From positions 1-64,000 of the forward strand of contig JABANP010000060.1 in NCBI GenBank assembly GCA_013115135.1: a stretch of 64,000 nucleotides of DNA. Reading direction: 5' to 3'. This stretch comes from Perkinsus olseni (taxonomy: Eukaryota > Perkinsozoa > Perkinsida > Perkinsidae). Under the pieces are notes generated by a model. It searched no databases and was not told the origin of the DNA. It saw nothing but the letters and a program-made list of their open reading frames with translations. Below, one piece after another: positions 1 to 64,000 of this stretch; the first letter of the stretch is position 1; each line of letters opens with the position of its first letter. The translations under genes and the position numbers were made by a program.

Positions 1-1137
1 CAGCGTTACGGTGGCACCGTACTCCCTCCTTGGTTTTCGATAACTCGGTGACTTGCTGGAGATATCTCACTAAGAGCCTCTCAGGCACCGGTTACTGAGC
101 GCAAGAGCCGAGCCTGCTCAGGAGACTCTGGAGGCTTTTCAGACTTCCAAGGGGAAAGTTGTTAAGCCAGGGCTCGTGAACGTGTCCGACCGTTTACGAG
201 ATTGTCTCGCGAAGACGAATAATTAGGCGGCGTCAAATACCAGATACTAATACGTTAAATAAAAGGCCCCTCAATATACTTGGTGTATCGAGGCAAAATC
301 CAAGGTAGTCCTCTGCGGGAGACACCCGTGTACGTGCTCATGCAACAGTGTATGTCACCGAGTTATTCATCGCAAGGGGTCGGTGTCAGGCACTGTAGTG
401 GCGGGTGTCTCGTTAATGTTTTTGTTTTCTGTTCTCTGGATTTTGGCCCGAAGTTTCCGGGTCCAAAGAGAGTAGATGTCACTCAGTGAGACTCACTGTG
501 AGAATCTCACATCCGCAGACCTCTTCCAGGCTGGAAGTTCCAGCGACTCGCTGGAAGCAAGTTCATACGAGAGCTTCGGCCCTCCCCAAACCTGCAGCGG
601 CTGCGGAAACTTTCCGCCGGAAAGTCGCTTAGCCCGAATTGAAGCATGCGCGAACCCGATTCGCCGAATCGAACTACGAGCTCAGCAGCCGGCTTCGCAG
701 TCGGGTGCTCGTCCGCCGCATTAGGAATACGGAAGCAGCGGCAAAGTGAGATTGGCCCTACTCCAACTACTCCGAAATGAACATCGAGTGAGCAAATCAA
801 ATTGTCCGCAACAATTTCTCGTGGGGTTAGAGCCCGGGCCTTAAATCTTGCTAATGCGCCAACTTCACTCCAGTGGTCCGTAGACCAACCGCGTTCAAGT
901 GACCATAGCCGCTACATCGTAGGGAAACTGCCTCAAAGGCCTCGGAAGCAGTCGTGGGCCCGAACTCAGCAGGAGAGTGGACCGAATAAGCCTGACAGAT
1001 CCCGACGTACAGCAGATGTCCGAGCTGACGCCGCCTGCCGTATCGACTGTCAATGACGAGTGAGCAGGGGTGGCCAGAGTCTGGCCGCCAGGCCACCCCG
1101 TTCACCGAATAATTTTCAGTGAATATATACCATTTCC
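1..1137 (+). repeat. Duplicated non-coding block, copy 1
   Basis: This stretch recurs in the same orientation at about 15641-16874, so the esterase cluster is flanked by two direct copies. Shared landmarks run from a GGCACCGTACTCCCTCC segment near the left edge to a GAATATATACCATTTC segment at 1121-1136. No reading frame is conserved between the copies, so I see no gene. The copies differ by scattered substitutions and by several 14-bp insertions of one geometry (see findings); copy 1 carries its own at 530-543, 547-560 and 1079-1092. The left end lies outside the window. It could be an old segmental duplication or a long dispersed element; the sequence does not decide. Confidence 0.8.
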
Positions 1138-1359
1138 AAACCTCTCTCTCTCGCTCGCGGCCGCCATACGGCCAGGCGACTCCAAACCACCGTGAGGGCA
1201 ATGTTGGAGTTTGTAAGGTTCTTGGTAGGGCGATCCAAACCACAATAAGTAGATAGCCTATCTAAGATAGGCGATGCGGCCTCGTGAGACATAGCTGGGT
1301 CTTCTTCAATAATCATAATGGTATCGCATGCAAACACAGACTATTTGCAATGCTACATT

Positions 1360-2400
1360 CCATTTTTTTCTTTTCTTTTTCTCTCTTTTTCTTGTTTCTT
1401 TTTTTCCTTTCTCTTATTTTCTTTTGTTTTCTTTTTTCCTCTTTTTCTTTTTTCTCTTTTTTTTTATTGTTGTTTTCTTTTTTTATTGTTGTTTTCGATC
1501 ATATTGCAGAGGCATATTGCAGCCTAGCCTGATGCTTCTCTTCCATGGTGCTCGATTTTTAGCAGTACTGGGTCTCACGCCAATATCTTTCATATCCTGC
1601 TTAACCAGATCTAGCCAAGTTTGACGGGGTCTACCAGTTCGTCGAGTACTGTAACAGTACTACTGTTGGTATGTACTCTCGCCGAAAACTATTGATCTCC
1701 TTATAGTCATCTTACCTTCTAAGCCCATATCATGCGATTTCCATATATCTCGAAGCCTATGTAAATTCGCTCCAGCAAAGCGGATTCGATCTCTTATAGA
1801 CGCTGAGTATCCGGGCCCATCCGTTATAAGTATTCCCAACTGCTTATATTTCTTGACTATACCGACCCGACTAGCACCATCCTGCTGCTCACAATTTATC
1901 AGCATCCTCTTCGTCTTGCAGTCCATTCCGTCGAAGCCTAGTCTAAGATTGGCAGGCAGCGCCTCGTTCCCCAATGCCGTGAAAGCCACGTCGCTCTCTT
2001 GTACCCCTTCTGTCGGAATGGTGACATCGTCAGCGAAACACAGACATCCAATTGGCTCCTGAAGCGGTGCTGCTTTCTCGGTGAAACGGGTATGTCTTCG
2101 AGCCAAGCAATCTTCCTTCGTGAGTCTAATACCATGTCCAGCTGATATTATACTTCTTCGAAGAACTGTATCCAATGATGTAATGAAGATCATCGGACTC
2201 CATATATCCCATTGCTCAACTCCAGATTCCAGCCTGACTTCGCACGTCTCATTATGGAGAGTTATCGATGCGATAGCGTCCGCATAACTTTGCTCTATGA
2301 TTCGTACTACGAATTTCGTAGGGACTTCGGATGTAAGCCCGTTCGCTGTAGACAGCACTTGGAATCTAGAGACCCTTCGAAGTCTTTTGGTTGGCCATTA
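1360..2400 (-). mobile_element. 5'-truncated non-LTR retrotransposon (LINE) with reverse-transcriptase 3' half
   Basis: Reading the minus strand from about 2358, one frame encodes the C-terminal half of a LINE reverse transcriptase. The palm motif FADD lies near 2021-2040, followed by a KTKRM segment and a region resembling the thumb of jockey/CR1-type enzymes. In the same frame a TAG at 1660-1662 interrupts the protein. The frame then continues through GRPRQTW (near 1625) and stops at 1483-1485, which is the usual C-terminus of such ORF2 proteins. Next comes an A-rich tail (T-rich on the plus strand, 1360-1495) typical of a LINE 3' end. The 5' part is missing, as expected of incomplete target-primed insertion. 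The copy is inactive. It abuts the left edge of the duplicated esterase unit near 2352. Confidence 0.8.
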
Positions 2401-5250
2401 CTTGCTCCGCCTGACGCATAGCTATTAAGATGTTAACAATCATGATGGTTGAATCATCAGTCATGCGGGGAGCTCGTTGAATTGTATCGCAATCTCTAAG
2501 CCATTTGGATGACGCAATTTTCGACCTGGTGCGAAGTCGAGTGCACCCGAGATGTTCATACTCCCAACACGACTCGACGATGTCATGCGAGAAGCGTCTT
2601 GAAAGGATAATGTCTTGAACGATTCCGTCATCTCATCCTGATAATATAAATGATACTACAGATCAGAATGCTGCCCGTACATCCGATGCGCCCGTCATGA
2701 GCGCATCGGGTCGCGAGTGGCACATCACATGTGGATGTAACAAGAAAAGCCTGGCACATGCGCGATTCGATGCCACAGGTCAGGGGCAAGACAACGAAAA
2801 AAAGTTAACACATGCTGCATTTGACATGCGTGATGAACACCAGCTGATCAGTTATCCAGCTGTGTTCATAGAAAATGTTCAGGGAAGGCCAAGGAAGAAT
2901 TTGATGGCCCAGTCAGCGGGGTCGAGATCTTGAGTTTTGATAACTTTATGGGCTGAACCGTGATAGCTGCAGTTGAACCTCTTGATAGATACGGCTCTCT
3001 CTTTCCCGGAACACTTCCACTCCTTCAGCCTCGTCCACTTGTTGATCCTTGTTGTATTCGTTACCTTTCTTTCGCATCCAAATCTACTAGCCCATCGTCG
3101 GATATCTCTGTTGGTCCTTGGGAGAAGGTTGGAGCTGAAGTACCGTTTAACGTCTTTCCCATAGATTGAACCATTGTAGGGAACCCATTGATCATCGATG
3201 CAGTGTATGCTGGCCACCCTAGGCACCGGAGGCTTCGGGCCGAAGGAAGCATTATTGTAGATATTATCACAGGTCTTGAAAGTCCCGTTCAAGCCAGGTT
3301 TCAGAGCCAGTACACCATTAACAGACACCGCCATTTGAACGACTTTATGGCACAGGAGGGATTCAACCATCATACCACCATTACTGAAACCATAACCATA
3401 GACGGGCAAGTTGTTCTTGTTCTCTTTTTCGAGGATGATTCTCGTGTAATTAACATCATCGATATCGTCTCTTTTGAGGCAGCAGATACCCGCGTTCCAT
3501 CCGTGTACAGGCTTGATATAGTTTGAATACCAGCCATATGAGCTACCACAGGCAGTGATCAATATCAGGCCGTACTTGTCGGCCAAGAGGCTATTATTAA
3601 ATTTGTTCTCCCACTTCTCGCAGGTTTCATGGTAACCATGATATTGAATGAGTATTCCCTTGACCTCGACACCTTTTGGAGGCATGTGGCGATAATAAGA
3701 ACGTGTTAGAGTAGTTTTGCCAAACCACCCATCAATATCCATTTCGAAGCTGAACTTCTCACTCCCTGGAATGCCCTTCAGTCTGACTTCACCAGCAGGC
3801 GCGTCCTCCTTGATCACAATATGTCTTCCTCCAACCACAGGTAGGCCAATTGAGATTCGGACACTGAACTGGGGAGCGTCGTCTGACTGGTTTTGGTACG
3901 GCTCATCGATCACGGTGTCGATGGAGTAATATTGAGGAAGTACAAGAAGCTCGTTCGTAAAGGTTACACCTGAGACGGATATGCAAGTAGCAGATACTAT
4001 GTGACATAATTCATCTCAATGATACAGTGATGCCTTCGAGAAATCAGCTCAGCTGACCTGAAACAGCTCGAACCCGCCTTACCCTTGTCTGAGAAGTCCA
4101 CACTATACGAATAAACTTCGAAGTAGGTATATTCGCTGACATTCAGCCTGAAAGGCAGGCGATCACCACAGCAGGTGAAGTATCCCACTCACTTCAGTCG
4201 CCTGAGCTCGTCCCTCATTCTGGGAGTGGCTGCGTTCACAAGCATATGATTCAAGAAAGGCGGGATGCATTCCTCGCTGATGAGAGCAGAACATCCTCAG
4301 GAGATCGTCGGATGAGAGAGGCCAGGCCGAGAGAGTCACTCACCTGAATGACACCGGATCATCGATGTCATTTTCGAGGCATTGTAGAGGAATGGGATGC
4401 AAGGCGTCTCTCCTGCCGACTCTCCTGAGGGTTCCGCCAGCGTTGTCTACCAGTCCCAGAACCGCTGCCGGGGGGAAGTGGAGCAGAGCAACGAGGTGCT
4501 GTAAGGCAACCATACGTACGAGGATATCCAAGTCTGCGCTGCCATAGTGTCTTCAAGGTCAAACCATGCATTACCGATGCACAACTCAATTCTTTCACCG
4601 CCTAACGTCATCACGGCTGATTATCAATTCATGCCGGGTAAGTCGCGCGGCGTACGCAGAAACGATCCGGGAAAGGAGACATCCGCACAAGCACCTTGCG
4701 CGGCCGAAAATAGTCCGCACACTGGACTCCTGGAGTCCGACTCCACGCACTATGGTGCCCAATCCGCAGCCCGCTGCGGACCGCAGGGGCGGTGGAGATA
4801 GTTGACCTTCGCTGCTGCTGTGTGTTGTTGGTCTAGCATCATCAAGAATACGTCAGAGCTCACTGCCTATATAAGACTCCTTTGTGCCTCTCTGACAGTG
4901 TCCCTCAGCAAGCTGTACACCCGTTTGTGTGCTCGCAATGCGTGCGAACCTATCAGTAGTAACAACCGCACTGGTTTACTCACCATCTCCTGGAAGGGGC
5001 ATACTGGTCGAGTATAATGGGAACTATAGCATATTCTATCTATTTCAGTCGAGATTCTCGCGTACGCGCGTTCCTGGTGCCCACGGACCGCCGAGCGGTT
5101 CGGTTCGAAAAATGATCTCCTAGAGTCTGGATCCTACGTCCTTCCTCAAGATAGTAAGACTCCTTGTCTAGCGTGCTGTAGCGTTTGTGTTGGGCTAGCT
5201 AGCTTAGCTACACCGCGGTTGGATCATGCTTACACAGTATACTGCGCGCG
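2352..5250 (+). repeat. Tandem duplication unit 1 (esterase copy 1 plus flanks)
   Basis: This unit matches 6500-9480 almost throughout, offset by about 4.26 kb. The match covers the 3' flank (TTGGAAT near 2360 and 6503, and the segment around 2500-2680), the whole four-exon gene and about 450 bp beyond its start. It is a direct tandem duplication. Differences include an extra ~115 bp in the second unit (about 6952-7070) and a 25-bp local inversion (see findings). Confidence 0.85.
2879..4513 (-). CDS. Secreted alpha/beta-hydrolase esterase, LpqC / PHB-depolymerase-like, copy 1
   Basis: Four exons on the minus strand: 4344-4513, 4193-4276, 4083-4147 and 2879-3969. All introns are GT-AG, phases agree, and the total is 1410 nt, or 469 residues. 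The start at 4513 is chosen because it opens with a hydrophobic leader (MVALQHLVALLHFPP) that reads as a signal peptide, so the enzyme is probably exported. The catalytic half carries YGFSNGG, a G-x-S-x-G nucleophile elbow near residue 297, an IHCIDDQWVPY acid region and a GSAH histidine near the C-terminus. This is the arrangement of LpqC/esterase-PHB and feruloyl-esterase-like hydrolases. The substrate is unknown. The ~120-residue N-terminal extension is shared with copies 2 and 3 and not recognised. Family assignment is good; function beyond ester hydrolysis is inference. Confidence 0.85.
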
Positions 5251-5259
5251 CAGATAGTC

Positions 5260-6480
5260 TTCTGATTATGAATAGAGATCGAAATAAGTCGGCAACGAGT
5301 CAGATACTGACAGCCCATGCTCGCCTCTCTTGGGCGGCTGCACCTGACGAGTATCATGTGAAATTTTCGTGACGAAAGAAGACTCTCACTGAGAGGTCTC
5401 TCTGCCTCAATCCTTTCTAGCTGAGATGTAGCGTAGAAGGGCTAGCAGGGCACATACCCCGTTATGCATATTACGGTGACGGCCGGGTCCAGATTATACG
5501 CTGTTTCAGTATTGACCTTCCTTGATTGCAGTCACTGCATCGAGGTGATAGATTAACCCACACTCGCAGCAGTTTCGATGGACTAACAGGATGGAAATAC
5601 TGCCGGGGACAACATCGTTGGCAGTTTATAATGTTCAGGCAATTCTGGAATACTTGGAATCACCTTTCGATGCCCCGGCTTGCCACAAGTGGCTAGCGCG
5701 GGTGTTCAAGCTCAGTGATAATGGAGAGGAGATCACACCGAAGATATTCAGAAGGGTATCCCTGAGCGATTAGGAACGCCGTTGCGAGAGTCTGAGGTGA
5801 TGGTGCTGCGGTTAGTATACTTGTGGGCCGTATCGTCAGCTTTCAGGTGACAGAATTCTTTCGAGCTGTGCCCAGGGCTGAGCCGTCGAGAGTGGCTGAC
5901 AGTGGAGAAGAGACGAAAGTGAGTGATGGTGGAGTCTCGCTGTTGAACATTTGGCGAGCACTCGGTCTGCATCGTGACGCTTCACCTCGCTCGTACACGA
6001 TGATGTAACGTCACTGAAATTGGTAGCATCGTGTCTGCGGACCGGCGAGAGTAACCTTGCGAATCGCGTTTGGTGGTAGTCCACACCATAATGCGCATCT
6101 AAGGGAATCCCAGTATTTTCGGAATGGTTGTGGTTGAATAGTATCCCGGCGAGGGTCTCTTGCAGCTAGCTCTACTGGGCAATGAGATGGGCTGGTTCCC
6201 ATCATGTGTCTTTATCGGCTCTGTCATGGTGGATTGAGAGGTATTCGGTTGATTTGGCATCAGACAACCTCCTGGTTGGTAATAGTAGCAGTAGAGGGGA
6301 GCTTGATACAACTGGGAGATGGCGGAGGATGATGTATGCAAAATATCGGAGTGCTTGTACCAGGTTGTTCGGTTGAATCATGGAGCCTGTAAAATGATGT
6401 TCTTTTCGATTCGTGCTGTCTTTGTTCCGTTGTGAAGCATCGACTGGCGCGGCTAGGCTGTGAGTCACATAAGCCAACTA
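5260..6480. other. No supportable gene
   Basis: Spacer between the two tandem esterase units. A 60-residue frame at 5591-5773 (plus) has no recognisable family and no splice context, so I do not call it. The segment around 6303-6410 recurs near 30536-30640, including GGTTGAATCATGGAGCCTGT, and is probably part of a dispersed repeat. Confidence 0.6.
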
Positions 6481-6499
6481 GGCGCGCTCCGAGCGAGCA

Positions 6500-9480
6500 C
6501 TTGGAATTTAGAGGCCCTTCGAACTTCGAAGGGTCTCTAGATTCGAAGTTCGAAGTCTTTTGGGTGGTTATAACTCGCTTCCTCTCGCGCATTGTTATTA
6601 AGATGTTAACAAACATCAGTCAGAATCTCGAAGCCATTTGGATGACTCAATTTTCGAACTGGTGCGAGGTCGAGCGCCCCCGAGGTTGTTCATACTCCTA
6701 ACACGACTCGACGATGCCACGCGAGAAGCGTCTTGAAAGGATAATGTCTTGAACGATTCCTTTATCCCATCCTGCCCTATCAGGATGATCGGATCATTCT
6801 GATCCTGATAATATAAATGATACTACGCATCAGAATGCTGCCCGTCATAGGCGCATCGGGTCGCGAGCGGCCCATCACATGCGGATGTAACAAGAAAAGC
6901 CTGGCACATGCGCGATTGGATGCCACAAGTCATGGGGCAAGACAATGAAAAAAGCGAGAATGATGTACGGAAGTATTCGATCGGATCTGTCCGTGATCAT
7001 CATCCTGCAAATCTGCTTCTGGCGTGAGTACACGCCTCTGGCGTCATCGTCGTGAATGATGCACTCACTAAAAAGTTAACACATGTCGCATGTGACATGC
7101 GGGATGAACACCAGCTGATCAGCTATCCAGCTGAAAATTTTCAGGAGAGGCCAAGAAAGAATTTGATGGCCCATTCAGCGGGGTCAAGATATCGAGTTCT
7201 AACAACTCGATGGGCTGAACCATGAAAGCTGCAGTTGAACCTCTTGATAGATACGGCTCTATCTTCTCCAGGGCACTTCCACTCCTTCACTCTTAGCCAC
7301 TTCTTGATCCTTGTTGTATTCGTTACCTTTCTTTCACATCCAATTCTGCTGGCCCATCGCCCGATATCTCTGTTGGTCCTCGGGAGAAGGTCGGAACTGA
7401 AGTACTTCTTATATTTCTTCCCATAGATTGAACCATTGTAGGGGACCCACTCATCATCGAGGCAGTGTATGCTGGCCACCCTCGGCACCGGAGGCTTCGG
7501 GCCGAAGGTGGCATTATTGTAGATATCGTCACAGGCCTTGAAAGCCCCACTCAAGCCAGGTTTCAGAGCCAGTACACCATTAACCGAGACCGCCATTTGA
7601 ATAACCTTATGGCACAGAAGGGATTCCACCATCATACCACCATTGCTGTAACCATAACCATAGACTGGCAAGTTGTTCTTGTTCTCCCTCTCTAGGATAA
7701 TCCTCGTGTAATTAACATCGTCGATATCTTCTCGCTTGACGCAGCAAACGCCTGCATTCCATCCGTTCGCGGATATCAAAAGGCGTGAATACCAGCCATA
7801 CGAAGAACCACACGCATTGATCAGTATCAGGCCGTATTTATCGGCCAGGGCGGTAGTATTAGAGTACTTCTCCCATTCCTCACATGAACTGCGATAACCA
7901 TGATACTGTAGGAGTATACCCTTGATCTCGACATCCTTAGGGGGGAAGCGGCGATAATAGGAACGTGTTAGAGTAGTTTTGCCAAGCCATCCATCAATAT
8001 CCATTTCGAAGCTGAACTTCTCACTCCCTGGAATGCCCTTCAGTCTGACTTCACCAGCAGGCGCGTCCTCCTTGATCACAATATGTCTTCCTCCAACCAC
8101 AGGTAGGCCAACTGAGATTCGGACACTGAACTGGGGAGCGTCGTCTGACTGGTTTTGGCGGGGCTCGTCAATCACGGCGTCGATGGAGTAATATTGAGGG
8201 AATACAAGAAGCTTGTTCGTAAAAGTTGCACCTGAGGGAGCGGACGGAATGATGGAATTGCGAGGAGCAGATAATATGTGGCATAATCCATGTCAATGAA
8301 GTGATGCCTTCAAGAAATCACCTCAGCTGACCTGAGACAGCTCGAACCCGCCTTACCCTTGTCTGAGAAGTCCACCCTATACGAATGAACTTCGAAGTAG
8401 GTATTGTCGCTAACATTTAGCCTGAAAGGCAGATGATCACCACAGCAGGTGAAATATCCCACTCACTTCAGTCTCCTGAGCTCGTCCCTCATTCTGGGAG
8501 TGGCTGCGTTCACAAGCATATGATTCAAGAAAGGCGGGATGCATTCCTCACTGATGAGAGCAGAACATCCTCAGGATAGAGGGGAGGCCGAGAAACTCAA
8601 TCACCTTAGAGACACCGGATCCATGGCACCATTGAGGCATTGTGGAGGAATGGGATACAAGGCGCCGTTGCCGACTCTCCTGAGGGCTCCGCCAGCATTG
8701 TCTACCAGTCCTAGAACCGCTGCCGGGGGAAAGTAGAGCAGAACAATGAGGTGCTGTGATGCAACCATACTTACGAGGATATCCAAGTCTGCGATAATGT
8801 CTGCAAGGTCAAACCATGCATTACCGGTGCTGAAAGAATTGAGCTGTGCACCGGCGGTGCTGGAACTGTCGCGAACTGGACACACTACGGTGCCAAATTG
8901 GCACCGCCATTGGCGGCCCGCCAATCCCCTGCAGCAGTGGAGATAGTTGAACTTCGCTGCTGTTGTGTATTGTTGGTCTAGCATCATCGAGGATACGTCC
9001 AAGCTCACTCCCTAAGTAAGACTCCTTGGTGCCTCTCTGAGAGACTCTCAGACACTCTCAGTGAGAGTGTCCCAGGAACACTGCCGCTAGGTTAGGAAGA
9101 AGATTACTGTCGCCCGGTTACTTTCCTAGTGACCCTGTCCATGTGCGAACGCTAGCTGAGGGATAGCTAGCTGAGGGACGCTACTGTCCCTCAGTGCGTC
9201 CGTTTGTGCGCTCGCAATGCGTGCGAGCTTATTAGTAATAACAACCGCACTGGTTTACTCACCATCTCCCGGGAGGGGCATGATGGTCGAGTATAATGGG
9301 AATTATAGCATATTCTATCCATTTCAGTCGAGATTCGCGTGTACGCGCGTTCCTGAAGCCCACGGACCGCCGAGCGGTTCGGTTCGCAAAATGATCTCCC
9401 AGAGTCTGGATCCTACGTCCTTCCTCAACATAGTCAGACTCCTTGTTTTCGCGTGCTGTAGCTTGTGTTGGGCTAGCTAG
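6500..9480 (+). repeat. Tandem duplication unit 2 (esterase copy 2 plus flanks)
   Basis: Second copy of the 2352-5250 unit. Its left edge carries an extra ~31 bp made of inverted copies of CCTTCGAA (6519-6560) that copy 1 lacks. Near 6775-6810 a single ATCCTG of copy 1 has become ATCCTG / CAGGAT / ATCCTG. The far end carries extra TCTCA/TGAGA palindromes (9040-9072). Confidence 0.85.
7141..8768 (-). CDS. Secreted alpha/beta-hydrolase esterase, LpqC / PHB-depolymerase-like, copy 2
   Basis: Same gene structure as copy 1: exons 8605-8768, 8467-8550, 8357-8421 and 7141-8231. Total 1404 nt, or 467 residues. Exons 2, 3 and 4 are exactly as long as in copy 1 (84, 65 and 1091 nt), and all junctions are GT-AG in matching phase. 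Signal peptide MVASQHLIVLLYFPP. The nucleophile elbow is YGYSNGG, and the acid and histidine regions are kept, so the copy looks functional. Protein divergence from copy 1 is modest and clusters in surface segments of the catalytic domain (for example the stretch after QYHGY), which may reflect a shifted substrate range. Tandem position suggests recent local duplication. Confidence 0.85.
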
Positions 9481-9489
9481 CTTAGCTAG

Positions 9490-10820
9490 CTAGCTATCTA
9501 GCCCAACAGCTAGCCCAGGCTAGGCTGTCTAGCTGTCCTCTCTCTGAGTTTGCTCTCCTCTGCTTCTTCTCGGGTGAGGCTTCAGAGTTCGCCTTGCCCT
9601 CGAGCATTTCGTCTAAGGTAGGCATAGACCCAACTGCGCGACCTCCTGTGTGTGAGTAACTCACAGTTTGACTATAAACTCACAGTGAGTTTATAGTCAA
9701 ACGCCGGTTCCGGTTTAGTTATAATCTTGGCGATGTGTTCAGTAACTGAACTTCAGTTGGAGACTCTCTGTAGTCTCGACAATGTCGATCCGACATGCAA
9801 TGCCATCAGACAGATTGTCAAGAAGCATTCCTCAGCCTGAGGACCTGAGGGGTACAGACTGTACCGTACAGTCAACCAGATTAGGTTCCTTTCCTCCTGG
9901 CAGGATCCGAAACCCTCTTTTCAGACTCACGGAGTCCGTATCCGACTCAGCTCGAAATTCAGCTTGTGCTTCCACAGGTTTGCATCATCCAAGCATATGT
10001 CGCGTGCAGTGCGAGACTGCTGAACCATCTTTATCATTCATGAATGAGCTTTCTGACTTCCCACTAGTTACAGTCATCGAAAGGCCACGAAGAAGAGAAG
10101 TGATTGCTACAAATATATCGGGCCGAGATTCGAACTTTTTTGTTCGATAATTCGGTCCGTGACATGTTTAAACCATATAGCAATGTGAGGAGAGCTCATA
10201 GTTGAAATCTCAGGACCATATGAGCTCTGGGTGAGAAGTTGTGCCGGTAACACGAGAGGGACTCGTTAGATTGCGCATGCTGTTGCAGCATTGCTGTATC
10301 CCACTGCTGCGACTGATAGTGATTGGGGATTCATGAGATACATGCTGTTACCATGTCGTCTCTGAAAATGCATGGTGCATGGTAATGTATATTGCAACGA
10401 TAGAAAACGTAAAGCGATTCATTTCCGTTAGCCTTCTAGACCGTCATCCTTGCAACTGCTGGGACTCAACACTACTACGAGAATAAGGTAGAAGACCTGT
10501 GTTAAGTGGAAGGTCTTTCATAGAAATTCAAGTGACTCTATCTTATGAAAAAGTTGATATTACTACGCACTGCGTAGTACACAGGAATAACAACGGATGC
10601 AATCATCGCGTGTCGAAGGTGTGGGGAAGTGGCACATACACCTCGTCGGCTAAGGTAGTAAGGCACGGGAATCTGTCGAACGGAAATGAAATATACTCGG
10701 ATCTAATCATCATACATCCTGAGCTACTCATTAGCACCATGGCAATTCTGGCAGGGTAATGGAGCTCTGTTGGAATCAGAAGTAGGATCAGCTGATCAGT
10801 TTCGCAGCTGAAGTCCTGAT
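9490..10820. other. No supportable gene; palindromes
   Basis: Nothing codes convincingly here. A perfect 18-bp inverted repeat with a one-base spacer sits at 9666-9702. The stretch from about 10540 to 10827 is the 3' flank of an esterase gene and recurs at about 11800-12080, downstream of copy 3, which shows that the relic at 10828-11091 arose by tandem duplication. Confidence 0.6.
9666..9702. repeat. Perfect inverted repeat, 18-bp arms, 1-base spacer
   Basis: Arms 9666-9683 and 9685-9702 are exact reverse complements around a single A at 9684. One of a class of one-base-spacer palindromes in this window. Confidence 0.95.
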
Positions 10821-10827
10821 AAAAAGA

Positions 10828-11091
10828 TTAGCTCAGACCAAGAAAGAAATCAACGGCCCATCTTGCAGGGTCGAACTCGTCTGTTCTGACAACAGAATGG
10901 GCCAAATCGAACCACCCTTTGTCCTTGCCGCAGTTGAACGGTTCAACTTGAACCTCTTTATAGAGACGGCGCGCTCCTCTCCTGGGCACTTCCACTCTTT
11001 CAGTGTTATCTCGTCATTCAACTTAGTCTTGGTAGTCTCCTTCCTCGCGCATCCGAGTCTACTGGCCCAACGTCTGATATCCCTGTTGGTT
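10828..11091 (-). pseudogene. 5'-truncated esterase relic (copy 4)
   Basis: The minus strand encodes only the C-terminal end of the esterase family (RRWASRLGC, then LKEWKCPGEERAVSIKRF, then the usual tail ending in FFLGLS and TAA at 10828-10830). Homology stops abruptly at about 11091, next to the TTACGG-rich repeat. The frame is broken by a 14-bp insertion at 10940-10953. There the single TTGAAC present in copies 1 and 2 (TTGGAC in copy 3) has become TTGAAC-G-GTTCAA-C-TTGAAC. Its 3' flank matches that of copy 3, so it is a tandem partner of that gene. Not functional. Confidence 0.85.
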
Positions 11092-11093
11092 AT

Positions 11094-11600
11094 ACATAGG
11101 CACCGTTACGGCTTCTTTACGGTTTACGTTACGGTGCGCGTAACGTAATTAGTTTACGGTTACGGAAGGGGCTTACGACTTCACGGTTGGTGCTGAACTG
11201 CCTTTTTGGGATTGTGGCGGAAACATTCGCTGTAAGGCATTTCACCATAGCTCAAATAGGGGTTTAGTATTCCCTTAGTTGTTAAACTCATTATTGGTGG
11301 TTAGGATTCAACCGAACCGCTGGGAGACTAACATTGGGCTCCGCATTGACCGCTCGTCTCCCTTTGAATTCCATCCGTCTTAATCCTAGACTGACCCGGA
11401 ACTGCCGAGCCGGCCTCGTTTACGCATGCGCATTCACATGAAACAGACTTAAACGACTTGAATGGTGATTCCTCGTTTTGTCCATTACATCTCCGTAAGA
11501 GCCGTTACGGCGCCGTAATTTTACGTTACGGGCCTTGAAGCGTAACCGTAAAAGTCAGCCGTAACGGTCCGTAACGTAAATCTGCCCATCTATACGAGCC
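11094..11600. repeat. TTACGG-rich inverted element, MITE-like
   Basis: Both ends carry clustered TTACGG / CCGTAA words in opposite orientation (11103-11165 and 11505-11580), flanked by AGGCACCG on the left and the complement of TAGATGGGC on the right. This looks like a non-autonomous DNA transposon with degenerate terminal inverted repeats. It abuts the point where esterase copy 4 is truncated. I could not find a convincing target-site duplication, so the exact limits are uncertain. Confidence 0.5.
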
Positions 11601-12661
11601 AGATATTTTCAGAGATAGCATGAGAACAAGAAGTAGTACTTCCAAAGTACTCCCATTCCTCTGGCCTCCGGAATGATCCCCGACCTGAATGTTGTGACCA
11701 AACACCACTCGAAGACATCCTGGAATACCGGTGTTGAATCAACGGCATTTCATATAAACTTATGTGACTAAGTCACAGTGACTATCTCAACGAACTTGGT
11801 AATACTACGCCGCGCAGACAACGGATGCAATCATGCGTGTCGAAGAGGGTAGGGGGAATTGCATTCACACTTTGTGTGCCAACGTAGAAAAGACGGGGAA
11901 ATGTTCTACAAAGAAATGTGGAAATAGAAATATTGAGTCTGCTGATCAGACTCCGATTATCGTCATACATCCCGAACTCATCATTAACGCCATGGCCATT
12001 ATGGCAGGGTAATGAAGTTCTGCTGGAATGAGGAGAAGTAGAAGCAGCTGACCAGTTTTGCAGCTGAAGGCCTAATGAAAAGATTAGTCAAGGTGAAGAA
12101 AGAAATCAACAGCCCATTTGGCCGGGTCGAACTCGTCGGTTCTGACAACAGAATGGGCGTACTCGAGCCACCCTTTGTCCTTGCCACAGTTGGACCTCTT
12201 GATAGAGACGGCGCGCTGCTCTCCTGGACAGTTCCACTCCTTCAGCGATGTCCCGTTGAACGGAGCCAAAGTAGTGTCCTTCTCCGCGCATCCGAATCTA
12301 CGGGCCCAACGTCTGATATCTCTGTTGGTTCTTGGGAAAAGAGTGGCGGTGCCCCAGATAGTATCATCTTTGCTCAAGACTGAACCCTTGTAGGGAACGA
12401 CTTCATCATCGATGCAGTGTACACTGGCCACCCTTGGCACTGAAGGCTTTGGACCCAAGGAAGCATTATTATAGAGATTATCACAGGTCTTGAAGCTCCC
12501 TTGTAGACCAGGATTCAAAGCCAATACAGCATTGACGGCGACGGCTCCTTGAATGACTTTATGGCACAAAAGGGATTCCACCATCATACCACCATTACTG
12601 TAACCATAACCATAGACAGGCACATTTTTTTTGTTCTCCCTCTCGAGGATAATCTTCGTGT

Positions 12662-13925
12662 CAGGGTGGTTGATGAGTGGAAAGGATCGTTACAAAGTTT
12701 CCGGGAAAGGAAAAAATTGTAACAGGAAAGAATGGGACCGGAAAGAACGGAAACTTTCCACTCCACGCGCGGCGAGCGAAATTTCCTTCGGGTGCGATTT
12801 TTTTTCTTGCGCTAACGCGCAAGACTGGTCGTGGTCAAGTTGAGTTACGACCCATATCCTCCCATAGGTTTAGCGCCTCATCGTGGCGTGGAAGTGCTAG
12901 CACAAAGCTGAACCGAACTTACCGCGCTCAACAATCCTCTGGAGGTATGGACGAAGTCACATACCGTCGGTGAAGCCGGCCGTGTGGGGACATTCGACAC
13001 AAAGGTGCAGCGTTGGGACACCAGCTGCACAGCTAGCGCTAGTATCGGACTCGGTTTCTGCCTTCGGCTACTTGAGTTGAGTTGACTCATTTATATTCGG
13101 GAGGAAGACGGCTGCGTCCCTGCGGAGACGCGTGGGTCGCGCCGCCAGGCCTCTCTTTCGTCTTAAGCCGCCCTCCCTAAACCCTGCAAAAACCGAGAGT
13201 GTGGGTGAGCTCGTCACCATCCAAAGGATGGGGCGGGCTGGACGTGTCTAGCACCGTTACCAGGGCAAGGTGCTTGGTCGAATACTCGGCTTTCATGGGC
13301 CTGCAAGTCCGTGATCGCTTGGGTTTCGGCGGTTCCGAGAGCTCTCTCACGGAACTGCGCCTGCCTCAGGTTCCGGCGCTCGCACGCCCCACTCCCCCTC
13401 CCCACACTCAGAGGTTTCACCCAGCTGGTGGTGACTGAGTGGCGGCAAAAGTGCCCTTCCCCTTTCTTTGACAATCCATCACCCCTTCTCGTCCCTACGC
13501 TGTCGATTCGCCGCTATGATTACTACCAACTTGTTTAGGTAGTACAGCTCGGACAATACCACGGCCTTGGTAGTACCAAGGCTGTGGCATTGTCCGATTG
13601 TCAGAAGCTCTCACTATGATTGGGAAAAATATTGGGCGCGCGATGCTGATGTTCCGCGGGCACTATTCAATCTCGCTCGCCCAAAATTGCACCTAAGCAA
13701 TTTAGCCCCGAATGAATTCGATGAAGATGATTTAAGACGTGCAACATGTGCGTTCTGCACTGGAGGCTCCGAAATACCCGAAAAGTGGCAAAAACTGAGC
13801 GAAGTTGGCGATTTTTAAAAAAATTTCCTTAAATTTGCATTCTTTCCGGGAGTATTCCTTCCTGGAAAGTTTCCTTGGGAAAGTTACGGAAAGGAAGAAT
13901 GATTCTTTCCACTTCAACCACCCTG
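12662..13925. mobile_element. Non-autonomous hAT-type DNA transposon, 1264 bp
   Basis: The ends are terminal inverted repeats: CAGGGTGGTTGATGAGTGG on the left, and CAGGGTGGTTGAAGTGGAAA read inward from the right. An 8-bp target duplication CTTCGTGT sits at 12654-12661 and 13926-13933. CAGGG termini with 8-bp duplications are characteristic of the hAT superfamily. Subterminal regions contain inverted GGAAAG/CTTTCC words. No transposase frame is present, so it must have moved in trans. It carries a near-perfect 22-bp palindrome at 13551-13595. It inserted into exon 4 of esterase copy 3. Confidence 0.9.
13551..13595. repeat. Near-perfect inverted repeat, 22-bp arms, 1-base spacer
   Basis: Arms 13551-13572 and 13574-13595 match at 20 of 22 positions around a G at 13573. 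It lies inside the hAT-type element. Confidence 0.9.
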
Positions 13926-14397
13926 CTTCGTGTACTCCACATCGTCGATGTCTTGTCTCTGAATGCAGCAGGTACCCGCATTCCATCCGTTCACCGAGTA
14001 GAGAGCCCTTGAATGCCATCCGTAATTACTCCCGCAGGCGGTTATCAAAATCAGGCCGTGTTCATCGGTAAAAGTAGACGTCTTAGAGTACTCCTCCCAC
14101 GCCTCGCATGAGCCACCCCAACCGTGGTACTGTATGAGTATCCCCTTGATCTCGACGCCCTCAGGAGGCATGTGGCGATAATAAGAACGTGTTAGAGTAG
14201 TTTTGCCCCAAAGGACCCCATCGATCTGTGTTGTGAAGCTGAACTTCTCACTTTCTGGGGCCACAGTGGTCTTCGTTTGGAGCATCCTACGGAATATTGG
14301 GGACTCGTGGGGCATAAGATGTCTCCTTGGGGTCAACGAGACGACCTCAACAGTGCGGACAATGAACTGAGGGAGGTCAGCTGATTGATCTTGGCGG

Positions 14398-14440
14398 GGT
14401 TCCTCAATCACGGTATGATTCATACCGTGATTGAGGAACC
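14398..14440. repeat. Perfect inverted repeat, 21-bp arms, 1-base spacer, inside a dead exon
   Basis: Arms 14398-14418 and 14420-14440 are exact reverse complements around T14419. The right arm and its continuation are absent from the corresponding exon of copies 1 and 2, so the palindrome was made by inserting an inverted copy of the local sequence. The insertion keeps frame but adds a TGA. Confidence 0.95.
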
Positions 14441-15640
14441 GTGAATGAGGTAGAACCGTGAATCATACCGTATGAATGAGGTAGTCTTGTGGGCCAACAC
14501 GGAGCTGATTCTCATAAGTCGCACCTGGGGAAGACGAGGAAATGTTGAGGATATAACAAGAAACAGCGGCGCCGGGCCAGCGCCTGAGCTAGCTCATACC
14601 CGTCTTACCCTCTTCGGAGAAAGTGACATGGTATAGCTCAACCAGGAAGTAGGTTTTGTCACTGACATCTTGCCTGAGTGACAGATTGGTATCCCAACGG
14701 GCGGTCTCTCTAACTCACTCTAGTCTCCTTAGCTCGTCCCTGATTGTCGATGTGGCCGCTTGCACGATCATATGGTTCAAGAAGGGCGGCATGCATATCT
14801 CACTGATGAGAGCAAAACATCCTCGGGATGTCGTGATATAGAAGAATCGAGGCGCCCTCTCTTGTAGGTACTTTCCCATGGAACGATGAACCCCGCCCAG
14901 GGAAGCTCGAACTCACCCTCGAAAGGCCGAGCTTCTGAAACCACCGAGGCATTCTTCGGGAATGGGTTGCAGGTTGTTGTTGTCGTTGCCGGCACTCTCA
15001 GGAGCTAAGCCACCGTCCACCATTATCAGCGCAGGAGCGGAGCAGAGCAGGAGAATGAGCTGCTGGAAGGTGGCCATGGTGTGAAGGTATCCAGGGTCTA
15101 CGCAGATCATAGCCTCTTACCATACGATTCTTACTCCGCGTAAGATAAGTGCTATATACGGAAATGTCAGAAGGAAGCAGACAGCGTAAAAGTTGCCTAC
15201 ATCTGGTCTCTACGTACGGCTTTGCTAGTTGTCCGTTTGTCCCTTCACTACAGGCGCTCATCACACATCTAGTCCGGAAGTTTTTGCTGCTACTAAAGCT
15301 TATCCTGTTCAGTTGTGCATGCGTGTAAGCTAGGCTAGCAGTCCATCGACCAGAATAGAGCATACAATAGACGCTCTCACATATCCCCCGACTAGTATTC
15401 AAGGCTGTGAGCCACGACTGAGCAACAGCTGGTGCTTAGACACTCGGTGGACCTCCCAAGATCCCCTCTTAATCGTCCGCGTCTGTCGAGGAGCTCGCAA
15501 AGTATCTGGAACTCCCCAACCCCGACTGTACCGGGACAGTGTCCCCACGTCGCGACGTCACCGGCGTTGGCCTTCTGGAGTACTTCGCCCTCCCCCCCTT
15601 TGTTCGGAGGTAGTACGGTGGTTCTCACAGTAGAAACCAC

Positions 15641-16874
15641 TATTACGTGGCACCGTACTCCCTCCTTGCTTTTCGATAACTCTGTGATTTGCTGGAGATC
15701 TCTCACTAAGAGCCTCTCAGGCACCCGTTGCTGAGCGCAAGAGCCGAGCCTGCTCAGCAGACTCAGGAGACCTTCCAGAGTTCCAGGGGAAAGTTGCCAA
15801 GTCAGGGCTCGTGAACATGTCCGACCGTTTACGTCGTAAACTTTACGAGATTACCTCGCGAGGACGGTAATTAATGGTGAGAAAAGGCCCCTTAATATAC
15901 TTCTTGTACCGAGGGAAAATCCAAAGTAGTCCTCTGCGGGAGACACAGTGTACGTCACCGTTATTCATCGCAAGGGGTCGGTGTCAGGCACTGTACTACA
16001 GTGACTGTAGTGCCGGGTGTCCCGTGAATGTTCTTGTTCTTTTGTACAACCTCTTGTAGTGACCACTCATCAAGAGCTCCCTCAACTTAGGGACCCTCAA
16101 CAAGAGTGGGCGCTTGAGTCACTCAAGCTGAGTGTGCACAAGGCCCTTAGTAGAATTCCACAATGAGTCTGGAGCTGGGTTTTGGCCCGAAGTTTCCGGG
16201 TCCTTAGAGGGAAGTGGATGTCACTCAGTGTCACCGAGTCAGTGAGACTCACTGTGAGAATCTCACATCCGCAGACCTCTTCCAGCGAGTTCGTACGAGA
16301 GCTTCGGAACTCCCCAAACCTGCAGCGGCTGCGGAAAGTCGCTTAGCCCGAATTGACGCATGCGCGAATCCGATTCGCCGAATCGAACTACGACAGTTTA
16401 AACAGGACGCGTTCGACGCGTCGTGCTCAACAGTCGGCTTCGCAGTCGGGCGCTCGTCCACCGCATTAGGAATACGGAACCAGTGGCGAGGTGAGACTGT
16501 CCCTACTCCGACTACTCCGAGATGAACATCGAGTGAGCAAATCAAACTGTCCGCAAAGAGCTACCGGTTTCTCGTGGGGTTAGAGGCCGGGCCCCAAATT
16601 ATGCTAATGCGGTAACTTCACTCCAGTGGTCCGTAGACAAACCGCGTTCGAGTGACCATAGCGGCTACATCGTAGGGAAACTGCCTCAAAGACCTCGGAA
16701 GCGGTCTGGGCCCGAACTCAGCAGGAGAGTGGACCGAATAAGTCTGACAGATCCCGACGTACAACAGTTGTCCGAGCTGACGCCGCCTGGCAGGCGGCGC
16801 CTGCCGTATCGACTGTCAATGACGAGTAAGCAGGGATGGCCAGACTACCCCGTTCGCTGAATATATACCATTTC
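15641..16874 (+). repeat. Duplicated non-coding block, copy 2
   Basis: Direct repeat of 1-1137 (see that entry). Relative to copy 1 it contains 14-bp insertions at 15834-15847, 15996-16009, 16231-16244 and 16790-16803, each made of alternating direct and inverted copies of the adjacent 6-base word. It also has extra material around 16050-16165. No conserved reading frame. Confidence 0.85.
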
Positions 16875-17009
16875 AAGACCTACTTAGTGAAACCCCTGAG
16901 CGAATCAGTAAAACCCCAGAGCAATTTAGTCAGGGACGGACCAAATTAGTAAAAACTCAGAGCAATTCAATAAAGTCCATAGTCCGGGCCCAAGACTAAG
17001 TAATTGAAG

Positions 17010-17749
17010 CGGATGGGTTCGAGGCATCTGCTGATATTGACGACTCCTACGATGAAGCTTGGGGAGAAGATGTGGATCGGAGCACAAATAGATCGACCAA
17101 AGGCATTGGAAGCCTCTTGAAGAAGCTCCGTAATCATGGCCGATGTTTTCGACAGTCGAACATCGTGCTCGATCTACTCCAACAGTCTGTTGAAGAGTCC
17201 CTCGCTGTCAGGGTTCCGACCATTGGTAAGGGAGTCCCTGATGGTCATAGGTTCCGTCACGGAACTTCCGTGTCATACGGTATGACACGGAAGTTCCGTG
17301 ACGGAACTCAGCGGACGTAAGGTATATCGACATAACTAATGCCGATAAGGCATTATAACGTGTCTTCTTATAACCGGTGCCGATATGGCACCTTAATGGT
17401 GCCACCGTAAGGTATATCGCGTATATCGGTATATAGAGCATATATCTCTATTATGACTCATACCTAGGGATGTAGTGGTGCGCTGGAATAGCCCCAGAAG
17501 TTGTTATCGTGGTTCTCGGCCTCGGTTAGGGAGGGGGTCGCAAGGTATAAACAGCAATGCTTGGCTCATCGTGGTTCGGAATCCGAACTTCGGGCAAACT
17601 TAAGGCAGGTACATGAAGGCATGATGTAGTCGTATGCTGTGAACGCTTTGTCTCCGTCAGATGAGGAGCTCATCGATAGTTTGCAAGGCCTCCTTGCTCT
17701 CTTTAGCAGGCCACCATTAAGTTTTGGGGGTCTACATTGCCCACTATAT
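17010..17749 (+). pseudogene. Decayed hAT-like transposase fragment, 5' side of the retrotransposon insertion
   Basis: Short plus-strand coding-like stretches resemble the middle of hAT transposases: a segment from about 17040 to 17225 with IGSLLKKLRNHGRCFRQS followed by VRVPTIG (where intact proteins have a TRW motif), and a segment ending at 17749 containing EELIDSLQGLLALFSRP. The frame is broken, including by a perfect 28-bp palindrome at 17251-17307. The LTR retrotransposon inserted at the end of this fragment, and the continuation is at 25855-26140. Identification rests on motif spacing alone and is moderate at best. Confidence 0.45.
17251..17307. repeat. Perfect inverted repeat, 28-bp arms, 1-base spacer
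   Basis: Arms 17251-17278 and 17280-17307 are exact reverse complements around G17279. Each arm itself contains the 6-1-6-1-6 pattern TTCCGT-C-ACGGAA-C-TTCCGT (17252-17271 on the left arm). Confidence 0.97.
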
Positions 17750-17899
17750 TGTAAAGGGGACAATTATTGTGTACCACTAAGATCTGCTCTATCGATCATT
17801 CAGCGTAGCGTAGCTATGTAACACTATTGATCCGTTTAGGATTAAATAAGTATATCACTTCCTATCATACTATCAAGGTTGAGTTGGCACCAATCTACA
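17750..17899 (+). repeat. 5' LTR (150 bp)
   Basis: Begins TGTAAAGGGGAC and ends CCAATCTACA. Identical to the 3' copy at 25705-25854. Confidence 0.97.
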
Positions 17900-17900
17900 G

Positions 17901-17918
17901 TGGTGCCCAGACCCAGGA
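17901..17918 (+). promoter_or_regulatory. Primer-binding site
   Basis: TGGTGCCCAGACCCAGGA begins one base after the LTR and is complementary to a tRNA 3' end terminating in GGGCACCA. The tRNA species is not identified; no matching tRNA gene lies in the window. Confidence 0.8.
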
Positions 17919-17954
17919 CTAACAGCAACAGCAACATCGACATCACCTCTCTTA

Positions 17955-18977
17955 ATGACAGCTGACTCTACAACGACTCAATCGGTTCCAGGTGGTCATA
18001 CTAGTCTTCCCCCGCCTTTCGGAGGAGTTCCTTCCGAATCCATAGTGGAGTTTTTAACTCGTTATGGTCTCTGTGCAAAAGCCAACGGCTGGGATGAGCA
18101 AAAGGCTTGCTATAAGCTTTCTACTTGTCTCATTGGTCGCGCTTTGCAGGTTTATCTTTCTCTGGATCCTATGATTCAGTCCTCTTACAACGCCGTCAGA
18201 GTCGCTCTTCTTTGTCGACTCATCACTCCTCCCTATCAGGCAGCGGCTTCCTTACGTGATCGAGTACTCCAACCCGGTGAATCTGTCGACACTCTCCTCT
18301 ACGAGCTTAACAAGTTGTACTTCGAAGCCCATTTCGTCGCCTCAAACTTGGCCTTAGCCCCGGACAAGTTCCCTATCTTTGACGACCTTATCAAAAGCGA
18401 CACTTCTGATAGCTACCATCGTGATATGATTCTGAAGGTATTGGATGCTCTACCCCCTGAGATATCTTCACGTTTACGGGTTATGCAGTTTACTAAGGTG
18501 GACGACTTGGCTTATCAGGCACGGATTGAGCTCGCTACTCAGTCCTACGACTCTACGAGGACTTCAACTACGACTACTCCCGATACTACACCTACGGTTT
18601 CTACTATTTCTCTCAGCGACGAGCAGCAAGAAGTTGAGGAACTTCGAGGACAAGTTGCAGCCCTTACTGAAGCCGTCTATGCTGGCCGCGGTCCAAATCG
18701 ACGACAATATGGTTTCAACGGCCGTAATGGCAAGAACGGCCAGGGGCAAGGTGGCAAGGGCTCGTCGAGCAAGAGATGGTGTATCTATCATAAAACTGAT
18801 AGTCACTGGACCTCCGAGTGCAAGGCTATTGCGAGATTGGCTCGGGAGCGCAATGGTGATAGTGGTAACATCTCTAATATCTCCACTGGTAACTACCCAA
18901 ACGGGGAAGGGACGTCGGTATCTACCGGTCCGTCGTCCTCACAAGTACCTTCGTTGGATCAAGAAGATTCACAGTAA
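17955..18977 (+). CDS. Retrotransposon Gag polyprotein
   Basis: An intact 340-residue frame directly downstream of the primer-binding site. The middle resembles retrotransposon gag capsid domains (tryptophan/leucine-rich helices, a PGESVDTLLYEL segment). Near the C-terminus is a basic glycine/asparagine-rich stretch followed by WCIYHKTDSHWTSEC, a C-x2-H-x4-H-x4-C zinc knuckle variant for RNA binding. The stop is TAA at 18975-18977. The protease lies in the -1 frame and overlaps it, so the Gag-Pol precursor would need a -1 frameshift; a fitting slippery site is at 18896-18902. Gag itself looks functional. Confidence 0.9.
   Translation: MTADSTTTQSVPGGHTSLPPPFGGVPSESIVEFLTRYGLCAKANGWDEQKACYKLSTCLIGRALQVYLSLDPMIQSSYNAVRVALLCRLITPPYQAAASLRDRVLQPGESVDTLLYELNKLYFEAHFVASNLALAPDKFPIFDDLIKSDTSDSYHRDMILKVLDALPPEISSRLRVMQFTKVDDLAYQARIELATQSYDSTRTSTTTTPDTTPTVSTISLSDEQQEVEELRGQVAALTEAVYAGRGPNRRQYGFNGRNGKNGQGQGGKGSSSKRWCIYHKTDSHWTSECKAIARLARERNGDSGNISNISTGNYPNGEGTSVSTGPSSSQVPSLDQEDSQ
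18896..18931 (+). promoter_or_regulatory. Candidate -1 programmed frameshift site
   Basis: CCCAAAC at 18896-18902 is a canonical X-XXY-YYZ heptamer in the gag reading phase. Seven bases later a stem-loop can form from 18910-18913 and 18916-18919 pairing with 18928-18931 and 18924-18927 (loop ATCT, two-base bulge). After slippage the -1 frame is open through the protease active site. Position, phase and spacing fit the standard model; activity is not shown. Confidence 0.6.
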
Positions 18978-19637
18978 ATCCGGTATCTTGTCGAGCTCTT
19001 GTCGATACTGGTGCGTCGGCATCGTTCATTGACCAGAAGTTCATCTCTACTCTTGGACTCGACAAATATATTCAAAGACTATCGAAGTCTCTACAGTTCT
19101 CTACTGCTCGGTCTACTCTCTATGTACATTCCAAAATCGGTCTACAACTTCATCTTGAGGATAATCCATCACCACTCCTTCTATATTGCCGCCTTAGGTA
19201 ATCTTCCTTCATGTATACTTGGTCACGACTTCCTCTCCAAATACTCTGCTAAATTAGAGTTAGGTCATCATCACCCACAAGGAGGTCATCTTACATTTGC
19301 AGCCTCGTCTCGTATTCAGGACACTCCCAGTCCATCTCATTCTACGGCTACCCCATCATCGGCTCAAGTTGACTCACAAGCACTTTCAGACAAAGCCCAA
19401 AAACTAATATGCCCTTGGCGACCTCTAAAAGCCTGCTCCGGCACTGGTTATCAATTGCGAGTACGTCCACTACGACCAGATGAGGTCAAGGATACTCCAG
19501 AACAAGAAGTCACATGCGAAATTCGGTGGCCTAGAAGCGACCATCGTGTACAAGTTCAAAATCCGGCTGACTATTCGCAGAATCTTCTGTCTTTATTATC
19601 GGACGAGGAAAGGGCTCTCTACTGGTCGGAAATCAGC
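18903..19637 (+). pseudogene. Retrotransposon protease and N-terminal pol, frame-shifted
   Basis: The -1 frame relative to gag encodes the retropepsin active site LVDTGASASFID (about 19000-19035) and stays open to a TAA near 19198. The second half of the same protease fold, ILGHDFLSKY (about 19217-19246), is in the next frame. A one-base indel near 19165-19190 therefore breaks the enzyme, unless this is an assembly error. The downstream frame then runs through a spacer to YWSEIS at 19637, where the 3.2-kb nested element begins. Pol resumes at 22817. Confidence 0.85.
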
Positions 19638-22600
19638 GGGTGTTTCAACTTTTGCAATTCGTGGTTCTGCAACGGTTGCAAAAATGAGCCTGTGATTGCA
19701 ACAGTGTTGCAGAGTAGTACAACCAAGTACCAGCAACGCAACCCGATGTCGGAAAACTCAACATTAGCAGTGTTGCACTCCTCACGTACGAAAATGCAAC
19801 TCTATGTTGCAAATATGAGGCGTATCCACAATTTTGCAACATGTATGTACATATTGCGGTACGTGCGGAACTTCGGAACACGCGTGCCACTTTCGAAACA
19901 CACGTGCCGCTTTTGCAACACGCATGTCACTTTTGCAACATGCATGCTACTTTTGAAACATGCGTAGCACTTTCGCGATACGCCTCATACCGCCGCAGAG
20001 TACGGAGCCAAGTGATCGAATGCTCCAAGTTTGACATGGTCTGATCAGCGTAGGTACAGCGTGGAGGTTAAGCTTCATGTTTGTCTATCGAATGGCCTCA
20101 GTTCGATCCCCGGGTCAGGAAAGTATAAATACGGTGGATATAATTGACGGAAATCTCGATTCGAAACCTCGAGGTGGCCTATCATAGGCCGCCTGTATGA
20201 CGATGTGGTGCAGTGTACGAGTGAGAATCGTGTGTGACCTCTACTAGAGGTCCTCTACGATGAACTGGCTATTACTGTACGCCGTGAAATAAGCCTGATG
20301 CATTGCATGATATAATGCCCGTGCTGAGGTTTAGGCTAAACCGTTTTGCAGCTGCACATTATAAGAGTAGAAGCCATTGAAAGGATAATATCACTGAGTA
20401 TTGCCCTATAATAACCTTTGCAACTCAACGGCAACCCCCTCAAATTTTGAAACTCCGTATAATCATCCTGTCGATAAATTCAAATAAAAATTGTTTCAAA
20501 TAAACTACCAATTATCGGATAACTATCATCGATTACACCGTGTTCGTCGATCGACCGGTGCCCATGATTGTATCAATTATCACTGCTGCGAACGCGGACT
20601 CATGAATCCTGGTCATCGCTCCTCTGCATACGTAGTGTTTTACCCACACCGGGGGGCAAATCAGGTTGATCTTCGGATGGTCTTGGGTGGATTTTTCCAC
20701 GTCCTGGCACATACCTTACCTGGGGCTGCAGGCTTAACCTGTGCGCCGGATACCGAACCAATGTCAGCCTGGGTCAGGTCCACAGGCTTTGATGGGGCTG
20801 TGAGCTCGGTCCTAGCAGAGGTTGCTGGCCCTTGGACGCCCGTTTGTTGAACCCCTCCGCGGCTAAACCATTTCGAAGTGTTCAGCCTTTGCTGATTTCG
20901 AAGACGCGCCTCAATCTCATGTTTAATCTTTTCGAGGCACTTAGGAAGACGACCTGAGCACCAAGGGAAGATCTACACTCGCACAAAATAGCCACCCCGC
21001 AAGTCAGCCCTACTACCCGACCGCCCAACCGAGACGTCCAGCTCGCCTCTTTCCCACGCCGCGATGACAGATTTGTACTATCACTGTCCCACTCAATCGT
21101 TGCTGCCAGCATGTGCCAAAACCGGGGTGGACGCGCTGTGAAATATGAAAGCGAAATTTCATGCTGAAATTTCATGAAATCTCATGAAACGCACGCTTGG
21201 GCCGTCAAATCTTAAACGCGCTCCGCGCGTTAAGAATTTCGCTCCCCATCGGTGTGGCGCTCAACAGTTTTGCCGGTTGCATAAATGTGGGCAAATCAAC
21301 GTTGGCAGCCCGCTTAGTGTATATACTCTGTACTTCCAGGTAGTATGTGACACACTGTGTGTCCATGATGGACAGTCCATCCTCGTCCACATTGTGAAGT
21401 TTTAATCGATCTGTGCTGCGACCAGTGCTAATTCGTCGCCTAGTTCGCGATATGAAAGTTGAATTTGCTGGATCTTGTTGAGTTACTCTGAAGTTCGGTT
21501 AGAACTTTTCGAGTGATATCCACTGGATATTATCCCCCATAACTAGCCGTATCAGAATAACGTAACGAGAATGTGGCTCCATGGATTAATAACAGTTATT
21601 CCGGAGTTACTCCGGGATATGGAATCCAACTCTGAACCGACGACTCGTCGGCGACGAGATACAAGCCTTGATTAACTAGCTGTACTAATGGTATTTCACC
21701 CGGCTCTAACACCATGGTACTTCCATGATGGTGGTAGACCCTGGAATCATGGTTTCAAGCCAGGTGCACTCGGTCTGGTTGAGCGCACTGGATAACTGCG
21801 CGGGAGAGTGTGTTATCGCTCGGGGTGATCGATTTCATCGTTTCAACAGAACCCACGAAATTTCATGAAATTTCATGAAATTTCACCGCGAAATTTCGGG
21901 GCTCGTGCCCTGCGGGCACATGCTGGTTGCTGCCATGCTCCGCGTCACCTGCTCCACAGTGCGCCAGTGATACAATACCGTATGTTTGTAGTACGAACGT
22001 ACAGAGTTGAATTGGGATTATCCATGTAATTTACCCTTGCCAGGATGTTGCATCGCGACACTGACCCCCGAAACAAGAGGGGCGGGTATCAGAATAAGTC
22101 GGATTCAATCAGATGGCATCGAAAGTCTTGTGCGTACTACGCACTGCGCAGTGTTGAGTCCGAATTTGAACAAAGTTGTACGGTAGAAACTGTAGCGTAG
22201 AGCCTCTATCCTAAAGGCATGAACTGTTTGCCGCACTTTCCGAAGGATACCCAGGAGGCTTTCATCAGCTGTCGACGGCAGCCTGTCGGGGGCGAGTTAG
22301 TAACTCGGAGTTACCACAGAATGTAGGCGCTGATATTCGAGATTTCGTAGCCTCGAAGCTCCCAGAAGATTGAAAAGATTGGGCTCGACTGAAAGGGCAA
22401 AGACGCAGTAAGCAGAACTCAGGGGCTACAACTCACAAGCCCCATGAACTTTATGCCATGGAGTATCAGGGAAAAGCTTCCGACCAAAGCGTTTCGCCGG
22501 CAACGTGAAGTCTCGTAAACTTGCAATATGAATTTCGGTATCGGAGAAACCGCGGAGCACAAAGAGAAACTACAGAGACCGCTAGATATGGTCGCCAGGA

Positions 22601-22816
22601 AAAAACGCGAAACCAAAAAGGTAGGAAAGCAAACATGTCTCACACTATCGCAAGCACCTCCTTTCGCAACATAAGCGGTTGCAAAAGCGTTCCAGTAAAA
22701 ACTTTTGCAACCGCTAACACGATCCGCAAAAGTTAGGAACACCGCGTAGAGAAAGGCAACTGTTGTAGAAATCGAGTGTTGCAAAATCGCACCCGAGTTG
22801 CAAAAAGCATTTTACC
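19638..22816. mobile_element. Nested DNA transposon (3179 bp), 11-bp target duplication, MULE-like
   Basis: CGGAAATCAGC is present at 19627-19637 and again at 22817-22827, and excising the interval with one copy puts the two halves of pol in frame. The termini are imperfect inverted repeats: GGGTGTTTCAACTTTTGCAA at the left, and GGTAAAATGCTTTTTGCAA read inward from the right. Many TTGCAA words lie in both subterminal regions. Duplications of 9-11 bp are typical of Mutator-like elements, so I lean that way. No transposase frame is evident (the longest frame, 20491-20850, resembles nothing I know), so it is non-autonomous. Internal CATGAAATTT repeats near 21150-21190 and 21848-21880 may mark a further nested segment. 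Confidence 0.85.
19877..19980 (+). repeat. Subterminal tandem array, about 20-bp unit, five copies
   Basis: Degenerate units of the form ACACGCGTGCCACTTTCGAA repeat from 19877 to 19980 near the left end of the nested element. Subterminal arrays of this type often serve as transposase-binding sites; that role is inference. Confidence 0.75.
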
Positions 22817-25686
22817 CGGAAATCAGCTCGTATCAGTCCAAGGGATGGTGGAAAGAGGTCTCTCCAGCAGACCTACCTCAAGGAGCCCCAACTGCTGTAT
22901 GTTTTCCTATTCGTCAACCCGGCCATAGTACGCCGGTGAGACCGGTGATAGATCTACGATCCTTTAATAATGCTCTCGGTATACCTTCGAGTTACTCCGG
23001 TCCCAGCACTGCTGAAGTGCTTGGTTCTCTGCGCTCTCATTTCAGTGTCGGTGATGAACTGATGGTGTTGGATCTATCAAAATGTTACTATCGTTTCAGA
23101 ACGGTAGACCCGTTCTATGTAAGGACGGGTAATAAAATTTTCCAATGTCGGAGAATGCTGTTTGGTATCAATTGCGGCCCGGGAGCATTGCAGGAAGCAA
23201 CCCATCACTTTGATGAAGTACTTCTGAAATGTTCTTCGCGTTCTGCATTGAAATACCATGCTTGGTACTATGATGATCTCTCTCTGGTAGGCCAACATCT
23301 CTCTCAACATGCTGAATACATCTCATCGTTCGCTCGAGTCTTAGGATGGGACTTTCCCTCTTCTAAGCGTTCTCTTCTTCATCATGATCACGGCCCTACT
23401 TCTTGGGTGCAGCATCTCGGTTATCTTATTCGTCTGGGAGAAGATGGTAATCTTGAGTACCGATGTCAAGTAAAACCTCTACCAGAAGTCGACAGTGACC
23501 ATATTACGAAACGTATTGCCTACTCCATCGCTGGTCACTTCACGGATTTACTGAAACTCCATCCTGAGTGCAGGAGCCTCTGTGATGCTATCCGCTCTTA
23601 TGCTGGAAAATTGGAAAAGTGGGACGCTGTTATCACAGACTCGTCTGTTCGTTCCTACTTGTTATCTCTCATTGATGCTCTAAAGGCCTTCTTGCCCAAG
23701 TGCTCTTGTATTCATACTGCTTCCTTCAACAGTACTCGTGTAAGGCTATTTTCAGATGCATCAGCAACAGCTTCCGGCTACTCTATCTTGGTTGGTGAAG
23801 TCCCTCTGGAAGAAGTCTCTCGTACCTGGTCACAGCGAGAGTCTATCTGGCATATTAATAGGAAGGAGGCGAGGAGTCTCGCCGAGGCTCTCAGTGCACT
23901 GGTAACATGGCATGAAGAACGACGACTTCCTATTTCTTCTATCGAGGCCTATGTGGATAGTAGCACGGTGTATCGGTGGTGTAAAGGTTCGCCGTTAACT
24001 ATCAAGACCAAAACCGTTGAACGCCAAGCTATTAATCGGCTGCTCAATGCTATACGAGAGCATGTCGAATATTTTGCTGAGAATGGCGTCAAGTTCCAAC
24101 TGAAGCTCATCACTAGTGAGGAGAACACCAGAGCTGACTACCTCAGCAGACAAGCTTGGATTCCCCTCTCTCCCTCTCCAACAAGCCCACCGGTTCTACA
24201 ACTTTTGGGTGCTATATCGGCACCGCCGCAATCTACTTCTACTCCAATTTGCAACTATCAGAATGACCCAGATCTACAAGCCCTTTTTCAGTCAGTCCGT
24301 GACCATCGGCCTCTGTCTACCGCCATTTCTCCTCAGTACCGACGCTGTTACAAGCAGCTCTCTGTTCAGAACAACTCCTTATACCGGTTCTATATTCCTC
24401 TCGATGTTGGACATCCGGTGACGGTCTCCATTCCGGCGAGAAAAGTACGAGGTCGACTAATTGCTGACATTCATAAGGAGTTCAACCATGCGGGTGTCCC
24501 CAAGATTCGAGAAGAATTGTCAAAGCACTACTACTGGCCTGGCATGGATCGTGACATTGGCTCCTACATCTCTACTTGTGAAATCTGCTTGCAAGTGAAG
24601 CCCAACACTGGCAAGTCCTATAAGCACACTGGTTCTCTCACGAAGTCCCTCACCAAGCCTATGGAACGCCTCTACTTTGACGTTACTCATCCTCATTCTC
24701 TTCTTGGACCGGTGCTTACTATTATCGATGGTTTTTCACGCTATGCCTTTGCTTTCGAACTCGTTTCGGGCGAGAACACCAACAGTGTTATCAAGGTCTT
24801 CACCTTCTACTTCTCCTTATACCCTCTACCACAAGAAGTTTTTTGCGATAACTCTGCAGTATTTAAATCTGCTCGACTACAACGATATTTCACTGAAAGA
24901 AATGTCAGATTAAGGTATTCTATACCTAATCAACCGGAGACTAATGGAGTTGTTGAGAGATTCCATCGACTGCTACGCCAATCTATCCTTTGTTTACAAC
25001 TGCAGTATCAACAGCATCATTCACAACAAGTTAATCATCGCCTAGTGGTATCATGGTTGGCGCGGGCAGTCCACGTTCACAACTCTATATCCCATTCGGT
25101 CAGTCATCGCAGTCCTGCTTCTCTCTTCTTCGGCAATTCGTTGGTATGGAATTCAGTAAACGAAGCCAAGCAGAAGGATGCCTTCAACAGCGAGGACAAC
25201 AACAGGTTACCTTTCTCTGTTGGCGACTTGGTGCTGAAGAAGGTCAAGTACACTGCCTTTCCGCAAACAACTCCACTCTTTGGGGCAAAGCGTTTTGTGA
25301 TATCAAAGATTCTCTCTCCATCGCGGATAGAGATCGTTTCTCTCGATGACAACAACGAAGCTAAGGTTGTTCATCCGTCCCAAGTTCGTCTACTCCCCCC
25401 AAGTGCAGATATAGATGACAATGGTACGGTAGCAAGGAAGAAGACTACTGATAGCTCAGCTATCAGCTATCATAGCTGTAATACTATTGATGTTCCTTGT
25501 TATCAGTGTGATCTCAATGATGATACTATATCTGACCACCATTCATCTTCTAGTTCAGACTCTTCTATGGTTGAGAGTATGAGCTTTACCAGTCTCGATA
25601 GTATAGAAGATGAACCCCCCATTCTCCGTCGTTCGTCCCGTATTCCAAAGCCAGTCGTTAGATTAGATCCGTCTAATTATCCCTGA
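22817..25686 (+). pseudogene. Retrotransposon pol: reverse transcriptase, RNase H, integrase (3' part of split gene)
   Basis: The coding part begins at 22817, just after the nested element (an ATG at 22798 lies inside that element's terminal repeat and is fortuitous). It encodes about 956 residues. Reverse transcriptase: PVRPVIDLRSFNNALG, VLDLSKCYYRF, LFGINCGPGALQ and the active-site YYDD (about 23265-23280). Ribonuclease H: LFSDAS, NRKEARSL, YVDSSTV, NTRADYLSR. Integrase: an HHCC zinc domain (HKEFNHAG ... CEICLQVK), then the DDE core with YFDVTHP, FCDNSAVF and NGVVERFH. A proline-rich C-terminus ends in TGA at 25684-25686. Domain order is that of Ty3/gypsy. All catalytic residues are present, so only the split and the protease shift disable it. 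Confidence 0.95.
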
Positions 25687-25692
25687 CTTTTT

Positions 25693-25702
25693 GAGAGGGG
25701 GG
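25693..25702 (+). promoter_or_regulatory. Polypurine tract
   Basis: GAGAGGGGGG ends two bases before the 3' LTR, the expected position for second-strand priming. Confidence 0.8.
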
Positions 25703-25704
25703 CA

Positions 25705-25854
25705 TGTAAAGGGGACAATTATTGTGTACCACTAAGATCTGCTCTATCGATCATTCAGCGTAGCGTAGCTATGTAACACTATTGATCCGTTTAGGATTAA
25801 ATAAGTATATCACTTCCTATCATACTATCAAGGTTGAGTTGGCACCAATCTACA
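25705..25854 (+). repeat. 3' LTR (150 bp)
   Basis: Identical to 17750-17899. Followed directly by the ATAT target duplication. Confidence 0.97.
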
Positions 25855-26140
25855 ATATCGTCTGTAAGGGCAGTTACCCGAGGATCGAGTTGGAAGCTTA
25901 AGCAAGCGGTCACAGCAAGGTATCCAAGTAACGTCGAGCTTTGGTATCCTCTGTCGAGAAGTACTTCAAGCACTCCTTGGTGGTGGACGGCGAGGACGAC
26001 ATCGTTGGTCATATATTTGTTGCTGCCTCATTCTTGGATCCTCGACACACTACTACTGAGTCTACTGTCGATGGTAAAGCGCAGGCTGCGCTGCGCAGCG
26101 TAGGGGCCGTGGTGGAGTATTACGGTAGATACCGATGATC
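25855..26140 (+). pseudogene. Decayed hAT-like transposase fragment, 3' side
   Basis: Continues the relic that ends at 17749. A plus-strand stretch at about 25941-26138 includes AASFLDPRHTTTES, resembling the conserved LDPR segment in the C-terminal half of hAT transposases. Too short and disrupted to be functional. From 26140 to about 26780 I see no gene; 26370-26400 is a perfect 15-bp inverted repeat with a one-base spacer. Confidence 0.45.
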
Positions 26141-26369
26141 GATAATCGATGATTCTTGCTAAGGGGTTTGCAGCGACGGAGCCTGACTACATCTGATGAA
26201 ACCCCGACCATCCTGTCGGAGAAACTCCAGGTTTGTGCAGATAAGCTGAGGTGTCACAGGCGTCGATGTGACTTCGTAGAGTATATGAGAGCACTCGAGA
26301 CGAGTGATATTCTAATTCTAAGGAACGTGGCCATGCTCTTGTCTTAGATGCAAGCCTCTTCCGGAAGTG

Positions 26370-26400
26370 CCGAAGAGGCTTTCACTGAAAGCCTCTTCGG
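26370..26400. repeat. Perfect inverted repeat, 15-bp arms, 1-base spacer
   Basis: Arms 26370-26384 and 26386-26400 (CCGAAGAGGCTTTCA and its complement) flank C26385. Confidence 0.95.
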
Positions 26401-27165
26401 TTTTCCCAAGAGGGGTAACCCCTCTCTTGAAAGCCTTTCAGCCTAGTTGTGTCAATGAGCAGGGGGAAACGCTCTCGTTTAGCTGCGTGCAGCAACCGTG
26501 CACTGGTGCTTTTGCGCAACCGTTAACATCCCTATCGCAATCATCTTCGACTTCCGTACATTTATTAATGTATCTTCTCCAAACGTGAATGGAACCATTG
26601 GCTCCGAGCCAAGTTGAGTAGGTTGGGTATCGGATGGGCGGTATTTTGTCGGGACTTAATGTGTGTCTTATGGGTGAGTAGGTTAGGAGTTCATGCTCGT
26701 ATTCGCGAGGCCGGGGGTTCCTTTCCTCCGGTAAACATTTGCGTGTCGTCAGTTTCACGACGAACCACTATGGGACAAATGAATTTTTTTCGAAAAGATC
26801 GTGGCCGAATAGATCACCACGAGCATATCTTTGGATCAACCGCCCATGCACGAAATAATCGTGTACGAAACCGGTTATGGATGAAAAAAATGTGACCGAA
26901 ACATACACTTTTTCGATGAACAAAAAGATTATGAATGAACCGAAATTCGTACGAAACAATCTTGGATCGAAGCTACAGTGGACCAATCGATCATGGACGA
27001 ATCGCGGTACAGTGTACCGGGTACACCACTATCATCATGGATCATTACGCTATATCCCGTTTCTTATCGCGAATACAGACCGCGGCTGGGAGGCAGTGAC
27101 GCAGGCTGCGTCACGCAGCTATCATGGCTGACCTGGATATACTCCTTCACGGTGAGGATCATATC

Positions 27166-27446
27166 GTACAGTTGCAACTCGTAGAGTTACAGTTCGATTC
27201 GCCTTATTACGCACAGTTTCATTTCGTACAGTTTAAACTCACACAGTCTCATCAGATACACCCTCAACTCATCTTGTTACACTCCGTACAGTGTCATTTT
27301 GTACAATGGCTTTTGGTACAGTGTCCACCAGTACGAGTGATAACTGTACCAGAAGATACTGTACGAGGAGCAACTGTACTGAAAGCCACTGTACGAGCGG
27401 CGACTGTACCAAAAGGAACTGTACGAGGAGCAACTGTATCAGCTGA
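27166..27446. repeat. Head-to-head degenerate tandem arrays (GTACAGT / ACTGTAC)
   Basis: From 27166 to about 27330 the word GTACAGT (or ACAGT) recurs about every 16 bases. From about 27340 to 27446 its complement ACTGTAC recurs every 15-16 bases. The arrays face each other and form a long imperfect palindrome. An open frame through the right half merely translates the 15-base unit. Role unknown. Confidence 0.8.
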
Positions 27447-27564
27447 TAAGAGACGAGAATTGGATGTACTAATGTATTGTGTACCAGTTTGACTACAAAT
27501 GTTCTGTTCTGGAACCAAACGTTGAACGATTGACTGGAACGTTGAGTTCTGGAATCAGTCGGTT

Positions 27565-28280
27565 GGATTGTTTCGACAGCGGGTGACGAGGCCTGGGAGA
27601 CCTTCCCGGACTCTCAAGCAGTACTCAAGATCCAGTCGTCTCGAGCATTCTGGATGCTGCATCCACGGCCCGGTGGGATAAGGCGAGACAGATCTATCTG
27701 TCCTTGTCCGAAATCCCTGGTAGGGTATCCCTTCGATGGGTACCGGGGCACAGTTCCATCAGTGCCAACGAACGGGCCGAAGAGCTGGCAGCCAAGGGTG
27801 CCTCCATGAGGGAAGTCTCTGCGGAGACGGAAATCAGTGTGAGGACCCTTCGGCGGTATCAAGGGGAAGCTGGCCGTCTGTCACTGTGCAAGTGGTGGTC
27901 GGACAAGAGAGCCAGCCTGGGCACTTCTGTAGACGACTTCTTTTACTGCGCTTCACACGCTCGTTTGTGGATCCGCGGGGAAGTCACGGCAGCTAGCAGT
28001 GCCGTCGTATTCGGAAAGGCCCCAACCCCAGCCCATCTCTATAGATGCGGGGACCCCGCAGCGGGGTGGTCAACTCGCCAGAGTGTGACTGTGGGGCGCC
28101 GATGGGCAGCACGCGGGCCGCGTGTTCCCCACGGCACCGTCGCGGTAGTGCCGCGACGGTAGTGTCACGCGGCACCTGGAGTTCGCTCCTGGAGCAGGCT
28201 AGGAAGAAGGTCAAGGGTGGTGTCTCTTACCATTTATATGAATTAGTTGTTGATTTGAAGCGACGCAAGTCCTTCAATCA
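27565..28280 (+). pseudogene. LINE ORF2 relic: ribonuclease H domain and zinc-finger tail
   Basis: DSQAVLK (about 27616-27636) is the second conserved block of a LINE-type RNase H. In the next frame follow ARWDKARQIYLSL and LRWVPGHSSISANERAEELA (about 27690-27800), the third block. Further on, PECDCGAPMGSTR (about 28070-28110) matches the cysteine-rich tail usual after RNase H in I/Tad-type elements. At least two frame changes show that it is dead. A 12-bp inverted repeat with a one-base spacer (28136-28160, one mismatch) interrupts the tail. Confidence 0.75.
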
Positions 28281-28289
28281 ACTTTTTTG

Positions 28290-31100
28290 GGGCCCTCATG
28301 CAGTATCTCGGTGCTCGCAGGGGCTTATTGTAGTGCGGAGCAGGCAAAACTTTTGGTTTTCCGCCTCTGCTTTGTACGAGGCCCACCATTGAATATTTGC
28401 TGTAAAAAAATAATTAACAATAGCTGGAGCAAACGTCGGAGGACTGGCGACTGAGACGGTGAACGCTAGCATTGGGGAAGATGCGGAAGAATTCGGTCGA
28501 GGCCTTCAAGCAGGAAGACGTGATGACCAATTCATGTATTGGCAATATATATGTATTGGCATGTATTGGGTTGAGTGTCCGTGACGAACCGCTGGTTCGA
28601 GGGGGCAGCGCACGGCGCGCGCCTCAGTTTGTCAGCATATAACCGTCAGCGGTTTCATTTTCAGGGGGCCCTAAGCTGAGTTTTTTGTATGTGAGGGAAA
28701 CTCTAATACGATTTAACTCATTTGCTTCCACTGTGGGATTCCTCCTACGTGGCATTGATCTCTGCAACCCAACCTTCCAACTACTACACGGTGTACACAC
28801 CTGACTTCGAGTTCCAAGTTGGAACTTCCAAGTACTGAGATCGAGGCCCGCCAGAACTACTGTGACATCAAGAACCACTCCGACTTGTCTACATCGACTT
28901 CCCCCCTCCTTCGGTTCTCCTACCACCCGGATAGTATCGGGCCGATACTTCACACCGTGTGTATGCGTGCTATAAAATTGTGCGCGCTGTCCCCGCCGCG
29001 CCGAGGTCAATCACGTCCGTTCACCCATAGGACATAGGGATGTTGGTGAACTGGAATTTACTTTACGAGGCGCTCCTTCAGAGGTATCGAACTTGGGCTC
29101 GAACGTAGGATTCACATGAAGCATACTGGCAGGGCTCGAGGTCACTGCAAAATCTGTCCCCTATGAAGCATTGTAGTTTGTAGATTAGAAGTTAGGCTTG
29201 GGTTCTGGATTGGGTGTGCCTGGCGCACTGCGCCGCGACTCCGCGTGGTTGATCATCAAACTTTGATGCGCGCCACGAAGATTGCGCGCCATCGGAGTGA
29301 ACCAGCCTTGCGGAAAAGGATCTCTCGGAGAGATCCTTTTCCGGAGAGATTCTCTCCTGTTTTCCGCCTGAATCGGGGCCCTGGATCTGTTCAGGATCCA
29401 TCTCAGACAGATTTTGTGAAGAGAGGTTGGTGGAGGCATAACATGGGATCGTTCGTGAGTTTCACGATCGATCTGCCGAGTAGCCTGAATCTGGAAATAA
29501 CCATTCAGCAGAACCCTTCTGAGTCGGAAGGGAATTCACAGGGATTGACCGCACAGGCGTCAGAAGTTCTGACGCCTGGAGGACTAGGGGGAAAGTGTTG
29601 CCAACACTTTTGTTCACGATGCCAAAACTTTTTTAGCGCGTGCCTCTTGCCCCAAATTCGTTCTTCCGCCTTTACCCACCTAACAGCTCGGGTTTCTGGT
29701 TCCCTTGGGAGCAGCTTGGCCTTGGATAACAGTTCGGATTTCTGGTTGCCCTGTCGGGTTTGGGGTGGGGTTTCGGGTTACCCTTTTTCGGCTCTTACCC
29801 GCAGTCCTTCGTTTCTTTCTTTGTCCTACGAATTAGTTTTAACCTGCAGTTGAGATTGGACTCAGCAAATTGCTGACAGCAATGCAGTTTTACTTGTGCT
29901 TAGAGTCAGTTAGTTACTAACTTTTAGTAAGATGGCCTTACTTACGCCCTCTTCGAACTTTGGAAGGGATTTGTGACATCACTGATTAGTTTATTGACTA
30001 CTGCAGGAGATTTGTGACATCCGCGACAAACTTAGGGCACCCGAGAGGAACCTTCCAACACCTTATGTTGCGTTGAACAACGCCCTATGTTGTCGCCCTC
30101 TGCGATTCTGCCGACGAATTTTCGCGATTTTTCGGCGTTTGGTTCGATATTTCGGGGCTGAAACTTGCGAGATGCAGCCGAAAACGGGGTTATGTTAAGC
30201 TCGACCAGAGCTTCCCATTGGTGTGCGTTACAACTCTCGACTCGTTCGTCCCAAAAATTCGTGAGGGGTGGGCCCTTTTTAAGACGACACCCTGTGGCAG
30301 AGGCCGGCTCGATTATCGGAATGGTTTCTCAACGGCCGTCGTTCCCGTCGGAAAGTCCCGGACGGGGAGAACGGTACTCCGTCGATGTCATGTATTTGCG
30401 AGCTAATCGCATAGTCGAGCTCGGATTGATCGGTTACTGTCAAGAACCCGTCCCCATGCCATAACGTTGGCCATTCTCAGTAACTTGCTGAGAGGATCAG
30501 AAACGTCTTGTAGCTGAGATTCTCAGCCTCAGGTGAAATTGGTATAACCCGGAGATGGCGGAGGGTCATGTATGCGAAACTTGCAACATTCGGTTGAATC
30601 ATGGAGCCTGTAAATTAGTGTCCATTTCGATTCTATCCGGCGAGTGTTGCGTTATCACGAGTGATGAGTTGGCACTGGGAGGGATCCGCAAATAGGACAG
30701 CTAACAAGTTCAGAACGGTTGTGACGAGGAAACGGCACAAGAGTCTTACTAGAATATTGTGGGGGACCTGCGGGATGGGTTGAAGCAGTTGAGATGAAAT
30801 ATCTTTCTCTTCTTCACTTCTGCTGATGGTATTCGTCCGTCTACGAGAAAGATTAGGAGAGTATAAAAGATGGGCGCTAGGGCAAAAGCGGCTGAGGCAA
30901 AAGGAAGCTGAATTTGATACCATTACTAAGGAATGTAGTACATGGGAAGCTGCGGCCAGTTTACGGCTGTCGGTGAGTAAAAGAAATTTTCGGCATTTGG
31001 TTCTTCGGTTGAGCTGAGATTTTGTGAAGGTGCACGTTCCACAAGAGTGTTTGCTGCGGAAGCTTGTGGTAATTCACCGCCGAATTTTGCGAGACTGATG
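28290..31100. other. No supportable gene
   Basis: Frames here are short, lack splice context and resemble nothing I know. Contents noted: a perfect 16-bp inverted repeat with a one-base spacer at 29311-29343, and a stretch near 30536-30640 that recurs around 6303-6410. Confidence 0.6.
29311..29343. repeat. Perfect inverted repeat, 16-bp arms, 1-base spacer
   Basis: Arms 29311-29326 and 29328-29343 (CGGAAAAGGATCTCTC and its complement) flank G29327. Confidence 0.95.
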
Positions 31101-31117
31101 TTATTTTCTTAGTGGCA

Positions 31118-31384
31118 AAATGTCTCGCACTCAAGGGGATACACCGGAAATTTTTCTTCGCGCCATTCCACTAGCTCGCATGGACGCTGGAATTCGCCGT
31201 GCGGGATTGATATTTGTGATCAGGCAGTCGAAGTTGCGGGTCAGAGGCTGCCCGTGAGGTTGTTGAAGCTGTTTGTCGGGCTTACAACAGAGAGGTTTGC
31301 CCTGACTACACGGATGACCAGATCTACACAGCCCGAGAGAAGTGGGCGGAAATACTGCATACCATGCACAAGCATGGCAAATAA
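31118..31384 (+). CDS. Candidate exons of an unrecognised plus-strand gene
   Basis: A possible start at 31118 opens MSRTQGDTPEIFLRAIPL. After an acceptor-like AG near 31225, a second coding-like stretch contains EAAREVVEAV, CRAYNREVCPDYTDDQ and AREKWAEILHTMHKHGK, ending in TAA at 31382-31384. Composition and helix-like periodicity look protein-coding, but I recognise no family and the exon joining is unproven. It could be an independent small gene or the 5' end of the phospholipase-D-like gene that follows. Confidence 0.35.
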
Positions 31385-32070
31385 TCGAGTGGCAACGACG
31401 TTCAGGTGAGATCTCGCTTCGTCATCTCGTCAACGCATTGGGGCAGCCCTACGCGGGCAGATCGGCATTTTGCATCGACATGTGCGTGTCTTCTCGTGCA
31501 CGAGCCTGGCTGTGTGAATTGGTCTGGGTGGTCGATAGACTGTCTCTCATAAGTTCCCTGGACCGTATTTTACGCGTGAAATTCAAGCGCTCCTGAAATT
31601 CAGGAGAGGCAGCAGTCTGTTGGACACACTTGTAATGAGTCCCGTGTGACTGTGTATGAAGCCCTGGTATCCGGAGCATGCTGCTTGACAGCGTGTGAGA
31701 ATCTTCTGTATCGTCAGCATTACTACGGCTGTTGCTCTGGCATTGGATGCATGCAAAGTTTTAAAATTCAAGCAGTACCACATTTCTCGTCATTCATTAC
31801 TCTAACTCGCTGACTCTGGTGTGGCGAGTGTACCATGTACAGTACGAGGTATAAGGAAACCTTTAGTCTTCCCTGACTCGTTCCATACCAACCGATTGGT
31901 ACATGGTATAATCGCCACGTCTCTCAGCATAAAGAGCGCTTCTGGCCGCCATCACGCCGATAATACACAATAGTGGTCCTAAAGAACTCTTCCAGTTGCC
32001 AGCTGCTGTCGTCCAGTAGCATGCCAGCTTTGTGTGTGAAGGGTCGCCCTCACCATTACCTCTACTGTAG

Positions 32071-34809
32071 ATACTCGAGGGCGGCGATACGTGTTTTCCC
32101 GTTATGTTGGAAGCGATAGACTCGGCTAAGGATCGTGTATGGATGGAAAGCTACATCTTTGACGGCTCCAGCGTGGCCGAGAGGTTCTACGACGCGCTGG
32201 TCAGGGCCAAGAAACGAGGGGTGGATGTCGTAGGTTGAAGCGAGGGAGGGTGGTTGTGAGTATTCTGCCTGCAGATTCTCATTTTGGATGCTTGTGGAGG
32301 CAGTGCATTCCGGAAAGAGTGGCTAGAGCATCTGAGGTAGAACGAGATTTTGCTTTGAAGTCGTCCCATAGAGTTAGTCATTGAGGACTAAATTTGTTTC
32401 GACGGTCGAGAACGGCGTCCACGATGCTCTGTTATGCGGCACAGAGCCCATTATTGTGTCGCAAGCACATCGGCGTTTGGCTTTGAGCTGACATACATAC
32501 GCGGATATTTTCGTGGCGCGTGACGATGTGCTGGTGATTGGCGCAGGTCCATCGGCGTCCCTGTGGTCGTGTTCAACCCAATGGTGCCGTTCCTGACTGA
32601 TACCATAGGCCCGCCCTGCTTTCGAGATCACCGTAAAATACTAGTAGCTGACAATGTAATATCGGGAGGGCAGCTTGAGTACGAGAAGCTGCGGCAAAGG
32701 AGGTGTTCGTTATAGCAATTCTGAAATTCGTTATCGATTCTGGAACAGCATTTCATGTGTAAAAATCAGTTATGTGATTGATTCTTGAACTGCATTCTAA
32801 TCTGGTCGCCAGGGAGATTATTTTCTCATTCGTTCTGGTCGTACAAGAATGAATCGTTCTGAGATCGACTCTGGCACCGCATTTTACGCGTAAGAATGTA
32901 TTCTTTGTTGAAGGGGGGAGAGTCTGCCTGCCGTGTTGAGGGAAAACAGATGGTACGGTTATTGCCTTCAGACTGGCTTCTGTGGGTCGATGAATATCCA
33001 CCAGGAGACCTGCAGTCCGAAGATGGGCGGCGATGGTCACTTTTATGATGTCCATTCTCGAATGAGAGGACCGTGTGTTAAGGATCTTGCTGATGTAGTA
33101 GGGTGGAATTTCGTGGCGCGCGAAATGTTGAACGGATGATTGTTACAATCCGAGCTTATTGTTATCAAGGAAGAGCGTTGGTTGTTGCTGAGCGAATGTG
33201 TGCGATTGAGCGTACCTAAATTTAGGTTTTCATTTCCAGTTTGAAGGAGTCCGGTTCGGACATAGTGCGCTCTTCCATTCCTGATGTTCCAGCAGTCGCT
33301 GAGCCAGGCATGTATGTACAGGTAAGTGGAGCTGGAGGTGTCAGTATCCAAGGTTGAACAGTGCAGGATACGGAATTGGTCGCCTGGGCAGGTTTTGAAT
33401 AGTTGTGTGAGACGGCAAGATTACGGCCTGCAGAAGTCGCTACAGCTGTTACTGAAAAGCGCCGATCAGAGCGTGATCATCGCTTCGGCGTATTTCACTC
33501 CGCCCGGATTCCTCAGGCGAACACTTATTGGTAAGGAGAAATGTCGTTACCGGGGATCGAACCTGCGGTCTCGGTAGATACCATAACGCGGCGAAAGGTG
33601 AAGACATCTCTGCTTGTGTCGGGCAACTCTGATTTCTGGCCCATACCGGGCGACCTCATGGCGCAGACCCACGCCGTTCGGCAGTTCGTGGGTTTGCCGG
33701 GCTGCGATGTTTCGATGTGCGCCGGGACACTTGATAAGGTTGATACCACAACTCCTTCAACTCCTGACCGGAATCGTCTTGGCAATTTTTGAATGCCGCT
33801 TCGAAAGGTTCTCGAACTGTGATGAGGATGAAGGTTTTTAATGACTCGATCGCTCATCGCGATAATGCTCTATCTCTGGAAGTTGCGATTGATTAGGTAC
33901 GGTGCTCAGCATATGCACGCGAAGTACTCCTCGTTTGACGGGGTGTACTCTTTCCTGGGCTCCAATAACTTCGATCGCTACTCGACGCGGCGGAACTTGG
34001 AGTGCAGTATTGGTGTGATGGACCGCGGCTTTGCGGAGGGGATAAGGTCCATTCATGAGGATAAGAAACACAAGGGGTTCAAGCCGTCTTTGGACGACTG
34101 GTAATAGGGAAAGATTGGTACAATGGGTGACGGATACGGCTGTACCTCGAAAGGTCGTGGGTTCTATCCCTACACCTGAGCTTATAAAGCGATTGCATAT
34201 ACCATTAATAGCTATCAGTAGCAACTTGCAATCGATGGGAACCGGCAGAGGTCCGAGGCTGGGTGGAGCTAGCACCTTCCATATTTCCCTGTAGAGCTGG
34301 GCAACCGTACTGGGGTCGAGGAAGGTACGGTACGGAGTACGTTTCAAACTGTCAACCTAGTACGGGTACCTAGTACGTATTAAATACATTAAACAACGCA
34401 TACGTGTACTCAATTGCGCCGTACTTCAAGTACGGCGTACTAGTACGGTACTTGCGAACCGTTGCGACGGGTACGGAGCCGTACTCGCACCCGTACCGGC
34501 ACTCCGTACTAGACCGTACCCGTACTGTCGCCCACCTCTATTTCACTGTAGATCAACTCGGCACACAAAGCATTTAATGTGAAGTCATCCTCGCATGGTG
34601 CCTGCGGCGTCAGGTACTTCTCCAATAGTTTCGTCAGGCTGGGCTGCTTCATTGCGTACTATTGTTTGAAATTGTCGGGTCAAAACATCGTTGATGGTTT
34701 GAATATTTATAACACCCAATGGAGGCTGCGTAAAGAGCTGTTGGTGAAGGCCTTGAACAAGGAGGCTGGGATTACCGTAGCTACCGGTATGATGTGGGGA
34801 CTGTGCTAG
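32071..34809 (+). CDS. Cardiolipin-synthase-like phospholipase D family protein
   Basis: Nine exons reconstruct in consistent phase: 32071-32229, 32275-32336, 32547-32655, 32972-33097, 33226-33321, 33392-33530, 33578-33687, 33883-34100, 34614-34809. They give 404 residues; an upstream start exon is probably missing. Two HKD motifs mark the PLD superfamily: HRKILVAD in exon 3 and HAKYSSFD in exon 8. Other cardiolipin-synthase landmarks are present: LEGGDTCFPVMLEAI, ESYIFDG, VVVFNPM, CGSMNI, ASAYFTPPGF and LGSNNFD. Bacterial-type PLD cardiolipin synthases make cardiolipin from phosphatidylglycerol or from CDP-diacylglycerol plus phosphatidylglycerol; a mitochondrial role is inference. Intron 6 is only 47 bp and intron 8 carries a tRNA-like segment and a MITE. 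The last ~45 residues are unlike the family and may be wrongly joined. Confidence 0.8.
34112..34177 (+). repeat. tRNA-like (SINE-head-like) segment in an intron
   Basis: TGGTACAATGG at 34116-34126 matches a pol III A box and GGGTTCTATCC at 34159-34169 matches a B box with one change; a T-arm stem GTGGG/CCTAC can form. The rest does not fold as a complete tRNA. It lies in intron 8 of the PLD-like gene. Similar T-arm modules occur in other introns of this window. Confidence 0.5.
34292..34540 (+). mobile_element. hAT-type MITE, copy 1 (249 bp)
   Basis: Termini are TAGAGCTGGGCAACCGTAC and, inward from the right, TAGAGGTGGGCGACAGTACG. Flanks TTTCCCTG (34284-34291) and TTTCACTG (34541-34548) are an 8-bp duplication with one change. 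The interior is dense in GTACGG/CCGTAC words. It sits in intron 8 of the PLD-like gene. Related copies: 53989-54251 (opposite orientation) and 51533-51620 (partial). Confidence 0.85.
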
Positions 34810-35222
34810 AATTGGTCTCACCGTTGTATAATCGTCACTCTTCATATACCACATTTCTCACTGAACCTGTTCCTGGACATTTGTTTAGATCGTTTATCGC
34901 GGTACAATATAGTTTCTAGTACCTGTGGCTGCGCCGTGTTTTGTTGATGAGAATAGCTTTAATGCGGGAAGTGTTTTCTGGGGCCCTCTTTTACAGAAGA
35001 AAGGTTCAGCAATGACACAGCATCTTTCAAGGACTCGAGTCTGTTGTGTTCTTCGGGAAAGACGTGTAGAGGAAGCGAATTCCAAGAATAGAGAATACGA
35101 CACCAGCGGCGATATATGGTCGAATCGTTCTGTTTCTTCGTAACCGCCAAGTGGTGTGGGTGCAAGCAAGGCTGTCAGGCGGAGTGGAGTGCGTAGTCTT
35201 TCGTCTCAGCTGCCACCGCATC

Positions 35223-38200
35223 ATGAACGATGATAGATTCCCAACGCACTCGTCTGCCGAACAACGGAGGACGGAGATGTCGGTGATGAGCTGCTACGAA
35301 GTGTTCATGAAGGAGCAGCTGGACGGCAGTGTCGCGACTGATGAGAAGTAGGGTGGATTCGGAGACGCAATTTCGCGTGTTGAAACTCTTTCGCAATCGC
35401 CTGCAGCGAGCATCGCGTGGTGTGTAAGTTTTAAGTCCAACGCCGGGAGTATGAATTAGTTAAACTACCATCAACGTACCTTTCTGAGGGGGATCAGCTT
35501 GGCCTGTTGAATAGGCTCTGTTCATCGTTGATAAATCATTGATCCAAGGAATGTTGCCACTGTGTGGTCACCACACTGTGCTGGTAGAAGAGAGTTCACG
35601 CCAGACAGGTTGCACTTCGAACTTCCTGTAACTAGGGCTTTCCATTTCCTTTGCATTCATGTTTGCCTGTTGCAGTTCGCGCCGGTATTGAGTACTTCTT
35701 TCAGCGCGTTCCAACTGAATCGGGAAGTCCACACGAAGTTCCTGAAGAAAGCGTTGAAGTCTCTGCCGACCAAGTACAGCTGCCTAGATGCCAGTCGGCC
35801 TTGGTTCGTGTATTGGATATTGCGGGCGTTGGAGCTGTTGGGCACTCTGGACAGATTGGAGGTCGCTGATGAGTAGTGTGAGGGAAAGAATCCATGAGAG
35901 GTTGCTGGGAGTGCGTTCTCCGTCGTAAGCCTGATTGCTTGGGACTTGTCGCCGTGCGAGTAACTGACTGTGACTGAGTCGGAGTCAAACGATTGGGTGG
36001 ACGACGTGTACTGAAGTACATTCCTTTACTTGTGACAGCCTCGTAGCTGCTCCTACGGGCGTAGGCTACGGCCCCAATTGGCATGTTGTCCTTTTTCCCT
36101 TAGAGTATGCTCTTTCCTGTCGGCTTGCCAGTCCCCAAAAGGAGGGTTCGCTGGCGGTCCTGGTCAATTGCCTCATCTGGCCTGCACCTATGCCGCAGTG
36201 GCAGCTCTCGTTATTGTGGGTACGGAAGAGGCTTATAGGGTCGTTAACAGACCAGCGCTGTAAGAAGGTCTTGGGTGGAATCATCTCTTTTGTATCGAGC
36301 TCGCATCGCGCGGTGGTGAAATTAATATTGGTGGAATCAGCGGATGTTCAATTGACGTTTCTTCAGCACTGAAGATCACTTGAGATCTCTCAGCATCTTG
36401 ATTCAAAACTATGCCCTATACCGGATGGGAATGATTTTTTTCAAGACGCCAGCTGACATTCAGGTCTTTTCCATTTAGAAGGGTCAGCGCGGGTTACGAA
36501 ATTTGCTACACTGATTGTGATTAGATGCTTGTGTGTTAGCAGCCTTATCTCTCTCTTACATCATCATGATTTCATTGCACTTTCATCCCAGCGAATGACT
36601 GTTCCGTATTATCGCGGATGATCAACCTGGCTTGAATGTACATGCAGCTTCGATGGAGTTACTCCACCAACTAGTTTGAAGAGCAGTCGGTTTCCAAGGC
36701 CGAAACGAAGGTAAAACACGAGAATACTGTAGCCAAGGATGAGCCGTACACGAGAGGTACGTGAGCTGCAAGATGCCGAGCATGTTAAAAGCACCGGCAT
36801 TCACTTCACGGGGGTGAGCCACCCCCGGTGATTCTCGCCGAGCCGACCGCGTATTTCACGTCAGGAACTGTAATCTTACTGGGTATCTTGGATCAATGGT
36901 CACGTGGCGAGGTGCGAGATTTCTCTATGGGCTGCGCCATTCTTCGCTCTAGCGGTGGCGACTAGTAGCGGCGGTATCACTGAACTCTCATACCAATGCC
37001 TCCAGCGAGCAGCAACTGAAATTTATCTTCCGAACTCACGGAGTTAGGTAGGCTGAGAGGCCTCACATGCTTTGTTCTAGACTGGAGCCGAACATGGGTT
37101 ACAGCAGCTAGAATGGGGCCGTAGTACATGACTTATGTTGGACGAAAAGAACGATGATCGTTCAACGATCTGCCCGTCGCTGGCCTGGAGGCGGAATTTC
37201 GACACCAGCGCAAAGGCTTCCCAGCGCGTGGCCTCTAGTGCTATTCTTCGACAGAGCCTGCTGCGGACGGGAGGGACGGAGCAACAAAAGTTTTATGGAT
37301 GGGGAACCAGTTGACAGGGTGTCAGTATAAAGCTCGACGGGCTACACGTACTCATGAGACTCACTCGGGCCGTGAACGCCGAACATCCGCGGAGTGACCA
37401 CTTCATGCGCGAACTGGCAGATGCGATCTACATTGCAAGCCCCGAGGACCTCAGGCCGAGGTGGTGATTTGCCGTTTGAATACGATACCTGGCAAAGAAA
37501 CAACAGAAGAGTCGTAGATTCAATCTTGATCCGAACTTAGGCGAGCCCAGAATTGCCACCGTTATCGGATGTCCTGGTCCAGAAAATGTCAGGTTCGGAG
37601 AATCCACTTCCCAAGACCCTCTGCGGAACTCTCCTTGGTCTGAGTATGTGAGGTTGCCGTCGGATACCAGAGCTCAACTTCTCAGCGTGTTCTGCGGCGT
37701 CGAGTGTTGAGTTTGATCTACGAACGTTGGCGTTCTTGAGACGACGCCATCGTTACAACGGAGGCTGAAGAACCTCTAAGATCATCTATCACGAACATTT
37801 TTCTGAGAAAAATTCATTTCTCCTATTGTGGTCGAAATTCACCTCTACTTACGAGTTCAAAAGGGTTCCGTTTGGAGAGGTACTGAGAAACTCGATAGAT
37901 GTTTCCAAACTCCATCCCCTTCCTATCGGGCAGTGGTGTCTTGCATGTTTCGTTCGATCTGAATGAAGTTGAGAGCAAGAAAGGGGAATTGTTCATTGGA
38001 CCATCCCTACGCCAACAATCACGTGTTCACTCAGGTACAGATTTTTAATATCAATGAAGGATCGGTCCACTGGAGGTTTCAGAGTTCACGAGAATGGCGA
38101 AACCGATATGAGAGGCTGCTACTGTGCAATAGCAGTTGCGAGTATGCTGAAGATGATCACCCCGGAGCTGGAGGAAGGTGGGCTGCCTCGGAACTTCCGA

Positions 38201-39739
38201 GTCGGAAGGTCCCGCGCGTGTTACACGCTAGAGTGGCGGTCGAGCAAGGCCGAGGATCTCAAAGCTGCTGGGTGCAGTCTCGGCCGTTGCACAGTGTGCT
38301 ATCGTTTGGCCTTATTCGTGCTGGATGGAGTGCTGTCTTAGGTGTAGTGGGATACATTAGACGTTGCCAGACATGGGAGGGTGGAATAGCCGGGGAGCCT
38401 GGGCTTGAAGCACATGGCGGGTGAGGAGGACCTGCTGCTAACTTGTATGGTCGGATGGCCTGGTCTTAGTTACGCCTTCTGTGGTCTGGCCGCTGCTACT
38501 ATGCTCGACAAGGCCGAGGAGGCGTTGAATCTCGAGAGGATGTCTAGATGGGTGTGCCAAAGACAACTGGCATTCGAAGGTGGGACTTGAAGGGGTTCTT
38601 TGCTGCTGGTCTTGCCTCTGCTCCTCCACACGCCTTTCTCGGAGAATGAAGCACATGCGGTCACTCATGGTTCCTAATGCGCCACTTGGTTCCACCCTGC
38701 TACTGTCCGGTGAAAAAAGTTACCGATAGAAGCTTTCCTTATACATCGTGCTGTACATGGTATAATCGCCACGTCCCTCAGCATGAAGGGCTGTCACAAC
38801 TACAAATACGCAATGGGTTTTTTTTGCAATTTTACACAAAATTCATCAGAGTGAACTGTCTTTATCAGGTGGATTCAACGGTCGTGCAAACAAACTGGTC
38901 GACTCCTGCTACTCCTACTGGCAGTACGGCTCGTTGTCGATATTACGCTCGCTACTGCACATCCCGCAGGTAAGTTGCTCTCTTCGATCGATTGATCGGT
39001 TAGTCGTTAGTGCTGTCTCAGGAAGAGAAGGCTTGGTGTGCCCCCGAGCCCTTGCAGATGTATCTGCTCTTGGCCTGCCAGGAGAGGGAAAGGGGAGGGT
39101 TTCGAGACAAACCGGGGAAGTGAGACTGTCGGCAGGCTAGTCGAGAATGAGTTTGGGATTCCTTAGGAACTGCGACTATTATCATACATGCTACGCCCTG
39201 TCGGGTATGGCCGCCTCCCAGTGGCATCGAGGCAGCCCGCCGACGACTCTTGGAGAGAACACTTTGCTCATTGAATCTGATGTCCTCTACAACATTTCGA
39301 AGGAAGCTCGGAGGAGGCTGGAGAAGTAAGTCTAGCCCTCAATAACCAGCAGTGAGGCTCTTTGAGGTCATCCAGCGTCTCGCTTATACTGTGACTGGAA
39401 TTATCGGAGTGCTTCGACCGCTGCGTCTTATACAGAGAATACTTTCGTTCTGCTCGCTGTTGTTGCCACTGAGTGTCCGTGAGTTCGACTGTGGAAGCGG
39501 AACTCATCATATTTATCATAATAGTAAATAGATTTCGGCTTGCGTATTTTCGAACTACCCTCAAGATGTCGTAATCGAACCCATAGTCACAGTGGTTGAG
39601 TCACTTAAGGGAAACTTGCTTCCAAAAGTGGATTAGAAGTTATGGGACACCCATAATTGCCGACGCCTTCCTGCCTAGGTACTTTGCAGACGTTCTCAAC
39701 ATCACCCACGATGAGTGTTTTGGCTCCAGTGGGCATTGA
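35223..39739 (+). CDS. FNTB: Protein farnesyltransferase beta subunit
   Basis: Ten exons join in phase to exactly 1200 nt (399 residues): 35223-35347, 35705-35872, 36104-36259, 38035-38177, 38342-38420, 38470-38579, 38869-38969, 39022-39119, 39167-39325, 39679-39739. The protein shows the alpha-alpha toroid repeats of prenyltransferase beta chains: [72 protein letters not shown] and YAFCGLAAA. The zinc ligands are present as LVDSCYSYW (Asp and Cys) and DYYHTCY (His). The CLDASRPW block favours farnesyl- over geranylgeranyl-transferase. The enzyme attaches farnesyl to CaaX cysteines with an alpha subunit not in this window. Intron 3 is 1775 bp, the others mostly under 450. TTTCGTCTCAG, a possible splice acceptor, lies 14 bases before the ATG. 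Confidence 0.93.
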
Positions 39740-39813
39740 GAATGTTTCTATTATCTCAAACATGTTCGAGTTCTAGCGGAGCGAAGCGCCTGATTTTCTC
39801 TGCATCAGTTTTA

Positions 39814-41548
39814 ATGGCGCAAGTGTCAGACTTGCTGCACACTGCTGTTTGCTGTAACTGCACTGCTATCAGTGATCGCAGTAGCGGCACGGGCTTCTAC
39901 ACGGCACCTTGTGGCCATGCGTGAGTTGGGAGGGGCCCTGGGGAACTAGTTGACGAAGGAAGGCACTGTGAAGAGCATTTTCTCGGATACGTCGCTTGTC
40001 GTCAGCAGGCCTACACTGAGTTCTTCATCGGTATTCTCTCGCTCCGAGAGGTTGGAGAAGTCGTTTTCGATGATGCAAGCATCGGAGCGTCGCCACCCGG
40101 AGCACCCGCATGGGAATGTTAGGTCGCTATATGTTCTGGTTATAGGTACTGTGAAAGCTGCCTTCATCGAGTCTTCTGTCTGTCCTCTCGGATAACGTGC
40201 CGAGCCTCCGTTGGAGGCACAGGCATCTGTGGCAGACTTATTGAACGAGGGCAGATGAAGTGAGTTGAGGAAATGCTAGAGGGCTCAAGTGAGCAAGTGG
40301 TGACTTCAGGTTCTCGAGCTCGGTTGATTTAGTGACAGAGAGGGTTACGCAGACTCGACGGAAAGTTTACGAAGTCATGAACAAGTCAAAGTTCGACTGC
40401 AGTGGCACGCCCGAGTAGGGAAGGGGAGGGTCTGTCGAGCCGCCATCCGTCAGGCTGTAGATACGACCAGTTCCTCGCGGAGCGTGAAGATATGGTCCAA
40501 CGCCTGCTGGATGATTCGGATGCCTCCAAGCAACGATTGGCCCAGCAGGAGCTCGAGCGGTGAGTCTTCACGGGGGTCAGAGTGATCGCACGCGCTCGGG
40601 TTCAACGAAGACGCATAGAGGAGAGCAGCCTTTAAGGCTCTACGTCGTAAATGCATCGATGACTTTCGTACTAGAATCTCCGGAAGACTCAGTATGTGCT
40701 GATGACTAGTGGACTAGTGAACTACTAAGTTCATCTTCGGTCTACTTCGGACTAAACTGCGTGAGGGTCCTTTACGGTAAACAGTGTCAAAGCATCCGAA
40801 ATTGGAGAAATTGAGTATTTGGAATTTCGCAACGACATGGGAACCACTCGAAAGCCCTAGCTTAACCGGACAGAATAGCGGTAATGGGCCCGGGACATGT
40901 CCCGGGTTGGTCGAATGGCTTCCTTATCCTGTTGATCCGGGAACTATCCCGCTCGTCGTTCCTTCCCTACTCCCGAGCCCATTACCGCTTCGTCAGCTTC
41001 CGGAAAATGTTTCTCCGTTCCCCCGCTCGAAACTTGGTGTGCAGTTGCAATCCATTTTATGCACTTTCGCCGCATCTCGCATAAACGTTGCTCGATAAGT
41101 GGGCTAAAATGTCCGACCAATTGACTTAAAACGTTCGTTAACCGACGAAACCACTACCAGTGCAGATGTGCTATAACCGTGTTGCATTATCTGTTTTTCC
41201 CCGACTCAGGTACGAGATAAGCCATGGAGAGCAGATAGCACAGACGAGGAACATCAAAAGAGATGATATGGTGAGTCGCCGCGCCCGTGGTCGCATTCGA
41301 TTTCCGGTTGTCAGCGTCGAAATCTCCAGCGAATTGTTGATGTCGAAGGCACCTTTTATGAGCGAGTGAATGCTCCCTTCTCTGAAAGGGACAAGGAGGG
41401 CTACAAGCATCCCTTGGAGGCAGGACCGGAGGCTCTTTCCGCACGGACACCTGTGGTTGTGGGCAGATTGAATTCGCCGAGTTGTTCAACGACAACAGCT
41501 CCTCGACGACAGCAGCAGGCAACTCTCAGAAGACAACACAAGTCGTGA
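39814..41548 (+). CDS. MNAT1: CDK-activating kinase assembly factor MAT1 (TFIIH)
   Basis: Exons 39814-39920, 39963-40117, 40333-40414, 40461-40559, 41210-41270 and 41315-41548 join in phase to 738 nt (245 residues). The N-terminus is a RING-type zinc domain (CCNCTAISD ... CGHAHCEEHF), as in MAT1. A block from SLREVGEVVFDDASI through TQTRRKVYEVMNKS to EYDQFLAEREDMVQRLLDD aligns with the MAT1 core, and a coiled-coil follows. MAT1 stabilises CDK7-cyclin H and anchors it to TFIIH in the nucleus. The C-terminal third is poorly conserved; an additional exon at 41813-41938 (RVDMAALIRASGAEGVW) may be the true end. Intron 1 is 42 bp. The start is 74 bp after the FNTB stop, preceded by a pyrimidine-rich TTTCTCTGCATCAG. 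One of the zinc-binding positions is His rather than Cys. Confidence 0.8.
40877..40989. repeat. Fold-back element in MAT1 intron 4
   Basis: 13-bp arms AGCGGTAATGGGC (40877-40889) and their complement (40977-40989) enclose an 18-bp perfect palindrome, CCCGGGACATGTCCCGGG, at 40889-40906. No target duplication is evident. Confidence 0.6.
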
Positions 41549-41729
41549 ATCAGCGGAGGGCTCGGACAATACGCGCACCGATTGAGGACCGAAGTGAGCT
41601 TTGCGGGCTGCATTCTGATGCAGGGTTGCGGCACTTACTGCTTTGCAAGGCTTTTTGTTCCCATAGCACCTTCGGTGATAACTTTACATCGGTTTGTGCA
41701 TAACGCACGCAATAGCTGAGCACATCGGT

Positions 41730-41800
41730 GGCATTTTAACTGAGCCGTGACCGTTGTTGGACCATAAACTCACATGTCACGTGGGTTCAATTCCTATTTT
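41730..41800 (+). repeat. tRNA-like segment (B box) upstream of a candidate exon
   Basis: GGTTCAATTCC at 41784-41794 matches the B box and GTGGG/CCTAT can pair as a T stem. It lies between the last firm MAT1 exon and the candidate exon starting at 41813. It does not fold as a full tRNA. Confidence 0.45.
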
Positions 41801-41939
41801 TCGCATGGTCAGGTAAGCGCCCCCGAGTTGACATGGCAGCCTTGATACGTGCCAGTGGTGCCGAGGGTGTGTGGGAGCGGCGAGCCGAAGATGAGATAAG
41901 AGATGCTTTTAAGAGGCGCAATAGCGTAGCGGCCAGTTG

Positions 41940-43370
41940 ACGCTCTCAATGTGTTCTGTTGTGTTCATCTAAGTGGATAAAAAACAGCGCCAGCAGCCTT
42001 GGAGTTTACACGAAACGATTGCTCATATACGTCGAAGTTTTCACACGGGAGTTCGCACCGGTGCTGGAGGCCAGGCGCTTCGGCTTCAGAACTGGCTCCC
42101 CGTGAGAGCTTCGACGGAAAATTCGCCGCTCCCACTCGAATCGGCGCAACCACAGTGGTTGCGCCGATTCGAGTGGGAGCGGCGATTGCGAGTGGTTGAA
42201 CCACTACCGCAGGGCCTGCGGCGTAGGTAGTAGTAGTACTACTGTAGTACTGAAAGTGGCCCACTGGCAGTGGGGGGCCTCAGGCTGACTCCGAGACTAC
42301 TGGTTGCGAATATTTTGTGTTCTACTCGATACTTCGAAGCGAGTCATCGGTCCAGACGCTCCCCCCAATCTTAGCTTTAAGCGATAGGACCATGCACAGC
42401 GCCACAGACAAGAGTTGGTTGGTTCGACCATCCTAATTTCCTGCTTTTGGAGGGAAACCTTTTTCCTAGAAACTGCCGAAGTGCCCTCGTTGATACCGAG
42501 CCCGGGATTACATCAACACGCAACGATTGTTCTCGGCAACAGAACAACATCAAATCTGAGCACAACAGTCGAGAGAACAGACACCAGCAACACGAGATGA
42601 AATTGCTTCAGAGAGGAGCAGTACTCGTAAAAGTACGAGTATTTCATACACTGTATGATAGTCTGGGCATCTACTGCACTCCAGAATATCCTTATCTGAT
42701 GTGGTTTGGATCAACTGGTTGCTATGGAGAGGCCTTCAGAGTCTCCCTCGTGAGCCAGTGGACAGTATTAGGGATGGGTATTTCGAACAGAGGGGCACAG
42801 GTTAAACTTAAAACTTCGGAGAGTGTCCCCGGCCAGACATCAGTTTCACTCCTAGAACTGCCAGGCGGTGAGATATAGTCACTGTAAGCCTGCAGCTGGC
42901 GGTAAGGCAACATCCATTTATGTTCTGACAAAGAGAGGAATGTGCCACTTCGGGTGTGGACAAGATATGTGTAACCAAAAGACAGTTGTATACAATTTTC
43001 TCGACACATAAGAAGCTTGAGGCATTGGCACGTTCACATCTACCAGCAACGCTGGAGAGCGGCTTGATGTGATCACCGCCATGACCCAGTCCTTGCTCTC
43101 GAGAGACTCGAATCCAAATTTCTACTTATTTGTATGGAGTCTCGCGTCCGACATTTGTTGTTCGAATTTTCCACATGCGCGTTCATTTATTCGAATCACA
43201 TCTCAAAAATCCCTACTGGAGGTCTGCGGCAAGATTTGCACGCTGCGGGTGAGTAGTTCCTGTAGCCTGTCCACACTGAACTTCGGCTTGACGAACCTAC
43301 GAAGAAAACCGAGAATTCGAGCAAAGGAGTGCTAGTTGCACTGATAAAAAAAGGGAACCCGAACGGCCAG
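41940..43370. other. No supportable gene; long palindrome
   Basis: Frames here have no recognisable family. The stretch includes a perfect 31-bp inverted repeat with a one-base spacer (42123-42185), followed directly by two smaller ones of the same type (about 42190-42215). Confidence 0.5.
42123..42185. repeat. Perfect inverted repeat, 31-bp arms, 1-base spacer
   Basis: Arms 42123-42153 and 42155-42185 are exact reverse complements around A42154. It is the longest perfect hairpin in the window. Confidence 0.97.
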
Positions 43371-43374
43371 AGAG

Positions 43375-43558
43375 AGAAGTCAAAGCCAAGCTGCGCTGTG
43401 GACTGTTAGATAGGGAGCTTCAAAGCAAGCTGCTGCAACATGCTTGTCTCAATCTCAAGCAGTTCATGGAGAAGATCGTCGAGGAGGTCGTGGACCGCAA
43501 GAGGAGCATGGAGCCCAGCATAGATCAACCGGCCGCGACAACCCGTTGGCTTGCGTAG
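43375..43558 (+). pseudogene. Retrotransposon gag-like fragment
   Basis: A short plus-strand stretch encodes KAKLRCGLLDRELQSKLLQ, then LNLKQFMEKIVEEVVDRK, and stops at about 43558. The L-x-DRELQ-x-K-L-L pattern resembles the end of retrotransposon gag capsid domains. No LTRs or pol are nearby, so it would be a remnant. Tentative. Confidence 0.4.
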
Positions 43559-44140
43559 CGGGGGCAGCGTGAACTACGCGTTAGCCTCCTACTCGAAGTG
43601 AACAACTCCGAGTAAGAGCAGCTACGAAGTGCAATAATTTCGAGGTACTTTTGCGGCTGACGAAAGTTCCCATTTGCGAGCCCCTCTGACGGGAATCAGG
43701 CTGACTCAATCAGCTGTATGCGCTTCGAGGCCAACAGCCTACACCGCCGAATACGGATGAGCCTACATCGTGTACTACCTCATTTGTATAATACAATTGT
43801 ATGTATTGGTATTATATAAACTTTTACCGAATCACAATAATACGATCTAGGTCCGAGGCTAGCGCTACCGAAGGAGACTTCACCGGACTAGCGATCTTCG
43901 GAAGAGCCTGGATGGTCTAGGTTTTTCGAACTTAGGAATCAGGAGATCAACAGAGCGAATTGAGCTGTAATAGGAGTCTCGTATCGCTCAGCTTACGAGC
44001 AGTCTCTTCTGTCAGCCGCAGTCAGCCGTGCCTTCAGAGCTGTGAGCCGCCAAGCTTTGTCGGCCTCTGGCCTGCTTAAGATGATCCTATAATGAGCACT
44101 CTGAGAAGACAGCAAGCAAACAGAAGGCGTCTTCTAAGCC

Positions 44141-44774
44141 CTATGCCTCTACCCAGTCTTTGGCATCGCGGACGTTGGTTGCGGAGGTGCGAAGTCCGGT
44201 ACCGTCGCGGGAGGAAGCCTTTTCGTATTCTCCCAGAATTTGTGAGCCGAATTTGCGCATCGCTTGCGCTCTCAATGAGGGCGGGGTCTTCGCTGTGATC
44301 TTTGTCAACGATTCGCTTCCCAAGAGGGCACTGTATTTTCTCAGCACATCTTCATCAGCCACTACAGTGTACTCGAGGCAGCCGTCTTCCCTGAGGTCAC
44401 GGCGATGCGTGTTAGTTATACTGCGAAGCATTACCCCTTGTTGTACTCCACATGTGCCACGTCAGTAACGACGAGTTTCTCAGATCCCGGAAGGTCGAGG
44501 TATCCTATTACGGTCTACGAAAAATTCACACTCTGCCAGGGCCATTAGCACGTCGAGGTTCAGCGTGCAGTGACGCAGAGCAAAACAGGCTCGACAACGA
44601 TGAACACTGGAGATGTTTTACCTCTGTCCGTGTCTCATGGTCGTAGAAGGTCATGTTCAGCCTGCTGGGAACATCGGGGCTCACATTCCTCGAATTACTA
44701 GCAGACTGATACGATGATGATGCTTCCGGGAGAGTAAGGGCCGCGAAAAGCAGCAAGGTAGCCTGTCTGGCCAT
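44141..44774 (-). CDS. Predicted secreted protein, unrecognised
   Basis: A minus-strand frame from 44774 opens with a clear signal peptide (MARQATLLLFAALTLP) and runs to a GT donor after FYDHETRTE near 44617. A second coding stretch on the same strand ends at 44141. It contains HRRDLREDGCLEYTVVADED and a lysine/arginine-rich tail (FGSQILGEYEKASSR, VRDAKDWVEA). The joining in between (about 44430-44500) is unresolved; a small frame discrepancy there could be a short intron or a mutation. No family recognised. Export is the only inference I would make. Confidence 0.45.
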
Positions 44775-46300
44775 AGCAACTCAACTACAGGATAAGTGGT
44801 TTGTTGAGGTTCAAAACGAAGGCTGACGTACGGTATGATCGCCCTACACAAAGTATTTCCCTCTGGACTCAACAGAACCATGCCGCAGCCAGTAACAGGG
44901 ACTTGGAGATACTGATATGATTCTCACACACCAAAATATTCTAATGCATCGAAATAGCGTCGCCTGGCGAGGAGGGACGAACGCAAAAAGCCTAGGTCAG
45001 AAAGGTTACACAAGCATTTCTCAGATTCACGAGAGAGAATTTCGCGCTGTGCTAATTCCAACGCTAGGAAAGGTTCAGTCGTGCTGGAGCAACTGCAAGA
45101 TGGCAAGGAGCAGTCGATCGGAAAACATTCTCTCTTTCGCGCTATCTCGTGCCGTAGCTGGCTCTCTCAAGTTATGATGCCTGGAGAGGCCAAGTAGAGA
45201 CCTTCTACTGAATAAGGCCACCCGACGCCTCGGCGCGATTGCAAGCTGCAGCTGATGTGGCTAGTCAGTCTACCTCACAACGGTGGAAGGGGAGCGTAGC
45301 GACACGGTGTCCTACTACAAAGGACGGAATTCCAATTTGCCACTGCGATCTGGGGTTCAAGAAAGACTGCGTAGGGGTGTTCGCCGCTTCGGTGGAGCGG
45401 TCGACCCGGTCGTTAGAGGACCACACTACGACTTCTGCTACGGCGTGACTCTTCTGGCATTTCGTATTTCAGACGCGGTTGCCCGGAAAACGCGCAGATC
45501 CAGCTCTGCTTGTAGAACTCTTCCAGGGTCCAAGGGCGCAAGGTGATCCGACGGAGGTCCTGACCGAAGATCATTCTTCTTGGCATCGGTGTCAGTGAAG
45601 GTATCAGGACCGCGACATTCACGGCTCACGACAGGGAAAGGAGCTCTAAGCTCATGAAAGGTGTAAGCCTGATATGGGGTTCCTCTGGTACGGAGCAGCG
45701 CACTGAGATGGTGGCCTGCATGCTCAAGTATGCTTTCATATTCAGCAGTGAGTGTTAACGCACCCTGGCGCATAATCGGGGTGATGAATTGCTAGGTACG
45801 AATCAGTTTCCAACTTGGAAACTGGAAAGCATAGTCAGTTCCATACTGTGGAGCGTCCATAGTCCTTCCTTGGAAATTCCAAGGAAGGAGTTCTCATACT
45901 TTGAGACCCGAGGGAGAAATTGCAAAAGTTCGATTGTTCCGTTCCGAGGACGACGGGTCGCAGTTAAGTCGAAACCCGGGCGGCAGCAGATGCTGTATGC
46001 TCTCTTGTGACTGTCCGAACACAACAACACCGTGAGCCGAGACCCAGAATTGCCAAGAAGAGTTCGTTCGACTATACCAAGACGAGATTACTTTGACTAG
46101 GTGATCCATGTTGCTATAGACGACATGGAGCCGCACTGCTGATGATTCGCAGCAGATGCATCATGAGAAGCAAAATCATTCCAGCATTCCTCGTAGACTG
46201 GCATACATCGTCAAACCAAAGTTGACGGTCTAATGGCAATCGGCTCTACAAGACGGACAAAGAGTTGACATCGGCACAGTAGCCAGCAGTGACGTTGCAG
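44775..46300. other. Unresolved stretch
   Basis: Minus-strand exon-like segments exist (for example RRITLRPWTLEEFYKQSW near 45500-45560) but I cannot place them in a gene. Two perfect one-base-spacer inverted repeats lie close together: 45804-45824 (10-bp arms) and 45863-45889 (13-bp arms). Confidence 0.4.
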
Positions 46301-46359
46301 CAGACTAGAGACATGATAGCCGATGATATGGAAATAGGGTGAACCAAGAGAGAAGGAAA

Positions 46360-46599
46360 TCAACAGTCCACACCACGAAGTTCGCGTTCACAATTACAGG
46401 GGAAACGGTGAAGGTCAGGACAAGAATTTTCGTAACCCCTCGCCATTTGACAGCGCTGGGCTCTGAGGTTGCAGGTTGCCTTGTCCCAGTCACCACATCC
46501 CAGGTGTCGGGCAAAAGTAGCACATTGCCCATGGTAGGCCACCGCGATATGCACCACAAGGAAAACCGCAAGGCAGGTTAGTGAAGTGAGGAGGCTCAT
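46360..46599 (-). CDS. Small cysteine-rich secreted protein
   Basis: 79 residues. MSLLTSLTCLAVFLVVHIAVA is a signal peptide, leaving a mature part of about 58 residues with eight cysteines (HGQCATFARHLGCGDWDKATC, RCQMARGY, then SCPDLHRFPCNC and a final C). Even cysteine number and secretion suggest a disulfide-stabilised extracellular peptide. The family is unknown to me and no activity should be assumed. A diverged paralog lies at 49432-49581, and both are flanked by copies of the same dispersed repeat, which may have mediated their duplication. Confidence 0.6.
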   Translation of the reverse strand: MSLLTSLTCLAVFLVVHIAVAYHGQCATFARHLGCGDWDKATCNLRAQRCQMARGYENSCPDLHRFPCNCERELRGVDC

Positions 46600-46784
46600 G
46601 GGTTATGGTGGGGGTAACGATTTACTGCAAATTGTGGTGACAATGTCTTCGTGTGCACAGCCCTGCAAGTGCACTATAAGTCAGGAGTCCTGACTCAGGA
46701 CAGTGTGGCCGGTCGAAACGAGGCTCGAAGGACGGTAAAACCCGATCTGACGGGATCTAAGCGAAAGTGTAATCTACAGCGTGA

Positions 46785-46830
46785 TCTGTAGCTCACTGTA
46801 GCACGTATACTCATGCACGCGAGTGCAATG
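46785..46830 (+). repeat. Dispersed repeat, copy A
   Basis: GATCTGTAGC followed by a GCACGTA / CATGCACGCGAGTGCAATGCGC segment. Related copies: 47222-47275, 49794-49850 and, inverted, 50199-50260. Confidence 0.7.
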
Positions 46831-47221
46831 CGCATAATGAGGTCGAACGGTTGTCTGAGACTAATGATACCCAGTCGCAGTTGAGGTAATTGCAGCGATA
46901 ACTCAGTCCAATAACTGAGTACTACTGAACCGGGTGGCAGCTGTTGCATAGCGTGAAGTCGTCACTAGGTTGTCACTACAGTGCACAAGGATGAGTGAGA
47001 CGCGCCGAAAAAGTTGGAAAAGTTGGAGATGGAAGGATGGTCTAAAACGTGATCTATATCGTGGTGTTGAACGCATACTAATGGCGGTGGAAACATGGCG
47101 CAGAAAGAGCCTAGATGCTCAAATGGGACCAAGTGCAGTGTATCTCAGTGAAGTGTCGCAAGCTCAAAGAAAGGCGAAACTGCTCTTGAGGGGGGTCTAA
47201 GCGACGATGTGATCCAAAGCT

Positions 47222-47275
47222 TGATCTGTAGCTAAATCTAGCACGTACACTCATGCACGCGAATGCAATGCGCGA
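47222..47275 (+). repeat. Dispersed repeat, copy B
   Basis: Same core as 46785-46830 with a few changes (CATGCACGCGAATGCAATGC). Confidence 0.7.
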
Positions 47276-47588
47276 AATGACACGAGATACTGGTAGTAAC
47301 TAAGCAGCAGAGATGGTGGTCACTGTAGTGCACAAGCATGCGCAGGAGTGGAGGTTGTCGTAGCGACGGTAGTCTGAGAGCAGGAACCGACTCAGCGCGT
47401 GTGTACTTCCCGCAGGCGCGCTGCGATAGAATGATGAATAGATGAATAGGAGAAAGGAAGGATGGAGCGTCCAACGATACCCAACCGTCGAGACTGCAAC
47501 AAAAGATGCGCCGTTCGGTCGACGGCAAAAGGAAGAACAACGACTGCGCGATTTGTTTTTCATCAAGGCCGGACTCAGATGCCCTCAC

Positions 47589-48410
47589 CCAGTTGTGGGC
47601 GAGAACAGTTCCGCAAGAACGACTGCATCATAAGGATCATTGGTGAAAGGCAGTTGCATATCAATCAGGGGCAGGTCCGTGGGCAGAGCCTCTGCATGCG
47701 ACGAGTTGAAGCGGTAGGCATAACCGTTGTACGAGAACGGTTTACCTAAAGTGGGGTTGCTTTTACGTTGCGGAATCCACCGCAAAACGGGAGGGAGCGT
47801 AAAGTCTCTTTTCCTCATGAGGAGATTCAGCTATGCACGCATAAACGAGACGATCGGCGCATAATGAGTAACAAACGGTCCACGAAAGAAAGTTTGATTG
47901 CTCACCCTTTTTAACGAAGCCTAACTTCTCATAGAGACTCCTTACAAATTTTTCCGAGGATCCCACCAGTAAATACGCGCCAGTGACTCCGGGCCATCCC
48001 AATTTGATCTGACAATCTTGAGGTTTTGGGAGGACTAACATGGCCTTACGTATGCAAGCAGCCGTGTGAGCATCGCCGCTGCCACTCCCTTTTTTTGCCA
48101 GGCGTCTTTCACATTAACTCCATTGATATAGACCCACTTGCCATACCTCGGGTCACTCACTAGACCGAACTCGACGGACCCAACCACAGTCTGACATAAA
48201 CTCAGATTCGCTAGCTAGATGATCGTGCTATGTAAGAAAAGAGAACTTTATTCGATACCATACCTCCCCCTCTTCAGCGTTACCAAGAACAGCGAGAAAG
48301 TCTGCTGAATCGTCCATCTTCGAGCCTTCAGACGGGAGTTCACAGCGATATTTTAGCTGGGAGACGTTGAAGCCGAGGGATTTGCTCTCCCGTTCTGGAA
48401 GCGTCGTCAT
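47589..48410 (-). CDS. GNAT-family N-acetyltransferase (3' end unresolved)
   Basis: Exons 48264-48410, 48050-48190, 47906-48008 and 47589-47745 join in phase; the last ends at a GT donor, so at least one more exon lies below 47589. The acetyl-CoA-binding core is recognisable: VVGSVEFGLVSDPRYGKWV, YINGVNV, KKGVAAAMLTRLL (the motif-A loop) and, after a 41-bp intron, VRSLYEKLGFVKKG. GNAT enzymes transfer acetyl from acetyl-CoA to amines; substrate unknown. Start at 48410 is chosen because it fits the domain border; an in-frame ATG at 48482 would add 24 residues. The exon after the GNAT domain (KPFSYNGYAYRFNSSHAEA) is an extra C-terminal region with no recognised family. Confidence 0.75.
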
Positions 48411-48749
48411 AGCAGGCACCGTCCACGGACGCAGTCCTATGCAGAGGAGCCACCGAACGCTTCTTGACAGTGTAACCCTCATGTCATAGAACTATGGAAA
48501 ACCTATGTTGGGATGAATGTAAGAGGCGATTAGCGCCTCCCTTCGTTCGGAAAATCAGGGTTGCTCGAAAAAGCAAGATGCGTACAAGATCACACTTGAT
48601 AGAATCGTGCGATACAGGGGGTGGTGCTAGGAGACGAGGCGAGAGTAATCGGAGGCTTGGATCACACCTGGGAACTCTGTGTCAATCTGAGAATAGCAGC
48701 GCCGCTGCTGCAGCGGGAAGATTTCCGGTATGGCTCAAGTTGACCCCCC

Positions 48750-49115
48750 GAAATTGATATCCTTATCGGCGAAATTGAGTTCCTTAATGATGAATTTGAG
48801 GGCCTTATTCGCTAAATTGATTCCCTTATTTGGGGCCTGCCGCTAAAATGACTTCTTTATCCGCCAATTGCATCCCACTCTCGACCCTACCGCCAATTCG
48901 CTGTCTCAACGACCCGCCAACGTGAAATCCTCGACCCCCATATAGGCAACGGCAACCTTATCCTCCAAATAGGCTTCTGAATGGTATAGATATCCTCTAC
49001 CCCCATATAGGCAACGGCCTCATCCTCCAAATAGGCTTCTGAATGGTATAGATATCCTCTACCCCCATATAGGCAACGGCCCTATCCTCCAAATAGGCTT
49101 CTGAATGGTACAGAT
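48750..49115 (+). repeat. Two adjacent tandem arrays (about 22 bp and 62-65 bp)
   Basis: From about 48750 to 48890 a degenerate ~22-base unit (GCTAAATTGATTCCCTTATT type) repeats roughly six times. It is followed at 48934-49115 by three near-identical 62-65-bp units beginning ACCCCCATATAGGCAACGG. Confidence 0.8.
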
Positions 49116-49431
49116 GTTGAAGAGGTGTGGATGATTTATGTTGTTTGGCTTCCTGGCACTGGACAGAACACGACCGTGCAATTAGAGAACCGTTGCCGAT
49201 GACAATGGATTGCTCGTCTATTAGTTGATGAGGCGGCCAGCCTGTCGGCGATCTGTGATGGCGGATGCTGCCAAGCAGAAGGTCGAACAAGAGGCCTCAA
49301 AACTGTTGGTATGAAGAGGTAACAATGGCAGATCAAGACTGGTGAGAAGCGCGAGAGCAAACCTCTACTGGCAGCTGGATACTCTTCGCGGGGTTTCACG
49401 GCGAGAGACATCGTGACACCTCTCTGGTTCT

Positions 49432-49581
49432 CTACTTGCACGGATGGTTCTCAATACCAGGGCAAGAGTATCCCTTTGCCATTTGACATCTCTTGGCTTT
49501 GAGATTACAGCTTGCCTTATCAGCAGGATAACAGCCAAGTTGTAGGGCAGCGGTAGCACAAGGCCCATGGAATAGCACCCG
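49432..49581 (-). pseudogene. Paralog of the small cysteine-rich secreted protein, probably broken
   Basis: The minus strand encodes FHGPCATAALQLGC, then DKASCNLKAKRCQMAKGY and a short tail ending in an early TAG at 49432-49434. It aligns with the mature part of the protein at 46360-46599 (YHGQCATFARHLGC, DKATCNLRAQRCQMARGY), keeping the cysteine spacing. I find no signal peptide joined to it and the last cysteines are lost to the stop. Either a pseudogene or a gene whose first exon I missed. Confidence 0.6.
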
Positions 49582-49793
49582 TCGCTTGCCGTCCTCAATA
49601 CCAAGACCCACGTGAAAGACGAAAAAGTAGAGTACTGTTGTGAAGGGGCTCGTACGCTTTAGTAGAAGTTGCTGAGGAGAGTGTTTGATAGAGGTGAACT
49701 CGGCGCGTAGCGAAGCCAGTATCCCATAACTCAGTACAGTGTAGCTTTTTCAGACTGGGCTCAGAGAGAAGCAAAAGCACCATTGATCCATAG

Positions 49794-49850
49794 CTTGATC
49801 TGTAGCGTAACGTGGCACGTATAATCATGCACGCGAGTGCAATGCGCGGG
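49794..49850 (+). repeat. Dispersed repeat, copy C
   Basis: Shares CATGCACGCGAGTGCAATGC and the preceding GATCTGTAGC with copies A and B. Confidence 0.7.
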
Positions 49851-50198
49851 AGGAAGCCGCATTTCAAGCAGAGAAGGCGGGGCTAACGATGCCACAGGGA
49901 TCATACGCCGGTTGATTAGTACCAGGCCAGTCGGTAGCTGTTCCATAGTATAAAGATATCACTAGGGACAGTCCTAACTTGGAACCGCAAAGCGCTGCGG
50001 AAATCGATTGGGTGACACGATGGATTACAAGATGTCGGCGTCGAACTCCGGGGGTTCGCGTCACCCTGTGAGGATGTGCACTATAGTGACAGCATAGTGA
50101 CGACTATAGTATACGCTGTGTAACAGCTACAGCCAAGTTCGGTACTACTCAGCTCTTAGTCGCTTGCTGCTACTACGTACCATTAGTATCAGATAATC

Positions 50199-50260
50199 CC
50201 TCGCGTGCATGAGTATACGTGCTACACTAAGCTAAGCTTAGCTCAGTACGCTGTAAATCA
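50199..50260 (-). repeat. Dispersed repeat, copy D (inverted)
   Basis: CTCGCGTGCATGAGTATACG is the complement of the core of copies A-C. A further fragment may lie near 50470-50500. Confidence 0.6.
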
Positions 50261-51024
50261 CATTATTACTTAGCTTCCATCTAGTCCAATGTTACCTTTC
50301 TTTGAGCCCCGTCTCAAATAGCGACACCGTACTGAGTTATAGTGAGACACAGTAAGCTATTCACTAGTTCGCAACTCCTCATCTATTGGGCTATCGCCAC
50401 AACTCTCTCCACGGCGCCTCGGATCTCTAATCTTAGATTGGCTCCTTGCGTCTGCTCTCTTGTCCGCCTTTGCACTCGCGTGCATGCGTACAGTACGCGC
50501 AATCTAAAGAGTCAGTTTCGTGGCACCGGCATAAGTTTTGATCTAGAGCTTTGTAGTCCGTCCGAACTGTCCACCTCGCATCTCACTAACCGAATAATCC
50601 TCAGTTAGCGAGGTCCACAGCATCGAGGTACGGCAGGACACTCCTTTGGAGACGGGGAGGACTGTCGGGATTGATATGCTCTGTGCAGCACAGCGACAGC
50701 CATCTTTTCACAATTCCCCGAGTGGTCCACATGCGTAGGAGGTCAACTCGGACAGAAATGGTGTTGGGCTGCGGACTCACGCAGAGCGGAAGCCCGTTCA
50801 AGTGCGAACAGAATGAACTTAATACTCGAGAAGTATCGAAAACAATCATTACTGAATCGGACATTTTTTGCTGAGCTCAGAAGGGAGCACTTGAACGGAG
50901 CTCAGGTGAGGAGGTTTAATGGACCGTCGGTGTGTTAAAACCCTCGTTTGCCCGTTCGTTTTTGTAAGAACTTACTAGCAAAAACGAAACAACAAAGATC
51001 GACGAGGAAACCCTCTTGATGCGT

Positions 51025-54000
51025 TCAATAGTAGAAACAATTGAAGTCTATCCGGTTGACTAAATGCTTTAATTCTGTTTTCATGGCCATGGCTCCCGCA
51101 CAGAACTTCTGCAAGTTGCCCAGGAACTCTTCTCTGCGTTCTGTCACGGCTCGCTTGAACTCGACCGCCGTAGCCTCGTCCATCAACGGCGACCTACAGA
51201 ACAACAAAAGTGATGCGGAAACTGAACAGCAAGTTTCTTCAATGTATTCAACATCAGCAAGAGAATATTGAGAATGGTAAATTATGAAACGACAAATAAA
51301 TAATTGTGATCTTGTAGTTTTCGAAACTGATTCTAAGCGAGAACGACTTTTCCGGAATTTCTCATTTTTCACGCAGAGTTCGAAGTCGGCCTTCTAGTTT
51401 ATTGCTCTAGTGATAGATGCTTTACGTGGAGACACCGTAGTTCGACAGAATCATCGAACTGTCACTTTCACCTATTTCCACGTCGTTTTCGTTCTACAAA
51501 GCATGGAAGCCGGACTGTATCTCACATTCCCTTAGAGCTGAGCAACCGTACTGGGATCGAGGAAAGTACGTTCCAAATTGACCACCTTGTACGGGTACGG
51601 AGGACTAGCACGGAGGTGTATCAAATTTACTAACTTTTCGGGCTAAATGGGCTAGAGATTGAAGGTTTTAGGAAATGAAAGCGACGCATCTTTTAGTCAG
51701 GGGGATGATTCCCAGCGCTGATAAATAGACTACAAAGTCGACAGAGTTGACGATATGATTATCACTGAGGACAGGAGATCGCGCCAGAGAATACGCCCAC
51801 GACCTGTCTTAGCCTCAGCAACAGTTGCGATCGTCCGACCTACTCATTTTCGCTTCCTTCACACCCCAACGCCGCACCGGACAGGTCGCCGTAAATCCGC
51901 TCCTGCAGAGTAGTGAACCTGCCATCGCGTGACGCTGCTGCAGAGCAGCTCGAGCGAAGCGGTAGTACTGATAGATGCCGCTGAGCAGCTCGTTCAACAC
52001 CTCGAACACTTTCATCTGTTTCTTGCCAGCAGCTGTATCAGCACTGTGGTTGAGGAAGTGTCCAGCAGCCAGCCGTGACAAGTATTCTGAGAAAAATCAA
52101 AGGCGGAACGGCTTTTTGCAATTTTCCCGAAAAATCCACGAAAATTCCTGTCAAAAAGACGAATAATGGACATCATAAGACTAGCATTCGTCACGCGCCA
52201 CGAAATTCAGCTCCAAGTGTCACCTTCGTGCAATCGTAGAACTCGATCGAGGTCTGCCTCCTGCTGACTAGCAAGGGACTCCAGCGCGTCTCGAAGCTTC
52301 TGCCATGCAGTGTCAATAACGTTGAATCTAAGCTCGACCAGCGTCCGCGACAAAAAATGTCCAAGATTCCTACGCGAAGAAGGAGCGCAGATGCTGCACG
52401 AGGTGCCACATTTCGTGCCGCAGGGCGTTACACGTTTGCAGCAGATGAATGACACTGTCGTTCGGTGACGCCGATGAACCTGCACTCGGGAGAAATTCAC
52501 GTCAAAATCGACGCGTGTCTTCCCGTGTCACCCTTTTGTCGTTTCTGGAGAACAGTTCTCAGTACTGTTCGATGTGCGATCATTTGCTGGCTCCAAGCAG
52601 ATGATAATTGACGCTCCGCCCTGTGAAGCCTGAACGAAGGATATTCCAAAAATGCAGAATTTTTCCGAGAATTTCCGAGGATACTAGCCCGGCCACTGTG
52701 CCAGGTTTCCAGAAAAAAATCTTCCGGGTGCGGTCACGTACCGACCTCCAAGATATGCTGAAGACCTTCCTATACTGGTGCATCGCTCCGTCGTTGAGTA
52801 TCACAGATATTGGCTGAGTGGCTATGTAGTCCAGGGAGAATATCTCCCAACCTGAAGCGAGGTGGTAGGGACGGCTCATCCCTGCTAAGGCCTGCCAGTG
52901 TCGCTGAGGCCCGGCTTTTCGAGGCGCGCGGTGAGCCTGTTGTCGAACTCCTCCTGCTGGTCATCGCCGCCACTCGCAGCGGCCCCAGCGCTGCCCACCC
53001 GCTGGAGACGAAGGGCGTGGTCTGTGAGGTCCCGGAAAGTGTGGACCCTCAACGCTGAAGGAAAACAACTTCCGATCAAACCAGGGGGGAAATGGAGACC
53101 TTGAGCTCGGGTAGAAAGATGCTCCGTCATGAGATCGAGGAGATGGCCGACAAAGTCGCCCTGGGACAGCAAAAGATACCTGCATAATTTCGTGGCGCGT
53201 GACGGTGAAGCGAGCAGACGACCTACTTTTTAACGGCCAGCAAGTGGTCCTGTAATCTGTACTTATTCATCATCAATCGAAACACGAGGGAGGTCTCGCG
53301 ACGGTATGCCGCCTGAACCTACGAACCGACGATCTTAATCGATCACCTGGGCGAGCGCGATCTGCACGACCATTTTACCATCCTAGTGAGGCTCTCAGCA
53401 CTGGTCTCTTCGCCTCCTTCTGGGTGAGGGAGCGGCTCGTCTTGATCGCCCAACCAATCGCCCTCGCTGCAGCATTGACGGACGAAGTTGATCGACTTGC
53501 CCGTCACAAAAATCTGCAGACGCGCGAAAAATGCCAATCCTTAGCGGAGCGATGCAATCACCACGGACCTTCAGCGCCACATCTTCAGTGATGATGGAAG
53601 GCACTTTGTCGAAGTCAAGAACAAAGGCCCCCGTCCAAATATCGGAGCAGGAGGTCGTACGGTTGGAGACAGCCGCGAGCTCTTCAATAAAGAAGTCCGC
53701 TTCACCCCCCTTCATCAGGCGACCCTCGCTCTGAATAAGGCAGCAGCACAGGAAGGTGACGCTCGCTGCTAAGGGGAGCTCAGTTCGCCGGGCTTCCTCA
53801 GATTCTGATATAAATGAAATTTTCAGATCTATTTTTTAATAAACCGCTACTACTCATTGTCGCGAAACCTGATGAAGTATGTGATGAATCTTACGTCGAA
53901 GCTAGATCTTATTTTTGGCAGAGATATTATAGCAGTTCAAGAAGATTTCAATATACAAAAATTATTACAAAATAGACGAAAAATGGTCTACAGGTGGGCG

Positions 54001-56593
54001 ACAGTACGGGTACGGTCTAGTACGGAGTACGGTATGGGTACGAGTACGGCTCCGTACCCGTACTACCCGTCGCAGCGGTTCCCAAGTACCGCACTAGTAC
54101 GCCGTACTTGAAGTACGGCGCAATTGAGTACACGTATGCGTTACTTAATATATTTAATACGTACTAGTTCTCCGTACCCGTACTAGGTTGACAGTTTGAA
54201 ACGTACTGCGTACCGTACCTTCCTCGACCCCAGTACGGTTGCCCAGCTCTGAAATGGTCGACCACAAAATATCTTTCCCAAATTTTCAAATTAGAACTAT
54301 TGCACCCCTTCCCGATCCATTACACGACTGATATAGATGCAGTCGTGAGGCACTGCCGCGCAACAAAGCCCGAGCGTACGCTTCAGGGAGATTACCATGA
54401 CTTACCACCCAGAGGTGTATCATGGCGACCAGAGGCTGCAGGGTTCGACTGATGATGTCGTCGAGGACACTTCTGAGTGTGCATGCCGGGGCGCTACCTG
54501 AAAACGCGGCGGGCCGTGGCTGGTATCTTCGGACTCTGAATCGGGCGAGCTTCGACCTGCCCATGCGGCACTGGATGACCGCCATAAACGCTCGACCGAT
54601 TTCAACTTGAGGTTAATCGATCATCAGGGCGCGCGCTAAACAGAAGGCACTCACCTTGAACGGGTAACCATCTGGTCGTGAAGTCAGCACGAGCGTCGCG
54701 AAGGGTGATAATGTCGGAAATCATCGCTCCGCCATTTTCCTCCGAAAGGCAGGCTTGCGTCAATCTAATCAGACAAGAGTTCATACACAGTCTGAGAGCT
54801 CTCAATAAAGACTTTAAACCGCCACGGGACGGGTTACAGCAAGCTGAGCAGTTCGGGTACCTCACGGAATAGGTTGACCAGCTTGTGATATCATGATCGA
54901 CTAAGTTGTGGTGGGAAGCGATATCCGCCTCGCATGTGGGCTGAGCGGCCAATCGACGCGCCCACGGCAATCGGAGAGCTTTCTGCGAGTTTTGTTATTT
55001 TCTGGGCGACCACACAAGCGCATCAGAGAATTTTAAGAACGGCAATATGTAAAGTGATTCATAATATTCTCCAACCGCTGCAGCGAGCCCCCCCACCGAC
55101 CTCTCAAGGGCTGCCAACTGTTTGCCTGGTTGGTAGGCCCAGGCCTGCAGATGCTGCAAAGTCCATCCCGATCCAGCCACGCGGGACTCTAACGTCACCG
55201 TTAACCTGAGGCGAGAGCTATGAAAAAACTTCGCTCCGCCCTAAATCGCAATAAATACCTGTAGTACTCCATGAGACGATCCCTGATCTGGTTAGCGAAC
55301 GCCCCTGCCGTCCGTGACGGGCAGGTCGGCGCTTCGAGGGTGTCGTCGTCTAGTAGGCGGTTAACTCGCTCGAGCACGCGCCTGACGGAAGGGCGTGGAA
55401 GATGTGACACCCTCCGCCACCCGGACCTGTAGGTGCCCCCGACACGGCATAGGTCGAGACAGGCTGATGCATGCCTGGCCGGGAGCTCGATGTCACGGCC
55501 ATTGCTGATGCCGCCGAATATATAACGCTCGGTGCGGGAATTGAACCTGTGCGGGAAAGTGACTGAAAGGTACGTCCAAGTAAGGCCCCGTCGGCGTAAA
55601 GGAATGATACGCAAACGCCGACCTGAATATACTGCCATCGATTCCCTGCAAGACAAACACCAAGTCTCGTACGAGTTCCTTCTCTGTCACTCCTAACGAA
55701 CAACAGTCGAAGAACACACTCGACCTCCGATGTACTCACCCTTAGTCTGTGCGATCGTCGTCGGCTGGTCCGAGGGCGCAGACATGGTCATCTTCAGCAT
55801 ATCAGAGGCCACACCAGAACTACTGGGCACGGGTTTGGCAGTCACCCGAGCCAGTGCATCCTGAGGGAGGCGTGAGAGGGTCGTTGGAAGAACTCGCAGA
55901 TGTGATTGTCATGTGTGTGAAGCGTTGAATTTCAGACACTTTTTGCGTGAAGAAAGCAGATGGACGGCCTCTGCAGCTTCGAAAATTGAACGGGAAATTC
56001 AGGAGTAGCCACGAGCCGCTCTACTCGGTTCAGTTGGCGTCAAAAATCATTATTTGCTTTAAATTATCCAAAACGTGTCTAAGATTCTCCTGACACTTTT
56101 TCCTACCACATTTCCGCTGAAATTCTCCTTGTCATCACTCCCAGCCATGAGGGCAAGGAATCGCAAAATCACAGGCCTCTCCTTCAACGCCGGGCTGCTG
56201 CTCTGTAATTGGCGGATCAAGGTTTGGCATTGCAGCGAGGGAGGCAGCTTACTGCTACTGCCAACTTCCCCTAGAATGACACACACCAGAAATCTACCAA
56301 GTTGCGAGTGGACGAACGAGGGGACTGTCGGAGGGCGGGAACAGTCTCGGGGAGAAGGCTCAGCGAGAATGAAATTTGCGTCTCTCCTCGGTCCAAACTC
56401 GCAACTCACCAGCACGTGTCTGTTCCCGACGCTCGAGCGTTCGAATGAGACTTGTGACGACTGAGCTTTCCGGGGTCTCAGCGATGCCGAAATCCACCTG
56501 CTTGCAAGCCAGGGGAGAGAGGGCCCTGAGGAGGTGCGCACAGCGAAGATTTTCCGCACCGGAGCATCGCGGCAGATGTGAGACGACTACCAT
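51025..56593 (-). CDS. TUBGCP2: Gamma-tubulin complex component, GCP2-like
   Basis: About 16 exons. The first six are firm in phase: 56410-56593, 56107-56270, 55740-55860, 55623-55692, 55259-55546, 55076-55205. Later exons carry LRSVLDDIISRTLQPLVAMI (about 54406-54495), DFFIEELA with a downstream VPSIITEDV (about 53560-53700), TGKSINFVRQCC, RYRLQDHLLAVKK, YLLLSQGDFVGHLLDLM (about 53100-53170), FSLDYIATQPISVIL, RAERQLSSAWSQQ, ALRHEMWHLVQHL, FNVIDTAWQKL and EYLSRLAAGHFL (to 52086). The last, 51025-51193, ends LVNRIDFNCFYY, the family's C-terminal signature. YLLLSQGDF and ELVRDLVFVLQGIDG point to GCP2 rather than GCP3. The protein nucleates microtubules within the gamma-tubulin small complex. 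Several introns are 46-75 bp; one contains a MITE. The joining between 54400 and 55076 and just before the last exon is unresolved. Confidence 0.88.
51533..51620 (+). mobile_element. hAT-type MITE, copy 3 (truncated)
   Basis: Begins TAGAGCTGAGCAACCGTAC, matching the left end of copy 1, and loses homology by about 51620. It lies between the last two recognised exons of the GCP2-like gene. Confidence 0.7.
53989..54251 (-). mobile_element. hAT-type MITE, copy 2 (263 bp)
   Basis: Inverted relative to copy 1 at 34292-34540 and similar along its whole length. A perfect 8-bp target duplication AAATGGTC flanks it (53981-53988 and 54252-54259). It sits in an intron of the GCP2-like gene. Confidence 0.9.
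55537..55547 (-). repeat. B-box-like T-arm motif across a splice acceptor
   Basis: GGTTCAATTCC on the minus strand overlaps the acceptor of GCP2-like exon 5 (exon begins at 55546), within a GCACAGGTTCAATTCCCGC context. Confidence 0.5.
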
Positions 56594-57035
56594 GAGTATC
56601 TTTCATTCACTCTTGCGTCACCGAGCTGATCAGGCATACCCATAACGTCGGCCACGAGCATGCGGACGATAGAAGATACGTCCGCATTATCGGCTGTCAT
56701 AGGAGTGGGTCGAAATAATATCACCGAACCTTACTTGTTTCTTCCCGCCTTGACCGTAAGATTCAGTCGAGCGCCGATCGAGCCCTTCCACTCTATGGGA
56801 AGTGTTGACCCAAACACGAGCACTGATTCTAGCATTTTGAAAATCCGGGAATTCACGCGATAATAACGCTACCTAATTCCGGGATAACATCCACAACAAT
56901 TTCAGCATTAAGTAAGATCTTCCCCAGGAGGAAGGATAGCACATCCTCTTCAAGCGAGGACGAAAGGAGTACTCAATCCAACGGTAAGCTGAAATCAACA
57001 GGTTGTAATTAGCGTACGAGGAAACTCCTCAACAA

Positions 57036-57108
57036 GCCTTCTTAGCTTAGTTGGTAGAGCACCCGCTTAGTAAGCGGGAGGTCATCGGTTCAACTCCGGC
57101 AGAAGGCT
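57036..57108 (+). tRNA. tRNA-Thr (anticodon AGT)
   Basis: 73 nt without intron. The acceptor stem GCCTTCT pairs with AGAAGGC (57101-57107), with T as discriminator base. The D arm GCTT...GAGC, the anticodon stem CCCGC/GCGGG with loop TTAGTAA (anticodon AGT), a 5-base variable loop and a T arm with GGTTCAACTCC are present. The first T-stem pair is A-C. CCA is not encoded, as usual in eukaryotes. The A box (TTAGCTTAGTTGG) and B box are good pol III promoters. It stands alone between the GCP2-like and TRPML-like genes. Confidence 0.95.
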
Positions 57109-57790
57109 TATACAGAACAGAACCTATATTCTCCCACAAGAACCGTGGGCGTGCTCAATAGACCTCTCCTGAGTTTCAGGAGCGCCCCCTGGATCGAATT
57201 TAACGCGTGACGCGCCACTGGCATAAAAACACACTCTACAGAGTCACACACAGGGCATGCTGATGCTCAACCGAACTCGAAAGCGCATCCTCCTACCAGC
57301 GCTGTGATTGCACCAACAGAGGAAAGAACAGCATCCCAACCCCAACCACAACGCAACCAGCCGCATAGAGAACGGGCGGAACACTACCAGTGGCAGCCAA
57401 CCACGCGGTCTTTTTATTCTTTATGGACTTCAACGAAGGACAAATCGATGCAGCACGGACAAGAGCATGGAATGATACAAAGTCTCTCGAGTACCAGAGA
57501 GAGACTGTTGTTTCCACCATGTTAATCGACGGAAACCTGACCGGTGAGAGGTATGCCACCAATATAACATGAAGGCCCCCCTTGAATACATTGGCCGACC
57601 GTAATGAAGCTCTGGACTCCGCCAGGGCCCGGTCTCGGATAGTAGGACTATAATAATAACAACTGAAGTTCCAAATTCGGTATAATGGTAAAAAACAAAT
57701 AACAGGGCTCGCGAGTGAACCTACAGACCTCAGTCCCCTCGCCACTTGCCCGACTTGTACAATCTTGCATTTCCTCAACGCCAGTCTCAG

Positions 57791-59560
57791 TCATACAGGG
57801 CAGTTTCTCCTAGTCAATAAGGCCTCGCTAAGCTTTCTTATCTGATCTTGCATCTCCACACTTTGCCGCATCAGGACAGCCACTTGAGCTTGCAGATCGC
57901 ACTGCTGCACGGGAGAAGCGTCCCCGCCGGCAGACGTTCTCGCCTCGTCATGTGACGCCGTGACGCCGTGGCAGCCGCTGCTGTTTCTATCACCGTCCAC
58001 GGCAACGAGCTTCTTCAACAGCGGGTCGCTGGCACGATGGCGATACAGCGTGACCGACTTTGGCATTCGACTGACCTCCTCATTATTCTGATGCAGCAGG
58101 CTGGCAGCCGGCACTCGATGCCTGTAGTGAGGAAGGTTCGTGATGGGACCAGCCCCTTCCTGCATGAACTTAACCGTGAAGAATGCATCTTCAGCGATGG
58201 TGATGAAAATATTGAGAACAACGTAGATGAATAGGGCCAGGAAAGAGTACAGGAAGAGCCGGCTGCCAAGCACCGAGACGTCCTTGAGGTTGGTGAAAGT
58301 GTCGTGAATCTGATCTCCGTTGAGAAGTGAGAACAAGGCGTTACTCGAGTCACCCAAGCTGACGAACCAGTGGCTGTGGAAGCCGAACAAGCACACCGCG
58401 CAGACCACGAAAGACAAATACACCGGCAAGACGCCCACCAGGAATTTCAATATCTGCGGGATGCCGTGGGCGAGGGTCGAGTAGAGAATATACAGCGATC
58501 GGAAGTGGGCCAGGTACTGGACTAGACTGACCAGCGCGAAGGCAGCGCTGAAGCCGAACAGATTGAGACGGGTGTAGATGTCCGGTCGCTCCACCAGGAA
58601 GGCGTAAATGACAGAGACGATCTGCATGGCATTGCCAACCAGAGAGAACACCAACCACATATTCATCACAGTAACCTTGTCCTGCATACTAGAGTCCTTC
58701 AGGAACTTCCGAACGACTCCCAAGCGGTACCGCAGACTAGACAGACTCACGAGCGCGCTGGCGATACCGCAGGCAAGCATGGACCACAAACCCACGACCG
58801 CCCAGAGGCGCAGATGCACACCGGCGCAGCTGCGGACATGGTAGGGGAGCTGCAGGGCGAGCTGACCGTTTCCATTCTCGGCAAATGTCGGCGTCAAGGA
58901 CCACTCTAGACAGAATCTTTCGTCCCTATACTGAGTATCATGAACCTTCATGGGTACCATCAAAGAGGAGAAATGATGCTGGCCGAGGATGGCAAACTCG
59001 GGGTCGTCGTCGAGAGAAGCCCGGACGCTGTCGAAGGTGGTGGCGTTGGGCAAGGTGAGCAGCACGGGCTCGCTCGAGTCTTCTACGACGACCATCAGAG
59101 TCAAAGCGCCATCTTGCATGGGCGACCGGATGAACTGATAATCGTTGGTCGCGCTCTCCGCAAGTGTCACTGAAGACGTAGCCAAACGAACAAGAGAGTG
59201 GGCGAGGTCCGTCTCCGAGTCGATCAGCTTTTGACGGTTGTGCAAACCACCATTCTCCTTAGGGCTGTCGCTGCTGGCTACAAGCACACCGTAGAAGTGC
59301 CGCAAGGACTGCGACGCGTGACGAACATTAACGTTGATAAACTCGACCGCAACGGCCAGCGTGATCAAGGCCAGCAGGACGTTGATGGCCATGGCCACCG
59401 GTCGCTTGCCGAAGCGCTTGTACTGGTCTACCGGCGAGGAGAAGAGACGGTCCACCAGAGGGGGGTCGCCTCTAAGAGCGTTCACTGGCATAGACGCACT
59501 CCTGCCGAGGAAAGGCTCGCGAGTTGAGCCGTAGCGGCCGGCGGCGGCAGGAAGGGACAT
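57791..59560 (-). CDS. Mucolipin/TRPML-like cation channel
   Basis: A single uninterrupted frame of 589 residues, close to the usual ~580 for TRPML channels. TM1 is near residues 56-77 (AMAINVLLALITLAVAVEF), followed by a ~170-residue luminal domain with conserved cysteines. Then come TM2 (LRLWAVVGLWSMLACGI), TM3, TM4, TM5 (VLPVYLSFVVCAVCLFGF), a pore helix and filter with NALFSLLNGDQIHDTF, and TM6 (FLALFIYVVLNIFITIAEDAFF). The SLLNGD filter is the TRPML hallmark. A short coiled coil (LQAQVAVLMRQSVEMQDQIRK) ends the protein. TRPML channels release Ca2+ and Fe2+ from endolysosomes; compartment here is inference. All other firm genes in the window have introns, so an intronless copy is notable. 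Confidence 0.92.
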   Translation of the reverse strand: MSLPAAAGRYGSTREPFLGRSASMPVNALRGDPPLVDRLFSSPVDQYKRFGKRPVAMAINVLLALITLAVAVEFINVNVRHASQSLRHFYGVLVASSDSPKENGGLHNRQKLIDSETDLAHSLVRLATSSVTLAESATNDYQFIRSPMQDGALTLMVVVEDSSEPVLLTLPNATTFDSVRASLDDDPEFAILGQHHFSSLMVPMKVHDTQYRDERFCLEWSLTPTFAENGNGQLALQLPYHVRSCAGVHLRLWAVVGLWSMLACGIASALVSLSSLRYRLGVVRKFLKDSSMQDKVTVMNMWLVFSLVGNAMQIVSVIYAFLVERPDIYTRLNLFGFSAAFALVSLVQYLAHFRSLYILYSTLAHGIPQILKFLVGVLPVYLSFVVCAVCLFGFHSHWFVSLGDSSNALFSLLNGDQIHDTFTNLKDVSVLGSRLFLYSFLALFIYVVLNIFITIAEDAFFTVKFMQEGAGPITNLPHYRHRVPAASLLHQNNEEVSRMPKSVTLYRHRASDPLLKKLVAVDGDRNSSGCHGVTASHDEARTSAGGDASPVQQCDLQAQVAVLMRQSVEMQDQIRKLSEALLTRRNCPV

Positions 59561-60760
59561 GAGGAGGGGGTAGTAGTATGGTGATGGTCAGTTAATAGAA
59601 CCGTCCAAACTACTAGCAGCCCAACTCAGCGACGAACCGTGTCCTCTGCTCAACCGAGGTCACTATACTTCTGAATAATACTCATGCTACTAATACGGAA
59701 GAGGCCATCAAGATTTCGCCCCTGTCGGGATTGATGGTTCAAGGAAGAAAGGGCCCCTTCAAAATAGACTGTGATTGAGCTGCAGCGTCGACGGCGTTCC
59801 ACTATCTGTTCTCGGGTACTTCCTTCTCGCGAAGGATTGATGTTAACCCAGTCTAGTTGCTGCCAAGAGCTGAGGACTGTTGGCAATGATAAATACCGTG
59901 ACAATAGCCCGAGTCGGGCTAGTTGCAGACTCGCAGGCTTTCTCGCCGAGCACCGCCTACATTCGCGACCCATTCAATGCTAGTCACAGCATGCAACCCT
60001 TTGCCGAGCAATCCACTGGAGAATCGTCCAGCGTCAAGCTACAGGACGCTAGAGAATGATTTCTGATCTTGTAACCACGAAAACGATCATAGCTAACGAT
60101 GAAACGATCCTCGCTCCCCTCTCTCGCTACAGCTGCCATCTCACAGTTAGCAACTCGACTCGGATACGCACAAAGGCCTTCAAGAGATATCATGACATCA
60201 CTGGGATGAGACTGAAGTAGCTCTATTGCGGAAACCGGGGGACTGCCTAATGTGACGCCTTACCATGAGCATCGATAGCGTTGCGCATGCGTGCAAACCA
60301 TGGCGACACGTCATTTTTCGTCGACTTGCGACGACAGACATTCCCACCGGTACGCAGACTGAGGGGCTGGTCGGACTGCTCTAAGGACGCGAAGTGTAAG
60401 TACAACTCTAGCGAGAAGATACTTCGATCTGGCGACTTCGACTGGAGAGGGTTGGCGGCGGCTTGTGCCTGATCAGCCCATGCCGCATGGACCAGCCAGA
60501 CGGGAGAGAAAAGGCGTTGAGCATATCCCGCTGTTCCCAGCTCGCTCCTTTTACAAGCTCCCCGGATGCTGAATGGCGGATGACAAGAAAACAGTGGATG
60601 AAAGACTTGAAGTACAAGCGGCAAGACTTGGGTGTTGTCAATCCGAAGGAACAAAAAAAGCTCCATTTCTTCCCCTATCCACAACACCACGATTCTTAAC
60701 GTGCGCTCTTCTTCGAACCATCTTCTTTGACGACACCATGCGGATTGATACACGGCGGAT
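59561..60760 (-). other. Candidate minus-strand exons, gene unresolved
   Basis: Coding-like minus-strand stretches include LYLHFASLEQSDQPLSLRTG ending at a GT donor after RMRNAIDAHG (about 60265-60430), GLCAYPSRVANCEMAAVARE (about 60085-60170) and a stretch ending YSDLG near 59650. They follow the TTLL gene on the same strand and could be its 3' exons, or a separate gene. I recognise no family. Confidence 0.35.
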
Positions 60761-60835
60761 CCCGTTACGTAGGCAAAAGAGCACCCTCTTCATCGCTATC
60801 ACATCTACAATTTTTTACGACCAGCCGGCGCCTAC

Positions 60836-62469
60836 ATCTTGACGGTACCGCTGGCTCTCCGCAGCGTACTGCCGTATGTTCTTATCAACCCTTCGCAGGT
60901 GGGAAACGATGGCTCTCATCACAGCGTCAGCCTGGCTCGCTGAGGCTTTCCCACCTGAACGCTTCCCGTCAAAATCGGTATGAATTGGCGGATTAGTGGT
61001 ATCATTAGTGGGAATTCTCACCGGGTTGCTCACCAGAGGCTATGGGCTTGCTCTGAAGCGCCAAGGCCTCGACCTCGGCATTGAATGGGAATATGAGCGA
61101 GAACTGACCTGACGGTCAGCAGCAAAGATATACCATAAATCCCACAAATCGTGCTGCGATAGTTACACAATGGAGGGAGACACCCACCCGCCTGGATAGC
61201 CAACGCCCACCCGAGTGTTGAATTGTTCAAAGAGACCACCAGCACCACACTAGAATGGTCTATCATCTCACCCCGCCTGATGCCAGCTCAGGAACTCACC
61301 GATGGTTCGGGGACAAGCGGAAGATGGCTCCTCACAGGAAGACCGAACCGGCGGGGGAAACACTAGGTCGTGCACCTGTCCATGTGCACGCTGACACCCT
61401 TCCTTGTGTTAACGTGAGAGCACACATTGGGATGATGGATGACGTCTAGGAGATCCTCTACCAAAGGCCTCTTCACACTTTTGTCAACCGGGCAGTCAAC
61501 TTGCAGAGCTGGCGAGCAATTCACCTGGCCCGCGTCACTGCGCCACAAAATCCAGCATCATGATGTGTTCAGCTTGCCTCTACCAACCACGGGCGCATCT
61601 TCTCATCGATAACAACATCGAACCCGAAGAGCTCGAAGTAGTTTTGCTGCCCCGACACTCCAGGATTCCGAGGCACCGTCAGAATCTGCAAGAAGGACAG
61701 TCAACCGCGTTGTATACGATAACAGCAGAAGAGATGAGTAATAGGTTATAGAACATCCTTGCTGGGGATCGAACCCACCACCTCGAGCGGAGAAAACTAA
61801 CGCTCTACCGGCACTCGTCTACCATACCTGCGGCCATTACGACCCACCCCAGCATGACAAGGAGCCTACCAAGTTGAGAAGTGTAGCATTAACTAGATTG
61901 ATGATCCGACTCCAGAGCAACTTGTCATCCAAACGACCAGCCACGAAATGCGCATCTAGTTGCTCGAACGTCCACTTGCACCCCGGACCTGCTCGGCAGA
62001 TCGTTCGCACCGCCTCACTACTCTATTCAGGAAAATTTCTACCGTTCATGCAAGTCGGGGATGACTGATCGGGAGTTCGGGTCAAAACTCCACCGATTCA
62101 ACTTTGAGTCGAGAAGCATTGAGCAACACATGATCTACTGGGAAGCTGTACAGACGCCATTCGCGGAGAACAGGTACCGTGCTTATACTATTCAACAGTA
62201 TAAGTGCTCAACACGGACAAGCCTGACGCACTCATCTAACTCGAATACCGTTGTGCTATGCTATACGATTCGTATAATACGATCACGAGCTCCTGGCAAC
62301 TGCAAACTCGCACCACCCGAATCTTCGTACTGGCCCATAGGAAGCACTCCGCCTACCTATTCCGCATTTATCCGATTCGAGCGTGGGAGATCGTTTGTTG
62401 ATCGAGCTGTTGGTGAGATGTGAAAACTTGTTCGATAGGGACCCCAGGTCATACTCGCTCGTCCCGAAC
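60836..62469 (-). CDS. Tubulin-tyrosine-ligase-like (TTLL) enzyme, 5' part not found
   Basis: Firm exons in phase: 62357-62469 (EYDLGSLSNKFSHLTNSSINK, the HLTN-x-SINK signature), 61870-61988 (KWTFEQLDAHF ... LLWSRIINLV), 61578-61685 (NYFELFGFDVVIDEKMRPWL) and an exon starting at 61524 (VNCSPALQVD). More distal exons at 61034-61108 (LIFPFNAEVEALAL) and 60836-60954 (SQADAVMRAIVSHLRRVD) fit the same gene. The family ligates glutamate, glycine or tyrosine to tubulin tails using ATP; FDVVID ... PWLVE-VNCSP is the ATP/Mg site. The intron after PWLVE starts GCAAGC, a GC-AG intron. The N-terminal ATP-grasp half should lie above 62470 but I could not assemble it. Which TTLL subtype is unclear. Confidence 0.82.
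61761..61830 (-). repeat. tRNA-like segment in a TTLL intron
   Basis: On the minus strand GGTTCGATCCCC (61764-61775) is an exact B box within GGTGGTGGGTTCGATCCCCAGC, preceded by CCGGTAGAGCGTTAG, as in many tRNA D/anticodon regions. No complete acceptor stem forms, so it is a tRNA-derived relic or SINE head rather than a tRNA gene. It lies in the 61686-61869 intron. Confidence 0.5.
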
Positions 62470-64000
62470 CTGAGCCGTGGACTGACATCCGGAACACATC
62501 GCGAGTGCTGCGTAGCAAATGTACTGTATCAGACATAAGAAGCTCTGATATGACTTTGATACTTCTTTACAGGTCGTAGGACACAGCCTCTCATGACTAG
62601 GGTCTTCATACGGGCATACATGCGCTCACACGCGAGTCAAGCATGCTGACCGATACGAAGTCACGACCCAAGAACTCAAAGCTGTAGATTAAATAACTTT
62701 CAGTAAGCCCGATCGTGTAGACCCGAGCTCAGAATCATCATGAAAACAGATCGACTCTACGGCCATCGTCTAGTAATCCGGGACAACTGACTAGCATAGC
62801 ATAACCGACCAATTGAGTAGCACAGGGAACCCGTACACGGCACTAGGACCTCGCCACCGCCGTTTCTGTGAGTCAGTTCCGGCAGACCATGGAGTCGGTC
62901 AGGATAACCACCTTAGGGGTTGTCAAACCATCACCTGTGGTCGTCGGGGCCGGCCTTGTGGTAGCGACAATAACCTAAACCAGCAGGACATTGCCACCAT
63001 GACACTGTACACCTCCTTCTCATAGGTTGCCCATGCTTGCTGGGATTGAGTTAGACCCTCGCGATAAGGTGGCCTCTTTCGCCTTGGCAACCCAGGGTTG
63101 ATGACCGTGCTGGCCTTGAGCGTCCAGTCCATGTAGGCTTCTCTGTAATCTACCGGGACCGCTCCCACCCGTGCCAAGCATCTTCAAGGGAGTCGAGAGA
63201 TCGTTTAGTCTGTCTCCTGGGATCCCTGTGGAGTCATGGCTCATGAGCAGCAACGCCCTACTCAAGGCGGCAGATATGACATTCGTCAAGATAATTCACC
63301 GAGGATAATTAAGCAGTGGAGACGGTCACTGGAGCGGAACTAATGATCCGTGATAGCCTCATGATCGTCATCATCAGGCGACCAACATTAGTGTGTCCGC
63401 AGCATACATTGAGAGTTAGAACGCAGAAATATTCTATCATCGTCTGATGCATGCAATAACTCGTGCCCGCATTGTATCACCCGATGATGATCACCCACAA
63501 GCAAACCTTAGACCTTCCCAGAAGGACTCCTCAGGCCACTTTCATGCCACTGCGCAGAGAATGATTCGATCTCGCGGCAATAGCCCGCTGCCGGAAATGA
63601 CTCTCCGACTGAGCAAGACTTGCTCAGCAAGTTGCTGTCAGCAACCAAGGCATACTGTTCTGATGTACCCCAACATATGCCCCCACCTGCCGAGCCATCG
63701 GAACCACTAGGGCCCGGTAAGCACCGTTGCCTCTCCCTGGGAAAATTAGTGTTCATTGTGAAAGGTCGCAGGCCACGTCCGAAGCTCACTGCAGACACAC
63801 AGCATTGGATGACTTCAGACGCCGGATCGATAACTGCCGTGAAATTCTTAACGTAGATTTTCGAATAGAAAACGGCTCGCCGCGTACTCCCTGATGAGCG
63901 ATGCGGCCTTCCGGGTATGATCCGGTGTTGGGCAGCAGCGACTCTTACCGTCATTTGCAAAAAACGAAATCAGTATTCATCGCGACCACGACTCCAGTTT
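62470..64000. other. Unresolved, probably TTLL 5' region
   Basis: The TTLL gene must continue here on the minus strand, but I could not recognise further exons with confidence; a minus-strand PWVAKAKEATLSRGSNSI near 63060-63120 is only suggestive of the ATP-grasp loop. Nothing else is supportable up to the window edge. Confidence 0.4.

What the first reader, a model, noticed from the sequence alone, without database searches (positions are those of the whole stretch)
524..17271. Recurrent 14-bp insertions with a fixed geometry: W - x - W' - x - W (6-1-6-1-6)
Comparing internal duplicates shows insertions of exactly 14 bp at a 6-base word W, each adding one base, the reverse complement of W, one base, and W again. 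Exact cases: TTCCAG-G-CTGGAA-G-TTCCAG (524-543), TTGAAC-G-GTTCAA-C-TTGAAC (10934-10953), TTTACG-T-CGTAAA-C-TTTACG (15828-15847), ACTGTA-C-TACAGT-G-ACTGTA (15990-16009), CGCCTG-G-CAGGCG-G-CGCCTG (16784-16803). Cases with substitutions: 541-560, 1073-1092, 16225-16244; a decayed one at about 1105-1124. In each of these the duplicate copy has a single W. TTCCGT-C-ACGGAA-C-TTCCGT (17252-17271) has the same form but no partner to compare. Ordinary template-switch mutations give inverted copies of variable length. A fixed 6-base arm, one-base spacers and a third, direct copy suggest a specific process, for example two successive fold-back synthesis events or cleavage with a 6-base stagger followed by hairpin fill-in.
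Basis: seen in the sequence. Interest (0 to 1): 0.88.

Follow-up and report, generated by a model that had tools for sequence, protein, structure and literature searches.

The report
Uniform transposon excision scars, 8-bp sites
A mollusc parasite's genome carries many short palindromic scars that look like repaired exit wounds of jumping genes of the hAT type, nearly all mended the same way, which gives a record of how one kind of DNA break is repaired.

Summary
In detail: 35 exact 6-1-6-1-6 units in the window, other spacings 0-3; 38 in 182,454 b from 20 other contigs, others 0-2. The genome is Perkinsus olseni by database labels. The true unit is 22 bp, V[1-7] + rc(V) + V[2-8], with V an 8-bp site (62 exact in 246,454 b). 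Duplicates without it have a single V, so each event adds 14 bp. An 8-bp site with an inverted copy centred on the complement of the bordering base is the anatomy of hAT excision footprints. hAT transposase domains and hAT elements with perfect 8-bp duplications are present. Rarer forms copy 10-31 bases from the same hairpin tip. Best explanation: flank hairpins are opened 8 nt or more from the tip; both ends carry V, so the tails are complementary over 8 nt, anneal, and give one product (annealing inferred). No site with element in one copy and scar in another was found. New variant of a known kind.

The parts
523..544 (.). footprint, V=CTTCCAGC, exact 22-mer
   Evidence: the same 22-mer also in the homologous C93 copy and at two places not similar to the window
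540..561 (.). footprint with 2 mismatches, overlapping the previous one (28-bp gap against the duplicate)
604..623 (.). footprint core, exact; 14-bp gap in duplicate
1072..1093 (.). footprint with 1 mismatch
1251..1270 (.). footprint core, exact
1647..1666 (.). footprint core, exact; empty in C93 copy
2301..2320 (.). footprint core, exact
4725..4744 (.). footprint core, exact
8904..8923 (.). footprint core, exact
9738..9757 (.). footprint core, exact
9852..9871 (.). footprint core, exact
10933..10954 (.). footprint V=GTTGAACC, exact; empty in C93 copy
11764..11783 (.). footprint core, exact
12654..13933 (+). hAT-like element (12662-13925, ends CAGGGTGGTTGA) with 8-bp duplication CTTCGTGT, carrying a nested insertion; no element at this site in the 21 paralogues examined
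14398..14476 (.). long-tail footprint, V=GGTATGAA, arm 21, filler, right tail of 7; C93 has a single V
15827..15848 (.). footprint V=GTTTACGA, exact; empty in duplicate
15989..16010 (.). footprint V=CACTGTAG, exact; empty in duplicate
16224..16245 (.). footprint with 2 mismatches; empty in duplicate
16365..16384 (.). footprint core, exact
16783..16804 (.). footprint V=CCGCCTGC, exact; empty in duplicate
17251..17272 (.). footprint V=GTTCCGTG, exact; C93 has a single V
17272..17464 (.). long-tail footprint, V=GTCATACC, arm 28 (its tail is an inverted copy of the previous footprint, which makes the second exact unit at 17287-17306), long filler, right tail of 6; C93 has a single V
20238..20257 (.). 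footprint core, exact
21361..21380 (.). footprint core, exact
21638..21657 (.). footprint core, exact
22294..22313 (.). footprint core, exact
26079..26098 (.). footprint core, exact
26370..26441 (.). long-tail footprint, V=GCTTTCAG, arm 15
27006..27025 (.). footprint core, exact
27099..27118 (.). footprint core, exact
28031..28041 (-). sequence TAGAGATGGGC as at the ends of a second hAT family, 5 bp from the next footprint core
28047..28066 (.). footprint core, exact
28812..28831 (.). footprint core, exact
29311..29357 (.). long-tail footprint, V=ATCTCTCC, arm 16, left tail directly joined to full right tail
29863..29882 (.). footprint core, exact
34417..34454 (.). long-tail footprint, V=CGTACTTG, arm 10; similar one with the same V in L015
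37150..37169 (.). footprint core, exact
38188..38207 (.). footprint core, exact
42123..42205 (.). long-tail footprint, V=CAACCACT, arm 31; the stretch is also present in a 96%-identical copy on C93
42230..42249 (.). footprint core, exact
45804..45883 (.). long-tail footprint, V=TTTCCAAG, arms 10 and 13 at its two ends
46681..46700 (.). footprint core, exact
48696..48715 (.). footprint core, exact
62263..62282 (.). footprint core, exact
63612..63631 (.). footprint core, exact
63625..63644 (.). footprint core, exact, overlapping the previous

Best explanation
Each unit is the scar left when a transposon that duplicates 8 bp (a hAT element) leaves its site. Inserted state: V-element-V. The transposase nicks one base inside each flank and closes each flank end as a hairpin, so the flank strand reads V[1-7] followed by rc(V) (inferred from the one-base centre; the chemistry is known for hAT elements). 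The host opens each hairpin some distance from its tip (inferred; long forms show 10-31 nt). The two 3' tails then carry rc(V) and V, complementary over 8 nt because the site was duplicated on insertion. They anneal, flaps are trimmed, gaps are filled, and the product is V[1-7] rc(V) V[2-8], +14 bp over the empty site (inferred). When annealing fails, both tails are kept, often with filler between, giving the long-tail forms (inferred).
For: Geometry: V=8 with offset 1 on both sides gives 62; the other 15 offset pairs at V=8 give 0-1, and V=10-12 give 0-1. Single V in duplicates. hAT dimerisation domain: 21 matches. In 39 stretches scanned, 2 elements with hAT-like ends and an 8-bp duplication, 0 with 6, 7 or 9 bp. 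Perfect 8-bp duplication in 6 of 10 further copies of the window's element whose ends I fetched (5 by script, 1 by eye). The site of the window's insertion is uninserted in 21 paralogues. Palindromes with one central base and arm 10 or more: 32, against 4, 3 and 4 for gaps 0, 2 and 4; gap 3 gives 28, which I read as mostly the same palindromes counted from the next pair out. 21 of the 32 have the expected partner V[2-8] or V[1-7] with at least 5 nt of rc(V), against 14 of 59,836 random centres; some of the 21 are two ends of one event or homologous copies. One hAT copy on C92 (L056) has at its left end TATCATA, CTATGATA and then the element truncated by about 5 bp, as after an aborted excision (one such end among about 50 looked at). 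Footprint sites prefer R at position 7 (66%) and S at 8 (70%; 107 sites); bases next to hAT ends show R 23 and S 22 of 27 distinct flanks.
Against: No site was found with the element in one copy and the scar in another; the one candidate (L122) was inconclusive because the element's right end was not reached. Matches to the two hAT end sequences are few (36 and 35, control 6 and 5) beside roughly 11,000-13,000 exact scars (extrapolated), so most source elements are unseen. 11 of the 32 long palindromes have no partner. Site preference agrees only at positions 7-8: at positions 1-2 the hAT flanks (S 16, Y 12 of 27) do not show the preference of the footprints; one of 28 distinct flanks was dropped from that count because it lies in a footprint-like repeat. 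A scan for any inverted ends gave more rows for 5- and 6-bp duplications (20, 19) than for 8 (9), so the 8-bp specificity holds only for hAT-like ends. Published Ac/Ds footprints are varied (PMC5873905), whereas here forms with 5-7 inverted bases number 11 (expected under 1) against 61 full ones, the one-base-each form 7 against 3.8 expected, and the form without inverted bases 135 against 60 expected, the last not told apart from tandem repeats. Repair genes single out no pathway: one weak Ku match, 9 family-A polymerase matches, one Pso2/Artemis-type match.
Confidence: 0.85

Rival explanations
1. Footprints of another cut-and-paste superfamily that also duplicates 8 bp and makes flank hairpins, not hAT.
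For: The source element of any given scar is unknown; matches to hAT ends are few beside the scars; site preference agrees only in part.
Against: hAT-like ends occur with exact 8-bp duplications and none with 6, 7 or 9 bp; the one-base centre is the one described for Ac/Ds footprints (PMC5873905 passages); aborted-excision-like end on a hAT copy (L056).
Confidence: 0.09
2. Fold-back or template-switch synthesis at replication forks, without any transposon.
For: It yields inverted copies; the long forms contain filler, part of which resembles nearby flank.
Against: It does not explain an exact 8-bp site with a one-base offset at both ends, the site preference, or that palindromes without the third copy are scarce (43 of 264, against 23-28 for even gaps).
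Confidence: 0.03
3. Programmed, development-linked removal of very many hAT-derived elements, comparable to ciliate internal eliminated sequences, with the scars as its residue.
For: Scars far outnumber visible elements; one product dominates.
Against: Intact elements remain in the assembly; scars with 0, 1 and 2 mismatches are about equally common, which suits accumulation over a long time; no second genome form is known to me in this group (recalled).
Confidence: 0.04
4. Assembly or library artefact.
For: Inverted chimeras are common library artefacts (recalled).
Against: Units with 1 and 2 mismatches are nearly as common as exact ones (62, 45, 53); the unit at 523-544 is shared by the window and its 94%-identical C93 copy, the long form at 42154 likewise by a 96%-identical copy.
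Confidence: 0.01

Closest known systems
Ac/Ds (hAT) excision footprints in plants, Saccharomyces cerevisiae and Candida albicans (PMC5873905 and PMC1978519, passages seen)
   Same: Palindromic P-nucleotides centred on the complement of the base bordering the element; hairpin intermediate; end joining with microhomology.
   Different: There the products are varied (28 kinds among 128 C. albicans revertants). Here one product with all 8 inverted bases dominates, and the record is natural and genome-wide.
P-nucleotides in V(D)J recombination (recalled)
   Same: Hairpin ends opened off-centre leave palindromic bases.
   Different: There the palindrome has no central unpaired base and no target duplication to anneal (recalled).
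Template-switch mutations with inverted copies (recalled)
   Same: Inverted copy beside its source.
   Different: Variable length, no fixed 8-bp site (recalled).

Membership tests
hAT excision footprint | 8-bp target duplication | tested here: met
   V length 8 exact in 62 units; hAT elements in the genome with perfect 8-bp duplications
hAT excision footprint | inverted bases centred on the complement of the base bordering the element (one-base offset) | tested here: met
   offset 1 on both sides; rule as stated in PMC5873905
hAT excision footprint | empty site with a single V | tested here: met
hAT excision footprint | hAT transposase in the same genome | tested here: met
   21 matches to PF05699; whether any is active was not tested
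hAT excision footprint | element in one copy and scar in another at the same site | tested here: inconclusive
   one candidate, L122, element's right end not reached
hAT excision footprint | variety of products (typical, not defining) | tested here: not met
   one product dominates; long-tail forms are the minority
hAT excision footprint | dependence on transposase | not testable with these tools
   needs an excision assay

The most novel reading that the evidence does not exclude
In this lineage the repair of hAT excision breaks is close to deterministic: the target duplication itself supplies an 8-nt complementary pair of tails once both hairpins are opened far from the tip, so the genome carries on the order of ten thousand scars of one format. 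They form a datable archive of excision in a eukaryote, possibly from wholesale or programmed loss of elements.
Probability: 0.3. Interest if true: 0.8.

Novelty: new variant of a known kind. Interest (0 to 1): 0.62.

Why it matters
Each scar records both the 8-bp site and the repair outcome, so excision can be counted and dated without the element, and the pathway that opens and joins hairpin ends can be read from sequence. The 14-bp insertion shifts frame, so it is a source of mutation. The format (V=8, offset 1) can be scanned for in any genome, which makes natural hAT activity and hairpin repair comparable across eukaryotes. I found no description of this in the listings, which cover open-licence papers only.

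Tried and rejected
Arm of 6 with free spacer bases: rejected by the outer pairs. Shorter inverted tails as a graded series: rare. Half footprints (one palindrome without the third copy): little above background (43 of 264, even gaps 23-28). Loss of NHEJ as the reason for uniformity: not supported, a weak Ku match exists. Same-site element/scar pair: flanks of two hAT insertions searched; one candidate without the element (L122) could not be decided. Flank search of the window's element: 22 places, one of them itself; 19 fetched plus 2 in the window are uninserted with no scar at that site; one paralogue, L078, has a scar elsewhere in the gene. Reading the four identical units as one inherited event: wrong, only the C93 copy (L002) is similar to the window; L001 and L003 are not, so the same V was probably hit more than once. 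Avoidance of long frames as proof of selection: dropped, because a 14-bp insertion itself shortens the frame it lies in; the counts are 17, 2, 0 and 0 of 107 in stop-to-stop frames of at least 150, 200, 250 and 300 codons that cover 33, 19, 14 and 14%. Confirming the scars in another assembly through a protein: not informative. A first self-comparison failed on BLAST settings and was redone.
Full report
What is there. It is genome-wide: 38 exact 6-1-6-1-6 units in 182,454 b from 20 other contigs, other spacings 0-2, 14 of 20 stretches with at least one; as full 22-mers 33 there and 29 in the window. Extrapolating gives about 11,000 exact 22-mers or 13,000 exact 6-1-6-1-6 units in 61,483,535 b; these are estimates, not counts. 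In the sample of window plus those 20 stretches (246,454 b), units with 0, 1, 2 and 3 mismatches number 62, 45, 53 and 75, against 0-1, 0-5, 2-4 and 16-38 for six shifted geometries, so the units seem to decay with age.

Whose genome. A window protein matches Perkinsus olseni proteins at 96-100%, and five contigs that hold proteins labelled FOZ60 in that species have the same lengths as contigs of this assembly (94040, 103642, 17444, 121598 and 42245 b). The species name is thus inferred from database labels.

The true unit. In 73 exact 6-1-6-1-6 units the base before the first W pairs with the second spacer and the base after the last W pairs with the first spacer in 62; one of the two in 11; neither in 0. 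So the unit is V[1-7] rc(V) V[2-8] with V of 8 bp. Scanning V lengths 6-12 and offsets 0-3 on either side, V=8 with offsets 1 and 1 gives 62; other offsets at V=8, and every cell at V=10-12, give 0-1. V=9 gives 0 except two cells of 12 and 16, which I read as chance extensions of the same units by one base on one side. V=7 gives 0-5 except 13, and V=6 gives 0-26 except 74, in the cells with the shortest matches, where chance counts are high.

The ancestral state. In alignments of duplicates the copy without the unit has one V. In all data then held there are 9 gaps of 14 bp, 8 fitting with at most 1 mismatch, or 7 distinct events, 6 fitting. Between the window and contig C93, 15 gaps of 14, 14 fitting, in both directions (one event counted twice).

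Why a transposon scar. An 8-bp site, duplicated on insertion, and an inverted copy centred on the complement of the base next to the element are what hAT excision leaves. [quoted passage not shown] passages of PMC1978519 describe hairpin formation, opening and microhomology joining for Ds and cite Hermes. The nick one base inside the flank and the 8-bp duplication of hAT elements are recalled. The genome holds hAT transposase domains (21 matches) and at least two families with hAT-like ends, CAGGGTGGTTGA and TAGAGATGGGCA. In 39 stretches scanned, elements with such ends and a perfect duplication were found for 8 bp (2) and not for 6, 7 or 9 bp; a looser scan for any inverted ends was not specific (20, 19, 1, 9, 0 and 3 rows for 5 to 10 bp). 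The window's own element at 12662-13925 is flanked by CTTCGTGT and is missing in the 21 paralogues examined. Of 10 further copies whose ends I fetched, 6 have perfect 8-bp duplications, 1 has differing flanks, 1 has a damaged right end and no visible duplication, 1 (C92) has lost both ends, and for 1 I did not place the second end. The C92 copy begins with TATCATA, CTATGATA and then the element from about its sixth base, the form expected of one hairpin end rejoined to the element.

Site preference. The 107 footprint sites (at most 1 mismatch) prefer S at positions 1 and 8 (70%), Y at 2 and R at 7 (66%), counted on both strands. Among 27 of 28 distinct flanks of hAT end sequences, position 7 is R in 23 and position 8 is S in 22, but positions 1 and 2 show little (S 16, Y 12). 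One flank (three copies) was dropped because it lies in a footprint-like repeat.

Independent evidence for hairpins. Palindromes with a single central base and arms of 10 or more number 32 in 276,454 b, against 4, 3 and 4 for gaps of 0, 2 and 4. In 21 of 32 the other half of the scar, V[2-8] preceded by at least 5 nt of rc(V) or the mirror image, lies within 400 bp; among 59,836 random centres 14 do. Two of the 21 are of canonical or nearly canonical spacing, and some are two ends of one event or homologous copies. Examples in the window: 17279 (arm 28; its tail is the inverted copy of the scar at 17251-17272, which explains the second unit at 17287-17306), 14419 (arm 21), 42154 (arm 31) and 29327 (arm 16, the two tails joined directly). 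At 14419 and 17279 the C93 copy has a single V. These forms run past V into the flank, as expected if the inverted bases come from the flank strand folded at the one-base tip. Filler between the tails sometimes resembles nearby flank, as polymerase-theta-like joining would give (inference from reading, not counted).

Why one product dominates. Because both flanks end in V, the opened 3' tails are rc(V) and V and can pair over 8 nt whatever the exact place of opening, if it is 8 nt or more from the tip. Pairing, flap trimming and filling give only the observed 22-mer. Forms with 5-7 inverted bases number 11 (expected under 1) against 61 full ones; the form without inverted bases is 135 against 60 expected, not told apart from tandem repeats. 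The annealing step is inferred. The genome has 9 family-A polymerase matches, one Pso2/Artemis-type match and one weak Ku match, which allow but do not prove it.

Position. 17 of 107 scars lie in stop-to-stop frames of at least 150 codons (33% of the sample), 2 in frames of at least 200 (19%), 0 in frames of at least 250 (14%). This fits insertions that break frames, but a scar shortens its own frame, so it is no measure of selection. One scar sits inside a paralogue of the hydrolase-like gene family (L078).

What is not shown. No site with element and scar in different copies; no direct proof that hAT, and not another superfamily with the same chemistry, made the scars; no second assembly was examined at the DNA level.

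Noticed in passing
window 2879-3913, 7141-8175, 12045-14258: Gene family with 22 matching places in the genome, several on C67 and C93, resembling short-chain PHA depolymerase / S9-type hydrolases (NF050058 E 2e-15, below its cut-off); the third window copy is broken by the hAT element.
   Followed up: partly
window 12931-13420: A piece of about 485 bp nested in the hAT element, up to 98% identical to other places of the genome: a separate repeat family.
   Followed up: no
window 21099-21933: Possible third hAT-like element: inverted ends CAGCATGTGCC and an 8-bp duplication GTTGCTGC around 819 bp.
   Followed up: no
window 22798-25686: Retroelement frame with integrase domains; 98% identical stretch in L024.
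   Followed up: no
window 1663-2358 (minus): Reverse-transcriptase-like ORF; best relative in P. marinus (61% identity).
   Followed up: partly
L001 1500, L003 1500, window 523: The same exact 22-bp scar also lies in two loci that show no similarity to the window around it: the same V seems to have been hit more than once. L001 and L003 were not compared with each other.
   Followed up: partly
L123: By eye, tRNA-like stretches in a row beside a truncated copy of the hAT element on C268; not run through a tRNA finder.
   Followed up: no
L007 3248-6113: Four concentric inverted-repeat rows suggest a large near-perfect palindrome.
   Followed up: no
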